Shown one piece after another: positions 1-64,000 of a DNA stretch of 64,000 nt. The translations under genes were made by a program, and so were the position numbers. Source of the DNA: Magnetospira sp. QH-2 (lineage in GTDB: Bacteria; Pseudomonadota; Alphaproteobacteria; Rhodospirillales; Magnetospiraceae); assembly GCF_000968135.1 (NCBI RefSeq), contig NZ_FO538765.1:1007819-1071818 (forward strand). The letters are read 5' to 3'. Numbering within the stretch: position 1 is the first letter of the stretch; every line of letters starts with the position of its first letter. The notes under the pieces are model-generated. The model searched no databases. It had not been told where the DNA came from and saw only the letters and a program-made list of their open reading frames with translations.

Positions 1-224
1 GCCTTAATTGGATTGTCCTAAAAATGTAAAAAGTTTCGACACTTTTTTGCCGAGAGTCTGCCGAAATTGACAGTTGTCTAAATCCCGACAAAAGGGATAT
101 TGCCGGGCTTCCACCTCCAAGCGTAGGAAAGGTTAGGGGCTGTAAAAGCATTCTCCGCCATTCAAAGCCCTTGTATGGAACAAGAATTTTTAATCTAGAG
201 CCCGTTTTATGAATTGGGCTCTCG
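1..224. other. Non-coding edge region
   Basis: No convincing gene is visible here. A small inverted repeat (arms 198-203 and 216-221) lies beside the larger repeat that follows. There is no T-run, so it is not an obvious terminator. Confidence 0.4.
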
Positions 225-328
225 GTCACGTCGTGTTTGATCGAATTCGATCAAACACGAAAAGCGTGATCGATTCCAATAAGGTCGCGCGTGTCTAGCG
301 GGTCCGATTGGACCCGACACGCGCTAGG
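225..328. repeat. Dispersed intergenic double-hairpin repeat, copy 1
   Basis: Two adjacent palindromes are present. The first pairs GTGTTTGATCGA with TCGATCAAACAC (about 233-258). The second pairs 287-295 with 316-324 and 300-305 with 310-315, leaving a 4-nt bulge and a 4-nt GATT loop. The second hairpin overlaps the stop codon of the mannose-1-phosphate guanylyltransferase gene, so it may also act as its 3' end. Near-identical copies occur at 36621-36725 and 58336-58434, with diverged relatives near 9061 and 29944. Confidence 0.8.
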
Positions 329-1799
329 AGGCAGATTTTTCCCGGCCATAGACATCGGAGAAACGGACAATATCGTCCTCCTCCAAGTAACTCCCGGTCT
401 GCACCTCAATGATCTCCAACGGAATCTTCCCCGGGTTTTCAAGCCTGTGCAGGGTACCAAGGGGCAAATAGACCGATTGATCCTCGGTCAACAGGAGGTC
501 TTCCTCGCCCCGGGTCACCTTGGCCGTCCCGGCCACCACGACCCAGTGTTCGGCCCGATGATGATGCAGTTGCAAAGACAGGGCCGCGCCCGGATTGACC
601 AAAATGCGTTTGACCTTGAACCGTTGGCACTCGGAGATGGTTTCATAGGAGCCCCAGGGGCGATAGACCCGCACATGATGGGTTTCTTCCGGGCGTCCGG
701 CGTTTTTCAACTGATTGACGATTTCCTTGACGTCTTGGACCTTGTCCTTGTCGGCCACCAGCACGGCATCAGCCGTCTCGATGACCACCAGGTTGTCCAG
801 CCCGATCCCCGCGATCAGTCGGTTTTCGCTGCGCAGGTAACTGTCATGGCTGTCGCGGACGATGACGTCTCCGCTGGTGACATTGCCGCCCTCGTCCGCT
901 TCCAGAGCATCGGAGAGGGAAGACCAGGACCCCACGTCGCTCCACTGGGCATCCAGGGGCACCACCACGGCCTTCTCGGTTTTTTCCATCACCGCATAAT
1001 CGATGGAGTTCGACGGGCAGTCGGAGAACGCCTCGGCATCAAGACGGATGAAATCCAGGTCGATGGTCGCTTTTTCCACCGCTGTTTTGGTCGGGACGGT
1101 CATGGTCGGCGCATGGCGTTCCAACTCCTCCAGGTAGGCCCGGGCGCGGAACATGAACATGCCGCTATTCCAAAAGTAATCCCCTGATTCCACATAGGAT
1201 TCAGCGGTCGCCAGATCCGGTTTCTCGACGAACTGGGCCACCGGCCAAACGGCCAGATCTCCGGTCTCGTCCAGGGACTCCCCATCCCTGTCGGCCTTGA
1301 TATAGCCATAGCCGGTTTCTGGACCATCCGGGACCACGCCGAAGGTCACCAGATGCCCTTTTTCCGCGGCCCGCGCGGCGGCGGCGGCGGCGATCACAAA
1401 GGCTTCGTGGCGACCGATGACATGATCGGAGGGCATGACCAACAAAATGGCCTCCTCGTCCAGGACGCAGGCCTGCACGGCGGCGCAAGCCACCGCCGGC
1501 GCGGTATTGCGCCCCACCGGTTCGAGCAGTATGCCTCCGGCCGCGACGCCCAGCTGCTTGAGCTGCTCAGCGACCATGAATCGATGATCCTCGTTGCAGA
1601 CCACCAAAGGGTTGCCGTAGTCCGCCAGGCAGGACACCCGCTGCACGGTGGCCTGGAACAGGGATTCCTCGCCCAGGAGCGGCAGGAACTGTTTCGGATA
1701 GGCCTTGCGCGACAGGGGCCAGAGGCGGGTCCCAGACCCACCGGACAGAATGACGGGAACGATCACTGGCTCCTCCATGTTTCCATGATTTGCAGGCAT
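324..1799 (-). CDS. manC: Mannose-1-phosphate guanylyltransferase / mannose-6-phosphate isomerase
   Basis: This is a bifunctional enzyme (491 aa, the usual length) supplying GDP-mannose for surface polysaccharide. The N-terminal nucleotidyltransferase carries the GGSGTRLWPLSR pyrophosphorylase signature just after the start and an FVEKP motif near residue 200. The C-terminal cupin holds the isomerase half (RPWGSYE, and a HHHRAEHW metal-binding stretch near residue 410). The ATG at 1799 overlaps the end of the phosphomannomutase gene; a second ATG seven codons inside (1778) is equally close to the conserved N terminus. The two overlapping genes form one operon for fructose-6-P/mannose-6-P to GDP-mannose. 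Confidence 0.93.
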   Translation of the reverse strand: MPANHGNMEEPVIVPVILSGGSGTRLWPLSRKAYPKQFLPLLGEESLFQATVQRVSCLADYGNPLVVCNEDHRFMVAEQLKQLGVAAGGILLEPVGRNTAPAVACAAVQACVLDEEAILLVMPSDHVIGRHEAFVIAAAAAARAAEKGHLVTFGVVPDGPETGYGYIKADRDGESLDETGDLAVWPVAQFVEKPDLATAESYVESGDYFWNSGMFMFRARAYLEELERHAPTMTVPTKTAVEKATIDLDFIRLDAEAFSDCPSNSIDYAVMEKTEKAVVVPLDAQWSDVGSWSSLSDALEADEGGNVTSGDVIVRDSHDSYLRSENRLIAGIGLDNLVVIETADAVLVADKDKVQDVKEIVNQLKNAGRPEETHHVRVYRPWGSYETISECQRFKVKRILVNPGAALSLQLHHHRAEHWVVVAGTAKVTRGEEDLLLTEDQSVYLPLGTLHRLENPGKIPLEIIEVQTGSYLEEDDIVRFSDVYGREKSAS

Positions 1800-3238
1800 A
1801 GGCGATTCATCTCGGTGGCCCGCTCGGCGCTATCGGCCTCATTGTAGCACCTTAGCTCCGGGGCGTTCCCGGATGGGCGAAGATGAATAATCTCCAGATT
1901 TTCGAAGGTAATTCTGGTCCCATCGGTTCGATCGACGTGGTCGACGGTTCCGGCGATGGCGCCGAAGCGGGCCTCGATGGCGGCTTTGGCATCCGCTCCG
2001 TCGAACTCCTCTAGCACGGCAAGGCTCAATTCGGTTGGAAAATCCTTCAGCCGATCACTGGCGGTGAACCGGGGCGGAACAATTGTCAATAATTCCGACA
2101 GCTTGCAACATTGTTGCACGGCCATACTCATCAAGGCCAAGGGCACCAGCACCGCATCGCGGGTCGGCAGAGGGGCCAACACCCGTCCATCGATCTCAAT
2201 TGAATCAGCGATCAAGAACCCGCCGTTGGCTTCATAGCCGACGACGATGGACCCGCTGGCTTGGCACATTTCCATGCCCGCAATCACATAAGGAGAGCCG
2301 ATCCGGGTCCGCACCACCCTCTCGAACCAGCCGCATTTTTCCAAGGCGCTATTGCTGCTCACCGGGGTGACAACCTGTTTGGCGCCCAAAAACCGAGCGC
2401 ACAGGATTCCGGCCACATCGCCACGGAACCAAGTCCCCGTTTCATCCGCCAACAGTGGTCGGTCGGCATCTCCGTCCGTGGAAACGATGGCGTCAAGCTC
2501 ATGCTCCTTGGCCCAGGCCTTGGCCAACGAGACGTCTTCCGGTCGAATGGCTTCCGTATCCACCGGTATGAACCGATCCGAACGGCCCAGGGGCATGACC
2601 TCGGCGCCCAACTGCGCCAGGAGGGTCCCTAGCATATCCCGGGCCACGCCCGAATGCTCATAGACCCCGATGCGCAGTCCCTTGAGGCATTCGCTCGGGA
2701 AAAACTCGCGGTAGCGCATCAGGTATTGCGACGCCGCCGTATCGTCCACGTCAGGCAGCCCCGGCGGGTCGGCGAAGGCGCCGTCGGTATCGAACAAACC
2801 CTCGGGAACCGCGACCCATTGGTTGCGAATACCCTCTTCGTCGGTTTTGGCGATTTCCCCGTCGGCGCGGTTGAACTTGATGCCGTTGCGGTCATCGGGG
2901 ATATGGCTGCCGGTTACCATGATCGAAGGGATGCCCCGTTGCAGCCCAAAATAGGCCACTGCGGGCGAGCCGATAAAGCCGCAATTGACCGGCCTAAGCC
3001 CTTGGTCGGCGATGGCGCGGGCCACGGCTTGCATGATGCGCGGGGTGCTGGGCCGTAGATCCCCGGCCAGAGCGACCTCGGAGCCCTTTTCAAGCAGTCC
3101 CTGATCGCGCAGGTGTTGCAGAAAAGCCACCGTGTAGGTGTAGCAAACCCGGTCGGTCATGCGCAGGACAAGTCCCCGCGCGCCGCTGGTACCGAACTTT
3201 ACCTGCGATTGGTCCATGAGGTCGTTGATCGTTTGCAT
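1763..3238 (-). CDS. Phosphomannomutase (alpha-D-phosphohexomutase family)
   Basis: It interconverts mannose-6-phosphate and mannose-1-phosphate, directly upstream of manC, whose start it overlaps. The protein shows KFGTSGARGL near the N terminus, a phosphoserine-type loop (TGSHIPDDRNGIKF, with Ser in the expected TxSHxP position) and a Mg-binding DGDADRP motif. About 491 aa from the ATG at 3238. An in-frame TTG at 3316 would add 26 residues of low-complexity sequence, so the ATG is preferred; neither has a strong ribosome site. Phosphoglucomutase activity cannot be excluded. Confidence 0.88.
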   Translation of the reverse strand: MQTINDLMDQSQVKFGTSGARGLVLRMTDRVCYTYTVAFLQHLRDQGLLEKGSEVALAGDLRPSTPRIMQAVARAIADQGLRPVNCGFIGSPAVAYFGLQRGIPSIMVTGSHIPDDRNGIKFNRADGEIAKTDEEGIRNQWVAVPEGLFDTDGAFADPPGLPDVDDTAASQYLMRYREFFPSECLKGLRIGVYEHSGVARDMLGTLLAQLGAEVMPLGRSDRFIPVDTEAIRPEDVSLAKAWAKEHELDAIVSTDGDADRPLLADETGTWFRGDVAGILCARFLGAKQVVTPVSSNSALEKCGWFERVVRTRIGSPYVIAGMEMCQASGSIVVGYEANGGFLIADSIEIDGRVLAPLPTRDAVLVPLALMSMAVQQCCKLSELLTIVPPRFTASDRLKDFPTELSLAVLEEFDGADAKAAIEARFGAIAGTVDHVDRTDGTRITFENLEIIHLRPSGNAPELRCYNEADSAERATEMNRLCLQIMETWRSQ

Positions 3239-3335
3239 GAGGCTGCGAATCCCGGGCCGTTGTCCATTGCCACTGTTCACCTTTTCGTCGGCGCGCTCAA
3301 GGATCAAGGACGACAAGGGGTGGATAATCCTTGGT

Positions 3336-4418
3336 TCAGTCCAGGCTGCGGGCGGCGATCCAGGCCTGTCCCAAACTGAGCCCCGGATCCCCCGCCGAGA
3401 CCCGCTGGTGTTGCAAGACCTGATAGCCCGCGTTTTCGAGCCCGCTCCGCACCGCCTCGGTCAGGACCTTGTTGAAAAAGCATCCCCCCGAGAGCCCCAC
3501 CGTGCGTGGCCCATCGTGACGGGTCACCCAATCCACCAAAGCCGCGGCCAATGTGCCATGAAACAGATCGGCGCCTTCTGCTCTCTCCATGTCAATCAGA
3601 GCATCCAACAGGGGCAGACAGACCAGTTGGCCCCCCTCATCGATCCGCCACCCCCCATCCATCACCCGAGGTGTGGTAACCAGCGCCTCCAGTTCCATGG
3701 GTGCCTGCCCTTCGAAATCGGCCACCGGACGGACCATCAACAATCCACAGGCGGCATCGAACAAGCGGCCACAGGAACTGGTAGGCGGACAGTTCAGTCC
3801 TTTGTCCAGCAATTGCGGCAGCATGGCCGCGTGGGCCTGTGTCTGGAACCGATCCGCGATTTCCGCGCCCCGTCCCAAAACCTGCAAGACCGCCGCCCCC
3901 ATGCGCCAGGGTTCCCGCGCCGCCACGTCGCCGCCCGGTTGCGGCAACCGGGCCAGATGCCCAAGGCGCTGGTAGTCGGCACCCTCCACCAACAGAAGTT
4001 CCCCGCCCCAGGACTCATTGCCTGGCCCCAGCCCGAAGCCGTCCAGAGCCAGCCCCAACAGCGGTCCCAGGTGACCATGCTCGGCGGCGACGGCGGCAAT
4101 ATGGGCATGATGGTGCTGCACGGCCAGGGTCCGCGGCGCCCAGTCCTCGGCGATGAGGGTGGAATGAAAATCCGGGTGCAAGTCGTGAGCCGCGATCACC
4201 GGTTCGGCCCCTGTTTCAGCTAAAAGTCGCGCCACGGTTTGGTCATAGGCGGCGATGACCTCCGGGTCCCCCAGATCGCCCAAGGTCACCGACAAATGGG
4301 CCCGCCCTTCCACGATGACGCAAGCCGTGGCTTTCAGATAGGCCCCCAGGGCCAGCACGGGTGGGGAGTTTTTTGTCAGCGGCAGGTCAATGACTGTTTC
4401 GACAACGCTGTCGGTCAT
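3336..4418 (-). CDS. HypF C-terminal (Kae1-like) carbamoyltransferase, stand-alone
   Basis: The 360-aa protein matches only the C-terminal half of HypF, the maturase that makes the cyanide ligands of [NiFe] hydrogenase. Visible motifs are HHHAH near residue 120 (metal site), DGFGLG with WGGE (nucleotide site) and SGGCFFN near residue 310. The acylphosphatase, zinc-finger and YrdC-like parts of normal HypF (about 750 aa) are absent and not encoded beside it. Its start overlaps the stop of hypA by 4 nt, so the two are translationally coupled. It could be a split HypF whose other half lies elsewhere, or a related carbamoyltransferase. Confidence 0.8.
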   Translation of the reverse strand: MTDSVVETVIDLPLTKNSPPVLALGAYLKATACVIVEGRAHLSVTLGDLGDPEVIAAYDQTVARLLAETGAEPVIAAHDLHPDFHSTLIAEDWAPRTLAVQHHHAHIAAVAAEHGHLGPLLGLALDGFGLGPGNESWGGELLLVEGADYQRLGHLARLPQPGGDVAAREPWRMGAAVLQVLGRGAEIADRFQTQAHAAMLPQLLDKGLNCPPTSSCGRLFDAACGLLMVRPVADFEGQAPMELEALVTTPRVMDGGWRIDEGGQLVCLPLLDALIDMERAEGADLFHGTLAAALVDWVTRHDGPRTVGLSGGCFFNKVLTEAVRSGLENAGYQVLQHQRVSAGDPGLSLGQAWIAARSLD

Positions 4419-4756
4419 TCCACCTCCAACTCGCGGATGCGCATATCCTCGCCGTCGGTGACTTGCAGCTTATGACCGTCGCATTTGGGACAGGGATCGT
4501 AGCGCCGGGCGATCTCCACCGATTCCCCGCAGTCCAAGCACCAGGCGGTGCCCGGGGTACGGATCAATTCCAGCACCGCCCCCTCGGCGATGGTTCCCTT
4601 GGTCACCGCATCAAAACAAAAAAGCATGGCTTCGGGCTCGGCATGGGAGAGTTGCCCCAGTTCCAGCCAGACGGTTTTTACCTTGAAGAAATTCTGAGCC
4701 CGGGCCTGATCCTCGATGATCCGCACCATGCTCTCTGTCAGGGACATTTCATGCAT
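4415..4756 (-). CDS. hypA: Hydrogenase nickel-incorporation protein HypA
   Basis: This is the nickel metallochaperone that delivers Ni(II) with HypB to [NiFe] hydrogenase precursors. The 113-aa length is typical. The N-terminal MHEMSL supplies the His2 nickel ligand, and two Cys-x2-Cys pairs (CLDC and CPKC, residues about 73-92) form the structural zinc site. It is followed, with a 4-nt overlap, by the HypF-like carbamoyltransferase. With the nickel permease upstream this is a nickel-enzyme cluster; no hydrogenase structural gene lies in the window. Confidence 0.93.
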   Translation of the reverse strand: MHEMSLTESMVRIIEDQARAQNFFKVKTVWLELGQLSHAEPEAMLFCFDAVTKGTIAEGAVLELIRTPGTAWCLDCGESVEIARRYDPCPKCDGHKLQVTDGEDMRIRELEVE

Positions 4757-4802
4757 GGGTGCAGTTCACCATGAACCACCCATGGGAAACAAGGGGAATG
4801 CG

Positions 4803-5021
4803 TTAGGCGGGAAACTCCACCACCTTGCCGCCTGTTTGAGCGTCCTTGATTTTCTGACGCCGGGCAAGAAAGTACTTATCGGCCATGATCTTGGTAATCA
4901 CGCCCGTGGCGATGGTCGGCAGGACAATGATTGCCCCGGCAGCCAAGGAGGCACCGATATATACTGGCAGCAATTTGGCATTGACCAGCCCGAAAGCTAC
5001 ACCTGTTTCTGACAGAGCCAT
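4803..5021 (-). CDS. Small membrane protein, unknown
   Basis: The 72-aa protein starts at an ATG preceded by GGAGAACGAGAC, a good ribosome site. Residues about 10-40 form one long or two short hydrophobic segments (LLPVYIGASLAAGAIIVLP), followed by a basic, polar tail. I do not recognise the family. It lies between hypA and the nickel permease in the same direction, which suggests but does not show a role in nickel metabolism. An 11-G tract lies about 120 bp upstream. Confidence 0.6.
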   Translation of the reverse strand: MALSETGVAFGLVNAKLLPVYIGASLAAGAIIVLPTIATGVITKIMADKYFLARRQKIKDAQTGGKVVEFPA

Positions 5022-5138
5022 GTCTCGTTCTCCAACCCAATTGGTTTCTCGGGTTGATCGCGCCGATTCGAAGGGCGCTCCCGAGTGCTTGTTAAGGTCA
5101 CGGTAGTTGATTACCAACCGCACTACAAACCTTAAATC

Positions 5139-5149
5139 GGGGGGGGGGG
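5139..5149. repeat. Homopolymeric G11 tract
   Basis: Eleven consecutive G lie in the gap between the nickel permease (ends 5185) and the small membrane protein (starts 5021). Such tracts are prone to slipped-strand length change. Here it is outside any gene, so an effect could only be on promoter spacing. Confidence 0.9.
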
Positions 5150-5184
5150 CGTATTTATTTGATTTTAATTGAGAATGCAACCCA

Positions 5185-5901
5185 TTAACTGGCGAAAAGG
5201 AGGCTCATCCCCATTTCATGGGCAATGGACAGGCCGAGACCAATGGTCACCAGGCCAATAGCCGCCTGTAATCCACTGTTGGCAACGGTTAAAAACCGTG
5301 CCGACCAGGCCAGGGGCACCGCAATGGCCACGGAGAACAAAGCCATGCCAAGCATGGACCCCACTCCGAACAATGCCACGTACAGCAGGCCGCTCCAGGC
5401 ATCGGTGAGCACCGAGGCGGCCAACACCAGCATCGCCGCCGACCCGGCCATGCCGTGCATCATGCCGATGGCCAGGGCCTTGACCGGCGCCATTCGGGGA
5501 TGTTCGTGAGTATGGGGGGAGGCTTCGTGTGCTTGCCCTTCTCCCGCATGGGAGTGGGCATGGGTATGGACCTTGCCACCGCGATGGCGGTGAATATGGA
5601 AGTGGATCCGGTCACGGATCAAACGATAGAGCACATGCCCTCCCAGCCCCACCAGCATGAGGCCAACAGCGAACTCCAGCCACCCGGCCAGGGTGTCATC
5701 AATCACCGCATCAGCCAAAATGACCGCCATGGTCACCGCCAACAGAGTCAAGGTATGGCCGAGCCCCCAAAAAGCACCTGTTTTCAAGGTCCGCCGCAAA
5801 GAACCGCCCCGCGTGGCCAACGAGGCCACGGCAGCCATGTGGTCGGCCTCAAGCGCATGCTGAATGCCGATCAGAAAGGCGAGGCCGAAGATGGTGAGCA
5901 T
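5185..5901 (-). CDS. NicO/UreH-type nickel-cobalt permease
   Basis: This is an inner-membrane Ni/Co transporter, 238 aa with about six transmembrane segments. The signature H-x4-D-H (HALEADH) sits in the first segment, and GLGHT in the second resembles the second metal motif. A cytoplasmic loop at residues about 97-135 is very rich in His (HFHIHRH, HTHAHSHAG, HTHEH), as expected for nickel buffering. Its neighbours are hypA and a HypF half, so nickel supply for hydrogenase is the natural role; export as in RcnA is the alternative. Confidence 0.85.
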   Translation of the reverse strand: MLTIFGLAFLIGIQHALEADHMAAVASLATRGGSLRRTLKTGAFWGLGHTLTLLAVTMAVILADAVIDDTLAGWLEFAVGLMLVGLGGHVLYRLIRDRIHFHIHRHRGGKVHTHAHSHAGEGQAHEASPHTHEHPRMAPVKALAIGMMHGMAGSAAMLVLAASVLTDAWSGLLYVALFGVGSMLGMALFSVAIAVPLAWSARFLTVANSGLQAAIGLVTIGLGLSIAHEMGMSLLFAS

Positions 5902-5958
5902 AGGGGATCCCCAAAAACCGGCGCAGGACTTGTGCGCCGCACCATAATGGCAGAAGCG

Positions 5959-7656
5959 CTAAGAGGAGGCAAGCGGCCCCAAGGCATCGCGCAACGGTGC
6001 CAGCCGATCCCCATATTTTTGCCAGCGGCCCAGGGCGTCGCGATAAATCGGTTGCCGTACCTGATCGGCGCTGGCCGTGCGTACGGTCCGTTCGGTGCGG
6101 TGAAAATCCAGGCAGGCCGATTCCCAGTCCAGACCGCATCCCTTGACCAGCCGCCGGGCCTGTGCTGGCAGATCGTCCACCAGATCTTCGTATTGAATCG
6201 TTAGGATGCGCCCGGGAATCAGCCGCGCCCACTGGGCCATCATGTCGTCGTAGAGTCGGTAGTAGCCACCCAACTCTCGCAGGTCATAGGCGAAACCCTG
6301 GAAACCGGTGAACAGCCGTCGATAGCAAGACAGACAGACATCCATTGGGTCGCGGCGGCAATGGACCAGCTTGGCATTGGGCAGCGCCCGAACAATACGT
6401 CCCACCTGCATGAAGTTGGCGGGTAGCTTATCGGTGAAGAGATCCGCACCCGATGGCTTGGCCGCCGTCCCATAGGCCACGCCCAGATCCTTGGGGGACA
6501 GACCCTTCTCATCGGCCAAACTGGGGAAATGCAGCATCTCGCCTCCGGCAGTCACCCGGGAATGGCTGGCCAGGATCTGTTCCACCAAAGTCGTGCCGGA
6601 CCGCGGCATGCCGATGATGAAGATCGGCGAGGCATCGGGACAGCCTCGCGCCACCGTCGCCGATTCATAGCCGTCAATCAAAGCCTGGAACCGGACGGCT
6701 TCGTCTTTGAGGTGCCAGTCAAAAGTGGCCCGTTTTAGCCGATTGGCGGCTTCCAGGTGATCAAAGGCCCGTTGATAATCTCCCAGATCCTCGTAGGCCT
6801 TGGCCAGACCGAACCGGACCTGCATCACTTGGTCACCCTCCGCGCGACCCTTCGCGATCAAGAATTCCATGGCCCGCAGATCCGGATCGTCCCGCGCCTG
6901 GAATTTCTTGATCATGGCCATATGACGCATGGCCCGCCCGCTGTCGGGGTCCAAGACCACGGCCTGGCGGTAGGCTTCGACGGCCTGTGCCGTTTCGCCC
7001 TCGGCGGTCAGGGCATTTCCCAGATTGTTATAAACATCGGCCCGCTGGACACCGAGTGCCAATATGGCCTTGCAGACGCGCACCGACTCCGCTGTTTCAC
7101 CGGTTTGGTAGAGGGCCAAGCCAAGATTGACCTGCGCATCCAGGCTGGTTGGATTGGCGCGAACCGCCCGACGGCTGGCCTTCACGGCCGATTCAGCGGC
7201 ACCAAGATCCAAATGCAAGACGGCCAGATTTGTCAGCGCATCGCCGTGGTCGGGATCCCGTCGTAGAACTTCGCCATAGGCCTCCACCGCGGCAGGGGTC
7301 CGACCGACCGACTGACGGCATAGGCCTAGATTATACCAAGCATCCAGATTGTTTGGATCGCCAGCCACGGCTTTTTCCAGCACCACCAACGCTTCGGCAT
7401 GGCGGTCGCGGGCCACGAGGACCGACCCCAAGTTGCTCAAGGCCTTGGACCAGGTGGGACGCCCCGCCACGGCTTTTGAAATCGCCTGCTCGGCGCGATC
7501 CAATTCTCCCGCGCGAAATGCCAGCACGCCAAAAAAATGGTTGGCGTCCGGATCGTTTGGATCATGCGAGAGGATTTCGTGATAGACGGCCTGGGCTTCC
7601 GGGAATCGACCTTCCTTCAGATGGGCCAGGGCTGATTCATGAAGATCCCCCGCCAT
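5959..7656 (-). CDS. TPR-repeat sulfotransferase
   Basis: A 565-aa cytoplasmic protein. Residues about 1-290 are tandem tetratricopeptide repeats (recurring A-x-Y-x2-L-x6-D-A-x3-L). Residues about 345-560 are a PAPS-dependent sulfotransferase domain, with the 5'-phosphosulfate loop FIIGMPRSGTTLVEQIL and a 3'-phosphate-like segment (VHCRRDPMDVCLSCY). The family transfers sulfate to polysaccharides, peptides or lipids; the nearby polysaccharide locus makes a glycan acceptor plausible. The ATG at 7656 follows the stop-side end of the DUF1178 gene at 7669, so the two are probably co-transcribed. Confidence 0.85.
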   Translation of the reverse strand: MAGDLHESALAHLKEGRFPEAQAVYHEILSHDPNDPDANHFFGVLAFRAGELDRAEQAISKAVAGRPTWSKALSNLGSVLVARDRHAEALVVLEKAVAGDPNNLDAWYNLGLCRQSVGRTPAAVEAYGEVLRRDPDHGDALTNLAVLHLDLGAAESAVKASRRAVRANPTSLDAQVNLGLALYQTGETAESVRVCKAILALGVQRADVYNNLGNALTAEGETAQAVEAYRQAVVLDPDSGRAMRHMAMIKKFQARDDPDLRAMEFLIAKGRAEGDQVMQVRFGLAKAYEDLGDYQRAFDHLEAANRLKRATFDWHLKDEAVRFQALIDGYESATVARGCPDASPIFIIGMPRSGTTLVEQILASHSRVTAGGEMLHFPSLADEKGLSPKDLGVAYGTAAKPSGADLFTDKLPANFMQVGRIVRALPNAKLVHCRRDPMDVCLSCYRRLFTGFQGFAYDLRELGGYYRLYDDMMAQWARLIPGRILTIQYEDLVDDLPAQARRLVKGCGLDWESACLDFHRTERTVRTASADQVRQPIYRDALGRWQKYGDRLAPLRDALGPLASS

Positions 7657-7668
7657 GCCCGACCCTGC

Positions 7669-8112
7669 TTAGGAAGACCGCTGCTTGGGCCGTCCGGGCA
7701 GCATATAGAATTCGATGCCTTCTTCTTGCATGTCTTCGGCTTCCTCCGCGCTGGCCTCGCCATAGATGCCGCGCTGATCGGATTCGCCATAGTGGATGCG
7801 CCGGGCTTCTTCGGGAAAATCGTCGCCCACGTAGTCACAGCTGCCTTCCACATGGTCTCGCAATTCGCTGACCGCATCCAAAATGCGCTCGGCCAGTTCG
7901 CGCGCTCTGGCTTCGTGAAAATCGCCGCTGGCCGCCGATTCACCGACGGAAGAGTTGATGCGCGGCGCCATGGGGGCCTTGGATACCGTGACCTCGCCGC
8001 AATGGGGACAGGCAATATCGCCATGGCGCTGCTGATCGTCGTAGCTGGCGCTGTCCTTGAACCAGGCCTCGAAACTATGGCCGTTGCCGCATTTGAGCTG
8101 ATATAGAATCAT
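7669..8112 (-). CDS. DUF1178 family zinc-ribbon-like protein
   Basis: The 147-aa protein begins MILYQLKC with a Cys-Gly-Asn-Gly-His element and a CPHCG pair near residue 36. Together they look like a one-zinc ribbon at the N terminus, followed by an acidic helical C terminus. This layout is typical of the DUF1178 family, common in alphaproteobacteria and of unknown function. The ATG at 8112 is chosen because the family starts at MIxYxLxC; a longer reading to 8184 adds unrelated sequence. Confidence 0.8.
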   Translation of the reverse strand: MILYQLKCGNGHSFEAWFKDSASYDDQQRHGDIACPHCGEVTVSKAPMAPRINSSVGESAASGDFHEARARELAERILDAVSELRDHVEGSCDYVGDDFPEEARRIHYGESDQRGIYGEASAEEAEDMQEEGIEFYMLPGRPKQRSS

Positions 8113-8215
8113 GCTGGTGCTTCTTTCCGAATGGTCATAGCTTGGGACAGCGGGCGGCATAAAGCAACGCCGCCTTTCCCGCAAGGTCTATCATCACGCC
8201 GGTTAAGAAACCGTA

Positions 8216-8806
8216 ATGTCGGAAAAATCTCATCATCTCGCCAATACCACGCCATCCCCCTGGGTCCGGCGCCATGCCTCTCTGGTTCCCGAGGGCGGCC
8301 CGGTGCTCGATCTGGCCTGCGGCAACGGTCGGCATGGCCGACTGTTCCTGGAGCTTGGACACCCGGTCCGGTTCGTGGATCGCAACGGGGATCCCCTGGC
8401 CGACCTGGAAGATAACGCTCAGGCGCGGATCCTCATCGTCGACCTGGAGGACGGTTCCCCCTGGCCACTGGCCGGGCAGCGGTTCGACGGGATCGTGGTG
8501 ACCAACTACCTCTACCGACCGTTGTTTCCCCACTTGCTCGACTGTCTGGCGCCGGGCGGCGTGCTGATCTACGAGACCTTCGCCCGGGGTCAGGAACAGT
8601 TCAACCGTCCGCGCAATCCGGATCATCTGCTCAACGCAGGTGAACTCCTCGCCTTGACAGCGCACCGCTTGCAGGTCGTGGCCTATGAACATGGCCTGAA
8701 AAACGGCCGACCCTGTCCCGGGGTGGTACAGCGGATCTGTGCCGTCAATGACCGCCCGACCGATGGCGCCGTCCCGCCGTTCCACGCCTTGGAGGCCCCC
8801 GCATGA
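8216..8806 (+). CDS. Class I SAM-dependent methyltransferase
   Basis: A 196-aa Rossmann-fold methyltransferase of the TehB-like group. Motif I is VLDLACGNGRHGRLFLELG (residues about 30-48), an acidic residue follows at FVDRNGD, and motif IV-like IVVTNYLYRP and LAPGGVLIYETF come later. The substrate cannot be read from sequence. Its stop overlaps the start of the glutaredoxin gene by 4 nt, so the two form an operon. Confidence 0.85.
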   Translation: MSEKSHHLANTTPSPWVRRHASLVPEGGPVLDLACGNGRHGRLFLELGHPVRFVDRNGDPLADLEDNAQARILIVDLEDGSPWPLAGQRFDGIVVTNYLYRPLFPHLLDCLAPGGVLIYETFARGQEQFNRPRNPDHLLNAGELLALTAHRLQVVAYEHGLKNGRPCPGVVQRICAVNDRPTDGAVPPFHALEAPA

Positions 8807-9060
8807 CCTCGGTCACCGTCTATGGCACGCGGCTTTGCCCCTATTGCCTCAAGGCCCGGCGCCTATTGAAAAAAAAGGGCATACGCTACACCAACGTGGA
8901 TGTGTCTTCGAAGGCCAAACGGGCCGAAATGGCCGGGCGCGCCAAGGGGCGCACTTCGGTGCCGCAGATCTTCATCGGCGACCGCCATATCGGCGGCTGC
9001 GATGATCTGGTCCGATTGGATAAAAAAGGTCAGCTAGCGCGCATGCTGCGGGGCGGCTAG
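8803..9060 (+). CDS. grxC: Glutaredoxin 3
   Basis: An 85-aa dithiol glutaredoxin reducing disulfides with glutathione. It has the CPYC active site at residues 11-14, the cis-Pro loop TSVPQIFIG and the glutathione-binding GGCDDL. Length and motifs are normal for GrxC. It overlaps the methyltransferase gene by 4 nt. A palindromic repeat begins directly after its stop and may serve as the 3' end. Confidence 0.93.
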   Translation: MTSVTVYGTRLCPYCLKARRLLKKKGIRYTNVDVSSKAKRAEMAGRAKGRTSVPQIFIGDRHIGGCDDLVRLDKKGQLARMLRGG

Positions 9061-9104
9061 GTCACGTCGCATTTAAACGGATTCGATTGAATATGACGTG
9101 ATCT
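9061..9104. repeat. Diverged copy of the dispersed palindromic repeat
   Basis: It begins with TCACGTC and ends with GACGTGA around a central GGATTCGATTGA. This is the layout of the first hairpin in the copies at 225 and 58336, but the second hairpin is missing. It starts at the glutaredoxin stop codon. Confidence 0.6.
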
Positions 9105-9124
9105 ATTCAAAGCATATACGGCCT

Positions 9125-9200
9125 AACAGGCTGCTGAAAAAGTGCGCATCCCGTTTGTCGGTCTTCACCGGCGACGCCTTGGCATAAAGCCTTTCGCGTT
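9125..9200. repeat. MITE-like fragment (TAACAGGCTGCTGAAAAAGT end)
   Basis: The 19-nt end at 9125-9143 is the same sequence that borders the element interrupted by IS110 at 34151 and 35674-35693. A further shared word, AAAGCCTTTCGC, occurs at about 9186. The opposite end is not recognisable, so this may be a decayed or one-ended copy. The rest of the gap 9061-9269 shows no gene. Confidence 0.55.
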
Positions 9201-9269
9201 TCATATGACCCGTTCCGCGTCCGTCAGGTTCCATTGAACCCGGTCAACAGGCGCGACGTGGTCCAAGGA

Positions 9270-9857
9270 CTACCCAAACAGCGCCGTTTCCACCGCATCA
9301 CAGAGTATATGGCCGATCAGGATATGGGATTCCTGAATGCGCGGTGTATGGGTCGAAGGGACGCGGATACAGTGATTACACAACTCGGCCATCTTGCCGC
9401 CATCTTGACCTGTCATTCCAATACTTGTGATACCCAGGCCTTTGCAGGCTTCCAAGGCTCTGAGGATGTTCGGTGAATTGCCCGAGGTGGAAATACCGAT
9501 GAACAGATCGCCTGGTTTTCCGTTGGCCTCCAACTGGCGGCGGAACAATTCTTCGTACCCGAAGTCATTGGAAACCGCCGTGAGGATAGATGTATCAGTG
9601 GTCAGGGCGATGGATGGCAGGGCCGGACGGTTGGCAATGTAACGGCAGACGAATTCCGTCGCCAAATGCTGGGCATCGGCGGCACTGCCACCGTTTCCTG
9701 CAAGCAAGGTCTTATTGCCATTGCGGTAGGTATCGATCACCAATCCACAGATCGTCTCGATCTGGGTGACCAGGGCCGTGTCGGCCAAGAGGGCCTGTTT
9801 GACGGTGATGGAATCTTCGATCTGTTGCCGGACGAACCGGGGAGGGAGGTCAACCAA
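9270..9857 (-). CDS. SIS-domain phosphosugar isomerase, GmhA-like
   Basis: A 195-aa sedoheptulose-7-phosphate isomerase-type protein. It has the GNGGSAADAQHLATEF motif near residue 53, LTTDTSILTAVSND, ISTSGNSPN and a C-terminal QESHILIGHILCDAVE, all as in phosphoheptose isomerases. The family makes the first committed step to ADP- or GDP-heptose. The start is a TTG backed by AAGGAG five bases upstream; there is no better ATG. It is downstream of a glycosyltransferase gene in the same direction, so it may feed a heptose-type sugar into the polysaccharide of this locus. Confidence 0.85.
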   Translation of the reverse strand: MVDLPPRFVRQQIEDSITVKQALLADTALVTQIETICGLVIDTYRNGNKTLLAGNGGSAADAQHLATEFVCRYIANRPALPSIALTTDTSILTAVSNDFGYEELFRRQLEANGKPGDLFIGISTSGNSPNILRALEACKGLGITSIGMTGQDGGKMAELCNHCIRVPSTHTPRIQESHILIGHILCDAVETALFG

Positions 9858-9909
9858 ACTGGGCTCCTTGCTTCATATCCGCTTTGGTCAAAATAGCATA
9901 TTGGCGCGC

Positions 9910-11097
9910 TCAAGGCCTGGTCGAGGGAGCCTTGCCATCCAGCAAGGTTTCGAACAAGGCGGTGACCCGCTTGGCATTGCCCACCCAGGTCATATCCCGT
10001 TCCTCGATGGTCGCCCGCGCGCCGTCCCCTAACTTGGCCCGCAAGGAGTCATCGGTAATCAGACGTTCTATGGCCTGACGCATGGCTTGCTCCGATTGCG
10101 CATCGAACAACAGGGCGTTTTGTTCGTCAACGAGCACTTCTTCGATATTGGGCATGGATGGGGCCACCACGGCACAGCCCAGGTACAGATACTCGAACAG
10201 CTTCAAGGGGGAGGCATATGGAGTCACCGCGGGCTGCAAAGCAATATCGAAGGCCGCCACATGCTCGGGAATTTCATGCCGTCCGATTACACCGGTAACA
10301 GTGAAGCGGTCTTCCAAGTCGGCGTCGCGGGCCTGTTTTTCAAGCTTCGCGCGCTCCGGACCATCGCCAACGAGCAGCAGGTGCAGATTTTGTTCTGGCG
10401 GAGCATCGGCCATCATGTCGATCACCGAATCAAGACGGTGCCAGTCGCGCACAAAGCCCGTGAACCCCAACACCAGACGCCCGTCCAACCCCAGCCGTTT
10501 CTTGGCTTCAATCATATCCGGTGTATTTTTGAAGTAGTCTTCATTAATGCCGTTGGGGATGATGGAAATGCGGTCATCGGGGACGCCGACGGCCCGAACA
10601 TGATCGGCCAGGACATCGGTCACCGGCAAGACGTGATCGGCATGGCGCCAAGCATAGGCCTCGCTCCAACGGGCCAGAGAACGCAAGGCCAGTCCGCCGA
10701 ACTTATCCCGCTCCTCGGCCAAGGGCGCATTGACTTCCAACAACATAGGCAGACCGGTTTTATTCTTTAGCCAAATGCCGGAAGGCAGGAACAGGTTATA
10801 GCGCTCGTAAAACACATCGGGGTTGTGGGCCTTGTGGGCCTGAACAAGGCTTCGGTAGGCCTTGAAGGCATAGGCCAGTTCAAGAATTTCGTGGATGAAC
10901 TTGGGCAGATGACCGCGAATGAAATCGATCAGACCCCCTTCGGATTCAGAGTTTGAAGAGGATGCCGCCTGTTCACCCCCCCCGGGCGCGACCATGATGA
11001 TTTCATGGCCCAGCTTCCGCAGCGCCCCGGTCAGTTCCTCGATGTGCACATTCTGGCCGTCTTTTGACCGGGTCCGGTGGTGATAGAGGATTTTCAT
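9910..11097 (-). CDS. Glycosyltransferase family 4
   Basis: About 395 aa with a GT-B fold. The N-terminal acceptor domain starts MKILYHHRTRSKDGQNVH, and the C-terminal donor domain has LGFTGFVRDWHRL, LLLVGDGPER and a PYASPLKLFEYLYLG stretch (E-x7-E-like sugar-nucleotide site). It is a retaining transferase for exopolysaccharide assembly; donor sugar unknown. The start at 11097 is chosen for its GGAGA ribosome site and typical N terminus. It lies 31 bp downstream of the XrtA-associated sugar transferase. Confidence 0.88.
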   Translation of the reverse strand: MKILYHHRTRSKDGQNVHIEELTGALRKLGHEIIMVAPGGGEQAASSSNSESEGGLIDFIRGHLPKFIHEILELAYAFKAYRSLVQAHKAHNPDVFYERYNLFLPSGIWLKNKTGLPMLLEVNAPLAEERDKFGGLALRSLARWSEAYAWRHADHVLPVTDVLADHVRAVGVPDDRISIIPNGINEDYFKNTPDMIEAKKRLGLDGRLVLGFTGFVRDWHRLDSVIDMMADAPPEQNLHLLLVGDGPERAKLEKQARDADLEDRFTVTGVIGRHEIPEHVAAFDIALQPAVTPYASPLKLFEYLYLGCAVVAPSMPNIEEVLVDEQNALLFDAQSEQAMRQAIERLITDDSLRAKLGDGARATIEERDMTWVGNAKRVTALFETLLDGKAPSTRP

Positions 11098-11128
11098 GGA
11101 GGTCTCCGGCCGCCCCGCCAACGGGTGG

Positions 11129-12352
11129 TTACGAGGATGCGTTTTCTTGGGCTTTTTGCGAGGATTCGGTCAGGATCGTTTCCAGCCGCCGTAGATTGGC
11201 GTTCCAATCGAATTGATCCAAGATGATCTGCCGCGCCGCCGGCTTCTGTTGTCGTCCTTCCCGCAATAGCGCGATGGCTTTGGTGGCTGTTTCTTCCGGG
11301 GTATCGACCACATAAGCTTCGTCATCGGGAATGCCGGTCATGGCATTGCTGGAGGCCAGAACGGGCAATTCCATGGCCATGGCTTCCAGGACCTTGTTCT
11401 GAATACCCCGGGCGATCCGCAGGGGCAGGACGGCCGCTATGGCATGGGAAAGGAAGGGGCGGACATCCGGCACTCCGCCAGTGACCAACACGCCGGGACG
11501 TTCGCCCAGTTTGCGTACCGCTGGACTAGGCCGCATGCCGACGATGCAGAACAGCACATCAGGCACCGCCTTGCGGACTTTGGGCAACACCTCGTTGACG
11601 AACCAGGTCACCGCGTCGATGTTCGGCCAGTAGTCCATGGCGCCGGTGAAGACAAGAACCCGAGAGTCGCTGGGATAGGGGTCTTCGAAGCTCAAGCTGG
11701 GATCGAAATACTCGCTATCGACACCCTGGGTGCGGTTGGTGGTCCGGTCGGCACACTCCGGCGCCAGCGAGCGGAACAAATCGGCTTCGGCCTTGGAGAT
11801 GAACACGGTGGTATCGAATTGCAAGGATGCCTTGGTTTCGAACGCCAGCAGTTTGTCGGCCTCGCGGCGGTACAGCCAACTCAGCGGCCAGGTCTTTTGT
11901 TCTCCATAGGCCCGCCACTTTTCCGAATCCACGTCTTCCATGTTGAGCAAGGTGCCTGCGTTGGGGGGCATTTTTCCGTCGATCAGATACAGGCCCATCA
12001 CACCACTGTAGACCAGCACGGCATCTGGTTTTTCCTCCGCGACGACCCGATCGACCCAGGCCTGGAGTTGCGCATTGCGATAGAAAGGGAGCGACAATGC
12101 CTCGCCCGACAGCAATCCCTTGACCACGCTCTTGGCCTTGTGAGTCTTGGGGGAGATGCCGATGATGCAGGTCTCGGCACACATTTCTTCGACCATTGGC
12201 AGGTATTGCCAATCTTCTTCCGCATCGATGAAGGTGCCGAGAAAGATCCGACAACGGGTCGAAAAATATTTCAGCATGTTGTGGGTCGCGATTTTGTCAC
12301 CCTTATTGGGTGGATAGGGCAATCGGTGCACCAGGAACAACAGCTTGTCCAT
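11129..12352 (-). CDS. PEP-CTERM/XrtA-associated sugar transferase (TIGR03087-type)
   Basis: A 407-aa GT4-like transferase beginning MDKLLFLVHRLPYPPNKGDK, the characteristic opening of the Stp1 family found beside exosortase loci. The C-terminal half has LVFTGAMDYWPNIDAV and a GVLVTGGVPDVRPFL stretch followed by the R-x6-KVLEAMA nucleotide-sugar site. In this family the gene accompanies exosortase and polysaccharide-export genes, which is exactly the context here. Acceptor and donor are not known. Confidence 0.88.
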   Translation of the reverse strand: MDKLLFLVHRLPYPPNKGDKIATHNMLKYFSTRCRIFLGTFIDAEEDWQYLPMVEEMCAETCIIGISPKTHKAKSVVKGLLSGEALSLPFYRNAQLQAWVDRVVAEEKPDAVLVYSGVMGLYLIDGKMPPNAGTLLNMEDVDSEKWRAYGEQKTWPLSWLYRREADKLLAFETKASLQFDTTVFISKAEADLFRSLAPECADRTTNRTQGVDSEYFDPSLSFEDPYPSDSRVLVFTGAMDYWPNIDAVTWFVNEVLPKVRKAVPDVLFCIVGMRPSPAVRKLGERPGVLVTGGVPDVRPFLSHAIAAVLPLRIARGIQNKVLEAMAMELPVLASSNAMTGIPDDEAYVVDTPEETATKAIALLREGRQQKPAARQIILDQFDWNANLRRLETILTESSQKAQENASS

Positions 12353-12446
12353 CGGGGATCCTCGGCCAGTCGAACGTTTGAAGTTTCAGCACACTAACCG
12401 CCTTTCGCGGATTCGGCCAACTCATTATCCTTGTCCATGCGGTGCT

Positions 12447-13187
12447 TCAGTAATAGCGCAGGCGATACCACAGCCGCCCCAGTTGTTCATGCAGGGCGTA
12501 GTAGCTGAGGACCAGGGCCTTGGCGCTGGGAACGAAATGGGCAACGGTTAAGTCCGGCAGGGCTGCCAGGGCCACGGGCGCCGGAACCACTTTCAGACCC
12601 ATGGCCTGGAACGCTTCGGTTGCCCGCGGTAAATGCCAGCCCTGAGTCACCAGATAGATCGCTTCAATCTTGTTTTCGTTCAGGATCTCCGCACTGAATT
12701 TCGCGTTCTCGAAGGTATTGGTGGAACGCTCTTCCAGCCACTTTGCCTCGATCCCGTAGCCTTGCGAGAGGGCACGAGCCATCAAGGAGGCCATGGAGTG
12801 GTCAAAGTGCTTGGCCACGCCCCCTGTCACCAGAATGGGTAGTCGATGCTTTCGCGCCAGCAAGACCCCGCCATGCAGTCGTTCTAAGGTGAGGCCGTCC
12901 ACCTCTTCTCGAGGCTCAAGGGGAGTCGCTGCATAACCACCGGCACTGAGAACGACCACGGCCTTGGGAAGAGCGGCCGATGGCGGTGGAATGGATTCTT
13001 GTAGTTTGGCGAGAAGAGGGATGGCAACGACGGGCAGAGATAGAATCAACAAGAACCCCAGATTGGCCAGCGAAAAACCCAGCCACCGTTTGCGCCGTCG
13101 CAGATCGATCAGCGCCAGAAACAGGCCCATTGCCAGCAGCACGAAAAGCAGCCCCGGTGGCATGAGCAAGGCCTTCAGGACTGTCAT
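12447..13187 (-). CDS. YdcF/SanA-family membrane protein (DUF218)
   Basis: A 246-aa protein with two N-terminal membrane segments (residues about 8-24 and 36-58) and a DUF218 domain (VVVLSAGG, ILVTGGVAK, EERSTNTFENAKFSAEIL, LVTQGWHLPRA). Such proteins affect envelope polysaccharide or lipid-carrier metabolism (ElyC/SanA group). It sits inside the exopolysaccharide locus, between FemAB and the sugar transferase, all on the minus strand. Confidence 0.82.
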   Translation of the reverse strand: MTVLKALLMPPGLLFVLLAMGLFLALIDLRRRKRWLGFSLANLGFLLILSLPVVAIPLLAKLQESIPPPSAALPKAVVVLSAGGYAATPLEPREEVDGLTLERLHGGVLLARKHRLPILVTGGVAKHFDHSMASLMARALSQGYGIEAKWLEERSTNTFENAKFSAEILNENKIEAIYLVTQGWHLPRATEAFQAMGLKVVPAPVALAALPDLTVAHFVPSAKALVLSYYALHEQLGRLWYRLRYY

Positions 13188-13206
13188 GATTCCCGATCGC
13201 TCCCGT

Positions 13207-14235
13207 TTAGCCGACCTGGCGACCGATAAAGGGGCCGATGAAGTTGGCCACCGGAAGCGGCAGTTTCTGCCAGGTGGAGATCATCAACTTGTACTTGGGA
13301 TTGTTGGGGTTGACGTCGGGCATGGGCTGATCGCCCTTCATCTTGAAGTCGAGCACCAAGGGCTGCGGCTCGAAGCCCCAATTCTTCTTGAAGGAATAAG
13401 GCCCGGTTCCGACCTTGCTGCGACCGAAATCGAACTGGGTAAAGCCCTTCTCCACCGCCCGGCGCATGACCCGGAAATACATCAGGTCGGCGGCACCCAG
13501 CTTGCGGGCCTCGAAGGCGGCGCCAGTGTAATAGGGCATCACCCGGTCTTTGAAATAGAAATTGAGGACACTCGACAGGGGCTTGCCGTCCAGCCGCACG
13601 GTCAGGATATCAGCACAGTCGGCGAATTCGGTCATCAGATTCCGGATGTATTTCTTGCCAAAGACCGGGGTGCCCAGATTGCGCATGGAAAACGAATAGA
13701 GCCCATAGAAGCTGTCGACCTCGTCATCGACCGTATCGGTCAGGTCCGATTTCAAGGCCTTGCGCACCACGGCGCGCTGTTTGCGCGGGATCTGCTTCAG
13801 ACAATCGTCTTCCGCGGCCTCGATGGGGCGGTCAAAGGTGGCATAGAGGCCTTCCTTGCGCTGCCAGCCCGCCCGGTCGGCCTTTGGGTTGCGGAACTCG
13901 ATATAGTCGGCGCTGACACTCTTGAGGATATCCTCGGCGGCGCCGTCCAAGGCCTTGCGGGCTTCCTCGTCCACCACCGCCGGAGAGCCATCCACGCAAA
14001 AGGCGGTGGAGACCAAGCGGTTGCCGAAGATCGGGCTTTTCATGTGGGTCAGGGGCAGAACGCCGGTGATCTCGCCATCTTTTTCCGTGTAGAGAAACGG
14101 GCTTTTTTGACCGAAGCTGTTCTCGATGACCCGCTTCCAGCCCGCTTTATGAAAGAAAGTGGCTTCCGGACAGCTGTTCACGAACGCGTCCCAGCGCTCC
14201 GCGCTTGCGGTGTCCAGTTCCTTAACGGTCGTCAT
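13207..14235 (-). CDS. FemAB-type acyltransferase, PEP-CTERM-associated (TIGR03019-type)
   Basis: About 342 aa of GNAT/FemAB fold. It includes ATFFHKAGWKRVIENSFG near the N terminus, GVLPLTHMKS, a KQRAVVRKA segment and the C-terminal FDFGRSKVGTGPYSFKKNWG signature typical of the XrtA-linked family. FemAB relatives transfer aminoacyl groups; here modification of the exopolysaccharide or its precursor is likely. The start at 14235 has a GGGGGA ribosome site and sits 8 bp from the stop of the deacetylase gene. The product is not experimentally defined. Confidence 0.87.
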   Translation of the reverse strand: MTTVKELDTASAERWDAFVNSCPEATFFHKAGWKRVIENSFGQKSPFLYTEKDGEITGVLPLTHMKSPIFGNRLVSTAFCVDGSPAVVDEEARKALDGAAEDILKSVSADYIEFRNPKADRAGWQRKEGLYATFDRPIEAAEDDCLKQIPRKQRAVVRKALKSDLTDTVDDEVDSFYGLYSFSMRNLGTPVFGKKYIRNLMTEFADCADILTVRLDGKPLSSVLNFYFKDRVMPYYTGAAFEARKLGAADLMYFRVMRRAVEKGFTQFDFGRSKVGTGPYSFKKNWGFEPQPLVLDFKMKGDQPMPDVNPNNPKYKLMISTWQKLPLPVANFIGPFIGRQVG

Positions 14236-14243
14236 GAGTCCCC

Positions 14244-15113
14244 CTAGACTGACTTGTGCGCGGCGTTGGGTTGGGGATCGGCCATGAACACCCGGTCCAT
14301 GCGATCCCATTTGAAATCAGCCAGCAGCCGACGCAGGCGATGTTCCATGCGGTGCAAATTCAGATAATGGCGGAACTTGGATTTGGCTGACAGTCCGTCC
14401 ATGCGCGGCTGGTCCGGATCCAACTCCCAAGGATGGTAATAGAAAATGCAGGATTGCCCATCATTTCCATTCACCCGCCGCATGGCCTGACGCGATACCG
14501 CATAGGGCAGCAGGCGGAAATAGCCGCCGCCGGAACAAGGTAGATTGCGGCTGCCCACACGAAGGGTGGTCAGCGGGATTTCGCTGATGGCGGCATCGGT
14601 GGGCTGAAACAGGAAGCGCGGGGCTTCTGGCATGCCATAAAGATCGTGATTGATGGGATAGATGGAAGAGCTATAGGCATAGCCTTCTTCGGCCAGTACG
14701 TCGAAGGCCCATAGGTTGTTCCGCCCGATAGAGAAGGTGGCGGCCCGATAGCCTGTGACCGCCTGACCGCCGGTATCTTCCAGCAAAGCCTTGGTGCGGC
14801 GGATGTCGTCGCGGAATTCATCGGGGCTCTGGTCGGTGACCAGGAAATGGGCCCAGCCATGGCTGGCCAGTTCGTGACCCTCTTCGACAATGCGCCTGAT
14901 CAACTGCGGAAACCGCTCGGCCACCCATCCAAGGGTGAAGAAGGTCGCCTTGGTGTTGGTCTCGGCATAGATATCCAGGGCGCGCGAGGTATTGTCCACC
15001 ACGCGGGTGGGGAAACTGTCCCAATCGCCGCGTGATACCCGGTTGGCAAAGGCCTGGACCTGGAAATAGTCTTCCACGTCAATGGTCATGGCGTTGACGA
15101 TGGGGGCCGTCAT
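14244..15113 (-). CDS. Polysaccharide deacetylase, XrtA-associated (TIGR03006-type)
   Basis: A 289-aa NodB-fold enzyme. Conserved features are MTIDVEDYFQVQAF (first catalytic/metal Asp), TFFTLGWVAERFPQLIR, ASHGWAHFLV (metal His residues), GYRAATFSIG and a late FYYHPWELDPDQPR. These are diagnostic of the deacetylase subfamily paired with exosortase A. It should remove N-acetyl groups from the exported polysaccharide. The start ATG overlaps the stop of the ATPase gene by 4 nt. Confidence 0.92.
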   Translation of the reverse strand: MTAPIVNAMTIDVEDYFQVQAFANRVSRGDWDSFPTRVVDNTSRALDIYAETNTKATFFTLGWVAERFPQLIRRIVEEGHELASHGWAHFLVTDQSPDEFRDDIRRTKALLEDTGGQAVTGYRAATFSIGRNNLWAFDVLAEEGYAYSSSIYPINHDLYGMPEAPRFLFQPTDAAISEIPLTTLRVGSRNLPCSGGGYFRLLPYAVSRQAMRRVNGNDGQSCIFYYHPWELDPDQPRMDGLSAKSKFRHYLNLHRMEHRLRRLLADFKWDRMDRVFMADPQPNAAHKSV

Positions 15114-16174
15114 TTCGACCGACGCCTCTTCTCCACCTCCCCATCGAGGGTCCGGAGGTATTCGGAAAAGGTCATCAGTGCGCGGCGCAGCGCCTGGTCA
15201 TGCAAATCAACCAAGTCTTCCATGGCTTCCACGCGGATTTTCAATTCCTTTACCGCATGAATCTGTTCACGCAGCGCCTCGGAATCAAGGGAAGCGACGT
15301 TGGACAGCACCGCGGCCGAGGCCTCTTGCTTCGCCTCTTCCGGATCCGGCTCAAAGCCGCTATCGCGCTCCAGCTCCAGGTCTTCGGCCACCTGATTGAC
15401 GTCATCGCCGTCAATTTTATGGAGCTCTTCCAGGCACCCATAGAGCAACAGCCGGGAGCAAAGCACGTTGATCCGCCGGGGCACGCCGCCAGTGCGTTCA
15501 TAGATCGCCTGGAAAGCACCGTCGGTGATTTTCGGGTCGTTTTTCCAGTTCACCTCGTGCAGACGGTGCTGGATGTATTCCTTGGTTTCCTCGTCATCCA
15601 CCGGGCCCAGGTGATAGGAGGCGATGACCCGTTGGCGCAACTGCTCCAGATCGGGGCTGGCGATGGTACGGCGGAACTGCGGCTGACCGACCAGAATACT
15701 CTGCAAGGGCACATCGTTGCCCACGGTCAGGTTGGACAGCATGCGGAGCTCTTCCAAAGCCTCGAAGGTCAGATTCTGGGCCTCATCGACCACCAAGATG
15801 CTGCGGCGTCCCTCGGCCAGATTGTCGGCCAGGAATTGTTGAATTCGTTCCAGCAAGGCGGGCTTGGTGAGACCCTCATGGGGAATGCCGAATACCGAGG
15901 CCGTCATGTACAGGGTGTCGTCAGCGTTGAAGCGCGTGGTGACGATGGTGCCGGTCTTGTACTTCTCTGAGTCCATATGGGACATGAGATGGGCCAGCAG
16001 GGTGGTCTTGCCCGCGCCCACATCGCCGGTGATGACAATAAAGCCTTCACCCTGGGTCAGACCGTAAGATAGATAGGCCTTGGCACGATTGTGAACGGTA
16101 CTGCCGAAAAAAAACCGCGGATCCGGCGTCAGCTGGAACGGCGGTCCCTTGAGCCCGTAAAACTCGACATACAT
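15110..16174 (-). CDS. XrtA-associated AAA ATPase (TIGR03015-type)
   Basis: A 354-aa ExeA-like ATPase. The Walker A motif is GDVGAGKTTLLAHL (residues about 50-63), Walker B is ILVVDEAQNL, and a sensor-like ILVGQPQFRR and a C-terminal helical tail with coiled-coil character follow. The N-terminal MYVEFYGLKGPPFQLTPDP is typical. The family is thought to energise or regulate assembly of the exopolysaccharide machinery, by analogy with ExeA-type secretion ATPases. It is tightly packed between the beta-barrel gene (6 bp) and the deacetylase (overlap). Confidence 0.9.
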   Translation of the reverse strand: MYVEFYGLKGPPFQLTPDPRFFFGSTVHNRAKAYLSYGLTQGEGFIVITGDVGAGKTTLLAHLMSHMDSEKYKTGTIVTTRFNADDTLYMTASVFGIPHEGLTKPALLERIQQFLADNLAEGRRSILVVDEAQNLTFEALEELRMLSNLTVGNDVPLQSILVGQPQFRRTIASPDLEQLRQRVIASYHLGPVDDEETKEYIQHRLHEVNWKNDPKITDGAFQAIYERTGGVPRRINVLCSRLLLYGCLEELHKIDGDDVNQVAEDLELERDSGFEPDPEEAKQEASAAVLSNVASLDSEALREQIHAVKELKIRVEAMEDLVDLHDQALRRALMTFSEYLRTLDGEVEKRRRSK

Positions 16175-16180
16175 AGTGGC

Positions 16181-17719
16181 TCAGAACTCCTTGCGCAGGC
16201 TGACAGAGACCGTGTTTTCCTTCAGGGCTGGAGTCCCTGTGGTGTTTTGATACAGCCGCGAGACTTGAGCCGAAGCATCCAGCGTGTCGTTCAGGGCATA
16301 GCTCAGCTGCGCGGTACCGTTCATTGACTTTGTCGTTCCGGAGCTGCTGGAGGAACTGCGGCTGAAATTGGCATTGACGTTCAAAGTTGTTTGGCGCGAA
16401 AGCTCCCGGTTCCAGCTCCCGTTCAATGACAGGCTCGAATCAGACCCTGCATTGGTGCCGCTGAAAGTTCGCTTGGTCAGGTTCACGCCGGCGTTGAAGC
16501 GGTTGCGCCCTCTGGTTCCGGTCAAACCCAGGCTGAGAGTCTGGGACTTAAAGCTGGATTCCACCAAATCGGTTTGCAGGTCGTTGGGATCCACCACAAG
16601 ACCCGTCGTGGCATCAATGATGTCACCGTCGTCGTTGGTGGTCAGATTGTTCAAGCTGCTGGAAAGAGCGGTTTGCTGGGTCGAGAAATCGGTCGAATAG
16701 GAGCCCTGCAACGTGGTCCGTGGCGAGAAGCGATAGGTCAGATCGCCAGAGAATTGAGTGGTGGTGAACCGCTTGCCATATTGGATGGTTACATTGGTTT
16801 TTGGTCCCGGGGCGATCTGCATGCCGCCGTTCCAGAAGAGTCCGTTGTTGGCCGATTGGTCCGCGCTGTTCTTGTCCTTGAATTTCTCGTAACCGGCGGA
16901 AGCCAGCAAGGTCAATTGCGGCATGACCACATAGGCGGCCTCTCCTTCGGTCACATCGCGGCGGTAATCGAATTGCCCTTGCTTCATGGAAACTTCCGTG
17001 CGCGCTTCGCCGGACCAGGTCAGGACACTGAAACGGCGGCCGCTTTCCAGGCCGGAGATAATCTCGTGAGTGATGGTATTGTTGAGGCCTCCATCGCCCG
17101 TCCCGGTGTCGGTCCCGGTGGCCATGAAGCGATTGCCGTTGAGCCGATAGGTCATCACCGAATCAGCCCAGCCGTCGTTGCCATGCTTGAAGGTGGGCGC
17201 GATGGAATAGTTGAGGATTCGGGTCCGGTTGGTCGATGTGGTGCGGTCGGTCGCCGTTGTGGTGCCTGTTTGCGAAACGAATTGCTCGCTCACCGATGCA
17301 CGGCCATCGACAGAAACGTAGTCCGGAATGATATCAACTTCTCCGAGCCCCAGCAGTTCATGCCGGAAGCCGTTCAGCTCCTTGTTTCGAAGATAGGTGT
17401 CCCGTGACAGGGAATAGCTGAAATTGGCACTGCTTCGGCCGCCTTCGCCCTGTAGGCTGATGCCGGCATCGGTGGTGTTGATAAAGTCGGTGGCCCGATT
17501 GGTGGTCGAGGAATTGGCGTTGTCGGTGAAGGTTTCCTCGGTGGCAACGGTGGTCACGATGTCCCAGCGGGCCTGGCTTTGCATTGGCAAAAGGGTCGCC
17601 AGACCGCCGACGAAAAGGCTCGCCAGCACGGATCCCCGGACGGCCATCGACAATGAATGGGTGCGTACGCAGGGGTACCCATTCCGTCCGAACCTATCCT
17701 TGTTTGCCGCCTTGGTCAT
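16181..17719 (-). CDS. PEP-CTERM-system outer-membrane beta-barrel (TIGR03016-type)
   Basis: A 500-odd-aa protein with an N-terminal signal (hydrophobic VLASLFVGGLATLLP, then QSQA), followed by many alternating-hydrophobicity strands rich in Ser, Thr and Asn. It ends in SVSLRKEF, a classic C-terminal aromatic barrel signal. Position in the XrtA cluster next to the Wza-like lipoprotein suggests the outer-membrane partner of polysaccharide export. The start is uncertain: 17719 (ATG) is used, 17779 or 17647 are possible; only the last would give a compact signal peptide. Confidence 0.83.
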   Translation of the reverse strand: MTKAANKDRFGRNGYPCVRTHSLSMAVRGSVLASLFVGGLATLLPMQSQARWDIVTTVATEETFTDNANSSTTNRATDFINTTDAGISLQGEGGRSSANFSYSLSRDTYLRNKELNGFRHELLGLGEVDIIPDYVSVDGRASVSEQFVSQTGTTTATDRTTSTNRTRILNYSIAPTFKHGNDGWADSVMTYRLNGNRFMATGTDTGTGDGGLNNTITHEIISGLESGRRFSVLTWSGEARTEVSMKQGQFDYRRDVTEGEAAYVVMPQLTLLASAGYEKFKDKNSADQSANNGLFWNGGMQIAPGPKTNVTIQYGKRFTTTQFSGDLTYRFSPRTTLQGSYSTDFSTQQTALSSSLNNLTTNDDGDIIDATTGLVVDPNDLQTDLVESSFKSQTLSLGLTGTRGRNRFNAGVNLTKRTFSGTNAGSDSSLSLNGSWNRELSRQTTLNVNANFSRSSSSSSGTTKSMNGTAQLSYALNDTLDASAQVSRLYQNTTGTPALKENTVSVSLRKEF

Positions 17720-17833
17720 TCCGTCGCCAGTGTGCCGTCTAGAGTGCTGTCGTGAATCTCGGATCGTTTCCAATCCCAAAACGACGCCCAGGCGTGCGTG
17801 ACGCCGGACGCCGGATCGGAACCGGAGAAAGAA

Positions 17834-18463
17834 TCAGAACCAAGCCTGCGGAACGATAATCACATCGCCCGGAAGCATTTCCACGTTCGCGCTCATGTCG
17901 CCTTCCTTGAGCAAATCGTCGAGCCGAATACGGAAATTCTCCTTGCCCTCGGCCTTTTGGCGTACCAGCACGGCCCGGTTGCCCGAGGCAAATTCGGTCA
18001 AGCCACCCACCTCAATCATCACATCAAGGACGGTCATCCTTTCACGGAATGAAATAGCCTGCGGCTCGGCGGCTTCACCCACCACGCGGACTTGCTGATT
18101 GAACGGTCCGACAAACCCGGTGACGATCACCGTGACGATCGGGTTTTGGACATATTCGCCCAGCACCTTTTCGATGTCTCGAGCCAGTTGTGTCGACGTT
18201 TTGCCGGCGGCTTGAAGATCTTCGATCAAAGGGACCGAAATCAATCCGTCGGGACGAACTGGAATGGTGGTCGACAGCTCCGGATTCCGCCAGACGAAGA
18301 TCTGCAGCGTATCCGTGGCGCCGATGCGATAAGTCGGTTGTTCCCCAACGGTCTGGGAAACGTCCGGGGCATCGTCATAGGGCGAGCAGGCGACCATAAA
18401 CAGGCCGAGTAGGGCGACCATGACGGGGCGGAGTGATATGACACTATTGAAATAGCTGCGCAC
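17834..18463 (-). CDS. Wza-like polysaccharide export lipoprotein (TIGR03027-type)
   Basis: About 209 aa with a lipoprotein signal peptide ending GLFMVAC, so the Cys after the hydrophobic stretch is the lipidation site. Next come the poly-export domain (YRIGATDTLQIFVWRNPELS, DGLISVPLIEDLQAAGKT) and a SLBB-like repeat with VRVVGEAAEPQAISF. It should form the periplasm-to-outer-membrane exit for the exopolysaccharide. The GTG at 18463 is chosen because it gives a basic n-region; a GTG at 18535 or ATG at 18421 are alternatives. It is the first gene of the minus-strand arm. Confidence 0.85.
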   Translation of the reverse strand: MRSYFNSVISLRPVMVALLGLFMVACSPYDDAPDVSQTVGEQPTYRIGATDTLQIFVWRNPELSTTIPVRPDGLISVPLIEDLQAAGKTSTQLARDIEKVLGEYVQNPIVTVIVTGFVGPFNQQVRVVGEAAEPQAISFRERMTVLDVMIEVGGLTEFASGNRAVLVRQKAEGKENFRIRLDDLLKEGDMSANVEMLPGDVIIVPQAWF

Positions 18464-18767
18464 GACTAAAGGTCCGAACAGTTGTGAATGTTGGAATGCA
18501 GTATCATATAGTTGGTTTCCTTGTGCAATAGTCACTTGAGTGATAGTGACATGTCTGCGCTATATCGGTCACACTCCCGTTGCCCATCCGCCACGGAGGT
18601 GGCTATGCCCGGATGGGGTGAGGAAACTATCGCCAATGGGTTTGAATCGGTGTTAAATGACTTCCGGATCAAATGCACGACGGTGGTTTCGTTATTGAAT
18701 TCAGCGGTTGCCGCGTGTTAAGGCCGCACCCAGAAAGTGTCACGCTGGAGCATTGTAAAGCGAAATA
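18464..18767. promoter_or_regulatory. Divergent control region of the exosortase/exopolysaccharide locus
   Basis: The roughly 300-bp gap separates the two divergently transcribed arms, so both promoters must lie here. A visible inverted repeat GTCACT (18531-18536) / AGTGAC (18545-18550) could be an operator. No clear -35/-10 pair or sigma-54 element was found. Confidence 0.4.
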
Positions 18768-20378
18768 ATGGACCAAATTCTTTCCTATATCCCTGCAATT
18801 TGGCGCCGTAGATGGTACGTGATCTGGGTGGCATGGCTGGTCTGCCTGATCGGGTGGCCGGTTGTGGCCTTTATTCCTGACAAATATGAGTCCAATGCGC
18901 GAATCGTGGTCGACACGGAAAGCATGCTGCGACCGCTGTTGCGGGGCTTGACGGTCGAGACCAATAAACTCCAGCAAATCGAAATCATGCATCGGACTTT
19001 GTTGAGCCGCCCCAATCTGGAAAAAGTGATCCGGATGACCGATTTGGATATCGGAGCGGTGACCGAGGCCGAAACCGAGAAGTTGATCCAGAGGCTACAG
19101 TCGAATGTCACCGTCACGGCGCAACGCACGAACCTCTTCTTGATCGCCTATAGCGACCCGATCCCCGAGGTCGCTTACAAGGTTGTCCAAGCCCTGATTA
19201 GTATTTTCGTGGAAGGCAACCTGGGCACCAGCCGGAAGGAATTGGATTCAGCGCGGCAGTTCATTGACGAGCAGGTGCGGATTTACGAAGAGCAGATGAC
19301 GACGGCTGAACAGCGATTGTCCCGCTTCAAGCAGGCCAATATCGATCTGCTTCCCGGAAGTTCCAACTACTACGATTTTCTCACGGCAGCCCGCAGTGAG
19401 TTGACCAAGCTGAAAGAAAATCTCGCGGACGCGGATACGCGGGTTTCTGAAATCCAGCGTCAATTGGGCGGTGTGCCGGAATACATTGAATTCGATGATG
19501 ACTCGACCGGAAGTGGGCCGCCGTCGGGGGTCGCCTCCCGTCTGATGGAATTGCAGCACCGGATGGATGATTTGCTGCTGAAATACACAAAAAACCATCC
19601 CGACGTCAAAGCGACCCAGCGCTTGGTTGACGATCTGAAAAAAGAACTGGCGGAAGAACGGGCCTCGGCTGCCACGGGAGGGCCGGGAAGCGGCGGCCCA
19701 GCGATCACCCGTCGCCCCAACGAGGTTTACCAAAGCATCAAAATGCAATTGGTTTCCGCACAGACCGAAGTGGCAAGTCTGCGCTCAAAGGTTTCACGGC
19801 AGGAAGGAGTCAATGCCAAGCTCGAAGAGCAAGCCAGCATGGTTCCAGAAGTCGAGAGCGAGTTGGACCGCCTGACCCGCGATTTTGAACTAAGCCGAAA
19901 AAACTACGAGGAACTCCTCGCCCGGCAAGAAGCGGCGATCATGTCCGAAAGCCAAGAAACCAAGGCTGAAAAAGTTCAGTTCAGGATTGTTGAGCCGCCG
20001 ACGCTTCCGGTCATTCCCACGGGTCTCAAGCGATCCTTGGTTCTGACCGCGGTCATGGTTTTAGGGTTCGGTGCCGGATTGGGCTTGGTAACCTTGTTTG
20101 TGAGCCTGCAAACCACGTTCCCGAGCACTTTGCGCTTGGCCCAGGTTACCGGAAGACCGGTGCTGGGCATTGTTTCGGTGAGTGTGCCCAAGGGCACGAA
20201 AACCTACCGGACCGTGCGGATCGTGACCTTTGTCCTGGCCATATGGGTCCTGATTGCCGTTTACTTCGGCCTGATGGTGGTCGAGCGCAATATCGGTCTG
20301 GTCAACGTTGTTCCCGCGGATGTGAAGGCGCAATTGATCAACAAGCTGCCCGAAGGCATCCGAGGCAGGCTGGAATAG
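18768..20378 (+). CDS. Polysaccharide chain-length determinant, XrtA-associated (TIGR03007-type)
   Basis: A 536-aa Wzz/GNVR-family inner-membrane protein. A first membrane segment (residues about 17-37) is followed by a periplasmic Wzz domain, a long coiled-coil region (residues about 160-410) with a GNVR-like ELDRLTRDFELSRKNYEELLARQE, and a last segment near residue 430 plus another near 495. It sets polymer length in Wzy-type export together with the tyrosine kinase encoded 30 bp downstream. It heads the plus-strand arm of the locus. Confidence 0.9.
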   Translation: MDQILSYIPAIWRRRWYVIWVAWLVCLIGWPVVAFIPDKYESNARIVVDTESMLRPLLRGLTVETNKLQQIEIMHRTLLSRPNLEKVIRMTDLDIGAVTEAETEKLIQRLQSNVTVTAQRTNLFLIAYSDPIPEVAYKVVQALISIFVEGNLGTSRKELDSARQFIDEQVRIYEEQMTTAEQRLSRFKQANIDLLPGSSNYYDFLTAARSELTKLKENLADADTRVSEIQRQLGGVPEYIEFDDDSTGSGPPSGVASRLMELQHRMDDLLLKYTKNHPDVKATQRLVDDLKKELAEERASAATGGPGSGGPAITRRPNEVYQSIKMQLVSAQTEVASLRSKVSRQEGVNAKLEEQASMVPEVESELDRLTRDFELSRKNYEELLARQEAAIMSESQETKAEKVQFRIVEPPTLPVIPTGLKRSLVLTAVMVLGFGAGLGLVTLFVSLQTTFPSTLRLAQVTGRPVLGIVSVSVPKGTKTYRTVRIVTFVLAIWVLIAVYFGLMVVERNIGLVNVVPADVKAQLINKLPEGIRGRLE

Positions 20379-20408
20379 AAGATCCCGCCTTGGCGGCGGG
20401 CAACGACT

Positions 20409-21431
20409 ATGGATTGGACCCAAACGAGCGAGCGTCGAAAGATGGAGCGGAAAAAAAAGCGACCTTCCCTGATTGAGCGCGCCGCCGAACGGTTTTCGAG
20501 CAGCGGTGTGGACTTTTCGGAAAAGCCAACGACCTCGGCGCGGAAGGCCGAGGCCGATAGTCGCCCCGGCGGCGGTGCCGAGGGCGGGGAGATGGCCGTC
20601 GAACCGAAAGGCCCGCCAGCGCCTGTGGAGCCCACACCCGCCAAAGGGTCCGATGGCGGCGGCAAGGATGGCTATCGCGGCGGCAATCATATTGATATCG
20701 ACCTGGATGCCATAGCGGAAAAAGGCATGATTACCTCGCGCGGCGAACGCTCCCGGATGACGGAAGAGTTCCGGGTGATCAAACGTCCGCTTTTGTTGCG
20801 CGCCCTGGCGACCGGCGAGGAAGCCGTCAAGGACGGTAACCTGATCATGGTCACCAGCGCCATTCCCGGTGAAGGCAAGACCTATACGTCGGTGAATCTG
20901 GCCATGAGCATCGCCAAGGAACGCGATGTGTTTGTGTTGTTGGTGGATGCGGATTTGAGCCGTCCCAATGTCATGCCGACCTTAGGCTTGAAAGCGGACC
21001 GCGGGCTCGTGGACCTTCTGGAAAATGAAGATCTTGACGTTGCCGATGTGTTGATGCGGACCAATATTCCCAATCTCTCCATCATTCCGGCGGGGCGCTC
21101 TCACTCCATGGGTACGGAATTGTTGGCCAGTGAACGGGCTGGACAGGTCATCAATGAGATTGCCATGCGATATCGCAACCGTGTGATTATCTTCGATACC
21201 GCGCCGGTTCTGGCCAGTAGCGAAGGCGGGGCGCTGTTGAAACATGTGGGGCAGATTATCCTGGTGGTCGAATTCGAACGGACCAAGGAAGTGGAAGTGT
21301 TGGGCGCACTGGATATGTTGGACAACTGCGAACATATCAATCTGGTGCTCAACAAGGCAGGGACCAGACTTGCCGGAGGCCACGGTGGATCCGCCTATTA
21401 CGGTAGCTATTACGCCGGTGGCGATGACTGA
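20409..21431 (+). CDS. XrtA-associated tyrosine autokinase (TIGR03018-type)
   Basis: A 340-aa BY-kinase cytoplasmic domain. A low-complexity, Gly/Pro-rich N-terminal linker (residues about 30-90) precedes the ATPase. Walker A is TSAIPGEGKTYTSVNLA (residues about 155-170), Walker A' is LLVDADLSRPN and Walker B-like is RVIIFDTAP. A C-terminal Tyr-rich tail (YYGSYYAGGDD) is the expected autophosphorylation cluster. It pairs with the preceding chain-length protein to control polymer export. Confidence 0.9.
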   Translation: MDWTQTSERRKMERKKKRPSLIERAAERFSSSGVDFSEKPTTSARKAEADSRPGGGAEGGEMAVEPKGPPAPVEPTPAKGSDGGGKDGYRGGNHIDIDLDAIAEKGMITSRGERSRMTEEFRVIKRPLLLRALATGEEAVKDGNLIMVTSAIPGEGKTYTSVNLAMSIAKERDVFVLLVDADLSRPNVMPTLGLKADRGLVDLLENEDLDVADVLMRTNIPNLSIIPAGRSHSMGTELLASERAGQVINEIAMRYRNRVIIFDTAPVLASSEGGALLKHVGQIILVVEFERTKEVEVLGALDMLDNCEHINLVLNKAGTRLAGGHGGSAYYGSYYAGGDD

Positions 21432-21497
21432 TTTCGTCAAAGGACTGGAAATGGCGCCGTCACGGTGGCCGATGAATTGGGCGATTGCGAGTACCCG

Positions 21498-23006
21498 ATG
21501 ACTGGGAACAATGATCGGCTGGCCTATTGGATGGCCGGGTTGGGTGTGTTGATGGTAACGGCGCTGTTGTTCGAAACGGCGCGCGATACGGTCGGTGTCT
21601 GGTCGACCTCCTCATCCTTCAATCATGGTTTTGCAATTTTTCCTGTCGTCGCGTACCTGATTTGGGAACGCAAGGCGGATTTGGCGTGGGTGGTGCCCAA
21701 ACCGGCCCCATGGGCGCTGATTCTGGTATCCGGGGCGGCGGTCGTCTGGTTGATCGGTCGTGTAACGGATACCTTGTTGGTCCAGCAGATCGGGTTCATG
21801 GGGGTGGCAGAATCCCTTGTGCTGACGCTTTTGGGCCCACAGGTAGCATGGCGGATCGCCTTTCCGCTGTTTTTTGCCTGGTTCGCCATTCCTTTTGGCG
21901 ATTTCCTGGTCCCGCCCATGCAGGATGTGACGGCGTTGATCCTGGTGTGGGGGCTGGAGCTGACCGGAATACCCGTTTACGCGGACGGCGTGTTGATCAG
22001 CATACCCAGCGGTGATTTCGAGGTGGCCGAGGCCTGTTCTGGCTTGCGTTTTTTCACCGCTTCAACGGCCCTGGGCGCGCTTGGAGCCAATATGCTTTAC
22101 CGTTCATGGGGTAGACGATTGGCCTTCGTCGCGCTGGCCCTGACGATCCCCATTTTGGCCAATGGATTTAGGGCTTACGGAATCGTCGTTCTGGCCCATT
22201 ATGTGGACCGTGATTTCGCCCTGGGTGTGGACCATCTGATTTATGGTTGGATCTTCTTCTCCTTCATCACCATGATCTTGATCGCCATCGGATGGCAGTT
22301 TCGCGAGGATTTCGTGCCGACCACCGAGGCGCCTGCGGGTGCAGCCGGTTTTGCCGCGCCGGCTGGCTCAAGGTCCGTGGTCATGCTGACGGTCGGCACA
22401 TTGGCCTTGGTTTCCATTGCCCCGTCTTTCGCCTCTTTTGCCCTGGCGCGGACCGCTGAACAGGCGCCGACCATGACGGTCCCGGCGCTGTCAGCTCCAT
22501 GGCGGATCGTCGAGGAGATTCCCCAATCCTGGCAGCCGGCTTTTCTAGGCCCCGACGACGAAGCGCGGTGGCGTTTCAGCGATGGGGAAAACATGGTTGA
22601 TGTCTACATCGCCTACTATGCCCGGCAGAGGCAGGGATCAGAGGCCGTGTCCTATGGCAACCATGTGGACAATAAGACATGGCGCCGGGCCGGGGTTGGC
22701 ACCACGGTTGTCAAGCATGGTGAGCAATCCGTTTCCTTTCATGCCAAGACATTGATTTCCAAACATGGAAAACGGCTTTCGTGGAAAACCTACTGGGTTG
22801 ACCAGTCTTTTACCGCTCGCCCGTGGATGGCCAAAGTGATGCAAGCCAGAGCCCTGATTTTTGGCGGGACACCGGCGGCAGCGGCGTTGGTGGTATCATC
22901 GCCCTATGACGATCGCCCCAAGAAAGCGGCGGAAACTCTCAAGAAATTTTTGGCGGATTCTGGGTTTATGATCCAAACACTCGACCGGGCGGCGGGTCTC
23001 AAATAA
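21498..23006 (+). CDS. xrtA: Exosortase A with fused EpsI domain
   Basis: A 502-aa inner-membrane transpeptidase-like protein that sorts PEP-CTERM proteins. About eight membrane segments fill the first 290 residues. The catalytic triad is visible: Cys180 in EACSGLRFF, Arg225 in NGFRAYG and His246 in GVDHLIYG. Residues about 310-500 are an EpsI (DUF3485) domain, the usual XrtA fusion. The start is uncertain: ATG at 21498 is used, and a GTG at 21465 would add 11 residues. One PEP-CTERM candidate in this window lies at 57723. Confidence 0.92.
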   Translation: MTGNNDRLAYWMAGLGVLMVTALLFETARDTVGVWSTSSSFNHGFAIFPVVAYLIWERKADLAWVVPKPAPWALILVSGAAVVWLIGRVTDTLLVQQIGFMGVAESLVLTLLGPQVAWRIAFPLFFAWFAIPFGDFLVPPMQDVTALILVWGLELTGIPVYADGVLISIPSGDFEVAEACSGLRFFTASTALGALGANMLYRSWGRRLAFVALALTIPILANGFRAYGIVVLAHYVDRDFALGVDHLIYGWIFFSFITMILIAIGWQFREDFVPTTEAPAGAAGFAAPAGSRSVVMLTVGTLALVSIAPSFASFALARTAEQAPTMTVPALSAPWRIVEEIPQSWQPAFLGPDDEARWRFSDGENMVDVYIAYYARQRQGSEAVSYGNHVDNKTWRRAGVGTTVVKHGEQSVSFHAKTLISKHGKRLSWKTYWVDQSFTARPWMAKVMQARALIFGGTPAAAALVVSSPYDDRPKKAAETLKKFLADSGFMIQTLDRAAGLK

Positions 23007-23035
23007 CGGTTTTGGCTGTGAACAAGAGGTAGAGT

Positions 23036-24946
23036 ATGTGCGGCATCGTTGGCATCTATCACGATAGTAGCGCCCGCCCCATCGACGAGGCGCTGCTGTC
23101 GCACATGAACGACACCCAATTTCATCGCGGCCCGGATGAAGGCGGTCTGTTTGTCGCGCCGGGGATCGGCCTGGGCCACCGTCGGCTATCCATTCTCGAT
23201 CTTTCTGGCGGGCGTCAGCCGCTGTACAACGAGGATGACTCCGTCGTGGTCGTCTATAACGGCGAGATCTATAATTTTCAGGAACTTTTCGACGAATTGA
23301 AAGCCCTGGGACACCAGTTCCGCACCCATTGCGATACCGAGGCCATCGTGCATGCCTGGGAGGAATGGGGCGAGGACTGCGTCCATCGATTTCGCGGCAT
23401 GTTCGTCTTCGCCATCTGGGATAGCAACAAAGATACCCTGTTCCTGGCCCGTGACCGGCTGGGGATCAAGCCGCTCTACTACGCCCCCTTGGCCGATGGC
23501 ACGCTGGTCTTCGGCTCGGAATTGAAATCGGTGCTGCCCTATCCGGGCGTGCCTCGGGATCTGGACCCGGCGGCCGTGGAGGAATACTTCTCCTACGGCT
23601 ACGTTCCCGACCCGCGCAGCATCTTCAAGGGCGTGTACAAGTTGGAATCCGGCCATACCCTGACCTATCGTCGCGGTATGCCGACCCCACAACCGCGCCA
23701 GTATTGGGACGTGCGGTTCGACGCCGATGTGCCCAAGGACCCGCGCGAGATTCAGGAACAATTGATCGAGCGCCTGCGCGAGGCGGTGAAAATCCGCATG
23801 ATCGCCGAAGTGCCTTTGGGGGCGTTTCTGTCCGGTGGTGTGGATTCCAGCGCCGTGGTGGCGATGATGGCTGAATCCTCGGAAAAACCGGTGGATACCT
23901 GTTCCATGTCCTTTGCCCACAAGGATTATGACGAATCCGCCTATGCCCAAATGGTGGCCGAGCGCTATCACACCAATCACCGGGTGCAGCAGGTGGACCC
24001 GGATTCCTTTGACCTGATCGACCAGTTGGCGACCTTCTACGACGAACCTTTTGCCGATAGTTCGGCCATGCCCACCTATCGGGTCTGCAAACTGGCCCGG
24101 GAAAAGGTCACCGTCGCCCTGTCCGGCGATGGCGGCGACGAGGTCTATGCCGGGTACCGCCGCTATCCGTTCCACAGCTATGAAGAGATGGTGCGCGGCA
24201 AGCTGCCGCAGGGAATCCGCAAGCCGTTGTTCGGCATGCTCGGGGCGACCTATCCGAAACTCGACTGGGCACCGAAATTCCTGCGCGCCAAGTCCACCTT
24301 CCAGTCCATCGCCCGGGATGCGGACGAAGGCTTCTTTCACAGCGTTTCCGTGATGCCGGATCACCTGCGACGGCGCCTTTACAGCGAGCGCATGACCAAT
24401 GACCTGCAAGGGTATCATGCGGTGGAGGTGCTGCGACGGCACATGAAGGCGGCTCCCACCGATCACCCGCTGTCCAAAGTGCAATATGCGGACATGAAAA
24501 CATGGCTGCCGGGCGATATCCTGCCCAAAGTGGATCGCACCAGCATGGCGGTATCGTTGGAGGTGCGGGTGCCGGTGTTGGACCATAAATTTGTCGAATG
24601 GTCCTGTGGCCTGCCACCGGATATGAAGCTGAACGGGCGCGAGGGAAAATATATCTTCAAGAAGGCCCTGGAGCCGCACCTGCCCGATGACATTCTTTAC
24701 CGCAAGAAGATGGGCTTCTCCGTGCCCCTGGCTGCCTGGTTTCGAGGACCCCTGAAGGACCGGGTCCGTGACGTGGTCACCGGCGACCTTCTGGGGGATT
24801 GTGGTCTATTTGATCAAAAATACCTGAAGACTCTGGTTGATCAGCATCAGGCCGGGTTGCGCGATCATAGTGCGCCCCTTTGGACGATCGTCATGTTCGA
24901 ATCCTTTTTGCGCAAAACCCGCGAGGCGGGGAAGCCGGCGCTTTGA
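23036..24946 (+). CDS. XrtA-associated asparagine-synthase-like amidotransferase (TIGR03108-type)
   Basis: A 636-aa class II glutamine amidotransferase. Cys2 of MCGIVGIYHD is the glutaminase nucleophile, with HRGPDEGG and the VVVYNGEIYNFQEL motif following. The C-terminal synthetase domain shows the ATP PPi loop LSGGVDSSAVVAMM near residue 262 and a second SGDGGDEVYAGYRRY stretch. Members in exosortase loci probably amidate a sugar or peptide part of the exopolysaccharide pathway rather than making free asparagine. It follows exosortase by 29 bp. Confidence 0.93.
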   Translation: MCGIVGIYHDSSARPIDEALLSHMNDTQFHRGPDEGGLFVAPGIGLGHRRLSILDLSGGRQPLYNEDDSVVVVYNGEIYNFQELFDELKALGHQFRTHCDTEAIVHAWEEWGEDCVHRFRGMFVFAIWDSNKDTLFLARDRLGIKPLYYAPLADGTLVFGSELKSVLPYPGVPRDLDPAAVEEYFSYGYVPDPRSIFKGVYKLESGHTLTYRRGMPTPQPRQYWDVRFDADVPKDPREIQEQLIERLREAVKIRMIAEVPLGAFLSGGVDSSAVVAMMAESSEKPVDTCSMSFAHKDYDESAYAQMVAERYHTNHRVQQVDPDSFDLIDQLATFYDEPFADSSAMPTYRVCKLAREKVTVALSGDGGDEVYAGYRRYPFHSYEEMVRGKLPQGIRKPLFGMLGATYPKLDWAPKFLRAKSTFQSIARDADEGFFHSVSVMPDHLRRRLYSERMTNDLQGYHAVEVLRRHMKAAPTDHPLSKVQYADMKTWLPGDILPKVDRTSMAVSLEVRVPVLDHKFVEWSCGLPPDMKLNGREGKYIFKKALEPHLPDDILYRKKMGFSVPLAAWFRGPLKDRVRDVVTGDLLGDCGLFDQKYLKTLVDQHQAGLRDHSAPLWTIVMFESFLRKTREAGKPAL

Positions 24947-24954
24947 TTAGTCTT

Positions 24955-24994
24955 TTGCTCCCTCCTGATGGCCATCGCGATGGTGGGGGAGCAA
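24955..24994 (+). other. Intercistronic hairpin before the acyl carrier protein gene
   Basis: TTGCTCCC (24955-24962) pairs with GGGAGCAA (24987-24994), and the loop contains its own small palindrome GATGGCCATC. No T-run follows, so it looks like an mRNA-processing or partial attenuation structure inside the operon rather than a full terminator. Confidence 0.4.
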
Positions 24995-25017
24995 TAATTG
25001 AATGAATGGAAAATAAC

Positions 25018-25269
25018 ATGGCCACCCTTGATCACGTTATCGGATTGCTCGGCGAAGTCCTGCATCTGGGAGATCGGACGGCGGATCTGACCGCCGATAC
25101 GGCGCTGTTGGGAAGTCTGCCGGAAATGGATTCCATGGCCGTGGCGACGGTGATCGCGGGTTTGGAGGAACGTTTCGACCTGGCCATCGAGGACGATGAC
25201 CTGACGGCCGAGGTTTTCCTCACTGTGGGCAGCCTCTGTGCATTCGTGGAGTCTAAGCTTGGCGGCTGA
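25018..25269 (+). CDS. Acyl carrier protein, XrtA locus
   Basis: About 83 aa of helical ACP fold. The phosphopantetheine site is Ser39 in PEMDSMAVATVIAGLEE, a variation on the usual D-S-L. The ATG at 25018 has GGAAA eight bases upstream; an ATG at 25006 is possible. In exosortase A loci an ACP of this kind accompanies an acyl-CoA ligase and hydrolases; here it is directly followed by two hydrolases, so it may carry an acyl group for polysaccharide or lipid decoration. Confidence 0.85.
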   Translation: MATLDHVIGLLGEVLHLGDRTADLTADTALLGSLPEMDSMAVATVIAGLEERFDLAIEDDDLTAEVFLTVGSLCAFVESKLGG

Positions 25270-26041
25270 TCGCGAGCCACAGTTTCTACAAGGTCCGAAT
25301 GGTCCCTTGTTTACCCTGCGGATCGGTCCTGCCGCCGCGCAGGCTCGCGCGGCTTTGATATATGTTCCGCCTTTTGCCGAAGAAGGAAATCGCTCGCGAC
25401 GGGTTGCCGTGGATTTGGCGGAGACCCTGGCGCCGCTCGGGATGGCCACTCTTTTGCTGGATCCCTATGGAACAGGGGACAGCGGGGGTGACCTGGATTC
25501 CGTTCGTTGGTCCACCTGGATCGAAGATGTGCGCGCGGCAACCGGCTGGCTGCGGGAGTCCGGCTATGAAACCATTTCCTTGCTGGGCTTGCGGTTGGGG
25601 GCTGGTCTGGCCTGTGCCGCGGCAGACGGGACAACCGAGCGGGTCATTCTTTGGCAACCGGTTCTCAAGGGCCCGACTTTCCTCACCCAGTTTCTAAGAA
25701 TTCGGGTGGCTGCGGGCCTTGGCGGCGCTCAGGAGACCGTGAAGGATTTGCGCGCACGCTGGGACGCGGGGGAAACCTTGGAAGTGGCCGGATACGCCCT
25801 GTCCGCCGCCTTGGCCAAGGATCTGGATCAATGGACTCTCGCCAACCCTGGGGTACCGGTGGATTGGTTCCAGGTCGGTGGCGAGGCGCTCAATCCCGCC
25901 GCCTCGACCTGTCTGGCCCAATGGGGGGCAACGAGTCGGGCTCAAGTCGTATCTGGCGAGGCCTTTTGGTCCATCGAAGAAGTCGTTGCGGCGGACGATC
26001 TGGTGGCGGCGACGGCAGCCTTGTGGCAGGACAAACCATGA
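25259..26041 (+). CDS. Exosortase A system-associated alpha/beta hydrolase (type 2)
   Basis: About 260 aa. It has an early YVPPFAEEGNRSRRV segment, LDPYGTGDSGGDLDSVRW and a GLRLGAGLACAAA nucleophile region. In that last region the usual G-x-S-x-G serine appears as G-x-R-x-G, so hydrolase activity is doubtful. The family is restricted to XrtA loci. A TTG start at 25259 with GGAG upstream overlaps the ACP gene; a GTG at 25238 is the alternative. Its stop overlaps the next hydrolase by 4 nt. Confidence 0.83.
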   Translation: MAADREPQFLQGPNGPLFTLRIGPAAAQARAALIYVPPFAEEGNRSRRVAVDLAETLAPLGMATLLLDPYGTGDSGGDLDSVRWSTWIEDVRAATGWLRESGYETISLLGLRLGAGLACAAADGTTERVILWQPVLKGPTFLTQFLRIRVAAGLGGAQETVKDLRARWDAGETLEVAGYALSAALAKDLDQWTLANPGVPVDWFQVGGEALNPAASTCLAQWGATSRAQVVSGEAFWSIEEVVAADDLVAATAALWQDKP

Positions 26042-26898
26042 CCGTCGTCATCCAGGAACAGGCGCTGACTTTTCCCTGTGACGGGGAAACCCTGGTGGGA
26101 GTCCTGCATCAACCCGCCGCGCCGGGGAATCGAGGCGTGGTGGTGGTGGTCGGCGGCCCCCAGTACCGGATCGGCACCCATCGACAGTATGTGCTTTTGG
26201 CCCGGGAACTGGCGGCACAGGGAATCCCGGTGCTCCGTTTCGACCTGCGCGGCATGGGAGACAGCACCGGCGACTTCCCCGGTTTCGAGGACTTGAACGT
26301 GGATATCCGCGCGGCGGTGGATTGCTTGCAGGCCCAGGCACCGTCCGTGAACGACGTCGTTCTATTGGGCCTTTGCGATGGCGCGTCGGCGTCGGCCTTC
26401 TATGGGGCGACGGATTCCCGCATCGGGGGGTTGGTGCTCATCAATCCCTGGGTGCGCAGCGAACAGACGTTGGCTCGCGCGCAAGTCCGTCACTATTACC
26501 TGCAACGGCTCACCTCCCCTCAATTCTGGCGCAAGGCCCTGGGGGGCGGTCTCAATCCCTTGCGCGTAGGCAGCGAGCTGCTGGGCAAGGTCGCTCAGGC
26601 TCGCGGGGTGAAAAAAGACCATGGAACCCAGGCTCATCCCGAGCCCCTTTCCTTGCCCGAACGGGTGTCGGCGGCGCTTCGGGCCTTTGATCGTCGGGTA
26701 TTGGTGATTTTGGGGGGCGCCGATATGACCGCCCAAGAATTTGATACGGCCGTATGGCGCAGCAGTGCCATGAAGGATTGGACGGCGCGGTCTCAGGTCA
26801 CTTTGCAGCGGCAACCGGGAGCCAACCATACCTATTCCACCGCCGCTTGGCGGCGGCAGGTCCATGATTGGATCAGCCAATGGCTATTGCTACCGTGA
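26038..26898 (+). CDS. Exosortase A system-associated alpha/beta hydrolase (type 1)
   Basis: A 286-aa alpha/beta hydrolase starting MTVVIQEQALTF at an ATG that overlaps the preceding stop. Visible are VVVVVGGPQYRIGTHRQ, FDLRGMGDSTGDFPGFE, GLCDGASASAFY (nucleophile elbow with Asp/Cys in place of a canonical Ser) and a final GANHTYSTAAWR, where a catalytic His is expected. It and its partner probably act together on an acyl intermediate of the locus. Its end overlaps the convergent acetyltransferase gene by 9 bp. Confidence 0.83.
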   Translation: MTVVIQEQALTFPCDGETLVGVLHQPAAPGNRGVVVVVGGPQYRIGTHRQYVLLARELAAQGIPVLRFDLRGMGDSTGDFPGFEDLNVDIRAAVDCLQAQAPSVNDVVLLGLCDGASASAFYGATDSRIGGLVLINPWVRSEQTLARAQVRHYYLQRLTSPQFWRKALGGGLNPLRVGSELLGKVAQARGVKKDHGTQAHPEPLSLPERVSAALRAFDRRVLVILGGADMTAQEFDTAVWRSSAMKDWTARSQVTLQRQPGANHTYSTAAWRRQVHDWISQWLLLP

Positions 26899-27975
26899 CA
26901 ACAGGGCCTTCTTGATCTTGGGCGCCAACACATGGCGGGCGGCGCCAAGAGCGCCCCGGAGCGTCTTTGGATTGTAGGCGGCCAGTCCCCAGAGATCCCG
27001 CCGCTGGAATAGCCATTCTTCCTTATAAGGCTCGGCGCCAATGCCGAAATCCACTTCGTGAACATGGTCCTCGTCGATGACGTGACGCATCAGGTGGAGG
27101 AGGGAAAGGCGACCAAGCGCCTGTTTCTTGTAGTCCTCGTCATAGGCGGTTTTGTACATGCTGGCGCGACCGCCCCGCACAAAGGACAATTGCTCGGCCA
27201 CCGGTTTGTCATCCCAGTACACAAGACCCAGGCGCAGGGAGCCTTCCTCCGCGGCGGCGCGGATCAGCGACCGCATGAAGTCGGGTTTGGCTTCCGGCTG
27301 CTTCCAACTGGCGGCATAGATGAGCTCATAGTCGGCAATAGCCCGGTCCAGACCCTCCGGCCCGGTATGCATGACATGATGATAGGCCCCCGACCGCTCC
27401 GCCTTGCGTTCCATGCGCAAGAGGGTCTTGCGGATGGAGGATCCGCGACGGGACAGGTAGGTCGCGCTATCCGGATCCGTAATGGATTCATAGATGTTGG
27501 CATATTGGAAATAGGGCTGGACCGCCCAACCGTTGCGGTGCAAGGCGGCGACCAGCCAATCGAAACTGGGAGTGTCTTTTTCCATGGCGCGGAACGACAT
27601 ATGTTCCCAGCGGCTTTCCCGGGCACACAAGTGGTCAACAAGAGCGTCCAAGGCTGCTTTGGGATTGGCAAGATTGTCTGCGTACAAGGGCTCCCACAGG
27701 ACCGTATAGACATTGGTCAGCGAGCCCACGGTGCGCAGGACCAGGTCCTTGCCGCCGGTGACACTCAGAGCAGGGAGCAGCAACAAGCAGCGGGAGTCTT
27801 GGTTGTCATCGGCGACCGCGTAAAAATGGATGCCATCTCCGGGGGCACAGGCTTCATCAATCAGGCAGCGATACCAGGTCCAAGAGGAGAAAAAGCTGCC
27901 CTCTCGGTGAAGGAGCGCGCTGGCTTGCTCCGGCAAGTCGGCTAGGCGATCAAAACGCGTGACCTGATAGGACAT
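26890..27975 (-). CDS. GNAT acetyltransferase, CelD/BcsL-like
   Basis: A 361-aa protein with the acetyltransf_6 pattern seen in CelD/BcsL-type proteins. It has FFSSWTWYRCLIDEA near the N terminus, RRGSSIRKTLLRMERKAE in the middle and KQALGRLSLLHLMRHVID with VDFGIGAEPYKEEW at the C-terminal CoA-binding end. Such proteins acylate sugars during polysaccharide synthesis. It is 8 bp downstream of the beta-helix gene in the same direction and convergent with the hydrolase operon. Confidence 0.8.
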   Translation of the reverse strand: MSYQVTRFDRLADLPEQASALLHREGSFFSSWTWYRCLIDEACAPGDGIHFYAVADDNQDSRCLLLLPALSVTGGKDLVLRTVGSLTNVYTVLWEPLYADNLANPKAALDALVDHLCARESRWEHMSFRAMEKDTPSFDWLVAALHRNGWAVQPYFQYANIYESITDPDSATYLSRRGSSIRKTLLRMERKAERSGAYHHVMHTGPEGLDRAIADYELIYAASWKQPEAKPDFMRSLIRAAAEEGSLRLGLVYWDDKPVAEQLSFVRGGRASMYKTAYDEDYKKQALGRLSLLHLMRHVIDEDHVHEVDFGIGAEPYKEEWLFQRRDLWGLAAYNPKTLRGALGAARHVLAPKIKKALLSR

Positions 27976-27983
27976 GGCAGGCC

Positions 27984-29393
27984 TTACCGGGATAGGTTTC
28001 GTGGGTCGCAGGCGCCGCCTTTGTATTCGATCGCCCCCAGATCAGGCGTTTTGGAATCCCTTTTATGGCCGCAGATATCCGCTGACGGGGTCGGGATGGG
28101 TTGGCCCTTGCCCACCACCGCGGACCGATCCTTCAAGCTGAGATCGACCTTTTGGGCATTGGTAAATAGGGTGCTGGTACCGGCTCCACCTGCCAAGCCG
28201 AACAAAGCCTTCGACCCTAAGGCCAAATTGCTTTCTTCCGTGAAGGACCCCCCGTTCCGCTCCTTGATTCGACCATCCAGGATGTTGTTGAAAATGGTGG
28301 CACTGGAGGCCGCAAAGCGGGAGTCAATCCCTGTGGTATGGAGAATGGTATTGTTGTGGATCGTGGTGTCGGCGGCCTTATTCAGATAGATCCCCACGTC
28401 GGAACAATTAAGGATGACATTGCCCCGCATGGTCCCGCCTGTATGCTCTATGTCGCGGCAGGCGCCGTTACGGCACAGCGTCTTGCCGGTGCCGCCACCG
28501 CCAAAGGACAGACCGACCTGGTTCGCCGCGGGTGGTTGATTCATGGCGCAGATGATTAGATTGTTCTCGAACAATGTGCCGGAGGATTCCCCTTTGGCGA
28601 AGGCGGCATAGCTGGTCTTATTCCCCAGTGCCTTGCTGTAATCGGCAATCAGATTCCGGCGGATGATCCAGTCTTTGGCACCGACAATATCAATGGGAGT
28701 CACGGATCTATGGGTTTGCCGGGGGGCTGTGTTGATGAATGTGTTGCCTTCGATGACACCATTGTCGGGAATACTCCGGACTTTTTTGAATGTGGCGCCA
28801 TTAACTTTAACCTGGGCATTGAAGTCGATAACAATATTGTTGCGGATGCCAATGAACCTGGCATCGGCGACCACATGAAACGCATGTTCGCATTTCGTAT
28901 GTTTGGCGCAAACACCGCGGATGACAAGGTTTTCGAAATTCCAGTACGGTTGCTTGACATTAAAGCCGCCACTCAAATCGAACTCGAGGATGACATCACC
29001 CAAGGTGTTGGCCATGACGGTGATGGGCGCATCGGCCCGTCCGGTTGCCTGAGCCGGGATCTTACTGCCGGGGACGCGATAGGTGCCAGGGGCGATGATG
29101 ATGGTTTGTCCCGCCTTGGCTTTGCGTATGGCCTTTTTCAGTTCCTTGACCGACGCAACCGCCACCTTTTGGCTTTTGCTCCGGTCTTCATGGGCATAGG
29201 GCAGGATGCTCAGGCGTTTCCGCGATGCTCCGACACCCGACCAATCCAGCCATGAGGTGATCTGTTGCCCGGCCTTGGCCGGGTGAGTGAGGCCCAGGCC
29301 CTGGCTTGCCAAGGGGGCAACCGCCACCATCAGCAAAAGGAGAAGGGGCGAGAAGAAACGGCTTTGGGTCAATCTCTTTGGCATATTCGACAT
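27984..29393 (-). CDS. Secreted right-handed beta-helix protein
   Basis: A 469-aa protein with a signal peptide (basic start, then a Leu-rich core, cleavage near HPAKA at about residue 41). It continues with VKELKKAIRKAKAGQTIIIAPGTY, the typical entry to a pectate-lyase-like solenoid. Repeated N-x-I/V-I-x-G/N rungs (IIRRNLIADYS, GNVILNCSDVGIYL, IHNNTILHTTG) fill residues 150-370. It resembles chondroitinase-B/alginate-lyase-like proteins, so it may trim or bind the exported polysaccharide. Catalytic residues cannot be assigned. Confidence 0.8.
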   Translation of the reverse strand: MSNMPKRLTQSRFFSPLLLLLMVAVAPLASQGLGLTHPAKAGQQITSWLDWSGVGASRKRLSILPYAHEDRSKSQKVAVASVKELKKAIRKAKAGQTIIIAPGTYRVPGSKIPAQATGRADAPITVMANTLGDVILEFDLSGGFNVKQPYWNFENLVIRGVCAKHTKCEHAFHVVADARFIGIRNNIVIDFNAQVKVNGATFKKVRSIPDNGVIEGNTFINTAPRQTHRSVTPIDIVGAKDWIIRRNLIADYSKALGNKTSYAAFAKGESSGTLFENNLIICAMNQPPAANQVGLSFGGGGTGKTLCRNGACRDIEHTGGTMRGNVILNCSDVGIYLNKAADTTIHNNTILHTTGIDSRFAASSATIFNNILDGRIKERNGGSFTEESNLALGSKALFGLAGGAGTSTLFTNAQKVDLSLKDRSAVVGKGQPIPTPSADICGHKRDSKTPDLGAIEYKGGACDPRNLSR

Positions 29394-29526
29394 GACTTCC
29401 CTGTACGATCAGATCCAGCTTATGGGGGCATAGCCAATCTGACCTTTTTTTTCCCCTTGCGCCATTTGCAATGCGCCTCGTTTCGCCATTTAGCAAAAAA
29501 ACCTCGTCCCAATCCGCCATCCCTGT

Positions 29527-29556
29527 TTGATTTGTCAAAAAATGTAATGTTATACT
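29527..29556 (+). promoter_or_regulatory. Sigma-70-type promoter with extended -10
   Basis: TTGATT (29527-29532) and TATACT (29551-29556) are 18 bp apart, with TG one base upstream of the -10. It points to the small gene at 29636. The surrounding gap 29394-29635 is A/T-richer than the genes and otherwise empty. Confidence 0.5.
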
Positions 29557-29635
29557 ATTTCATCATGAGGCAAGGGTTGGCGGGTTAAGCCGCCATCCGC
29601 CGGTCGATACAGGTTTGTCATGACAAAGGTATGGG

Positions 29636-29890
29636 ATGATGACTACACTGAATGTTCCGCAAGTCTCCGGAGGGCCGAACCTGGGCCGTTTCAGGGGAAA
29701 TGATCAGGAGAGCGGGTTATTGGGGTCTCTCGCGCCGGGTAAGGAAAAGACGAGTACCAAGGAACAGGGAAAGGAGTCGATGAAAATCGGAACCATTCTC
29801 AAACGCATCGGTCGCGCGCTCTTGATTTTTATTATGCCTTGCGGCGGTAGCGACGTGGAAGACCTGTTTTCTGAGAACGATCGAAAATAG
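29636..29890 (+). CDS. Small hypothetical protein
   Basis: The frame encodes 84 aa. The last 36 (from an in-frame ATG at 29780, preceded by GGAAAGGAG) form a short basic/hydrophobic helix (GTILKRIGRALLIFIMP) with an acidic tail. The strong ribosome site favours the shorter product, 29780-29890. A promoter-like element lies upstream. No family is recognised and the gene may not be real; it could encode a small membrane-active peptide. Confidence 0.4.
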   Translation: MMTTLNVPQVSGGPNLGRFRGNDQESGLLGSLAPGKEKTSTKEQGKESMKIGTILKRIGRALLIFIMPCGGSDVEDLFSENDRK

Positions 29891-29943
29891 GTCCCTGAAT
29901 GGCCGTGGATCGGCAAGGCTGATTCCGGCCATCGCTCGGGTTC

Positions 29944-30045
29944 TTGATCCCGTCGCGTTTGATCGGATTCAGGCCAATGGGAAAAACGGGATCGGTATCC
30001 ATGGGCGCGCGCAGGGTTACCGGGTTCAATTGAACCAGACCACAC
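29944..30045. repeat. Diverged copy of the dispersed palindromic repeat
   Basis: It retains the word GTTTGATCGGATTC and the two-hairpin layout. The outer arms are GATCCCGT / ACGGGATC instead of GATCACGT / ACGTGATC, a change on both sides that preserves pairing. A small GGGTTCAATTGAACC palindrome sits where the second hairpin belongs. Confidence 0.45.
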
Positions 30046-30075
30046 CCGAATCAATATGTTCCTCCTGTTCCATGC

Positions 30076-30117
30076 AAATCTGAAGGTCGCCCCAATAACA
30101 AGGCGACCTTCAGATTT
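30076..30117. repeat. Perfect 16-bp inverted repeat
   Basis: The arms 30076-30091 and 30102-30117 are exactly complementary around a 10-nt loop. There is no T-run on either strand. It lies 218 bp beyond the end of mamZ in the otherwise empty gap 29891-30334, and may end or stabilise the mamZ transcript. Nothing else was recognised in this gap apart from the diverged repeat. Confidence 0.7.
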
Positions 30118-30334
30118 GGGGCAGGAGAGATATCAATTCCAGAGCCGTCCCTCGGAAAATCCTTGAGAGGCGGATTTAAAAGTATCCATTAGATATCAAG
30201 GCAGTAGATTCTTGATCTGGCCAGGAAAGGCCGACGACACGGGGCGGCGCCCCGTTCGGAGGTCTTGACGCCGCCAGAGCGGAAATATACGCCCTCGAGA
30301 TCAAAGGAATACTTTTGAATCCGACTCTGAGAAA

Positions 30335-32305
30335 TTATTCGGCTGCGGAGGCCTTCTTGGCCGCTTCCCTGGCATCATCGCCAATGGGTTTGGCGGGTGT
30401 CGCCGTTGCGGGCTTCCGCGTGACCATTTTGATATAGGGCGCCAGCCACTTGGTGTTGCGTGCCCGGTAGCCGAGCAACAGGGCCACCAGGGTGCCATAG
30501 ATGTAGGGTTCGCCGTTCTCGGGCTCGGCAGCCATCATGAAGTGCAGCACCACCACCACATCCAGCACATAGACCGAGCGATGCAACTTCTTCCAGTTCC
30601 GCCCGCCCATGGTCTGGACCAGCTTCTTGTAGGAGGTGATGGCCAGCGGCAGCAGGATCATGTAGGCCAGGATGCCGACAATGATGAACTCGCGCTTGGC
30701 GATATCCTTGGCCATCTCGCCCCAGTTCAGGTCCCACTGGAACCACACGTACACCAGCACGTGCAAGGTGGCGTAGAAGAAGGCGTAAAGCCCGATCATC
30801 CGCGAGTATTTGGCGATCTTGTTGGCCCCGGTCAGCTCTCGCAGGGGCCGCATGGCCAGCGAAAGAATCAGGAAGTTCAGCGCCCAGTCGCCCAGATAGC
30901 GATTGAAGAAGCCCACCGGCATTTCATCCACCCCGGTACCCGGCAGCATGCCGCTGACCGCCACCCGGCCCAGCAGCCAGATCAAGGGCAGCAGGCAGGT
31001 CATGAAGACCAACGGCTTGAGGTCGGTCTTCTTGAGCTTTTGCAGGATATGCTTCGGTGATTCATCGACCCCGTTGTAAAGCAGCCAGATGGCATAGCCC
31101 ATGACCAGCAAATTGCCGGTGGCCGTGAGTACAAAGGGCGAGCGCGGCCCCACGGCGTCAAAGAAATAGCCGCCGCTTTGGACCAGCAACACAATGCCGA
31201 TACCGCCAGCCACGTTGAAGGCACCTTGGACCGACCCTTGAATTTTGTTGGGCGCCAGATCGCTGATCAGCACCCGGGGCGCCACCAGGCAACCCGCCTG
31301 TCCGGCACCGATGAGCATCAACGGCAGCACCACGCCCCATTCAAAGGGATTGACGAATAGTGCCAAAAAGATGAACCCGGCCCCGGACATGGAAAGCCCG
31401 GCGCCGATAGCGGCGATGCGGCTGTGGTTTTCGATAAAGCGCGACCAAAAGGGAATGCAGATCAGCACCATCACGCCGGTCAGGCCGATCATCAAGCCCG
31501 CATGGCCCACCGCGTCAGTGCGGCTCAGGCCGACCACATCGGCAAAGGAAATACTCCACAGCATGTAGAACAAGCCGATGAAGACCATGTCGGCGCGGGT
31601 GTAAAAAGCCGAGGCAAAACAAAGCAGCATCCGTGGGTCGTTGGCGGCCAGATTCCAAACCCGCTTCCAAGGGCGCTCTTCTTCTTCCAGGCGCGGCGTA
31701 TTGTCGACCAGGAAATTCTTCGCCACCCAGGCGCCCAGCAGGCCGATGGCGGCGGGCGCCAACATGACGATCCAGATGCCGCCTTCCTGTTTGGGAATCT
31801 GCATCATCACCGCGTAAATGATGGTGCTGCCAAAGGTCATCATGAACACGGTATTGGTCATGAATCGGGCGCGATTGTTATAGGTGGTGAAGTCGCCGGC
31901 GAGCGTGGTCATCTGCAACTGCACCGCATCGGCGCCCAGGGACATCAAAATCCGCGTCAGGTAATAGACCACCAACCCGCCAATGCCGAGGACGGCGCCC
32001 AATTCAGGGCTGAAAGGGGCGAGCAGGGCGCCCGTGGCGGCGATGAGGAATCCGAATACGACCACCGGAATGCGCCCGTAGCGATCCGACAGGTAGCCGA
32101 AATAGCCAATCAAAATCAGGCTGAGGATCTCCACCACCACCTGGATGTTGGCATTGATGGTTCCGGCTTCCTCGAAAGGAATTTGTAGAACCTGATCCAG
32201 GAACAAGGGCTGGATGCCCACCGCCAGGGCCATGATGGTCGAGCCCAAGGCCGACAGCATGTAGACCGTGTTCCAATTTTTGGATGTGACTTTGCGACTG
32301 GTCAT
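30335..32305 (-). CDS. mamZ: MamZ: major facilitator fused to a ferric-reductase-like domain
   Basis: The 656-aa protein acts in the magnetosome membrane. Residues about 1-420 form a 12-helix major facilitator domain with the loop motif GYLSDRYGRIP. This half closely parallels MamH of the same window. Residues about 440-620 are a YedZ/ferric-reductase-like six-helix domain (RYLGDWALNFLILSLAMRPLREL, MIGLYAFFYATLHVLVYVWF, WKKLHRSVYV) with His residues suited to b-type heme. Known role: MamZ works with MamX and MamH in iron transport and redox control for magnetite. It is divergent from mamX. The C-terminal tail is Ala/Lys-rich. Confidence 0.93.
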   Translation of the reverse strand: MTSRKVTSKNWNTVYMLSALGSTIMALAVGIQPLFLDQVLQIPFEEAGTINANIQVVVEILSLILIGYFGYLSDRYGRIPVVVFGFLIAATGALLAPFSPELGAVLGIGGLVVYYLTRILMSLGADAVQLQMTTLAGDFTTYNNRARFMTNTVFMMTFGSTIIYAVMMQIPKQEGGIWIVMLAPAAIGLLGAWVAKNFLVDNTPRLEEEERPWKRVWNLAANDPRMLLCFASAFYTRADMVFIGLFYMLWSISFADVVGLSRTDAVGHAGLMIGLTGVMVLICIPFWSRFIENHSRIAAIGAGLSMSGAGFIFLALFVNPFEWGVVLPLMLIGAGQAGCLVAPRVLISDLAPNKIQGSVQGAFNVAGGIGIVLLVQSGGYFFDAVGPRSPFVLTATGNLLVMGYAIWLLYNGVDESPKHILQKLKKTDLKPLVFMTCLLPLIWLLGRVAVSGMLPGTGVDEMPVGFFNRYLGDWALNFLILSLAMRPLRELTGANKIAKYSRMIGLYAFFYATLHVLVYVWFQWDLNWGEMAKDIAKREFIIVGILAYMILLPLAITSYKKLVQTMGGRNWKKLHRSVYVLDVVVVLHFMMAAEPENGEPYIYGTLVALLLGYRARNTKWLAPYIKMVTRKPATATPAKPIGDDAREAAKKASAAE

Positions 32306-32587
32306 CCGTTACAGGCTCGTCCTATGAGTGGTCTCGACTTGCTCTAGAATCCGGATGACGAAACTTTCCAGTCGATCGCGGAAATATTGGTTTGCCTTGT
32401 CTGAAGACTATTCAAGAAATAAAGTAATTATTCCAAAGAACAGCCATATTGGCTTTTCCAGTTGATCCATTAAGGGATTTATACTAATTCGAAACTGCGA
32501 AGCAAGAAATTTGTGTGCATTCCGGGGATGGCGATGATCGTCCTCCGGCAATGCGCGCCATCCTTTTTGGAGCGAATCCGGCGGCCT
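32306..32587. promoter_or_regulatory. mamZ/mamX divergent control region
   Basis: The 280-bp gap must hold both promoters. It is A/T-rich around 32400-32520 but shows no clean -35/-10 pair or Fur-like site that I can defend. An in-frame GTG at 32513 could extend MamX by 25 residues, but the added sequence is unlike known MamX N termini. Confidence 0.35.
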
Positions 32588-33475
32588 ATGCTCAGTCAGA
32601 TCAAAACCGAACAATGGATCATGGGCGCCAGCATCGTCTTCAGCTTGGCGTTGTTGCTGATTACCCTGTTTTCCGACGATCTGTGGGAAGAGCATGACTA
32701 CGAGCATGCGCCGCCGATCGTCGCCGGCATTCCCGCGCCACATATGGATGGGCGGGAAAAGATGGCCTGTTCCAGTTGTCATGTGATCATGTCGACCCGT
32801 AATCAGGCCGCCCTGCCGTCGACCAACCCCAATGCCACGGGAATCGCGGTCCCGCCGATCAAGGCTGGAACCCTGTCTCCTCATACGGATGGCCGCGAGG
32901 CGCAGCCCTGCCGCAACTGCCATCAGATCATCCCGCGCAGCGCCGCCCAGGCGCAGCAGGGAATGCGGATTGGTCAAGCCACGCCCCCCTCACGACCGCA
33001 GCCCGTGGGAGTCGCCGCTGCCTGGACTCAACAGCCGCAACGGCAAGCCATGGCCAGCAACGCCTTGCAGCCGGTCATGCCGCCTGATGGGGTCAAGCGG
33101 CTGCGCATTGCCGGGCCGGGGCAGGGGAACGGCACCACAGATTTCGGGTCCCTGAACATTCCGTTGGATCGGGCCGGACTGCATCGCTTCCAAGGCAGTA
33201 TCGCGCAAGTCGCCATTTCGGCGCCCAATGCCCAGAATTCGTTGATCAATATTTGGGTCGACGATGGGGTCAATGTGCCGCACCGGGCGGTGCTGGCGCC
33301 GTCATGGTTCCTGGAAGAACAACGCTGTCCGGTTTCCTTGAATATGTACGTCAAGGGATTGGCCTTCCGCATCGAGCTGCCGCAAGCGGTCGATCCGCTG
33401 TACGTGAAGACCATCGCGGTCAATGGCAAGACCTGTGTCCTGCGCGATACCCTCGGCGCCCCCGCGTGGCAATGA
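32588..33475 (+). CDS. mamX: MamX magnetochrome protein
   Basis: About 295 aa. One N-terminal membrane anchor (residues about 12-29) is followed by two magnetochrome c-type heme motifs: CSSCH at residue 61 and CRNCH at 108, each preceded by PHxDGRE. The C-terminal domain (about 180-295) resembles the end of MamS in this window. It is placed in the magnetosome lumen, where MamX takes part in iron redox with MamZ. The ATG at 32588 is chosen by analogy with MamX starting shortly before the WIMG segment. A ferritin-like gene follows after 19 bp. Confidence 0.92.
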   Translation: MLSQIKTEQWIMGASIVFSLALLLITLFSDDLWEEHDYEHAPPIVAGIPAPHMDGREKMACSSCHVIMSTRNQAALPSTNPNATGIAVPPIKAGTLSPHTDGREAQPCRNCHQIIPRSAAQAQQGMRIGQATPPSRPQPVGVAAAWTQQPQRQAMASNALQPVMPPDGVKRLRIAGPGQGNGTTDFGSLNIPLDRAGLHRFQGSIAQVAISAPNAQNSLINIWVDDGVNVPHRAVLAPSWFLEEQRCPVSLNMYVKGLAFRIELPQAVDPLYVKTIAVNGKTCVLRDTLGAPAWQ

Positions 33476-33494
33476 CCGGAAGGGAACAAGCGTC

Positions 33495-34151
33495 ATGAGC
33501 CTCACCAAACCCGGCAAGAACGACGAGGGCGCCCAGTGGTTCGTCCTGTTCCTGGCGGTGGCGTTGGTGACTGGCGTGCTGATCCTAGTGGTCGATTCCA
33601 TGCTGGGGACCAATGCCCCGCAGGTCACAGGTTTGAGCAAGCAAGAAGTCGCGGATCTACAATACATGCGGGAAGAGGAAAAACTCGCTCGGGATGTTTA
33701 TCTGGACCTCTTTGAGCGTTGGCAGATCCCCATGTTCAAACGCATTGCCCAGGCCGAACAGCGGCATATGGACGCGGTGGGTGGCCTGTTGACCCGCTAC
33801 CGGGTTCCCGACCCGGCCATGGCGGCCAAGCGCGGGGAATTCATGGACAGCCACTTGGCGGACCTCTATCAGGAGCTCACGGCCAAGGGACAGGCCTCGC
33901 TTCAGGCCGGTTTGGCCGTAGGCGCCCTCATTGAGGAAGTGGATATCGCCGACCTGGATAAGGCCCTGGAAAATACGCAACGGGCCGATATACGGGATGT
34001 CTATCGCACCATCCGGCGCGGCTCGCGCAACCATCTGCGGTCCTTCGCCGGACAACTGTCGGCCCGAGGCGCGCCTTACAAGGCCAAGGTGCTGACTGCT
34101 CGTCGGGTGAATAGAATTCTTTCCTCGCCCATGGAAACAGGCCAGTTCTAA
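33495..34151 (+). CDS. Membrane-anchored ferritin-like protein (DUF2202-type)
   Basis: A 218-aa protein. One membrane helix (residues about 15-33) anchors a four-helix domain with candidate di-iron ligands: Glu60-62 in REEEKLARDVY, Glu88 and His91 (E-x2-H), Glu147/148 and His180. DUF2202 proteins are ferritin-like and of unknown function. It starts 19 bp after mamX with a GGAAGGGA ribosome site, so it is almost certainly in the mamX operon and may oxidise or hold iron at the magnetosome membrane. Its stop codon lies in the end of a MITE-like repeat interrupted by IS110. Confidence 0.82.
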   Translation: MSLTKPGKNDEGAQWFVLFLAVALVTGVLILVVDSMLGTNAPQVTGLSKQEVADLQYMREEEKLARDVYLDLFERWQIPMFKRIAQAEQRHMDAVGGLLTRYRVPDPAMAAKRGEFMDSHLADLYQELTAKGQASLQAGLAVGALIEEVDIADLDKALENTQRADIRDVYRTIRRGSRNHLRSFAGQLSARGAPYKAKVLTARRVNRILSSPMETGQF

Positions 34152-34160
34152 CAGGCTGCT

Positions 34161-35547
34161 TCTGTAATCGAGTCATTTGAGTCAAGCTGATTTCCAAGCC
34201 GTCGGTTTGAACCTGGGTTATGTGGCGCCCTTTGCTTCTGTCCGCGGTCGACGTCGTCGCCGCATGATGGGGATCAAGGGGGATCGGGTGCAGCAATCTG
34301 AAAAGCGTGGTCTTACGCCACTGCAGCCTGCGCGCTGTCATCCGAGCCCCGCGCGTCGCCACGCGTCCTGGCCGCCCTTCAGGCGATCTCGGTTTTCGTT
34401 GTGTTTAGATGGCGGTCTCCTCCTTGCGGTACTGGAAGTCCGTGCCGTCGATCCACATGCGATGCATGATTACGGCGAGACGCCGGGCAACGGCTACCTT
34501 GGCGCGTTTCATCCCGCGCCTTTTGGCGACCGCGAGCCCCCAGTGTTTGAGCCAGGACCAACGGCGGGTTCGAGTGAGAAGTGCATTGGCGGCCTCGAAC
34601 AAAAGCCAACGAACCATGGCATCTCCGCACTTGCTGATGGGGCCGCTTCGGTCCTGCTCTCCCGAGGCGTATCTGCGTGGGACAAGCCCGAAGTGGGCGC
34701 CGACCATGACCGACTTTTGAAACCGTTCCGGCACGTCGAGTCCTGTCCTGAAAGCGAGGGCGGTAACCGGGCCGACGCCGGGAACGGTCATCAGGCGCCG
34801 GCAAACGCTATCATCGCGCGCAGCGGCATGAACCTGCCGGTCGAGCTTGTCGAGTTGTTCGAGCAAGGCTTGGCGCGCAAGCAAGAGCGGCTCGGCGGCT
34901 GCGCTGAGGTGCGGGTTATCAGCCGTCAATTCCCGAACCCGCGCCGCGAAAAGGCGTCCGCGCGCCATACCGACCTTGAGGCCGAAAGCTTTCAATGTTC
35001 CTCGTACCGTATTGGACAACTGACGGACCTGATGAACCAGGGTCTCCCGATGGGTCAGCACCATCCGGAGCTCCTGACTGCGCGCGGTCTTGACGTGGGT
35101 CGCGCGGTACAAACCGGTCCGCATCGCCTGGCTGATCAAGCGGGCGTCGCGACGGTCCGTCTTGACTGGGCTGGCGCTGGCAAAGGCCTTCATTTGCCGG
35201 GTCTCGATACAAATCACAGGGAGGCCCCGACTGGACAGTCCTGCGTACAGCCAAGGCGCCAGAGGGCCAGCTTCCAACCCAATTCGCGCAAAGCCACGCC
35301 CGCTTTCCTCGAGCCAAGTGGCGACCGCCTCGGGTGTGCTTGACACCTTGCCTTCGCGAATGACGGTTCCCTTTGCATCAATCTCACAGATCGAAATGCT
35401 TGCCATCGATACGTCCATTCCAACAAAATACTCCATAGCTGGTCTCCTCTGTTCCATGTCCAGGAATTGACCCGGATACTTGATCAAGACCGAGTGTGGA
35501 GACCAGCTGACTGTCTAGGCAATCCCTGACTGCTCGATTACCGCCAT
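34161..35547. mobile_element. IS110-family insertion sequence
   Basis: Boundaries are inferred from the interrupted repeat. The sequence left of 34161 (TAACAGGCTGCT) continues after 35547 as CTGAAAAAGT, reconstituting the end found intact at 9125; the shared CT would be a 2-bp target. Short imperfect inverted ends (GTAATCGAG near 34164, CTCGATTAC near 35534) flank one transposase gene. The element is about 1.39 kb and looks intact. Confidence 0.8.
34405..35436 (-). CDS. IS110-family transposase
   Basis: A 343-aa DEDD-type transposase. The N-terminal RuvC-like domain begins MEYFVGMDVS, with the first catalytic Asp, and contains TDRRDARLIS. The C-terminal transposase_20 domain has MTVPGVGPVTALAF and FGLVPRRYASGEQDRSG, with the family's Ser in the last region. 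The ATG at 35436 has GGAGA upstream. It appears complete, so the element may be active. It lies between the mamX-ferritin pair and the rest of the magnetosome genes. Confidence 0.93.
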   Translation of the reverse strand: MEYFVGMDVSMASISICEIDAKGTVIREGKVSSTPEAVATWLEESGRGFARIGLEAGPLAPWLYAGLSSRGLPVICIETRQMKAFASASPVKTDRRDARLISQAMRTGLYRATHVKTARSQELRMVLTHRETLVHQVRQLSNTVRGTLKAFGLKVGMARGRLFAARVRELTADNPHLSAAAEPLLLARQALLEQLDKLDRQVHAAARDDSVCRRLMTVPGVGPVTALAFRTGLDVPERFQKSVMVGAHFGLVPRRYASGEQDRSGPISKCGDAMVRWLLFEAANALLTRTRRWSWLKHWGLAVAKRRGMKRAKVAVARRLAVIMHRMWIDGTDFQYRKEETAI

Positions 35548-35693
35548 CTGAAAAAGTCCGATTTCGAGGGTGTGGCGACACATGCTTCGACAAGCTCAGC
35601 ATGAGGGCCTTTGAATTAAAGCCTTTCGCCTCACCCTGAGCTTGTCGAAGGGCGAGGCGGGCCGTTGAACAACACTTTTTCAGCAGCTTGTTA
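35548..35693. repeat. MITE-like element, interrupted by IS110 (right part)
   Basis: Together with 34149-34160 this forms a roughly 160-bp element with 19- to 20-bp terminal inverted repeats (TAACARGCTGCTGAAAAAGT; right end 35674-35693). Inside is a second perfect 15-bp inverted repeat, CTTCGACAAGCTCAG at 35585-35599 and its complement at 35636-35650. There is no coding capacity. The left end supplies the stop codon of the ferritin-like gene, and the right end that of the sensor gene at 35691. Confidence 0.7.
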
Positions 35694-36275
35694 GCTACAA
35701 AGTTCGTTGCGGCTGCCCATGGTCACCATGCGCAAAGCAAAAGCCAGCAGGCCAAGTCCGGCCGCCAATAGCCCCAGACGCTCAATCAACACCGTATCCA
35801 AAGCCACCATATTGGTACTGGCGCCGATGACCCAATCCCATTGCGGGATGGTCTGGACATAGGCCAGACGGGCGTGGTTGGCGCGGCTCGGCCAGCGGTA
35901 GGAGACGAAGCCATCCCCCGATGGCGCATCCAAGACCTGACGCAGAATTTGGGTGGCCGGAGATCCTTGGACGGGGAGAGATCGAAATCCCGGTTCAATT
36001 TCGTTGACCAGCGGATGTCCGGCGGAATCACTGACCCAGAGCCGCACCGTGCCATCGGCGGGCAGGTCCTGAAGCAAGGCCTGTATTTGAGGGCCACGCA
36101 GAGGAGGAGCCCCTTTTGCAGCCAAGTCTTGAAGCTGCGCGACCAGCGCGTTCACCGGATCGACCAGGGCTGTCTGCTGTGAGCGGCGTTCTTGCAGGGT
36201 CAGCCCAACCAGGACCGCGCCGCCCAGCAAGGCGACGGCCAACCAAAGGCTCAGCTTCAGTGTCCGTTCGGTCAT
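35691..36275 (-). CDS. Membrane Cache-type sensor, probably truncated
   Basis: About 194 aa. An N-terminal membrane segment (residues about 8-28) and a second near residue 170 enclose a periplasmic domain resembling a single Cache ligand-binding domain (DGFVSYRWPSR, LAYVQTIPQWDWVIGASTNM). In chemoreceptors and kinases this is followed by HAMP and signalling domains, but here the protein stops a few residues after the second helix. The stop codon lies in the terminal repeat of the adjacent MITE-like element, so the 3' part may have been cut off by insertion. Ligand unknown. Confidence 0.65.
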   Translation of the reverse strand: MTERTLKLSLWLAVALLGGAVLVGLTLQERRSQQTALVDPVNALVAQLQDLAAKGAPPLRGPQIQALLQDLPADGTVRLWVSDSAGHPLVNEIEPGFRSLPVQGSPATQILRQVLDAPSGDGFVSYRWPSRANHARLAYVQTIPQWDWVIGASTNMVALDTVLIERLGLLAAGLGLLAFALRMVTMGSRNELCS

Positions 36276-36426
36276 TTTCAGGTGTTCCCTATTGTTCCCC
36301 AAATCCAAGGGGCCGATTGCCCGACATATGTGCATGGTCTTCGGGTTCGTCAAGGCGGGTCCTTGCGACGGTTTCGCGGACCTGATACCAACGGCATGAC
36401 AAGACACTGGAAAGGAAACGGCCCCC

Positions 36427-36621
36427 ATGAAAGCCGACGTATTGTTCAAGGATTCTTTTACCGAAGGCCTGCAATCCTTCGATTCCGTCGAGGTGGATGC
36501 TTCCGATGGTAGGAACCTGACCATTCGACTCCAAGATGCCGAAGGCCGGGGCCTGGACCTGTCTCTCGATCGCAAACAGGTGAAGAAGATGATCAGCTGG
36601 AAAATGCTGATGTCCCTCTAG
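36427..36621 (+). CDS. Small hypothetical protein
   Basis: A 64-aa soluble protein, starting at an ATG with AAAGGAAA upstream. The composition is Asp/Lys-rich with alternating hydrophobics (SVEVDASDGRNLTIRLQ), compatible with a small beta-sheet fold ending in a short amphipathic helix. No family recognised. It is divergent from the sensor gene, and its stop touches the dispersed palindromic repeat at 36621. Confidence 0.5.
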   Translation: MKADVLFKDSFTEGLQSFDSVEVDASDGRNLTIRLQDAEGRGLDLSLDRKQVKKMISWKMLMSL

Positions 36622-36725
36622 ATCACGTCGTATATGAGAGCATTCGATCAAACACGAAAAACATGATCGTTTCCAATGAAGTCGCGCGTGTCCAACGGGT
36701 CCGATTGGACCCGACACGCGCTAGG
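36621..36725. repeat. Dispersed intergenic double-hairpin repeat, copy 2
   Basis: It has the same layout as 225-328. The second hairpin (arms 36684-36692 and 36713-36721, inner GGGTCC/GGACCC) is almost identical in sequence, while the first hairpin has lost part of its left arm. It occupies nearly the whole gap between two small genes. Confidence 0.8.
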
Positions 36726-36745
36726 GATCGAGGAGCAAGGTGGAT

Positions 36746-37024
36746 ATGCGCGGTTGCCAGTATTTCGGTCTCATTTGGGTCTTGTGTGCCATTGCGGCGG
36801 CGGTCATGCCCAATGGCCTTCTCATGGGGATCTTTTTCGTCCTCAGCGGCTTGAGCGGCGGATTGGCACTGTACCTGCTCGGGTTGGATATGGGATTGTT
36901 GGGGGAGGCCCCCAAGGAGGCTCCAAGACCCGCTTCTTCGGCCAAACTGAAAGAGCCACGGCAGGAGCCCGCAAGGGATTGGAAGAACAAGGTCCGCGAT
37001 TCTTTTGGACGGCTGGTTAAATAA
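36746..37024 (+). CDS. Small two-helix membrane protein
   Basis: A 92-aa protein with two predicted membrane helices (residues about 5-22 and 26-48) joined by a tight PNG turn, then a basic Pro/Lys-rich cytoplasmic tail (EAPKEAPRPASSAK, DWKNKVRDSFGRLVK). AGGAG lies 10 nt before the ATG; a GTG at 36740 is possible. No named family recognised. Its size and placement beside magnetosome genes make it a candidate magnetosome-membrane protein, but this is inference only. Confidence 0.6.
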   Translation: MRGCQYFGLIWVLCAIAAAVMPNGLLMGIFFVLSGLSGGLALYLLGLDMGLLGEAPKEAPRPASSAKLKEPRQEPARDWKNKVRDSFGRLVK

Positions 37025-37257
37025 CGAATCGCGAATCGGAACGGTGTCGGTGCGGTGGCCGGGGCGGCAAATGTTGCCCAGTGACCGGGAAGAAATACCA
37101 AATATAGGCCCAATACCAAGGATTGTTCGCCTATATCGGTGTGGAATTCGCGCTTGACCCGGCAAAATTTACCCGAATTGACCCAAATAACGATTTCACT
37201 TAACCTTATTGAAGGAATTAACCTTTTTTAGCGCGCGTGCTAAGGGGCACATCGGGA

Positions 37258-38610
37258 ATGTCGAACGTTCACCATTTGAGAAACGTGGCCATGGGAGCCG
37301 GGCGTTGGAACGCCTGGCGGAAATCCGAGCCTGATGTGCAGCCTGACCTGAGTCAGGCCGATTTGCGCGGTGCCAATCTGTCCGGCATGGATCTGGCGGA
37401 AGCCGTCATGTCGCTGGCCAACCTGAAGAAGGCCAACCTGAGCGGTGCCAACCTCAAGGCTTCCAACATGGCCGGGTCCATCCTTGAGGATGTCAATCTG
37501 GCCGGTTGCGTGATGGTCGGATCCAATCTGTCCGGTGCGCGGCTGACCCGCACGAATCTGGCCGGTGCCGACATGCGTCGGGTGAACCTGTCGGGCGCAC
37601 GCTTTGGCGGCGATGCCATTCTCACCGGCACCGACCTGGGCGGCGCCAATCTGGCCGGCGCCAAATTGGGGGGCTCGATCCTCAGCGGCGCCAACCTGGC
37701 ACGCTCCAATCTGGCCGGGGCCGATCTGCGGAATACCGATCTTAGCGGCGCCAATTTGTCCGGCGCGGTTACCGCCGGCGCCCACTTCGATGGCGCCGAT
37801 CTCAGCGGGACCATTCTCGATGATCTGGGCGAGTTGGACGATTCGGAGCTAGAGGACGACTATGTCGAGGTTGAGGCTGAACCGGAGTATGTCCCGGAAG
37901 AGGACTTCGCCGAGCCGCGGATTGACGACTTTCCCGAGGAACTCCCGCCCGAGCCGGAAGCCCTTGAGCCAGAGCCCATGCCTGAGCCCGAGCCAGAACC
38001 AGAGCCAGAGCCAGAGCCAGAGCCCGAGCCCGAGCCCGAGCCAGAACCCGTGGCGGCTGCCCCCGTGGCTGATCCCAACGCCTTTTTTAGCTATCAGTCC
38101 GGCGAATGGGCGGTGTTCTCGCTGGTGATCAATGGATTCGACGATCGTACCGAAGAAGAAAAACGCAATCTGGTGGCTTTGCTCAAGCGCTATAACAAGT
38201 TCGTGGTCGGCGAGGCGTCGGATGTCTGTATGTCGACCCGGGGCGATGCCATCATCGGCGTGTTCAACGAACCGGCACAGTCCCTGTTGTTTGCGGCCAA
38301 TTACATCAACGTGCTCAAGAACATCAATGTGGAAGCTTTTGCCGCCGTCCATTGGGGCACGGCCACCATCAAGACCGATCCCGGCGATGGCGAGATGGAA
38401 CTGGTGGTTGATTCCATCAGTCCGGCGGCTCGCTTGGAGCCCATCGGCAGCACCGGCGAGATTCTGGTGCTCGAGGAGTTGCACAGCCGGGTGGCTGACC
38501 AGAGCGACCTGTTCGACTTCAACAAAGTGGTGCGTAAATGGAAACGGGCCGGCGACAGCAACGACAACGCGGTGGACGCGGTCTGCTATCAGGTCATGCC
38601 CGTGAACTGA
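37258..38610 (+). CDS. Pentapeptide-repeat protein fused to a degenerate nucleotide-cyclase domain
   Basis: About 450 aa in three parts. Residues about 25-185 are some 30 pentapeptide repeats (A-[ND]-L-S-G type), expected to fold as a right-handed quadrilateral beta-helix. Residues about 190-275 are an acidic, Pro-rich linker with a long Glu-Pro run. Residues about 280-450 resemble a class III adenylate/guanylate cyclase: VINGF stands where D-I-x-G-F is usual, RGDAIIGVF keeps the second metal Asp, and ISPAARL replaces V-N-x-A-A-R-L. Loss of the first Asp and the Asn suggests no cyclase activity. It lies just upstream of mms6 and ends at a strong terminator. Confidence 0.8.
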   Translation: MSNVHHLRNVAMGAGRWNAWRKSEPDVQPDLSQADLRGANLSGMDLAEAVMSLANLKKANLSGANLKASNMAGSILEDVNLAGCVMVGSNLSGARLTRTNLAGADMRRVNLSGARFGGDAILTGTDLGGANLAGAKLGGSILSGANLARSNLAGADLRNTDLSGANLSGAVTAGAHFDGADLSGTILDDLGELDDSELEDDYVEVEAEPEYVPEEDFAEPRIDDFPEELPPEPEALEPEPMPEPEPEPEPEPEPEPEPEPEPEPVAAAPVADPNAFFSYQSGEWAVFSLVINGFDDRTEEEKRNLVALLKRYNKFVVGEASDVCMSTRGDAIIGVFNEPAQSLLFAANYINVLKNINVEAFAAVHWGTATIKTDPGDGEMELVVDSISPAARLEPIGSTGEILVLEELHSRVADQSDLFDFNKVVRKWKRAGDSNDNAVDAVCYQVMPVN

Positions 38611-38630
38611 AGTACTGCGATACAGTAATA

Positions 38631-38668
38631 AAAATAAAACCGCCGGAGTGTCCCGGCGGTTTTATTTT
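38631..38668. terminator. Bidirectional intrinsic terminator
   Basis: A perfect 16-bp stem (38631-38646 with 38653-38668, 6-nt loop) has A-rich and T-rich flanks that serve both directions. It separates the pentapeptide/cyclase gene from the convergent small membrane protein gene. Confidence 0.9.
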
Positions 38669-38680
38669 GTCCGGAACAGA

Positions 38681-38875
38681 TTATTCCGCGTCGGCGTCCT
38701 TGGACGGCTTGACGGTCTTTTTCACCGTATCCGTGGCCTTTTTCACGCCGGTTTCGGCACTGTCCAAGGCCTTGTCGGCGGTGGGAATGATATATCGGTC
38801 GGAAATACGCATGCCAAGGGCAAAGCCCGCGCCGGCAACCACGGCTCCGACGGCCAAAGGAATAAAGGGTAACAT
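38681..38875 (-). CDS. Small membrane protein, unknown
   Basis: A 64-aa protein with a Gly/Ala-rich membrane helix at residues about 2-22 (FIPLAVGAVVAGAGFALG) and an amphipathic, Lys/Asp-rich tail ending DADAE. GGGAGAAGC precedes the ATG. No family is recognised. It shares its upstream region with mms6 and is transcribed away from it, so the Fur-like site at 39011 could regulate both. A magnetosome location is possible but unproven. Confidence 0.6.
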   Translation of the reverse strand: MLPFIPLAVGAVVAGAGFALGMRISDRYIIPTADKALDSAETGVKKATDTVKKTVKPSKDADAE

Positions 38876-38976
38876 AAGCTTCTCCCGTGTTTGTCATTGC
38901 ACTTCATATGATTGATAGAATGGCAGAAAAGACGCATGAAGTCATCAATGGATCGCCGTTAGACTGGTATTGAGGG

Positions 38977-38985
38977 TGTTATAAT
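38977..38985 (+). promoter_or_regulatory. Extended -10 promoter element
   Basis: TGTTATAAT, a perfect -10 hexamer with the TG extension, lies 26 bp upstream of the Fur-like site. No good -35 is present, as is usual for extended -10 promoters. It would drive mms6 with a long leader. Confidence 0.4.
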
Positions 38986-39010
38986 ATAATAAATCCATAG
39001 AAAATGTAAA

Positions 39011-39025
39011 TGAGAATGATTATCG
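39011..39025. promoter_or_regulatory. Fur-box-like operator upstream of mms6
   Basis: TGAGAATGATTATCG matches the 7-1-7 Fur consensus TGATAATnATTATCA at 12 of 14 informative positions. It lies 144 bp before mms6 and 136 bp before the divergent small membrane protein gene, between two promoter-like elements. Iron-responsive control of mms6-mmsF is the implied function. Confidence 0.5.
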
Positions 39026-39074
39026 ATTGGGGAAACCCCCTAGTATTACTGCGTTTCTTCATTGTATTGGCGCG

Positions 39075-39103
39075 TTGACACTCTGATTGTTTTTTGATTT
39101 ATT
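39075..39103 (+). promoter_or_regulatory. Sigma-70-type promoter for mms6
   Basis: TTGACA (39075-39080), a 17-bp spacer and TTTATT (39098-39103). The ribosome site AAGGAGA follows at about 39154. It is the best -35/-10 pair in the 38876-39168 gap. Confidence 0.5.
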
Positions 39104-39168
39104 GGGACCGACCCGAACGGGCGAGACGATCCGACACGGGATCCGGTTTATTCAAGGAGACACTGATC

Positions 39169-39540
39169 ATGGCTGTTGCTCAGGCAGGTGCCCAGGCAGG
39201 CGCGAAAGCGGCGGGAGCGACCAAGGGCGGCATGACCGCCAAGGGCGCGGCGGTTGCCAAAAAGGGTTTGGCCATGGCCAAGGGCGGAGCCTCCAAGGCT
39301 GCCATGAAGGGGGGCGCTGCCAAGGCGGCGACCGGCATGGGGGCCGCCAAGGCGGCAACCGGCATGGGCGCGGCCAAGGGCGTCAGCGTCGGCCTCGGTT
39401 TGGGTCTTGGGGCCTGGGGCGCGGTGTTGTTGGTCGCGGCCGGTGGCGCGGCGGCTTATAGCTATCTGGCCAGCCGACGGGACGAGCAAAAACAGACCGA
39501 CGCGGAATTGGAATTGGCGGAAGCGCTCGGCGAATTCTGA
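39169..39540 (+). CDS. mms6: Mms6 magnetite-shaping protein
   Basis: A 123-aa magnetosome-membrane protein. The N-terminal 75 residues are Ala/Gly/Lys-rich repeats with a duplicated GMGAAKAAT unit. They are followed by the hallmark Gly-Leu stretch GLGLGLGAWG, one membrane helix and a hydrophilic acidic end (DEQKQTDAELELAEALGEF). That end corresponds to the iron-binding C terminus of Mms6 that controls crystal size and shape. AAGGAGA lies 9 nt before the ATG. Its closest alternatives are MamD/MamG, which share the Gly-Leu motif but not this acidic tail. mmsF follows in the same direction. Confidence 0.88.
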   Translation: MAVAQAGAQAGAKAAGATKGGMTAKGAAVAKKGLAMAKGGASKAAMKGGAAKAATGMGAAKAATGMGAAKGVSVGLGLGLGAWGAVLLVAAGGAAAYSYLASRRDEQKQTDAELELAEALGEF

Positions 39541-39623
39541 GCCCATTCCGTTTTTCACGAGTTTTGAGTATAACCGGGACCATCGCACCGATTCGGGTGC
39601 CTGCATTGAAGAGGTAGAACACC

Positions 39624-39944
39624 ATGGCCGTCGTCATGACCCAAGAGGAAGGTAGCAAGCCCCGTTTCATGGCCGCTTTGAGCTATTTGGGCATTCTCTG
39701 TTTTGTCCCGCTTTTGATGAACCGGGATGACGAGTACGTCTATTTCCACGCCAAACAGGGCTTGGTGATCTGGATGTGGGGCGTGTTGGCTCTGTTCGCC
39801 TTGCATCTGCCGGGCGCCGGCAAGTGGTTCTTCAGCTTCTCCGCCATGGCGGTGATGGGCTTCTCGCTGCTGGGTCTGGTCAGCGTGGTGTTCAACAAAG
39901 CTTGGCGGTTGCCAGTGATCAGCTTTCTGTCCGATCGGCTTTGA
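39624..39944 (+). CDS. mmsF: MmsF/MamF-type magnetosome membrane protein
   Basis: A 107-aa protein with three membrane helices of the DUF4870-like fold. It contains [34 protein letters not shown], the family signature. MmsF is a major determinant of magnetite crystal size and shape in Magnetospirillum. MamF is a close paralogue; the position directly behind mms6 favours MmsF. An intrinsic terminator follows. Confidence 0.88.
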
Positions 39945-39969
39945 TCGTCGACTGTACGAACGGGTTGGA

Positions 39970-40003
39970 AAGGGCGTCTTCGTGAAGAAGGGCGCCCTTT
40001 TTG
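39970..40003 (+). terminator. Intrinsic terminator after mmsF
   Basis: AAGGGCG...CTTC pairs with GAAG...GGCGCCCTT around a short GTG loop, with a small bulge, followed by TTTTTG. It separates the mms6-mmsF unit from mamH. Confidence 0.75.
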
Positions 40004-40094
40004 TTGGAATCCGTTTGTATTGAGACTGCAAGCTCCGGTAAACAGAAGTACCGTTGAATGATTCTATGAAACAGGGCGAACCGGTTCCGAAGCC

Positions 40095-41402
40095 ATGAAA
40101 GATAAATTGGTCGAGCAATGGCATTGGAACGCCGTCTATCTATTGGCGGCGCTCTGCATGATTTTCATGACCCTGGCCGTTGCCGTGCAGCCCTTGTTCC
40201 TGCGCAACGTGTTGGGAGTCCCCTTCGAATACGCCGGGTCGATCAATGCCAGTGTCCAGGTGGTGACCGAAATCCTGGACTTGGCGGTCATCGGCTATCT
40301 GGGGTTTCTGTCGGATCGCTATGGGCGGGTGCCGATCATCGTTGGTGGATTCCTTGTGGCCGCCGCCGGAGCGCTGTTGGCCCCGTTCAGTTTGGTATTG
40401 GGCGAGGCCCTGGTGGTCGGCGGATTGGCCATCTACTTCCTGGCGCGAATCATCATGTCCATCGGGTCCGGGGCCGTCTGGCCGCAGCTGGCGACTCTGG
40501 TCGGGGACTTCACCAGCTTCAAGAACCGCGCCCGCATGCTGTCCAACAGTGCCTTCATGATGGCCTTGGGCGGCACCCTGGTTTACGCCATTTTGATGCA
40601 AATCCCGCAACATGCCGGAATCGGCGTTGTCATGCTGCTGACCGCCGCCATCGCCGTGGCCGGGGCCTGGGTGGCGGGCAAATGTCTGATCGATATCGCG
40701 CCGAAGCTGAAGGAGAACGAAGTTCCTTGGAAGCGCCTGCGCAAGCTCATTGTCGGTGATTCGCGGCTCAAGCTGACCTTTGCTTCGGCCTTCTTCGCCC
40801 GCAACGACATGGTGCTGGTGGGTATGTTCTTGATGCTGTGGTTCATCTATTTCGCCGACGTGGTCGGGGTGAGCCAAGAAGACGCCGCCGCGCAGGCGGG
40901 CAAGCTGATCGGTCTGATCGGTCTGGTCACCCTGATTTCCATACCCATCTGGGGGCAGGTGATCCAAAGGGCCGGGCGGATTACCGCCATCACCCTGGGC
41001 ATGGCTATTTCCGGAGTTGGGTTTTTAACCTTCTACTTCGTGGTGAATCCCTTTGATTCAATGATTTATCTTCCGGCGGTTCTGGTTGCCATCGGTCAGG
41101 CCGGCTGTCTCGTGGCGCCGCAGGTTCTGACCGTGGACATCACCCCGAAAGAGATTCTCGGATCCATGCTCGGGGCGTTCAATGTGATGGGGGCGCTGGG
41201 CATAATTATCTTCGTGCAGGCAGGGGGATACCTGTTTGATTCCGTGGGTCCGCACGCCCCATTCGTCTTTACAGGTTTTGTGAACCTAGCTATCATGGCC
41301 TACGCTTTATGGGTCTCCCGTGTTAGCACGGATCGGCAGGTCGGCGACGACGAATACGATGTCGACGACGACCAATTGGCCGAAGAAACAGCAAGCCTCT
41401 GA
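40095..41402 (+). CDS. mamH: MamH major facilitator transporter
   Basis: A 435-aa, 12-helix major facilitator of the magnetosome membrane, first gene of the mamAB cluster. The loop motif [11 protein letters not shown] and [22 protein letters not shown] are visible. Known role: iron uptake into the magnetosome together with MamZ, whose N-terminal half is clearly homologous (for example, V-Y-x-L-x-A-L and QPLFL near the start). The acidic C-terminal tail ([16 protein letters not shown]) is unusual for the fold. A hairpin overlaps the stop codon. Confidence 0.94.
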
Positions 41403-41437
41403 AGCCCGTACGGGGGTACCGGACTTCAGAGGTTTTA
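41396..41437 (+). terminator. Terminator-like hairpin overlapping the mamH stop
   Basis: CCTCTGAAG (41396-41404) pairs with CTTCAGAGG (41424-41432), followed by TTTTAT. The 19-nt loop is long. It could partly stop transcription between mamH and mamI and so lower or separate expression of the downstream mam genes. Confidence 0.55.
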
Positions 41438-41519
41438 TGTCGTCCAGTCGCCGGGCGATTGAGGAATTGGGGCGAAGAGTTTATCGGGGCGGGTGCCGCC
41501 CCCTGAAGGAGGACGTTTC

Positions 41520-41726
41520 ATGCCGAGCATCATTACAGGCCTTTTGGCCTTGGCTCTGGGGCTTTGGAGTCTGACCATCTGGTGGTGGTCGGTGGTCGAG
41601 TTCCTGCGCGGGTTCGTGCCCTTGGCGCTGATTGTGCTGGGTCTGGTGGCTTTGGCCGCGGGCGTTTCCGCCGTGCGTCAGGCCAAGGACGTCAATGACG
41701 AAGACCTCCTCGGGGTCGAGGACTAA
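41520..41726 (+). CDS. mamI: MamI magnetosome membrane-biogenesis protein
   Basis: A 68-aa protein with two membrane helices and a short acidic tail (DVNDEDLLGVED). It opens MPSIITGLLALALGLWSL, the familiar MamI pattern. MamI is one of the proteins essential for invagination of the magnetosome membrane. GGAGG lies 8 nt before the ATG, which sets the start. Located between mamH and mamE as in Magnetospirillum. Confidence 0.93.
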   Translation: MPSIITGLLALALGLWSLTIWWWSVVEFLRGFVPLALIVLGLVALAAGVSAVRQAKDVNDEDLLGVED

Positions 41727-41786
41727 TAACCAACAACGCTCCGGTGGCTTTTGGGCGCCGGAAAATGAATTTGGGGTCGCCAAGAT

Positions 41787-44381
41787 ATGGCTTTCGAGGA
41801 TCCGATTTACGAGGACTACGACGCAGAACCCGAGATGTGTTCGAAGGGGCTGCGGAAGTATTTCTTCGTTATTGCCACATTCGCCATGCTGATCCTGATC
41901 GGCGTCTACTGGTACAAGAACTATTACTCCACCGGCATGATGCCCGGCCTCCAGGGTATCTTTGACGGCACCAAGCCGCCGTCGGTCGCTGATCGTGGGG
42001 TCGGCTCGAAACGGCCGTCCAATGCGCCCGTCAATGCCGCCTTCGCGCCCGTGGCAACCCCCGCCGCCATCGGTGGCCTGCCAGCCTTTGGTCCTGATGG
42101 TGCGGTCATGGGTACCGGTGTTCCGACCTTCACTCTGCCGTCCCCGGGGCCGACCAACCCGACCATCGGCAGCCCCTCCCTGTCGCCGAATTTGCCCGGC
42201 CAGCGCTTGGCGATCAATGCCGCCGGCGGCAAGTTCTCCAACGTTGTCACCGGCATGCGCCACAGTGTCACCAACGTGACCATCCGGCGCCCTGGCGGGA
42301 TGCTGCCCAAGAAGCCCGCTGCCGATCCCAATCCCGAACCCAACATGCCGCGCTTTCGCGTGCCGTTCTCGGGCCAGTCCCTTGAGAACGTTGGTTCCGG
42401 TGTCATCATTCGCAACGATGGCTATATCGTCACCAATTACCATGTGGTTCGCGGCGCCGACGCGGTCTTTGTGACCGTTTTCGACGACGTGGGCACCGAG
42501 CGCTATCGGGCGGAAATCGTCAAGCTTGATCAGTCGTTGGACCTGGCTCTGTTGAAGATCTCTCCCAAGGCGCCGCTGGTGGCGGCCATGCTGGGCGAAT
42601 CGACCCATGTGACCGTCGCCGACGAAGTGGTCGCCATCGGCAGCCCCTTTGGCCTGGACCAGACCGTCAGCCGGGGCATTGTCTCGGGTATGCGTAAATC
42701 GTTGGTGATTGAAAACGTCACCCATAAGGACCTGCTGCAAACCGATGCGGCGATCAATCAGGGCAATTCTGGCGGCGCCCTGGTCAACGTGGAAGGCGAG
42801 GTGATCGGTATCAATACCGCCATCTACACCCCCACCGGCGCTTTCTCCGGCATTGGCTTCGCCATTCCGTCCAACCAGGTCAAAACCTTTGTCCTGGAAG
42901 AAATCAATTTCCTCAATTCCGTCAATCCGGTGGCCCAGATTGCCCGCAACGTGGCGGCCCCCGGTGCGGCGCAGCCCAAGTCGGGCCCCCCGATTCGCGC
43001 CAACCAGGGCATTCCCGGCAATCACAAGAAAGACGGTCGGGATCGGATGAACTGCGTTATCTGCCACGACATCACAGGAGCCGGTGGTCAGCAGGCGGGA
43101 GCCCAGCCGGTGTTCTTCCCCATGATGCCCGTGGCGGCGCCGGGGCGTGGTCAACCCAAGTCGGGACCGCCGATCCGCGCCGATCAGCCCGCGCCTCATA
43201 CGGATGGCCGCGAGCAGATGAACTGCACCATCTGTCATGACATCATGCCCGCGCCGGGAGGCGCCGGGGGTGGTCAGCAGCAGGTGCGCGCCGCGCCGGT
43301 CGCCGCACCGCCGCCCGCCGCTGCGCCTCCGATCCAGGCGGGGATGCCCCCGCCGCACAAGGATGGCCGGGAAAAGATGGACTGCAAGATCTGCCATCAG
43401 ATCGTCACTGCCAGCGGCCTGCCCGCCGCAGCGGCCACGCAGGGCCAGAATAACGCTCTGAACAATACCCAGCCGTTCAGCTATGCCGGACCGCCCAACA
43501 CCCTGGCGCTCAACGTGATCCAGGGCCAAGGCCAAGGTCCGTGCGGTCAGGCCGTGGCCCAGGGCCAGGGCGGCACCGTCGCGCCTTGCCCGGGGGGTGG
43601 CCAGGGTCAAGGCATGGGACAGCGGGCCGGCTTCGTCATCCTCGGCGCCGTGGTCCAGCCCATCACGCCAGTCATTTCCGCCGCTCTCGGCCATCCCGAA
43701 GGCAAGGGCGTGTTCGTGCCGGTGGTGGTCAAGGGATCCGCCGCGGATAAGGCTGGGATCAAGTCCGGGGACATCATCCTCAAGGCCGATGGTCGCCGGG
43801 TCTCGACCCCACGCGAACTGGCCGGAATCCTCAAAAGCTTCAAGAAAGGCGACAAGGTTCGCGTCAGTCTTGAGCGCAATGGCAAGCGGAAACGCAAGAA
43901 GCTGACGATTGCCCCGGCTGGTGGCCCGGCTGGTGGCCCGGCTGGTGGGATGCAGGCTGGCCAAGCCCCCACCGCCCAACAGATGATGGGCCAACAAGGC
44001 CAGCAAATGGCGGGCCCCAATCAAGGCATGACCGCCAACCAGATGGCGGCTCGCATGGGACAGCAGCAACCGGCTGCCCGCGTGCCGACTGAATTTGCCT
44101 GGTTGGGCATGGAAATCGAAACTTTCATGCCGGCCAAGGGCGCCATGGCGCCCAATGGGTCGCCCATCAAGGGGGCGCAGGTGGCCGAGCTCACTCCGGG
44201 CTCGCGGGCCCAGCGGGGCGGCCTGATGGCCAATGACATCGTGCTACAGGTCAATAATACCTGGGTGCCCTCGGCCAAGGCTTTCAACAAGGCGATGATG
44301 GAAGCCAAGGCCAACGGCAATGGCAAGCAGGTCATGCTTCGGGTCAACCGCAACGGCAGCGAATTCCTGGTAGTGGTTTAA
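41787..44381 (+). CDS. mamE: MamE HtrA-type protease with magnetochrome domains
   Basis: An 864-aa magnetosome protein, needed for protein sorting and crystal maturation. An N-terminal membrane anchor (residues about 28-46) and Pro-rich linker lead to the trypsin-like domain with triad His219 (NYHVV), Asp252 (DLALLK) and Ser328 (GNSGGAL). Three c-type heme motifs follow, at residues 423, 480 and 533 (CVICH, CTICH, CKICH), each behind a DGR-x-x-M element; two is the number I know from Magnetospirillum. Two PDZ domains (about 610-710 and 770-860) close the protein. The linkers are Gly/Gln/Ala-rich. Confidence 0.96.
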   Translation: MAFEDPIYEDYDAEPEMCSKGLRKYFFVIATFAMLILIGVYWYKNYYSTGMMPGLQGIFDGTKPPSVADRGVGSKRPSNAPVNAAFAPVATPAAIGGLPAFGPDGAVMGTGVPTFTLPSPGPTNPTIGSPSLSPNLPGQRLAINAAGGKFSNVVTGMRHSVTNVTIRRPGGMLPKKPAADPNPEPNMPRFRVPFSGQSLENVGSGVIIRNDGYIVTNYHVVRGADAVFVTVFDDVGTERYRAEIVKLDQSLDLALLKISPKAPLVAAMLGESTHVTVADEVVAIGSPFGLDQTVSRGIVSGMRKSLVIENVTHKDLLQTDAAINQGNSGGALVNVEGEVIGINTAIYTPTGAFSGIGFAIPSNQVKTFVLEEINFLNSVNPVAQIARNVAAPGAAQPKSGPPIRANQGIPGNHKKDGRDRMNCVICHDITGAGGQQAGAQPVFFPMMPVAAPGRGQPKSGPPIRADQPAPHTDGREQMNCTICHDIMPAPGGAGGGQQQVRAAPVAAPPPAAAPPIQAGMPPPHKDGREKMDCKICHQIVTASGLPAAAATQGQNNALNNTQPFSYAGPPNTLALNVIQGQGQGPCGQAVAQGQGGTVAPCPGGGQGQGMGQRAGFVILGAVVQPITPVISAALGHPEGKGVFVPVVVKGSAADKAGIKSGDIILKADGRRVSTPRELAGILKSFKKGDKVRVSLERNGKRKRKKLTIAPAGGPAGGPAGGMQAGQAPTAQQMMGQQGQQMAGPNQGMTANQMAARMGQQQPAARVPTEFAWLGMEIETFMPAKGAMAPNGSPIKGAQVAELTPGSRAQRGGLMANDIVLQVNNTWVPSAKAFNKAMMEAKANGNGKQVMLRVNRNGSEFLVVV

Positions 44382-44427
44382 AGGCGTCCCGGACTTTTCG
44401 GGCGGTAGACGGATCAACGGAGCATCC

Positions 44428-45855
44428 ATGGCGGATCAGAACTCACAGGACGGCGAATCGGCACCGAAACAGGCTTGGGTGGATATCTATGATGTCTCTC
44501 CCTGGGCCGGGAAACAGGCGCCCCTGTCCCGTTCTACCAATATCCCCAAGCTGAGCCGCCGTCGCGGCGCCGCCCAACTGTCGGAAGGCGAAGAGGGGGC
44601 CGATACCCCCTGGACCGAACCGGACCCTGTGCCGAAGTCCGCCGCGACGCCGGTTGATGATGCGCCGGTGCCCGATACCCCCGAAGGCGAGATTCCCTGG
44701 GTAACCCGCGATGAGCCCAATGCGGAAGCTTCTGTGGCGACCGAAGAGCCCGGGCCGGAGATCGTCGAGCCCGCCGCGACCGAATCCGAGGTCGAGGTCG
44801 TGGAGGCCGCCGCCTCGGCCGAAGAAGTGGTGCAGGCCAAAATCGATCCGGAGCCGCAGCCCTATCCGTCGGTTGGCGATTCGGCGGGCGATTCGGACTG
44901 GGCGGAATCGCTGGCTAAAACCGAGAGCACGGACCAAGACGAGGACGACATGGCAAAGAAGAAGGCAGCTAAGGTGACGGAAGAACCCGCTCCCGTGACA
45001 GAGACACCGGTCGTAGAAGACGTCGCGGAGGAAGTGATCATCGAGGAAGTGGTCGAGGCGGCCGTGGCCGAAGCCCTTTCCGAGCCCGTGGAAGCCGAAT
45101 CGGCGCCAGTCGAGGACGATGTCGAGGACGATGTCGAGGACGATGTCGCAGAGATTTCCGAGAAATCCGAGGATGAGGCCCCTGCCTCCGAGGCGGCTGA
45201 AGAGGTCGCCGAGGAAGAGGCCGAGGAAACCGACCAGGGCGAAGAGATCGTTGCCCAGAGTGTCGCCGCCTTGCGCCAGAAACTGGCCAAAGATGTGGGC
45301 AACGATACCCTGCGCAAGATGATTTATGAGAAGGAAGGGGTCTTGCCGTCCGAAGGCAATCCCTGGAAGACCAATGGAGATGGAGGCGATGCCTCCGCGA
45401 ACAGCAGCAACGAGGGACAAGAAATGACAGCAGCAACAGCGACCCCCGTCGAGGGAGTGTTCGGTGGCGTGGTGAATCTGGTTCGCAGTGGTGCCGTAAC
45501 CACCTTCAACGTCACCAAGGGCGTGGCCACTGGGTTCGGAGACAACCTGACCTTCGGTGCGACCGAATTGGTCAAGGACGGCAAGGCCCTCGGCCTGGGC
45601 GTCGCGGGCATGGGCATGCGTGCCGGGACCGAGTTCGTCGAATGCGTCAAGGTCGGCGCGGTGGAGATCGTCAAGGATACCGGTAGTGTCGCCACCGGCG
45701 CCGCTTCCAGCGTCACGTCGCTGTTCTCCAAGAGCGAAGGCGCCGAGGAAGCCGCTCCGGCAACCGAGGAAGCCCCGGTGACCGAAGAAGCCCCGGCCGC
45801 TGAAGAAGCCCCTGCCGAGGCCGCCACTGAAGAAGCAGAGGCCGATAAGTCCTAA
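44428..45855 (+). CDS. mamJ: MamJ-type acidic chain-assembly protein
   Basis: A 475-aa, strongly acidic, Pro/Ala/Glu-rich protein. Positionally it is MamJ, lying between mamE and mamK. Residues about 70-290 are low-complexity, with an exact Glu-Asp-Asp-Val repeat near residue 230. Residues about 335-430 form a more hydrophobic, Gly-rich conserved block (GVFGGVVNLV, TFGATELVKDGKALGLGVAG), and an acidic tail ends the protein. MamJ links magnetosomes to MamK filaments; sequence identity in this family is low, so the call rests on order, acidity and the C-terminal block. GGAG precedes the start. Confidence 0.82.
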   Translation: MADQNSQDGESAPKQAWVDIYDVSPWAGKQAPLSRSTNIPKLSRRRGAAQLSEGEEGADTPWTEPDPVPKSAATPVDDAPVPDTPEGEIPWVTRDEPNAEASVATEEPGPEIVEPAATESEVEVVEAAASAEEVVQAKIDPEPQPYPSVGDSAGDSDWAESLAKTESTDQDEDDMAKKKAAKVTEEPAPVTETPVVEDVAEEVIIEEVVEAAVAEALSEPVEAESAPVEDDVEDDVEDDVAEISEKSEDEAPASEAAEEVAEEEAEETDQGEEIVAQSVAALRQKLAKDVGNDTLRKMIYEKEGVLPSEGNPWKTNGDGGDASANSSNEGQEMTAATATPVEGVFGGVVNLVRSGAVTTFNVTKGVATGFGDNLTFGATELVKDGKALGLGVAGMGMRAGTEFVECVKVGAVEIVKDTGSVATGAASSVTSLFSKSEGAEEAAPATEEAPVTEEAPAAEEAPAEAATEEAEADKS

Positions 45856-45996
45856 GTCTCAGAAGGTTTATCCTGTCCGATGCAATTGCGACACAGGAGC
45901 AAATACTGTGTTGCGAAGTCGCCAGGTTGGGAGCAGTATCCCGACCGGGCCGGTAGAATCGGTACAAGATAACCTCGATGACGAAGGAGTGCCTCC

Positions 45997-47082
45997 ATGA
46001 ATGCTGACAACGACGGACTGGTGATCGACATGGCAGCGGATACCGCGCCCGCCCCTAAGACCAAAAAGCGCCTGCGCCTGGGCATCGACTTGGGCACATC
46101 GCACACGGCGATCATGTCTGATCGTGGAGCCAAGGCCATGGTCAGTTCCGTGGTCGGGTATCCCAAGGATATCGTCGGCGTGAAGCTGCTGGGGGCGCCC
46201 TATGTGGTCGGCGATCGGGCCATCGCCACCCGGTCCTATCTGGAGCTGCGCTATCCGTTGGAAGACGGCGTGATTCGCGAACTGGGCGACCGGGACATGG
46301 AAGTGGCCCGTCACCTGTTCAAGCATGTGCTGGCCCTGTCCAAGCCCGAAGAGGGGGACGAGGTCTGTGCCATCATCGGCGTGCCCGCCCGCGCTTCCAA
46401 CGCCAACAAGGAATTGCTGCTGGGGCTGGCACGTGAAGTGGTTCAAACGGCCATGGTGGTTTCCGAGCCGTTCATGGTTGCCTTTGGTCAGGGTAAACTG
46501 GTCAACAGCCTGGTGATCGATATCGGCGCGGGGACCATCGACATCTGCGCGCTGAAGGGCATGGTCCCGGCACCGGAAGATCAGATCACCATCCCCAAGG
46601 CCGGCAACTTTGTCGACGAGCGTTTGCAAGTGGCCATTATCGATCTTTATCCCGATGTGCAGATCAATGCCCATGTGGCCCGTGCCATCAAGGAAGCCCA
46701 TTCCTTCGTCGGCAAGGCGGCCAGCCCGATCAAGGCCAATCTGCGGGTGGATGGCAAGCCCGTGGAACGGGATGTGACCGCGGCGATTCAGGCGGCCTGC
46801 GAATCCATTCTGCCCGACGTACTGGAAGGCATCGAGACGCTGATTCGCAACTTCCCGCCCGAAGATCAGGCCACGGTGCTGAAGAATATCATCGTCGCCG
46901 GGGGCGGCTCGCGTATTGCCGGGCTCGAGACCTATATCAAGAATCACCTGTCCGATTACGGTGAAGTGGAAGTGACCTGTGTCCAGGATCCGGATTACGA
47001 CGGCGCCGGTGGCGCACTGAAACTGGCACAGGAACTGCCGCCGGAATACTGGGGGCAGTTGGGGGATATGGTCAGCGGCTGA
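45997..47082 (+). CDS. mamK: MamK actin-like filament protein
   Basis: A 361-aa bacterial actin forming the cytoskeletal track of the magnetosome chain. The nucleotide pocket is complete: phosphate 1 loop LGIDLGTSHTA (residues about 28-38), phosphate 2 loop VIDIGAGTIDIC and adenosine loop IIVAGGGSRIAGLE. Length is typical. An AAGGAG ribosome site precedes the ATG. The extended N-terminal 25 residues are Ala/Asp-rich. It follows the MamJ gene after a 141-bp gap, as in related islands. Confidence 0.96.
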   Translation: MNADNDGLVIDMAADTAPAPKTKKRLRLGIDLGTSHTAIMSDRGAKAMVSSVVGYPKDIVGVKLLGAPYVVGDRAIATRSYLELRYPLEDGVIRELGDRDMEVARHLFKHVLALSKPEEGDEVCAIIGVPARASNANKELLLGLAREVVQTAMVVSEPFMVAFGQGKLVNSLVIDIGAGTIDICALKGMVPAPEDQITIPKAGNFVDERLQVAIIDLYPDVQINAHVARAIKEAHSFVGKAASPIKANLRVDGKPVERDVTAAIQAACESILPDVLEGIETLIRNFPPEDQATVLKNIIVAGGGSRIAGLETYIKNHLSDYGEVEVTCVQDPDYDGAGGALKLAQELPPEYWGQLGDMVSG

Positions 47083-47152
47083 CAAAGCGTCACAAACAGG
47101 CTATAGACCATAAGGAAATTCAGGGTATCCGGCGAAAGGGTTCGAAGAAGGC

Positions 47153-47404
47153 ATGGCGACATTGGTCATCTATATGGTCCTCGTGATTGGGATCGTGCTG
47201 TTCGCCAGCCAGAACCTGGACATGGTGAGCGTTCACCTGATCGCCGGGAATCCGGTGGAAGTACCGTTGATCGTGGTGGTTGGGCTGTCGTTTTTCGTCG
47301 GCTTCGTGACCGCCATTTTCAGCGTGATCATCAAGACCTTGCGGGATCGGGGGAAGCAGAACCGCTACGCAAGACCTCCAGGTAATCAAATCCGCCGCAT
47401 GTAG
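47153..47404 (+). CDS. mamL: MamL magnetosome membrane-biogenesis protein
   Basis: An 83-aa protein with two membrane helices (residues about 3-18 and 39-60, LapA-like topology). It ends in a strongly basic tail (TLRDRGKQNRYARPPGNQIRRM), which in MamL is thought to help bend the membrane. It is essential for magnetosome vesicle formation in Magnetospirillum. Position between mamK and mamM confirms identity. Confidence 0.93.
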   Translation: MATLVIYMVLVIGIVLFASQNLDMVSVHLIAGNPVEVPLIVVVGLSFFVGFVTAIFSVIIKTLRDRGKQNRYARPPGNQIRRM

Positions 47405-47476
47405 GCGGGTTTGTCCTTGCGTCCCGGTGGGCGGACAGCGTAAGGAAAAGGGAACAAAGAAGCAGGGCGAAGAGTA

Positions 47477-48421
47477 ATGCGTTACGAAAAGTGTGTGACC
47501 TGTTCGAAGACCGTGGGCTGGGTCGGCCTCATCACCAACAGCGTGCTGATGGTGATGAAGCTGTTTGTGGGCCTGATTGCCGGGTCTCAGGCCATGGTCG
47601 CCGACGCCATGTACTCCGCCAAGGATTTGATTTCGTCCATTTTGGTGATCATCGGCATGACCGTGTCCACCAAGCCTTTGGACGAGGAGCATCCCTACGG
47701 TCATGGCAAGGTCGAGTTCATTCTGTCCTTCGCCATCTCGGTGATCTTCATGATCGTCACCGGCTATCTGCTGGTCCATGCCGTCACCGTGCTGCTGACC
47801 CATGACGAACACAAGGCGCCGCATATGATCGCCCTGTGGGCGGCTTTGTTGTCGGTGGCTGTCAATGTGTTCATGTATTACTATTCGCGCTGTGTCTCCA
47901 TCGAGTCCAACAGCCCCATGGTGCGCACCCTGGCCAAGCATCACCACGCGGACGCCACGGCGTCGGCCGGTGTGGCGGCGGGCATCGTCGGCGCCCATTA
48001 CCTGAACATGCCCTGGATCGATCCGGTGATCGCGGTCATCGAGACCATCCATCTGCTCTACTTGGGCGGTGACGTGTTCTGGGATTCCTTCAAGGGCCTG
48101 ATGGATCGTAGTCTGTCGCCCAAGGCCCGCGACGGCCTGAAGAAACTGATCGAGACCACCGAAGGCGTGCAGGAAGTGCGTTATCTTCGTTCCCGCCGCG
48201 TGGGCCAGGAAATCTGGGCCGAAGTGGTGGTCGGCGTGGATGCGGAAATCTCCATCGACGAGGCCTATGACATCTGTGAATCGGTGAAGCGCCGTATTCT
48301 GTCCCGGGTTTCCCATGTGGGTCATTTGACGGTCAACGCCGAAACCGGCGAGATCAGCGACGAACTGCGATTGGCTTGGGAAAAAGACAATCCGACCTTG
48401 GTGACCGCCCAGGAGGGCTGA
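47477..48421 (+). CDS. mamM: MamM cation diffusion facilitator
   Basis: A 314-aa CDF-family transporter of the magnetosome membrane, importing iron with MamB. Six membrane helices carry metal-site patterns Y-x3-D (MYSAKD) and H-x3-D (HHHADATAS). A cytoplasmic C-terminal domain of about 100 residues follows, the dimerisation and metal-sensing part. It begins MRYEKCVTC. The gene precedes mamN by 4 bp, so they are tightly coupled. Confidence 0.95.
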   Translation: MRYEKCVTCSKTVGWVGLITNSVLMVMKLFVGLIAGSQAMVADAMYSAKDLISSILVIIGMTVSTKPLDEEHPYGHGKVEFILSFAISVIFMIVTGYLLVHAVTVLLTHDEHKAPHMIALWAALLSVAVNVFMYYYSRCVSIESNSPMVRTLAKHHHADATASAGVAAGIVGAHYLNMPWIDPVIAVIETIHLLYLGGDVFWDSFKGLMDRSLSPKARDGLKKLIETTEGVQEVRYLRSRRVGQEIWAEVVVGVDAEISIDEAYDICESVKRRILSRVSHVGHLTVNAETGEISDELRLAWEKDNPTLVTAQEG

Positions 48422-48425
48422 CCTC

Positions 48426-49733
48426 TTGGATACCCTCGTCGCTCTGGCCATCTTTCTCGGGGTCTTTACCGTCATTTTCAAAGGAATGATCGACCGGCAT
48501 TCGGCGGTGCTTTATGGCGCCATCGCCATGATCCTGGTCGGAGCGCTTTCCGGATTCTACTCCTTCTCCGATGCCATTGACGCGATTTACTTCGAGACCC
48601 TGGCGCTGATCTTCGGCATGAGTGCCATCTCGTCGCTGCTGGCCCGTTCGGGTGTTTTCGCTCATCTGGCCGACCGTGCCGCGCGATCGTCCGGGGGCAA
48701 TGCCTTTTGGCTGCTGTTGGTGTTCAGCCTGCTGACCTATGCCCTATCGCTGACCATCAATAATTTGGCAACCATGGTGGTGTTGCTACCGGTGACCCTG
48801 GCCACCTGTCGGCGCATGAAGATCAATCCCATTCCCGTGCTCATCGCCGAGATCGTGTCTTCCAATCTGGGTGGCGCTTCGACCATGGTCGGCGACTTCC
48901 CCAACATGATCATCGCCTCGGCGGCACAATTGAGCTTCCTGGATTTCATCGGCGGCATGATGGTGCCATGTTTGGTCCTGTTGACCGCCGCCCTCTTGTT
49001 TTTCCAATCCCGGCGTCACGAATTGCGGGTGGTGCCTTCCGGCCCAGTGGAAGACGATGACCAAGACGATTGGGAACTGCCAAGGATCGATCAATTCCGG
49101 CTGCGCCTGGGGCTGATGACCCTGGGGCTGGCCATTCTCGGTTTTCTGATGGCCGATGCCTTGCAGATCCGTCCCGGTTGGATCGCGCTCATGGCCGGAG
49201 TGATCGCGGCCGCCGGAGCCCGTTTCGGTAACGACGAGATCGCCGAGGCCTGCGGTGTCAGCGATATCCAGTTTTTCGCCGGGTTGTTCATCTTGGTTGG
49301 TGGCTTGGTGGCTGCCGGCGTGCCCGACGGATTCTCATCGGCCATTTACGCCATTGCCGGAGACAGCGAAGCCGGGCGGTTGCTGGTGATGATGTGGACC
49401 GCCGCCGGCTCGACCATTTTCCTCAATGCCGGTCCTTCGACGGCGTTGTTCGTCTCCCTGGCGCCCGGACTGGTGGCCGATGTGCAGGATCCAACCGTCT
49501 GGTGGGCCTTGTCCCTTGGCGTGCAAGCCGGGTCCTCGGCGGCTCTGACCGGGGCCACGGCGGGGGCCGTCGCGGCAACCCAGCTCAGTGCCTATCTGCG
49601 CGACCACCCGGACATGCTGGCTCATATGCCCGAAGGGAGAACCTTGGATTTCAAGGAGTTTTTACGTTGGGGGCTGCCGCTGATGGGGATTTTCCTGTTG
49701 TTGTCGTCCCTTTACGTCCTGCTGATCATATGA
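48426..49733 (+). CDS. mamN: MamN ion-transporter-like protein
   Basis: A 435-aa, 10-12-helix protein of the ArsB/NhaD-like superfamily. In the magnetosome it may export protons released by magnetite formation. Conserved stretches include TINNLATMVVLLPVTLATCRR, LGGASTMVGDFPNMIIAS and a late SAALTGATAGAVAATQLS. The start is TTG at 48426, supported by AGGAGGG about 8 nt upstream, an unusual but well-backed choice. Its neighbours are mamM and mamO. Confidence 0.93.
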   Translation: MDTLVALAIFLGVFTVIFKGMIDRHSAVLYGAIAMILVGALSGFYSFSDAIDAIYFETLALIFGMSAISSLLARSGVFAHLADRAARSSGGNAFWLLLVFSLLTYALSLTINNLATMVVLLPVTLATCRRMKINPIPVLIAEIVSSNLGGASTMVGDFPNMIIASAAQLSFLDFIGGMMVPCLVLLTAALLFFQSRRHELRVVPSGPVEDDDQDDWELPRIDQFRLRLGLMTLGLAILGFLMADALQIRPGWIALMAGVIAAAGARFGNDEIAEACGVSDIQFFAGLFILVGGLVAAGVPDGFSSAIYAIAGDSEAGRLLVMMWTAAGSTIFLNAGPSTALFVSLAPGLVADVQDPTVWWALSLGVQAGSSAALTGATAGAVAATQLSAYLRDHPDMLAHMPEGRTLDFKEFLRWGLPLMGIFLLLSSLYVLLII

Positions 49734-49882
49734 TACCTACATCATCATCGGAGAGGTGTGCCGGAGTGGGGGATTCCCAGGGAAAACCTGAGATTTTCAG
49801 TTTCCGTAAGGGAACATTTGCTTCGTCCATGTCTTCACCAAATGCGGTCATCATGACCGAATAAAACCGACGGGTTTGCGGA

Positions 49883-51904
49883 ATGATCGAAAGTGAAGAG
49901 ATAAGCGGCCATATGGCACGCAACACCATTCTCTTTTGTACAAGGGAGTGGCGAATACCCACACTGATTCTGACAGTGTTTGTATTGCTGACGTTCGGCT
50001 GGGGATTCTACCTCCTCTCAAGCTACGGAGAGGACGACTACTTCGAATCCTATGCCGAAACATCGGTAACGAACTTCCTGTTTAGGGATGTGGCGGCCCC
50101 AGACCTGCAAAGGCTCTATCAGACGGTACCGCCCGCCGTGGTGGGGATCGGCAGCGGGACCATCAACCAGTCCATTACCGCGTCCGGTGCCCTGGTGGGC
50201 TCTGGCGGATATGTGGTGACCGCGCTGCATGCGGTGCAGGACGTGGAAAACCTGCGGGTCTATGTGCGGACGCCCTCCGGGCCGAAGCAATATGACGCCC
50301 AGGTGGTCAAGTCGGAAGCCACCCACGACATTGCCTTGCTGAAGCTGCTGACCAACGACAAGTTCATGTTCTTCGAACTGTCCAATACCCAGCAGCAGGT
50401 GCCGGTCAATGTTTATGCCTTCGGGCATGGGGGATCGGGCAGCGCCATCGTCAAGGCAGGCACGGTTTTGGCCCGGCATGAGGCGGTGACCGTTGGCAAG
50501 GCCGGGATCTCCCATCTGATCCGTACCGATGCGGTCTACAGTTGGGAGCAGACGGGCGGTCCGCTGGTGGATAGCTCGGGCAAGCTGATCGGCATCAATG
50601 TCGCCTTGCAAGATGGTACGGGCAACCTGGTCGGTTACGCCGTTCCGGCCCATGTGCTGGCGGCCCACTTCCAGGACGTGGTGCCCTTCAAGATCGACGG
50701 CAAGGTGGCGCATCTGGCTCCGGCTCCCGAAGCCGCCCCCGCCGCCTTCCCGGGGACAAAGGCCATGGCCAAAAACGTGGCCGTGCCGCCGACCAGCGAG
50801 TTGGGCACCAGCGGAGCTTCCGCTTGGTGGGCCCAGGCGCGCGCGCTGGTCGGGTCGGAGCAGGGCGCGCCGAAGGCATTCAATATCGCCATGGGACAGC
50901 CTCAGGCTCCCCCGGCGGCACCACAGGAGATGCCACCCACCGTGGCCCCCTCACCGATCATGGATCCGCATCAGGTCCATTTTCCTGACATTCTCCTAGA
51001 TACTGATCATCTTTTATCCGGCCGCGTTGCCGGACTTCCTTTGGCGGATATCGCCGGTTTAACCCTTTTATCGATTATTTCCGGAATTCTGGGCGGCATG
51101 ATGACCATGGGCGGCGGCGTTTTGCAGGTCGCGGGCATGATGGTGTTCTTTGGCTACGGCATGTATTTGATCCGGCCGGTGGCTTACCTGACCAATATTT
51201 TTGTGTATGGCGCGGCATCCTATCGGAATTCCAAGACCGACCTGGTGATGTGGGCCAAGGTCCGGGCCTTGACCCCCTGGGCCGTGATCGGCGTGGCATC
51301 GGGCTACTTTATTGGCAACTGGGCCGGGGACTCGGTGGTCAAGCTGCTGCTTGGTGGCTTCGCCCTGTTGATGACCGCCAAGGCCTTGCAGGAACTGTTG
51401 GTCGATCATGCCGACCAGATTGTGTTGCGGCGTCGGGCCAAGAAGGGCAAGACCCACCTGGACGACGAAGACATGGACATGATGTTCGGCGAACAGGCCG
51501 AGCAGGAAAAACAGGAACGGAAACTATCGGTGTGGCTGTCCGTGGCTCTTGGCCTGCCCATGGGCCTGATCAGCGGTATCCTGGGGATCAGCGGCGGCGT
51601 GGTTGAAGTGCCTTTGCAGCGCTACCTGGGTCGGGTCGCCTTGCAAAACGCCATCGCCAATGCCTCGGTGCTGGTCTTTTGGGCCTCTATCAGTGGTGCT
51701 GCCGTGGCCTTTACCCATGGCATCAGTACCGGCCTGATCGATTGGAACGCGCCCTTTACCCTGGCGGCGGTGATGATCCCCGGCGCCTTTATCGGTGGCT
51801 GGATCGGCGCCAAGCTGATGCGCAAGCTGCCGGTGGTGGTGCTCAAGGGCGGCTATGCCCTGGTCATGCTGGCCATTGCGGTCAAGCTGCTGTTTTTGAA
51901 CTGA
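49883..51904 (+). CDS. mamO: MamO: trypsin-like pseudoprotease fused to a TauE-type transporter
   Basis: A 673-aa magnetosome protein required for magnetite nucleation. An N-terminal helix (residues about 29-47) anchors a trypsin-like domain with His116 and Asp149, but the nucleophile position is Thr224 (QTGGPLV). This fits the known catalytic loss in MamO, where the domain binds metal and activates MamE. Residues about 385-670 are an eight-helix TauE/SafE-like transporter (GGMMTMGGGVLQVAGM, GISGGVVEVPLQRYLG). The start at 49883 matches the MIE-type N terminus; an ATG at 49913 is possible. Confidence 0.95.
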   Translation: MIESEEISGHMARNTILFCTREWRIPTLILTVFVLLTFGWGFYLLSSYGEDDYFESYAETSVTNFLFRDVAAPDLQRLYQTVPPAVVGIGSGTINQSITASGALVGSGGYVVTALHAVQDVENLRVYVRTPSGPKQYDAQVVKSEATHDIALLKLLTNDKFMFFELSNTQQQVPVNVYAFGHGGSGSAIVKAGTVLARHEAVTVGKAGISHLIRTDAVYSWEQTGGPLVDSSGKLIGINVALQDGTGNLVGYAVPAHVLAAHFQDVVPFKIDGKVAHLAPAPEAAPAAFPGTKAMAKNVAVPPTSELGTSGASAWWAQARALVGSEQGAPKAFNIAMGQPQAPPAAPQEMPPTVAPSPIMDPHQVHFPDILLDTDHLLSGRVAGLPLADIAGLTLLSIISGILGGMMTMGGGVLQVAGMMVFFGYGMYLIRPVAYLTNIFVYGAASYRNSKTDLVMWAKVRALTPWAVIGVASGYFIGNWAGDSVVKLLLGGFALLMTAKALQELLVDHADQIVLRRRAKKGKTHLDDEDMDMMFGEQAEQEKQERKLSVWLSVALGLPMGLISGILGISGGVVEVPLQRYLGRVALQNAIANASVLVFWASISGAAVAFTHGISTGLIDWNAPFTLAAVMIPGAFIGGWIGAKLMRKLPVVVLKGGYALVMLAIAVKLLFLN

Positions 51905-51923
51905 GCGCCGGGCGGGATCGAGT

Positions 51924-53030
51924 ATGGAAGTCAATAAAAACCTGATCATTGTCGGGGCCACCTTGGCCACCATGGCCGCCGTGGTGTTGGTGGGATTCGC
52001 CACCCATGATCTGTGGAAGGACGGCATCGGCACCACCCGGGCCGATCGTCCGACCCTGGCTCAGGACATGGCCGACCCGGAAGTCAGGGCCTTGCCCGGC
52101 GAGACCGATGGCCTACCGTTTTCCATGCTGGCCGATCAACAGCCTATCCGGCAGCAGTTACAAAATCCCAAGCCGACGGACCCCAAGAGCATGCCCGCCC
52201 AAGCGGCTCAGCCGGTCCAGGCGGCGTTTCAAGGGGCTCCGCAGCAGTTCGCCGGGGTTCAGCCATCTCCGGTGACACCGCAATTCTCCTTGCCCGAACA
52301 GCAACAAAATCAAGTGCAACCGCGGGATCAGGCTCCCAACCAGCCGACCCCGCAGCCCTGGCAGCGGCAGACCACGGCGGGGGCTGCCGCGCGCATGGGC
52401 GACGTGAAGCCCATGCAGATGGTCGATACGGCCCAGCCGACTCCGCCCAATTACATCCCCAAAGACTTGCTGCCCTACGAAATCCATTGGCAGGGTCTCG
52501 ATGCCCGGCAGATGACCACCGAACTGGCCCGCAAGCTTCAGATGCCATTGTGGCTTGAGGGGCTGATGGTAGGCGAGGTAACCATGAATGCCGCCGATTC
52601 CGGCATGCTGGGCGGCGACGTGATTGTTGCGTTGGAAGATCAGCCCATTGTCCTGTTGACGGATCTGCATAAGCAAAGCCGTATTCATCGACACAAAAAG
52701 TCGGTGAAGATCTCGGTCTTCCGCAAGCGCAAGAAAATGGTTGGCAACGAATATGCCATGCGTCGCCTGACCTTTGTCATGCACGGCAACCCCGATGTGG
52801 GCTTGGCTCAGTTGGAAGGGGCGCCGATGATCATGCCGGGCGACCCGCGGCCCCATAGCGACCGCGGCCCCTGTACCAAGTGCCACGCCATCGGCAAGGG
52901 ATTCGAGTTGACCCCCGATCCCGATCTGATAACATTGCCTCCGCCGCCCATATTGAAGGATGTGGCGCTCCGTGAGGCTCGTCCTCACGAAGATCGGGGG
53001 CCCTGCGTGGCCTGCCACGTAATACAGTAG
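51924..53030 (+). CDS. mamP: MamP magnetochrome iron oxidase
   Basis: A 368-aa protein. After an N-terminal anchor (residues about 5-24) and a long Gln/Pro-rich linker (about 60-170, longer than in the roughly 270-aa Magnetospirillum MamP) come a PDZ domain (about 195-290) and two c-type heme motifs, CTKCH at 317 and CVACH at 361, each behind PH-x-DRGPC. MamP oxidises Fe(II) to make mixed-valence ferrihydrite. A short imperfect tandem duplication covers the stop codon and the bases after it. Confidence 0.95.
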   Translation: MEVNKNLIIVGATLATMAAVVLVGFATHDLWKDGIGTTRADRPTLAQDMADPEVRALPGETDGLPFSMLADQQPIRQQLQNPKPTDPKSMPAQAAQPVQAAFQGAPQQFAGVQPSPVTPQFSLPEQQQNQVQPRDQAPNQPTPQPWQRQTTAGAAARMGDVKPMQMVDTAQPTPPNYIPKDLLPYEIHWQGLDARQMTTELARKLQMPLWLEGLMVGEVTMNAADSGMLGGDVIVALEDQPIVLLTDLHKQSRIHRHKKSVKISVFRKRKKMVGNEYAMRRLTFVMHGNPDVGLAQLEGAPMIMPGDPRPHSDRGPCTKCHAIGKGFELTPDPDLITLPPPPILKDVALREARPHEDRGPCVACHVIQ

Positions 53031-53060
53031 GTGCCGTGGCCTGCCACGTTATTCGTTAGT
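53005..53060. repeat. Tandem duplication at the mamP stop
   Basis: The last bases of mamP (GTGGCCTGCCACGTAATACAG then TAG) are repeated imperfectly just downstream (GTGGCCTGCCACGTTATTCG then TTAG). The core GTGGCCTGCCAC is itself nearly palindromic, so two small hairpins result. Confidence 0.75.
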
Positions 53061-53099
53061 TTTCATCTTATTCGATCATGACCGCCAAAAGAGGAACAC

Positions 53100-53741
53100 A
53101 TGGGCCAAAATCTTGACCTCATGGACACGTTGGGTTTGTACGCACAGCAGACGACCTTGGTTCTGCAACGCATCACCGGCAATATGGTGAGCGGGTTTCA
53201 GTCCGTGTTCAGCATCAGTGACCAGGCCAAGGCCGATTTCTACCGCGACAAGGGTATTGTCGCCGCGAAGAAGGGCCAGTATGACCGCGCCGTGGTCATG
53301 CTCGATGCGGTGCACGAGCAGTATCCCGATGATTTCGAAGCCATGCTGTTCCTGGGCGTGGCCTGTCTGAAGACCGGGCAGATGGAGCGCGGGGTCAAAC
53401 TACTGGAAACCGCCCATGCCACCGGACGGGACAAGGTCAAGACCGCCGCGACCCTCGGGGTGGCCTATGCGCGGATCGAAAGTTTTGAGAAAGCCATCCC
53501 GCTGCTGCGGGAAGCGCTTGAAAACGCTCCGAATAACTTTAACATCATATACCGTTTGGGATTGGCGCTCGACAATCAGGGCCAGCATGACGCGGCCATC
53601 GAGCAGTTCAATGCCGCGTTGGAGATCAAGGCAACGGACCCCCGGGTACACCGGGCCATCGCCTTTGCCTATGAGCAGAAGGGTGACCACGAAACCGCCG
53701 TGGCGCACTTCAAGAAAGCCAGCGATCTGGAAGACGATTGA
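53100..53741 (+). CDS. mamA: MamA tetratricopeptide coat protein
   Basis: A 213-aa TPR protein that self-assembles on the cytoplasmic face of magnetosomes. Five or so repeats fill residues about 40-210 (DKGIVAAKKGQYDRAVVML, LFLGVACLKTGQMERGVKLLE, YRLGLALDNQGQHDAAIEQF). Length and position between mamP and mamQ are standard. GAGGAACAC precedes the ATG. Confidence 0.95.
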   Translation: MGQNLDLMDTLGLYAQQTTLVLQRITGNMVSGFQSVFSISDQAKADFYRDKGIVAAKKGQYDRAVVMLDAVHEQYPDDFEAMLFLGVACLKTGQMERGVKLLETAHATGRDKVKTAATLGVAYARIESFEKAIPLLREALENAPNNFNIIYRLGLALDNQGQHDAAIEQFNAALEIKATDPRVHRAIAFAYEQKGDHETAVAHFKKASDLEDD

Positions 53742-53765
53742 GTGAACCGGGGGTAGGCAAGGATT

Positions 53766-54578
53766 ATGGCTAAATACTCGTTCAAGCCGGAAGGTGTCGG
53801 CAACGGGCCGAACCAACAGGCACGGGTATCGGAGAATATCCTGGCCCAGCTCTATCACAAGGAGCTGGACCCGCCGTTTCGCGCGCCGCCGGTGCGCGGC
53901 GTGCGCTTTGCCGCCATTTTCTCGGTGGTGGCGCTGGTGCTGTTCTCGGCTACTTTGTTCTATAAGTTCAATAACTTCATCCTGCTTCGGGAAGACGTCT
54001 ATACCAAGGGCGGCAACCTCCAAGCCGCCTTGCAGCGTCGGTCCAATCTGTTTGGAAATCTGGTCAAGCTGACCTTGAACCACGCGGCCTTGGAGCATTC
54101 GATCTTTTTTAATGCCTCTGATTCCCGTGCCGATATCATCAAGGAAAGCAAGTTGCCCGATGCCATCGCCGAACAACTTCTCAAGGGCATCCCGAGCCTT
54201 CCTGATGGCGGTTTGGGGGGTGATTGGGACAAGGTACTGCAGAGCTTGAATGGGGACGGATCGGTGGAATCTTCGCTCGGGCGCTTGTTAGCCGTGGTTG
54301 AGCAATATCCGGACGTCAAATCGGCGGAGACCTACAAGGAAGCCATGAGGTCCTTGGTGGAAATCGAGGACCGAATCGCCACCCGGCGCATGGAGTTCCA
54401 TATGTCCCTGCGCGAATATAACGTCAACGTGTCCAAGTTCCCCTGGTATCTGCTGGCCAAAATGACCGATTTCAAGCGCATCGACTACTTTACGACCACC
54501 GAAGGCGCCTCTGCTCCGTCCATTACCCCGGACATTTTCGAGGATTTGTTGCAGATGGACCACAAGGATAAGAAATGA
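53766..54578 (+). CDS. mamQ: MamQ LemA-family protein
   Basis: A 270-aa, LemA-like magnetosome membrane protein essential for vesicle formation. One membrane helix (residues about 45-65) is followed by a long helical bundle (LEHSIFFNASDSRADIIKESKL, YKEAMRSLVEIEDRIATRRMEFHMSLREYNVNVSKFPW, the LemA hallmark). The stop codon overlaps the start of mamR by 4 nt. Confidence 0.94.
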   Translation: MAKYSFKPEGVGNGPNQQARVSENILAQLYHKELDPPFRAPPVRGVRFAAIFSVVALVLFSATLFYKFNNFILLREDVYTKGGNLQAALQRRSNLFGNLVKLTLNHAALEHSIFFNASDSRADIIKESKLPDAIAEQLLKGIPSLPDGGLGGDWDKVLQSLNGDGSVESSLGRLLAVVEQYPDVKSAETYKEAMRSLVEIEDRIATRRMEFHMSLREYNVNVSKFPWYLLAKMTDFKRIDYFTTTEGASAPSITPDIFEDLLQMDHKDKK

Positions 54579-54826
54579 TTTGGCGTTCACTGACCAGGGG
54601 AGGCATACTCCTGTCGGTTATTTCCGAGGCGGCGCGCCTCTGGGATATGGCGAGCCGCGACATTCGTCCGGCCCGCATCTATTCTAGCGCTGAGGCCGCG
54701 AAGCTTTTGGGAACCGACCGTAAGAGCGTGCTGCTCCTGATCAAGGAGAACGCGATGAAAGCAAAGCAGATTAAAGGCAACTATCAGATCCTTGGCCAAA
54801 ACATCATAGATTATTTGAACAAATGA
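54575..54826 (+). CDS. mamR: MamR excisionase-like helix-turn-helix protein
   Basis: An 83-aa protein. The N-terminal 25 residues include a hydrophobic stretch. The C-terminal 50 form a MerR/excisionase-like winged helix-turn-helix (YSSAEAAKLLGTDRKSVLLLIKENAMKAKQIKGNYQILGQNIIDYLNK region). MamR affects crystal number and size in Magnetospirillum; DNA binding is predicted only. It overlaps mamQ and mamB by 4 nt on each side, so the three genes are translationally coupled. Confidence 0.9.
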   Translation: MIWRSLTRGGILLSVISEAARLWDMASRDIRPARIYSSAEAAKLLGTDRKSVLLLIKENAMKAKQIKGNYQILGQNIIDYLNK

Positions 54827-55704
54827 CCACAGCAGCTTGCAGAAAATGCCGGGATGAAGTCATCTGGTGGGCATTCTTCATCAACATCGGGCAGACCACC
54901 TACAAGGGGGTTCTGGGTGTTCTCAGCGGATCAGCGGCGCTGGTCGCCGACGCCATGCACTCCGGTGCCGACGTGGTTGCCACCTTGGTCACCATGTTCA
55001 GCGTCAAGGTCTCGGACAAGAAAGCCGATGAGAAGTATCCCTTCGGGTACGGCAATATCCAATTCATCGCCTCGTCCATCGTCGGGCTGATCCTGTTTTT
55101 CGGCGCCTTGTACCTGATGTACGAATCGACCATGCAGATCATCGCCGGGAACACATCGTCGCCCAGCCCGTTCGCGGTTCTGGGCGCCATCGTGTCCATC
55201 GCCACCAACGAATTGATGTTCCGCTACCAAAGCTGCGTCGGTCGTCAAAACAACAGTCCGGCGATTATCGCCAATGCCTGGGACAACCGTTCCGATGCCT
55301 TGTCATCCGTTGCGGTGCTGATCGGCATCGTCGCCGCTGTTGTCGGTTTCCCCATTGCTGACCGTCTGGCCGCCATCGGCGTCGGCATTCTGGTCGCCAA
55401 GATCGGTATCGAGTTGAACATCGACGCCATCAACGGCTTGATGGATACCTCGGTCGAAAATGATGTGCTGGTGGATGCCTACAACATCGCCAAGGATTCG
55501 CAGCATGTTCACGGGGTGCACTATATTCGCGGCCGTAACGTCGGCGAGGACGTCCATCTGGACATTAACATCTATGTTGATGCGGATCTGAAGGTCTTCG
55601 AGAGCGACTTGGTGGCCGATGCCATCCGACGCAAGATCGAAGCGGAAGTGGACCATGTGCGCGACGTGCATGTGGGCGTAACACCGGTTCGCATCGCCGC
55701 CTGA
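54823..55704 (+). CDS. mamB: MamB cation diffusion facilitator
   Basis: A 293-aa CDF transporter essential both for magnetosome vesicle formation and for iron import. Metal-site patterns are H-x3-D (MHSGAD) and D-x3-D (WDNRSDALSS), differing from the Y/H pattern of MamM. The C-terminal cytoplasmic domain spans about residues 205-290. It opens MTTAACRKCRDEVIWWAFF, with the CxxC of MamB. The start overlaps mamR. Confidence 0.95.
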   Translation: MTTAACRKCRDEVIWWAFFINIGQTTYKGVLGVLSGSAALVADAMHSGADVVATLVTMFSVKVSDKKADEKYPFGYGNIQFIASSIVGLILFFGALYLMYESTMQIIAGNTSSPSPFAVLGAIVSIATNELMFRYQSCVGRQNNSPAIIANAWDNRSDALSSVAVLIGIVAAVVGFPIADRLAAIGVGILVAKIGIELNIDAINGLMDTSVENDVLVDAYNIAKDSQHVHGVHYIRGRNVGEDVHLDINIYVDADLKVFESDLVADAIRRKIEAEVDHVRDVHVGVTPVRIAA

Positions 55705-55765
55705 GCGCGAGGGGCCGGGATATCGGTTCCAGCCTCGCGGGGGAAACACTAAGCACGAGGCGGAC

Positions 55766-56533
55766 ATGAAAATCGAAAACTGGATCTTCCTCTTCGGGAT
55801 CGTGGTGATTCTCGGTATTGCCGGGGCTGCCATGCTGCCGGAACACCTGTGGGAAGACGATTTCCAGCAGTTCGAGATGTCTGCGGGAAGCGCATTGTCC
55901 GTGGGGCCCGGAGGTATCCCAGGGATCCAAGGCAATGCCGCCGATCCCAATCTGCATCCCGGCCATGTGCAGGGCCAAGGGCAAGGACGGGGACAAGGCC
56001 AGGTCCCCAAGGTCGGCCCCATGGGCCCCCCCACCGCGCAGACCGCCTTGTGGGGACCGGAATCAGGGCAGATGATCGCGCCCAATGGCCGAAACGTCGC
56101 CAATCTGCCGACCATGCCTTTCATGCAACGTCCGCAAAGCGCCCAGCAACCGCAACAACAAGCCCAACCGCCGAAGATGGCCGGGCTGGTTCCTTTCCGC
56201 GCGGCCAAGACCGTGCGCTACCAGGGCCGCGTGGAACGGGTCGTTCATCGCGGCGCCGCCGGAACGCCGGGGGCGGGTTGGGGGCAGATGCATATCTGGG
56301 TCGCCGACGGGGTCAATCCGGTGCAGGAAGTATCCGTCGCGCCGGATTGGTGGGTGGTGCACCTGGGATGCAACGTCCAGAAGGGCTCCTATGTGCGGGG
56401 CGTGGCCTTTCAGTTCGATCAAAGGCAGCGGCCCGAGTCTTTCATCTATGCCAAGACCCTGGTACTGAACGGCAAGCTCTGCCAAATGCGCAATGACGAG
56501 GGCTTTGCCATCTGGTCCAACCAGCTCAACTAA
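55766..56533 (+). CDS. mamS: MamS magnetosome protein
   Basis: A 255-aa protein, longer than the usual roughly 180. One N-terminal membrane helix (residues about 5-24), then a Gly/Gln/Pro-rich insert (about 60-140) and a compact C-terminal domain (about 150-255: RYQGRVERVV, MHIWVADGVNPVQEVSVAPDWWVV, YAKTLVLNGKLCQMRN). That domain is recognisably the same as the end of MamX. It has no heme motif. MamS influences crystal size and organisation; its biochemical role is unknown. Confidence 0.9.
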   Translation: MKIENWIFLFGIVVILGIAGAAMLPEHLWEDDFQQFEMSAGSALSVGPGGIPGIQGNAADPNLHPGHVQGQGQGRGQGQVPKVGPMGPPTAQTALWGPESGQMIAPNGRNVANLPTMPFMQRPQSAQQPQQQAQPPKMAGLVPFRAAKTVRYQGRVERVVHRGAAGTPGAGWGQMHIWVADGVNPVQEVSVAPDWWVVHLGCNVQKGSYVRGVAFQFDQRQRPESFIYAKTLVLNGKLCQMRNDEGFAIWSNQLN

Positions 56534-56547
56534 GGGCGCGCGGGGCC

Positions 56548-57147
56548 ATGGCCATCTACCACAAAATCATGGAATGGCTTGCCGGGCTCAGAGTCGTGCT
56601 CTGGTTTCAGGTATTCTGGCATCGCACCGGCGGCAAGGTCGCCGTGGTTTTTATGGTGGTCGTCATCACCTTGGGAATCGCCTGGGAGTATTCCCACCTC
56701 AGCCTACAAGGCTGGACCGATCCGGAAACCAATCGCATTTTCCGCTCCCACTATGTGGGCCGCCTGGATGCGCCGACCCAGGAAACGTTTTTCGGTGGGC
56801 TGGTTAAGGTCTTTGCCCCGGAGCCGGAAATGAAGCTGATGGCCATCAAGCGAATTCCGCGCATCAAGCCCACCCAGCCCATGCCACATCCATACGTGGG
56901 CGCTTGTACCGATTGTCACCTTTACGAAGGCGGCCCGGGCCCCGGCACCCAGTATAAAACTCCGGTTGGGGCGCTGTTGGAACAGATGTCAAAGGTCCGC
57001 AAGCTGGGCCCGCCTCTGCGCCCGGATTCAGAGATGCCCCATCCCCCAGCGGGCCGCTGTATCAAATGCCACGATATCGTCGTTCAGGTTCCGGCCAATC
57101 CCGCGGCCGATACCGGCTTTGCCTGGCAGCTGCCGAACTTGCGGTAG
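56548..57147 (+). CDS. mamT: MamT magnetochrome protein
   Basis: A 199-aa protein with one N-terminal membrane helix (residues about 30-50) and two c-type heme motifs, CTDCH at residue 120 and CIKCH at 171, each behind a PHP element in the magnetochrome manner. It is the last recognisable gene of the mamAB cluster and takes part in iron redox during crystal maturation. No mamU follows; the next gene is a cupin-like phosphorylase. Confidence 0.93.
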
Positions 57148-57203
57148 CGACCCGCGCCGCCGTAGCGGCACCTTTCCCCACAAAGAAGAGGAGTTCACCC
57201 GCC

Positions 57204-57485
57204 ATGTTGAAGGTCAACGAGTATTTCGAAGGCGCGGTGAAATCAATTGGCTTTCAGAGCGAGACCCTGCCCGCAAGTGTCGGCGTGATGGCCCCCGGCG
57301 ACTATGAGTTTGGCACGTCGCAGAAAGAAACCATGACCGTCATCAGCGGTGCCCTGATCGTTCGACTTCCCGGAGAGGACGACTGGCAGACCTTCGCGCC
57401 CAACCAGTCCTTTCAGGTCGATGCGGACCGCAAGTTTCTGGTCAAGGTGTTGGTGGATACGGCCTATTTATGTACTTACGAGTAG
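57204..57485 (+). CDS. ppnP: Pyrimidine/purine nucleoside phosphorylase PpnP-like (DUF1255)
   Basis: A 93-aa cupin-fold protein matching the YaiE/PpnP family: [16 protein letters not shown] at the start, [23 protein letters not shown] in the centre, [10 protein letters not shown] near the end. The family cleaves a broad range of nucleosides with phosphate. It is 56 bp from mamT in the same direction with an AGAGGAG ribosome site, so read-through from the mam operon is possible. A short hairpin (57484-57500) follows. Confidence 0.87.
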
Positions 57486-57638
57486 GGAGAACACCTCCCT
57501 TATGGCCGCGCCAGATCATCAATCTGTAATTTAGGACGGACGATCATGGGGGTTTGTGTCAATCCACCTTACAAATTTGAAATAGTCTAATTTGCGGCAG
57601 GCCTAGAAAGCGATGATTGCCAGAAAGGTACCTGTTAT

Positions 57639-57654
57639 TGGTATGTTTCTTGCT
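57639..57654 (+). promoter_or_regulatory. Sigma-54-type (-24/-12) promoter before the PEP-CTERM gene
   Basis: TGGTATG (57639-57645), 4 nt, then TTGCT (57650-57654): the GG and GC doublets have the exact spacing required for RpoN promoters. It lies about 70 bp before the PEP-CTERM gene start. PEP-CTERM genes are known to be controlled by RpoN with PrsK/PrsR in some bacteria. The rest of the 57486-57722 gap shows nothing else clear. Confidence 0.6.
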
Positions 57655-57722
57655 ATGTGATTTGAGTGTGGGCGAATAAAATACAGGTTCTTTGAAAGCA
57701 CAACTCAACGGAGCGAATAAAA

Positions 57723-58313
57723 ATGAAAAACATGTTTAAACACGGTTTGGGTGTTGCCTTGTTGGCGGTGACGGTTTTCATTGGTGATCGGGCTGATGCG
57801 GTTCCCATCGTTTTCCAAGGCGATCTTACGGACGGTACCCTGCATTACGGTGCCTCGGCCAACAATGGCCTATCCAGTCCGAGCGGATGGGATTTCTGGA
57901 CCTTTACGGCCTCGGCAGGTGACGTTGTCACCGTCACCAATCGCCGCAATGAGTACTATCTTGATCCGATCATGGGTGTCTGGTTCGGCTTGGAGAGTGA
58001 TACTTCGGCATTCAGCAGCTTGTACTCAAGCACAGCCAATGCCATCAGCATCGGCGGTGCCGATGATACTCTAGGCAATACCTTTGGTGGGCCGTATGGG
58101 GATCCACAACTGATCTTCACCGCAGCTTACACGGGCCTCTATATGGTCGCCACCGCAGATCATACCGCCGGTAGCTATAACTGCTCCGGCCCCTGCGACT
58201 ATACCCTTCAAGTGACAGGTGCTAGCGCGGTGCCGGAACCGGCCTCTCTGGCGCTTTTCGGTGCAGGTCTGATCGGCTTGGGCTGGACCCGTCGGCGCAA
58301 GGCGGTGGCCTAA
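57723..58313 (+). CDS. PEP-CTERM sorting-signal protein
   Basis: A 196-aa secreted protein. The signal peptide (MKNMFKHGLGVALLAVTVF) is followed by a Thr/Ser/Gly-rich beta-type domain with two Cys near the end (NCSGPC) and the sorting tail VPEPASLALFGAGLIGLGWTRRRK: the P-E-P motif, a hydrophobic helix and an Arg cluster. It is the only exosortase A substrate recognised in this window, 35 kb from xrtA. It has its own sigma-54-type promoter and is followed by a long palindromic repeat. Function of the middle domain unknown. Confidence 0.9.
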   Translation: MKNMFKHGLGVALLAVTVFIGDRADAVPIVFQGDLTDGTLHYGASANNGLSSPSGWDFWTFTASAGDVVTVTNRRNEYYLDPIMGVWFGLESDTSAFSSLYSSTANAISIGGADDTLGNTFGGPYGDPQLIFTAAYTGLYMVATADHTAGSYNCSGPCDYTLQVTGASAVPEPASLALFGAGLIGLGWTRRRKAVA

Positions 58314-58335
58314 GCACATAATTGTTTTGCGGCTA

Positions 58336-58434
58336 GATCACGTCGTGTTTGATCGGATTCGATCAAACACGACGTGATCGATTCCAATAGGCGCGCGGGT
58401 GTCCAACGGGTCCGATCGAAACCGTCACGCGCTA
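58336..58434. repeat. Dispersed intergenic double-hairpin repeat, copy 3 (20-bp perfect palindrome)
   Basis: The first hairpin is the best preserved of the family: 20 paired bases (58336-58355 with 58360-58379) around a GATT loop. The second (about 58391-58434) is weaker than in copies 1 and 2. It lies between the convergent PEP-CTERM gene and the coiled-coil membrane protein gene. Confidence 0.85.
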
Positions 58435-58449
58435 AAGTCCGTTGCGGCC

Positions 58450-59418
58450 CTACCCCCGCACATTCCCTTCTACGGTGAAGTGCTCGATGAGGATCTGGCG
58501 CAGACCCCAGAGGTCGCCATCCTCGACGACGATGCGGAACAGGTGCTGACGGTCGAATCGCTGCACCAACTGCATGATCTGTTCGGCCTCGCGCAGCAGC
58601 TTGGAGATGGCTTGGCGGACCTGGGTATTGCTCTTGCTCAGGGTCTTCATCTGGTCGAGGGTTTCCGGGTGGGCCTCCAACTGAGCCTTCATGGCGCGGA
58701 AGAACACGTTCTTGTCGCCGGTGGCGTAGGCATTGACCATTTCGCCGATGAATTCGCGCACCTCGCGCTTGGAGTATCCGGCATCCTCGCGCAGGACCCG
58801 GACCAAGCTGGTGCAGGTGACGCTAAGGTCGGACAGGGCGACGTTGAACAGATTGACCAGCATGGCCAAGTCAGACATTTCGTCGCGCTCCTCGTCCACC
58901 GCGCCGCCTTGGGCTGCGGCCACGGGGGCGGGCATGTTCTGCAAGGTGGTGGTCAGGGCGGTGAGGCCGGAGGACTGGTTCTCCAGCGCGGCTGCCATGT
59001 CCTGGGCGAGGGATTTGTGGGCTGTCAGGTCGGCGACGAGAATCTCGCGGCTCTGGCGGGTTTCCTCGGCGACCTTTTGGACGCCTTCGCCGATGGTTTC
59101 GACCATATCCGATTGCTTGGACATCAGGTTGCCGACCATGGAAACTTGGCTGCCAATATTCATCAACACATTGAGGCCCAGCACCGCCCCCAAAGGCAGA
59201 ACGGCGACCAGGAAGATGAAGCCCATCTCGCTGGGTAGCATGGAAAACAGGTTGCCCCAACCGACCCAATAGGAAATGTAGAACAGGCACAGCAGGATCC
59301 AGACCCCGGATCCAATCAGGCCAGCGCGTCCGAAGCCCGCGCTGAGCGGTGTGGCGTTGTCCTGGTCGTTGTCATCCATGGTCGCTTGGTCCACCATCTG
59401 GTCTGTCCCTAAATACAT
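58450..59418 (-). CDS. Two-helix membrane protein with coiled coil, unknown
   Basis: A 322-aa protein. Two membrane helices (residues about 32-50 and 65-85) are followed by a coiled-coil region (about 95-165) and a helical C-terminal domain (about 180-320: EFIGEMVNAYATGDKNVFFRAMKAQLEAHPETLDQMKTLSKSN region). The start of the coiled coil resembles the signalling part of chemoreceptors but lacks their hairpin tip. It is 62 bp downstream of the HPt-acidic gene and near mipZ. It could be a MamY-like chain-positioning or a polar scaffold protein; the topology fits, but I cannot confirm homology. Confidence 0.6.
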   Translation of the reverse strand: MYLGTDQMVDQATMDDNDQDNATPLSAGFGRAGLIGSGVWILLCLFYISYWVGWGNLFSMLPSEMGFIFLVAVLPLGAVLGLNVLMNIGSQVSMVGNLMSKQSDMVETIGEGVQKVAEETRQSREILVADLTAHKSLAQDMAAALENQSSGLTALTTTLQNMPAPVAAAQGGAVDEERDEMSDLAMLVNLFNVALSDLSVTCTSLVRVLREDAGYSKREVREFIGEMVNAYATGDKNVFFRAMKAQLEAHPETLDQMKTLSKSNTQVRQAISKLLREAEQIMQLVQRFDRQHLFRIVVEDGDLWGLRQILIEHFTVEGNVRG

Positions 59419-59479
59419 TGATCGACAGGCTATTTTCCGAACCCGGCGTTAACAAAGCCTGAAAATATCACCGTCGCCC

Positions 59480-61066
59480 TTACAATAGGTCGATCCATTC
59501 GTCATCATCGTCCTTGGCTTTAGCTTTTTCCGGTTTCTTTTTCAGGTCGGCGGGCTTGGAGGCCTTGGGGCGGCGTCCGAAGATGGAGTCAAAAAACCGT
59601 GCCAATGGATGGCGGCCATCCTTGGTTGCGCCCCAGCGATAGCGATTGTGATAGCTGCTCTCTTCCTCGGTAAAGCCCTTGTGGCGGCGCTTGGTTTTCT
59701 TGTTTCGGCTGCTGTGATTGCCGAGCAGATCATCAATCTCGTCATCCACGGTGATTTTGCGGTCTTCGTCGCGCAAAAAATCCCAATCGTCTTCGTCATC
59801 GGTGCTGGGCTTGGTAATGACCGGGTCGGGGTCCGGCTCTTTTTCGGGCTCGCGTTCTGGCACGGGCGCGGGATCCGGCGTATCGGCCTGTTCAGCTTGG
59901 ACGTCGATGTCGGCATCGACCTCCGGCGTGGGGGGGGATTCCGGGGCGGCGGCCTGCTCTCGCTCGGGTTCCGGCTCTGGTTCTTCTTCGACGACGGGAA
60001 GCGGATCGGGCAAGGGCTCGGGAATGGGCTCCGCTTCCTCTGCCTTGATTTCTTCGGGGGCTTCCTTGGGCGAGGCCACCTTTTTCTTGGCTTTGACGGG
60101 GGCCGGCTCATCTTCCATCAGCGCGAGCAGTTCGTCGGTGGTCTCCGTCACGGGTTCGGGTTCAGGATCCGTTGCCACAACGGTTTCGGTCTCTTCCGGG
60201 TCGGTCAGGTCGGCCAAGGCTTCTTCCATGGCTTCAATGGCGGCTTCCGGTTCGCGGGCCCCGTCGATTTCATCCACCTTGTGCAGCATCTCGGCATTGC
60301 CCGGCGCCAGCACCCGGCGGGCCGACTGGGCCCAGGCCTCGAACAATTCCTTGTCCTTTGCCTCCGGGTCGACGGGCGGTGATTCGGGGGCGGCCTCGAG
60401 GGCCGGTTCCGCCTCGGACGGCGCCGGGGTCTCGGCGACCGGTTCGGGATTGCCCTGCTTGGCCGCCGCCTGTTCGAGGATGCGGCTCCAGGGCTGTTTG
60501 TCCTCTTCCTTATCCTTGGGTGCGGGAAGATCAGAGGGCGCGATATCGTCGGCGGGGTGGTCATAAGGCGCCATGCCCTCGGGCTGGCCGGTCTTGTCCT
60601 CGCGGGCATGGTCGGCCAGCGCGTCGGTGGCCGCGGAGTCCGGCTGATGAGTCGGATTCAGGGGCACGTTCCAGCCGAAAGCGGGTTTGTCATCGTGAAC
60701 GGGCAACGGGACCGGTCCGGCCTGAGCCGCGGCGGATTGAAGTTCCGTTTCGGCCTTTTGGATCTGGCTCTGAAGCTTCTGCACCGATTCCCGCAACAGG
60801 TCGAGCACCGGTGGCGAGGCATTGAGCTTGTCAGTCTTGAGAGTCTGCACCAAGTATTGGGCGCTCTCGGAAAGCTGGGCAATGGGCTCGTAGCCGAAGG
60901 CTTCGGCGCCGCCCTTGACCACGTGAAGGGAGCGCTCGGCGCGAATCAACGCGGCTTTTTCCAAGGCCGGTTCGGCACCGAGAAGATCAAGGGTGCCCTC
61001 CAGGTCGGCGGCGGCCCCGGCAGCTTCGCTGAGGAATGTCTGACGATATTGCGTGAAGAAGGTCAC
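59480..61066 (-). CDS. HPt-domain protein with long acidic disordered region
   Basis: A 528-aa protein. Residues about 1-110 form a four-helix histidine phosphotransfer-like domain with the candidate phospho-acceptor His48 in RSLHVVKGGAEAFG (compare A-H-x-L-K-G of HPt domains). Residues about 130-430 are an acidic, Pro/Glu/Ala-rich disordered region with E-P-E-P runs. The C terminus is basic, then ends with a short acidic DDDDEWIDLL. No kinase or receiver is encoded nearby. It is divergent from mipZ and upstream of the coiled-coil membrane protein, suggesting a polar or division-related complex. No known family name. Confidence 0.7.
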   Translation of the reverse strand: MTFFTQYRQTFLSEAAGAAADLEGTLDLLGAEPALEKAALIRAERSLHVVKGGAEAFGYEPIAQLSESAQYLVQTLKTDKLNASPPVLDLLRESVQKLQSQIQKAETELQSAAAQAGPVPLPVHDDKPAFGWNVPLNPTHQPDSAATDALADHAREDKTGQPEGMAPYDHPADDIAPSDLPAPKDKEEDKQPWSRILEQAAAKQGNPEPVAETPAPSEAEPALEAAPESPPVDPEAKDKELFEAWAQSARRVLAPGNAEMLHKVDEIDGAREPEAAIEAMEEALADLTDPEETETVVATDPEPEPVTETTDELLALMEDEPAPVKAKKKVASPKEAPEEIKAEEAEPIPEPLPDPLPVVEEEPEPEPEREQAAAPESPPTPEVDADIDVQAEQADTPDPAPVPEREPEKEPDPDPVITKPSTDDEDDWDFLRDEDRKITVDDEIDDLLGNHSSRNKKTKRRHKGFTEEESSYHNRYRWGATKDGRHPLARFFDSIFGRRPKASKPADLKKKPEKAKAKDDDDEWIDLL

Positions 61067-61183
61067 CGGCGGGTGTTTCCCCCAAATTTGTCCGAGAACA
61101 GGCTCCGACTCTTTTCAAGTCCGCGATAATACCGGATAATCCCCGCGCGCGCCCCCAAAAGAGGCGCCCCAGGGGACCAAAGT

Positions 61184-62011
61184 ATGACCGATTCAAGCAC
61201 CTATACCATTGTCGTGGGCAACGAGAAAGGGGGCTCGGGCAAGACCACCACCGCCATGCATTTGGTGGTTGCCTTGTTGCGCATGGGTTTCCGTGTGGCC
61301 AGCTTTGATCTGGACCGCCGACAGCGCAGCTTCACCCGCTATATGAGTAATCGCAAAACGCTGGTGGATTCGCGGAAGATCGACCTGCCCATGCCCGACC
61401 ACTGGGACCCGCGTCACCTGAATAAGCTGGCCAAGGACGGCCCGCGCCCGGAAGAAACAGTGGCGGCGCTGATTACCTCGACTCAAAAGAGCCACGACTT
61501 TCTCGTCATTGATTGTCCCGGCAACGATACGCTGCTGGCGCGGCAGGCTCATGCGGCGGCGGACATTCTGATTACTCCGGTGAACGACAGTTTGCTGGAT
61601 CTGGACTTGCTGGCGGAGATCGATGGCGAGGATCTGAAGGCCGCCCGCCCGGGGATCTATGCCCGCATGGTCTGGAACCAGCGCAAGATGCGCCTGGAGC
61701 GGGACCGCAAAGGGCTCGACTGGATCGTGCTGCGCAACCGGCTGGGCAATTTCGCCGACCATAACAAGCAACTGATGTCCACGGCTTTGGGGGATCTGTC
61801 GAAAAATCTCGGATTCCGTCTCGCCGACGGGTTCAAGGAGCGGGTGGTCTACCGGCAACTGTTCCTGGCCGGGCTGACGGTGATGGATCTGGAAAACGAC
61901 GCCTTTTCGGTCAAACAGACCAAATCCTATGACATGGCCCGCGAGGAAATGCGCAACCTGCTGCGATTCCTTCACCTGCCGGATATCAACGAGCGGATTG
62001 ATCGGGTTTAG
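61184..62011 (+). CDS. mipZ: MipZ division-plane positioning ATPase
   Basis: A 275-aa ParA/MinD-superfamily ATPase. The deviant Walker A motif is NEKGGSGKTTTAMHL (residues about 13-27), with the signature Lys, followed by FDLDRRQRSFTRY (Walker A') and FLVIDCPGNDTLLARQAHAAAD. The long insert and the WNQRKMRLERDRKGLDWIVLRNRL stretch are typical of MipZ rather than chromosome-partitioning ParA. MipZ inhibits FtsZ near the poles in alphaproteobacteria. It is divergent from the HPt-acidic gene across about 117 bp. Confidence 0.92.
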   Translation: MTDSSTYTIVVGNEKGGSGKTTTAMHLVVALLRMGFRVASFDLDRRQRSFTRYMSNRKTLVDSRKIDLPMPDHWDPRHLNKLAKDGPRPEETVAALITSTQKSHDFLVIDCPGNDTLLARQAHAAADILITPVNDSLLDLDLLAEIDGEDLKAARPGIYARMVWNQRKMRLERDRKGLDWIVLRNRLGNFADHNKQLMSTALGDLSKNLGFRLADGFKERVVYRQLFLAGLTVMDLENDAFSVKQTKSYDMAREEMRNLLRFLHLPDINERIDRV

Positions 62012-62015
62012 GGAC

Positions 62016-62633
62016 TTGGAAGCCAGAAGGACATACCGGAGCGTTGCTCGGTTTTTCAAGTGGAGCGCCGTTCTTTTGATGGTTGCTGCACTGATATCGC
62101 CGCCGGTGTTTGCCCAAGAGTCCGGCTCAAAAACAACGACGCTGCTTAATGTGTTGGCGCTCACTTGCCTCAAGCACATGGGGAATCCGGAGAAACTGGC
62201 CGATTTTCTGTCCAGCGATGATGGGCTTCTCCCCCGGCTCCATCAGAAAGGCGAAAAGGCACTATTGGGTGGGAGGGCCGGTAAGGCATGGTTGCTGCCA
62301 CCTCAATTGGGGAATGCCGCCCTGGTATCGCTGGATGTCGGGCTCTGTACGATTTACGTTGAATCATGGAAGGAGCCCGGCTTTCCTCAAACGCTGGAAG
62401 CTTTTTTTCGCGACACGATCGAATGGTTCCATTTGCGAGAAGTCAGCCATCGGGACGGCGACCTCAGGTCCACGCTGTATGATATTGTGCCGGTCGGCGA
62501 ACACCGGGAGCGTCTCCTTTCGAAGGGTATGAGAACGGATTCCATTAGCCATCTGGTTTTGTCCATGAGCAGCCAACCCGAGGCGAACTTTCAGTTGGCT
62601 ATTTCGGTTGGATTCAAACCGAATCGTGATTGA
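62016..62633 (+). CDS. Secreted hypothetical protein
   Basis: About 205 aa. A signal peptide with a basic start and hydrophobic core (AVLLMVAALISPPVFA) precedes a roughly 170-residue soluble domain with Cys residues near positions 50 and 110. The TTG at 62016 gives a good n-region; an ATG at 62079 would leave no positive charge. It follows the mipZ stop by 4 bp. The conserved layout (early LALTCLKH, KAWLLPP, mid GLCTIYVE) recalls small alphaproteobacterial secreted proteins of unknown role; I do not name the family. Confidence 0.65.
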   Translation: MEARRTYRSVARFFKWSAVLLMVAALISPPVFAQESGSKTTTLLNVLALTCLKHMGNPEKLADFLSSDDGLLPRLHQKGEKALLGGRAGKAWLLPPQLGNAALVSLDVGLCTIYVESWKEPGFPQTLEAFFRDTIEWFHLREVSHRDGDLRSTLYDIVPVGEHRERLLSKGMRTDSISHLVLSMSSQPEANFQLAISVGFKPNRD

Positions 62634-62670
62634 CTGGTCCGGCTAACGGTCCCTATCCGGCTCGTTTAAT

Positions 62671-62679
62671 GCTATACTA
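62671..62679 (+). promoter_or_regulatory. Extended -10 promoter element
   Basis: TGCTATACT, an extended -10 with a near-consensus hexamer, 28 bp before the P-type ATPase start. GGGAG follows as ribosome site. No strong -35 is visible. Confidence 0.4.
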
Positions 62680-62706
62680 TTCGGTACCCAACAGGGAGCC
62701 GCGACC

Positions 62707-64000
62707 ATGGATGGATCGGATCGGCAACCCAACGGGTTGCCGCCTGTGCGCGTGCCTTGGCATGCGTTGGACATGGGGCGGGTGCAACAGCTTCTGGATT
62801 GCGGGCCCGATGGCCTGAGTGATCTTCAGGCCCAAGAGCGTCTAACCAGATTTGGCCCCAATCAGCTTCCGGAAGCGAGGCCCGTCAGCGCTTTTGTGCG
62901 TTTCCTGCGGCAGTTCCATAATGTGCTGATTTACGTGCTGCTGGCGGCGGCGGGGATGACCGCCGCGCTGGAACACTGGATCGACACCGGGGTCATTGTC
63001 GCCGTGGTGCTGATCAACGTGATCATCGGATTCTTGCAAGAGGGCAAGGCCGAGGATGCCTTGCGCGCCATCCGCAATATGCTGTCGCCCCAGGCCATGG
63101 TCCTGCGGGACGGACGGCGAACCGTCATTGAGGCGCGGGATCTGGTGCCCGGGGATCTGGTACTGCTGCAATCGGGCGACAAGGTGCCCGCCGACCTGCG
63201 GCTGCTCAGCGGACGGGAACTGCGTCTTCAGGAAGCGGTGCTGACAGGCGAATCCGTCGCCGTGAGCAAGACCATCGAACCACGACCGGAGGAAACGGTG
63301 CTCGCCGATCGCCGCTGCATGGCCTATTCGGGCACCTTGGTGACCGCCGGACAAGGGGCGGGATTGGTCATCGCCACGGGCAAGGAAACGGAAATCGGTC
63401 GCATCAGTGCCCTGGTCGCCCGGGTGGAACAACTGACCACGCCGCTGCTGCGTCAGATGGCCCAGTTCGGTCGCTGGCTGACGGCGGGCATTCTCGCCAT
63501 CACCATGTTTACCTTCCTGTTCGGGGTCTTGGTGCAGGGCTATTCGGCGGTTCAGATGTTCCTGGCCGGGGTCGGGCTGGCGGTAGCGGCGATTCCCGAA
63601 GGCCTGCCCGCCATCATGACCATCACCCTGGCCATCGGGGTTCAGCGCATGGCCAAACGCAACGCCATCATCCGGCGTCTGCCGGCGGTGGAGACCCTGG
63701 GTGCGGTGACCACCATCTGTTCCGACAAGACCGGCACCCTGACCTGCAACGAGATGACCGTGCGCGGACTGGTCACCGCCGATGGGCGATTCGAAACCTC
63801 CGGTACCGGCTACGACCCCCACGGGGGATTCCATGCCGATGGCACGGAGTTGCTGGCGCCCTTGGATTTCGCTCTGATCCAGGCGGCGGAGGCGGCCTGC
63901 CTGTGCAACGATGCCTCGTTGGAACAAAAGGACGGCGACTGGCGGGTCAATGGCGATCCCATGGAAGGGGCGCTGCTGGTGGCCGGGATCAAGGCCGGAC
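62707..64000 (+). CDS. P-type cation-transporting ATPase (P2-type), partial
   Basis: The first 431 residues are present; the gene runs off the window. Visible parts: N-terminal cation_ATPase_N domain (DGLSDLQAQERLTRFGPNQLPE), membrane helices M1-M2, actuator domain with the LTGES motif near residue 180, the M4 sequence AAIPEGLPAIMTITLA, and the phosphorylation site CSDKTGTLTCNEMTV with its catalytic Asp near residue 340. The PEGLP motif and domain order fit P2A/P2B-like Ca/Mn or Na/K-type pumps. The ion cannot be settled from this half. Confidence 0.92.
   Translation, partial: MDGSDRQPNGLPPVRVPWHALDMGRVQQLLDCGPDGLSDLQAQERLTRFGPNQLPEARPVSAFVRFLRQFHNVLIYVLLAAAGMTAALEHWIDTGVIVAVVLINVIIGFLQEGKAEDALRAIRNMLSPQAMVLRDGRRTVIEARDLVPGDLVLLQSGDKVPADLRLLSGRELRLQEAVLTGESVAVSKTIEPRPEETVLADRRCMAYSGTLVTAGQGAGLVIATGKETEIGRISALVARVEQLTTPLLRQMAQFGRWLTAGILAITMFTFLFGVLVQGYSAVQMFLAGVGLAVAAIPEGLPAIMTITLAIGVQRMAKRNAIIRRLPAVETLGAVTTICSDKTGTLTCNEMTVRGLVTADGRFETSGTGYDPHGGFHADGTELLAPLDFALIQAAEAACLCNDASLEQKDGDWRVNGDPMEGALLVAGIKAG

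Follow-up and report, generated by a model that had tools for sequence, protein, structure and literature searches.

Next to mamX, Magnetofaba australis IT-1 has been reported to carry a ferritin-like open reading frame, of which Magnetococcus marinus MC-1 has a homologue (PMC3934378, PMC5088516; 2014/2016). This frame, ORF 02816, is 34% identical to the MC-1 protein, and control of the iron redox conditions at the crystal was suggested as its role (PMC5088516). Neither the electron partners of MamX nor the direction in which its electrons flow are known (PMC3971196). Uebe et al. reported that magnetite forms in MSR-1 without Bfr or Dps (PMC6529640). Among proteins of known structure, the closest to the one studied here is MJ0754 (PDB 3q4n, 3q4o, 3q4q, 3q4r), one entry of which is titled 'with Zn2+'. 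Among the papers searched for DUF2202 and MJ0754, none used either name. A sequence-only reading of the locus had stated that no magnetosome role is assigned to DUF2202; this is right for the name DUF2202, but the ferritin-like ORF beside mamX had already been described and a redox role suggested for it (PMC3934378, PMC5088516).

In this study, we analysed a 64-kb stretch of DNA (64,000 nucleotides, hereafter the window) from the genome of Magnetospira sp. QH-2, whose two contigs total 4,052,370 bases, with 4,021,307 of them in the larger one. ORF 02816 probably belongs to the same family as the DUF2202 protein of the window: the copies of G322 and of genome G326 (in the latter, the one beside mamX) share 34% identity, matching the published figure, and G326 is probably the IT-1 genome. 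The G326 counterpart of ORF 02816 has lost E60-62 and E88, and the window copy lies 3' of mamX instead of 5'. MJ0754 resembles the window protein over the whole domain, with identical ligands except E148, which is D in MJ0754. In contrast to MJ0754, the window protein has an additional signal anchor and linker and adjoins mamX, and the magnetotactic copies form a clade of their own. Rubrerythrin, bacterioferritin, Dps and aldehyde-deformylating oxygenase share the ferritin-like bundle, at Foldseek E above 0.01 and with 10-22% identity, whereas the window protein has no rubredoxin domain, gives no evidence of a cage and carries SxxH instead of ExxH in its fourth helix. The C-terminal domain of MamX and MamS, the proposed partner domain, is not homologous to DUF2202, but a similar domain is fused to it in an Acidobacteriota MAG. 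The placement in DUF2202, a clade seen in this sample only in mam-bearing genomes, the extent of the linkage and the fusion with a MamX-C-like domain appear to be new.

Results

The mamX gene occupies positions 32588-33475 of the window on the plus strand and encodes a protein of 295 aa with an N-terminal membrane helix, two magnetochrome c-heme stretches and a C-terminal OB-like beta domain common to MamS. It matched NF040996 at E 1e-64 with 218 bits, which is under the 400-bit cut-off. The DUF2202 gene (33495-34151, plus strand) sits within the magnetosome gene cluster, on the same strand as mamX, and runs from an ATG at 33495 to a stop ending at 34151, encoding a membrane-anchored ferritin-like four-helix protein of 218 aa. 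It starts 19 bp 3' of mamX, and this gap (33476-33494, plus strand) holds a Shine-Dalgarno-like AGGGAA just 5' of the ATG. The mamZ gene (30335-32305), encoding an MFS transporter fused to a ferric-reductase-like membrane domain, scored 937 bits with the MamZ profile against a cut-off of 650; it is on the minus strand and therefore divergent from mamX. Coordinates and strands thus confirm what had been read from the letters, namely a DUF2202 gene 19 bp behind mamX with mamZ divergent. A promoter-like site was sought in the mamX-DUF2202 region and none was found. Because of this, and because 19 bp is too short for a terminator, the sequence makes co-transcription of mamX and the DUF2202 gene likely. 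The next gene encodes an IS110-family transposase (34405-35487, minus strand), and no second copy of this element was found within the 64-kb window. The window also contains an XrtA/PEP-CTERM exopolysaccharide cluster (13207-26041) upstream of the magnetosome genes, and, between the DUF2202 gene and an Mms6-like gene, the gene of a protein (37237-38610) that combines pentapeptide repeats, a stretch rich in Pro and Glu, and a C-terminal domain.

Residues 55-211 of the window protein matched PF09968 at E 2.9e-54 with 183.7 bits, against a curated cut-off of 22. An AlphaFold2 model from 22 aligned copies had a mean pLDDT of 92 and showed a helix at residues 11-38 followed by a bundle. The best Foldseek matches for this model were the MJ0754 entries 3q4r and 3q4n (rmsd 0.8-0.9 A, 44% identity), with a TM-score of 0.97 by target length, and MJ0754 matched the window protein at E 1.8e-41 in a sequence search. 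The model has the four-helix bundle of ferritin-like proteins, and its structural matches outside DUF2202 were all distant. The model places the N-terminal membrane helix at residues 11-38 (codons 33525-33608, plus strand). It is the single hydrophobic helix before the bundle, with a Kyte-Doolittle peak of 2.94 at residues 15-33. The protein has no cysteine, and no rubredoxin-like FeS4 site or further Pfam domain was found in it.

The plus strand encodes the ligand candidates E60-E61-E62 of helix 1 at 33672-33680, the ExxH of helix 2 (E88-Q-R-H91) at 33756-33767, E147-E148 at 33933-33938, and H180 of the last bundle helix (S177-R-N-H180) at 34032-34034. In an alignment of 100 rows, E61, E62, E88, H91, E147 and H180 were nearly invariant. 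The same six residues were invariant in the 79 rows, from the matches listed, that fall outside the magnetotactic clade described below, and E60 was E in 77 of these 79. At position 148 the magnetotactic rows have E, and the remaining rows of the 100-row alignment have either D or E. As for ExxH in helices 2 and 4, helix 2 has E88xxH91 and the last bundle helix reads S177xxH180, so that one canonical glutamate is absent. Sequence and model suggest that the protein probably binds two metals, di-iron being favoured. The sequence-only reading had proposed a DUF2202 protein with E-E-E, E-x2-H, E-E and H ligand candidates, one membrane anchor and a ferritin-like four-helix fold. Each part of this description was borne out, by a PF09968 match well over the cut-off, by the presence of every ligand candidate, nearly all of them conserved in the alignment, by the single hydrophobic helix and by superposition on the MJ0754 structures with an rmsd of 0.8 A.

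The distribution of the family was examined in 317 genomes of the window's order, with a MamX-model match taken as E 1e-6 or better and a strong DUF2202 match as E below 1e-20. MamX-model matches were found in 38 of these genomes, some of the matches being to MCR or MamS-like parts of other proteins. Strong DUF2202 matches were found in nine, seven of them among the 38 with a MamX-model match and two among the 279 others (Fisher p 6e-6, with kinship ignored). In a class-wide sample of 385 genomes, DUF2202 matched at E 1e-15 or better only in the window's own genome. In 48 Magnetococcia genomes, mamX was found in 23, DUF2202 in 11 and both in ten. Unlike a core mam gene, DUF2202 was therefore not present throughout the magnetotactic relatives, being carried by 7/38 in the order and by 10/23 of the mamX-bearing Magnetococcia. 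It was not found in G143 or G161, which we take to be MSR-1 and AMB-1, respectively. An inspection of the genes upstream of mamX in Magnetococcia lacking DUF2202 showed no evident stand-in. The matches listed show DUF2202 to occur widely among bacteria and archaea that have no known magnetosomes. Since most magnetotactic genomes lack the gene, including those taken as MSR-1 and AMB-1, the DUF2202 gene is accessory and lies outside the core magnetosome machinery.

A tree was built from the 21 DUF2202 copies of mam-bearing genomes and 79 outside rows, these being the best 77 among the matches listed plus G116 and G118; its bootstrap was not fully settled. The 21 copies formed one clade apart from the outside rows (support 100/99), with one branch for the nine copies of the window's order (100/96) and another for the twelve Magnetococcia copies (100/94). 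Genome G445, which is in the clade and has no mamX match, had MamB over the cut-off, and G116 and G118, whose DUF2202 copies fall outside the clade, gave no MamB match over the cut-off. The clade is confined to mam-bearing genomes, a statement that holds for the sampled rows because the outside rows are the best 77 among the matches listed together with G116 and G118. Within the clade, the window copy paired with a chromosomal copy of the same genome (100/92, 66% identity). Given this pairing, the window copy may have come to lie beside mamX in an event separate from that in Magnetococcia, and its position may not be ancestral. We had also considered the window copy as a direct counterpart, by unbroken adjacency, of the mamX-linked Magnetococcia copies, and dropped this in view of the same pairing.

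Each of the 20 clade copies whose N-terminus is complete has a strongly hydrophobic helix ahead of the domain. Outside magnetotactic bacteria, most N-termini of the sampled relatives resemble, as judged by eye, cleavable signal peptides or lipoprotein signals. We infer that the N-terminal helix of the window protein acts as a signal anchor and leaves the bundle on the outer side. Hemes of the c type are attached outside the cytoplasm. Since MamX carries such hemes and an N-terminal membrane helix, MamX and the DUF2202 protein would both face the periplasm or the magnetosome lumen.

We then compared the gene neighbourhoods. In six of the ten Magnetococcia with both genes (G503, G413, G361, G389, G318 and G326), DUF2202 lies immediately 5' of mamX on the same strand, so the order is DUF2202 then mamX there and mamX then DUF2202 in the window. 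The order in G326 is mamC-DUF2202-mamX-mamZ, and DUF2202 also adjoins mamC directly in three further Magnetococcia (G322, G330 and G449). In G159, DUF2202 is within 5 kb of one mamX copy and near mamC. A second mamX-mamZ set of this genome shares a separate contig (L041, G159:C21) with mamC, DUF2202, feoB and genes for a MamH-like and a chemoreceptor-like protein. DUF2202 adjoins feoAB in G126. The second copy of G326 and the single copy of G397 are on the contig bearing mamX, away from that gene. For seven of the 21 clade copies, no magnetosome gene was found nearby: the second copy of the window's genome, two in G018 and one each in G038, G181, G153 and G445. Of the 20 clade copies counted, eight are within 5 kb of mamX, or 5/16 when close kin are collapsed. 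With a chance of about 0.25% per copy, a rough binomial estimate for this closeness is about 1e-16, or 4e-10 with close kin collapsed, and both figures are too small because linkage can be inherited. Linkage to mamX in other genomes, on which the sequence-only reading had been made to depend, was thus found repeatedly in magnetotactic genomes, and extends to mamC.

Every ligand is kept in 18 of the 21 clade copies. In the copy beside mamX in the IT-1-like genome G326 (L098), TGA replaces E60-62 and H replaces E88, with the frame open and the anchor kept; the second copy in the same cluster keeps its ligands. In one of the two copies of G018 (L006), E88 is replaced by Q, H91 by Y and H180 by N; the other copy is intact. 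The G449 copy beside mamC (L097) has no anchor and no helix 1 in any frame, and is either a decayed gene or an assembly error. These degenerate copies are the main argument for a structural role of the protein in some lineages.

MamX (33156-33475) and MamS (55849-56496) have an OB-like C-terminal domain in common. No Pfam model was found for this domain, and a search of PDB sequences brought up no relative of its MamX version. AlphaFold2 modelled the C-terminal domain of MamX with confidence as a beta domain, and its best Foldseek matches were OB-fold proteins, the fold name being read from the match list. A search of a viral structure library gave no match below E 0.001. In an Acidobacteriota MAG (L141:9509-11746), a DUF2202 protein carries an N-terminal MamX-C/MamS-like domain, and the next gene encodes two such domains; the fusion was detected with a profile that included the L141 repeats. 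A MamX-only profile detects the next gene at E 8e-8, and profile-against-profile comparison of this neighbour gave a probability of 97.4 and E 9e-12. Its MamX match had made it a candidate cytochrome, which was rejected, as it consists of two MamX-C/MamS-like domains and its translation has no CxxCH motif. In L156 (WOR-3), a single-domain MamX-C-like protein is encoded 1.9 kb from DUF2202 on the same strand. Strong matches of the MamX-C domain occurred in only 3/50 DUF2202 genomes searched, so its association with DUF2202 outside magnetotactic bacteria is rare. Among 52 neighbour proteins, DUF4405 was the commonest family after DUF2202 itself, with four matches, and a DUF4405 membrane protein is near DUF2202 in L141 (7925-8818) and L156 (1897-4983). 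In L160, likewise a MAG from outside the known magnetotactic groups, a DUF4405 membrane protein is encoded close to DUF2202 and to a MamX-C-like protein.

Discussion

We hold, with about even confidence, that the window protein is a signal-anchored extracytoplasmic di-metal DUF2202 protein, likely di-iron, that serves as a redox partner of MamX. The basis for this is its family, fold, anchor and ligands, the clade, the linkage to mamX and mamC, and the fusion with a MamX-C-like domain. The bundle would stand on the outer face of the cytoplasmic membrane, corresponding to the lumen face of the magnetosome. There the helix-1 glutamates, E88/H91, E147 (perhaps with E148) and H180 would form a two-metal site, most likely di-iron. 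Electrons could pass between this site and the c-hemes of MamX, in one direction or the other, and perhaps on through MamZ. As a result, the Fe(II)/Fe(III) state might be set as by a ferroxidase, or O2 or peroxide might be removed beside the growing crystal as by a peroxidase.

Several observations speak against a partner of MamX. Most mamX genomes are without the gene, and the magnetite-forming model strains appear to manage without it. The IT-1-like copy next to mamX is without E60-62 and E88, and the G449 copy has neither anchor nor helix 1. Seven of 21 clade copies showed no magnetosome gene nearby, the fourth ligand helix is SxxH, and the window copy is closest to the chromosomal copy of its own genome. 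MSR-1 also forms magnetite without Bfr or Dps (PMC6529640). It had further been proposed that such a protein adds a step between Fe transport and magnetite; evidence against such a step being general is that most mamX genomes have no DUF2202 and that the mamX-adjacent copy of the IT-1-like genome has lost ligands.

The remoteness of a third of the clade copies from known magnetosome genes, including the second copy of the window's genome, would also suit a general envelope protein against oxidant or metal stress that is useful in iron-rich cells, its place in the clusters reflecting shared transfer and selection for iron tolerance. The wide occurrence of DUF2202, among the matches listed, in bacteria and archaea that have no known magnetosomes would fit such a protein. 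However, direct adjacency to mamX or mamC in many genomes and in more than one gene order would be unexpected for it. The joining of DUF2202 to a MamX-C-like domain in a bacterium not known to be magnetotactic also speaks against this explanation, which we regard as possible but rather doubtful. That the gene came to lie beside mamX by rearrangement, with no functional meaning, is very improbable: although gene order differs between the window and Magnetococcia and an IS110 element is next to the DUF2202 gene, 8/20 clade copies are within 5 kb of mamX, and still 5/16 after kin are collapsed, when about 0.25% would be expected for each.

Other rivals keep the link to MamX or iron but change the function. 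A subunit that serves the structure or assembly of a membrane complex of MamX, MamZ and MamC, its metal chemistry being secondary or, in some copies, missing, would account for the IT-1-like mamX-adjacent copy that lost E60-62 and E88 and keeps its open frame and anchor, for the G018 copy that lost E88, H91 and H180, and for DUF2202 adjoining mamC. This is unlikely, as 18/21 copies keep every ligand and, of the three degenerate ones, two occur alongside an intact copy in the same genome and that of G449 is cut short at the N-terminus. The ferritin-like fold, with bacterioferritin and Dps among the distant structural matches, could instead point to an iron store that is tethered to the membrane and built like a ferritin cage. 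The best matches are however to MJ0754, cage ferritins appear only at E above 0.01, and an anchor on every subunit would be expected to hinder a closed cage; Bfr and Dps are moreover dispensable for magnetite in MSR-1 (PMC6529640). We give such a store hardly any credence. In the earlier idea of an oxidase or an iron store, storage is thus the less likely half, because the membrane-tethered subunit shows no sign of a cage.

Returning to the redox partner of MamX, a wider proposal can be made tentatively, and we consider it rather unlikely as it stands: DUF2202 may be the missing partner, and the OB domain, DUF2202 and a membrane redox protein may together be an envelope iron-redox module older than magnetotaxis, which some magnetotactic lineages keep as a lumen ferroxidase or peroxidase tuning magnetite growth. 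A tie between DUF2202 and prismatic crystals was also considered (PMC12724286). Judged from sequences and models, the DUF2202 gene is a recurrent accessory gene of magnetosome clusters whose anchored, probably di-metal product most likely works with MamX in iron or oxygen redox chemistry. Being accessory, it would explain variation between lineages and not magnetite formation as such. The protein is a testable candidate for the redox partner of MamX, encoded beside mamX itself, and its apparent absence from two model strains puts DUF2202 out of reach of the genetics done there. The fusion outside known magnetotactic bacteria offers a lead to a role of the MamX C-terminal domain that preceded the magnetosome.
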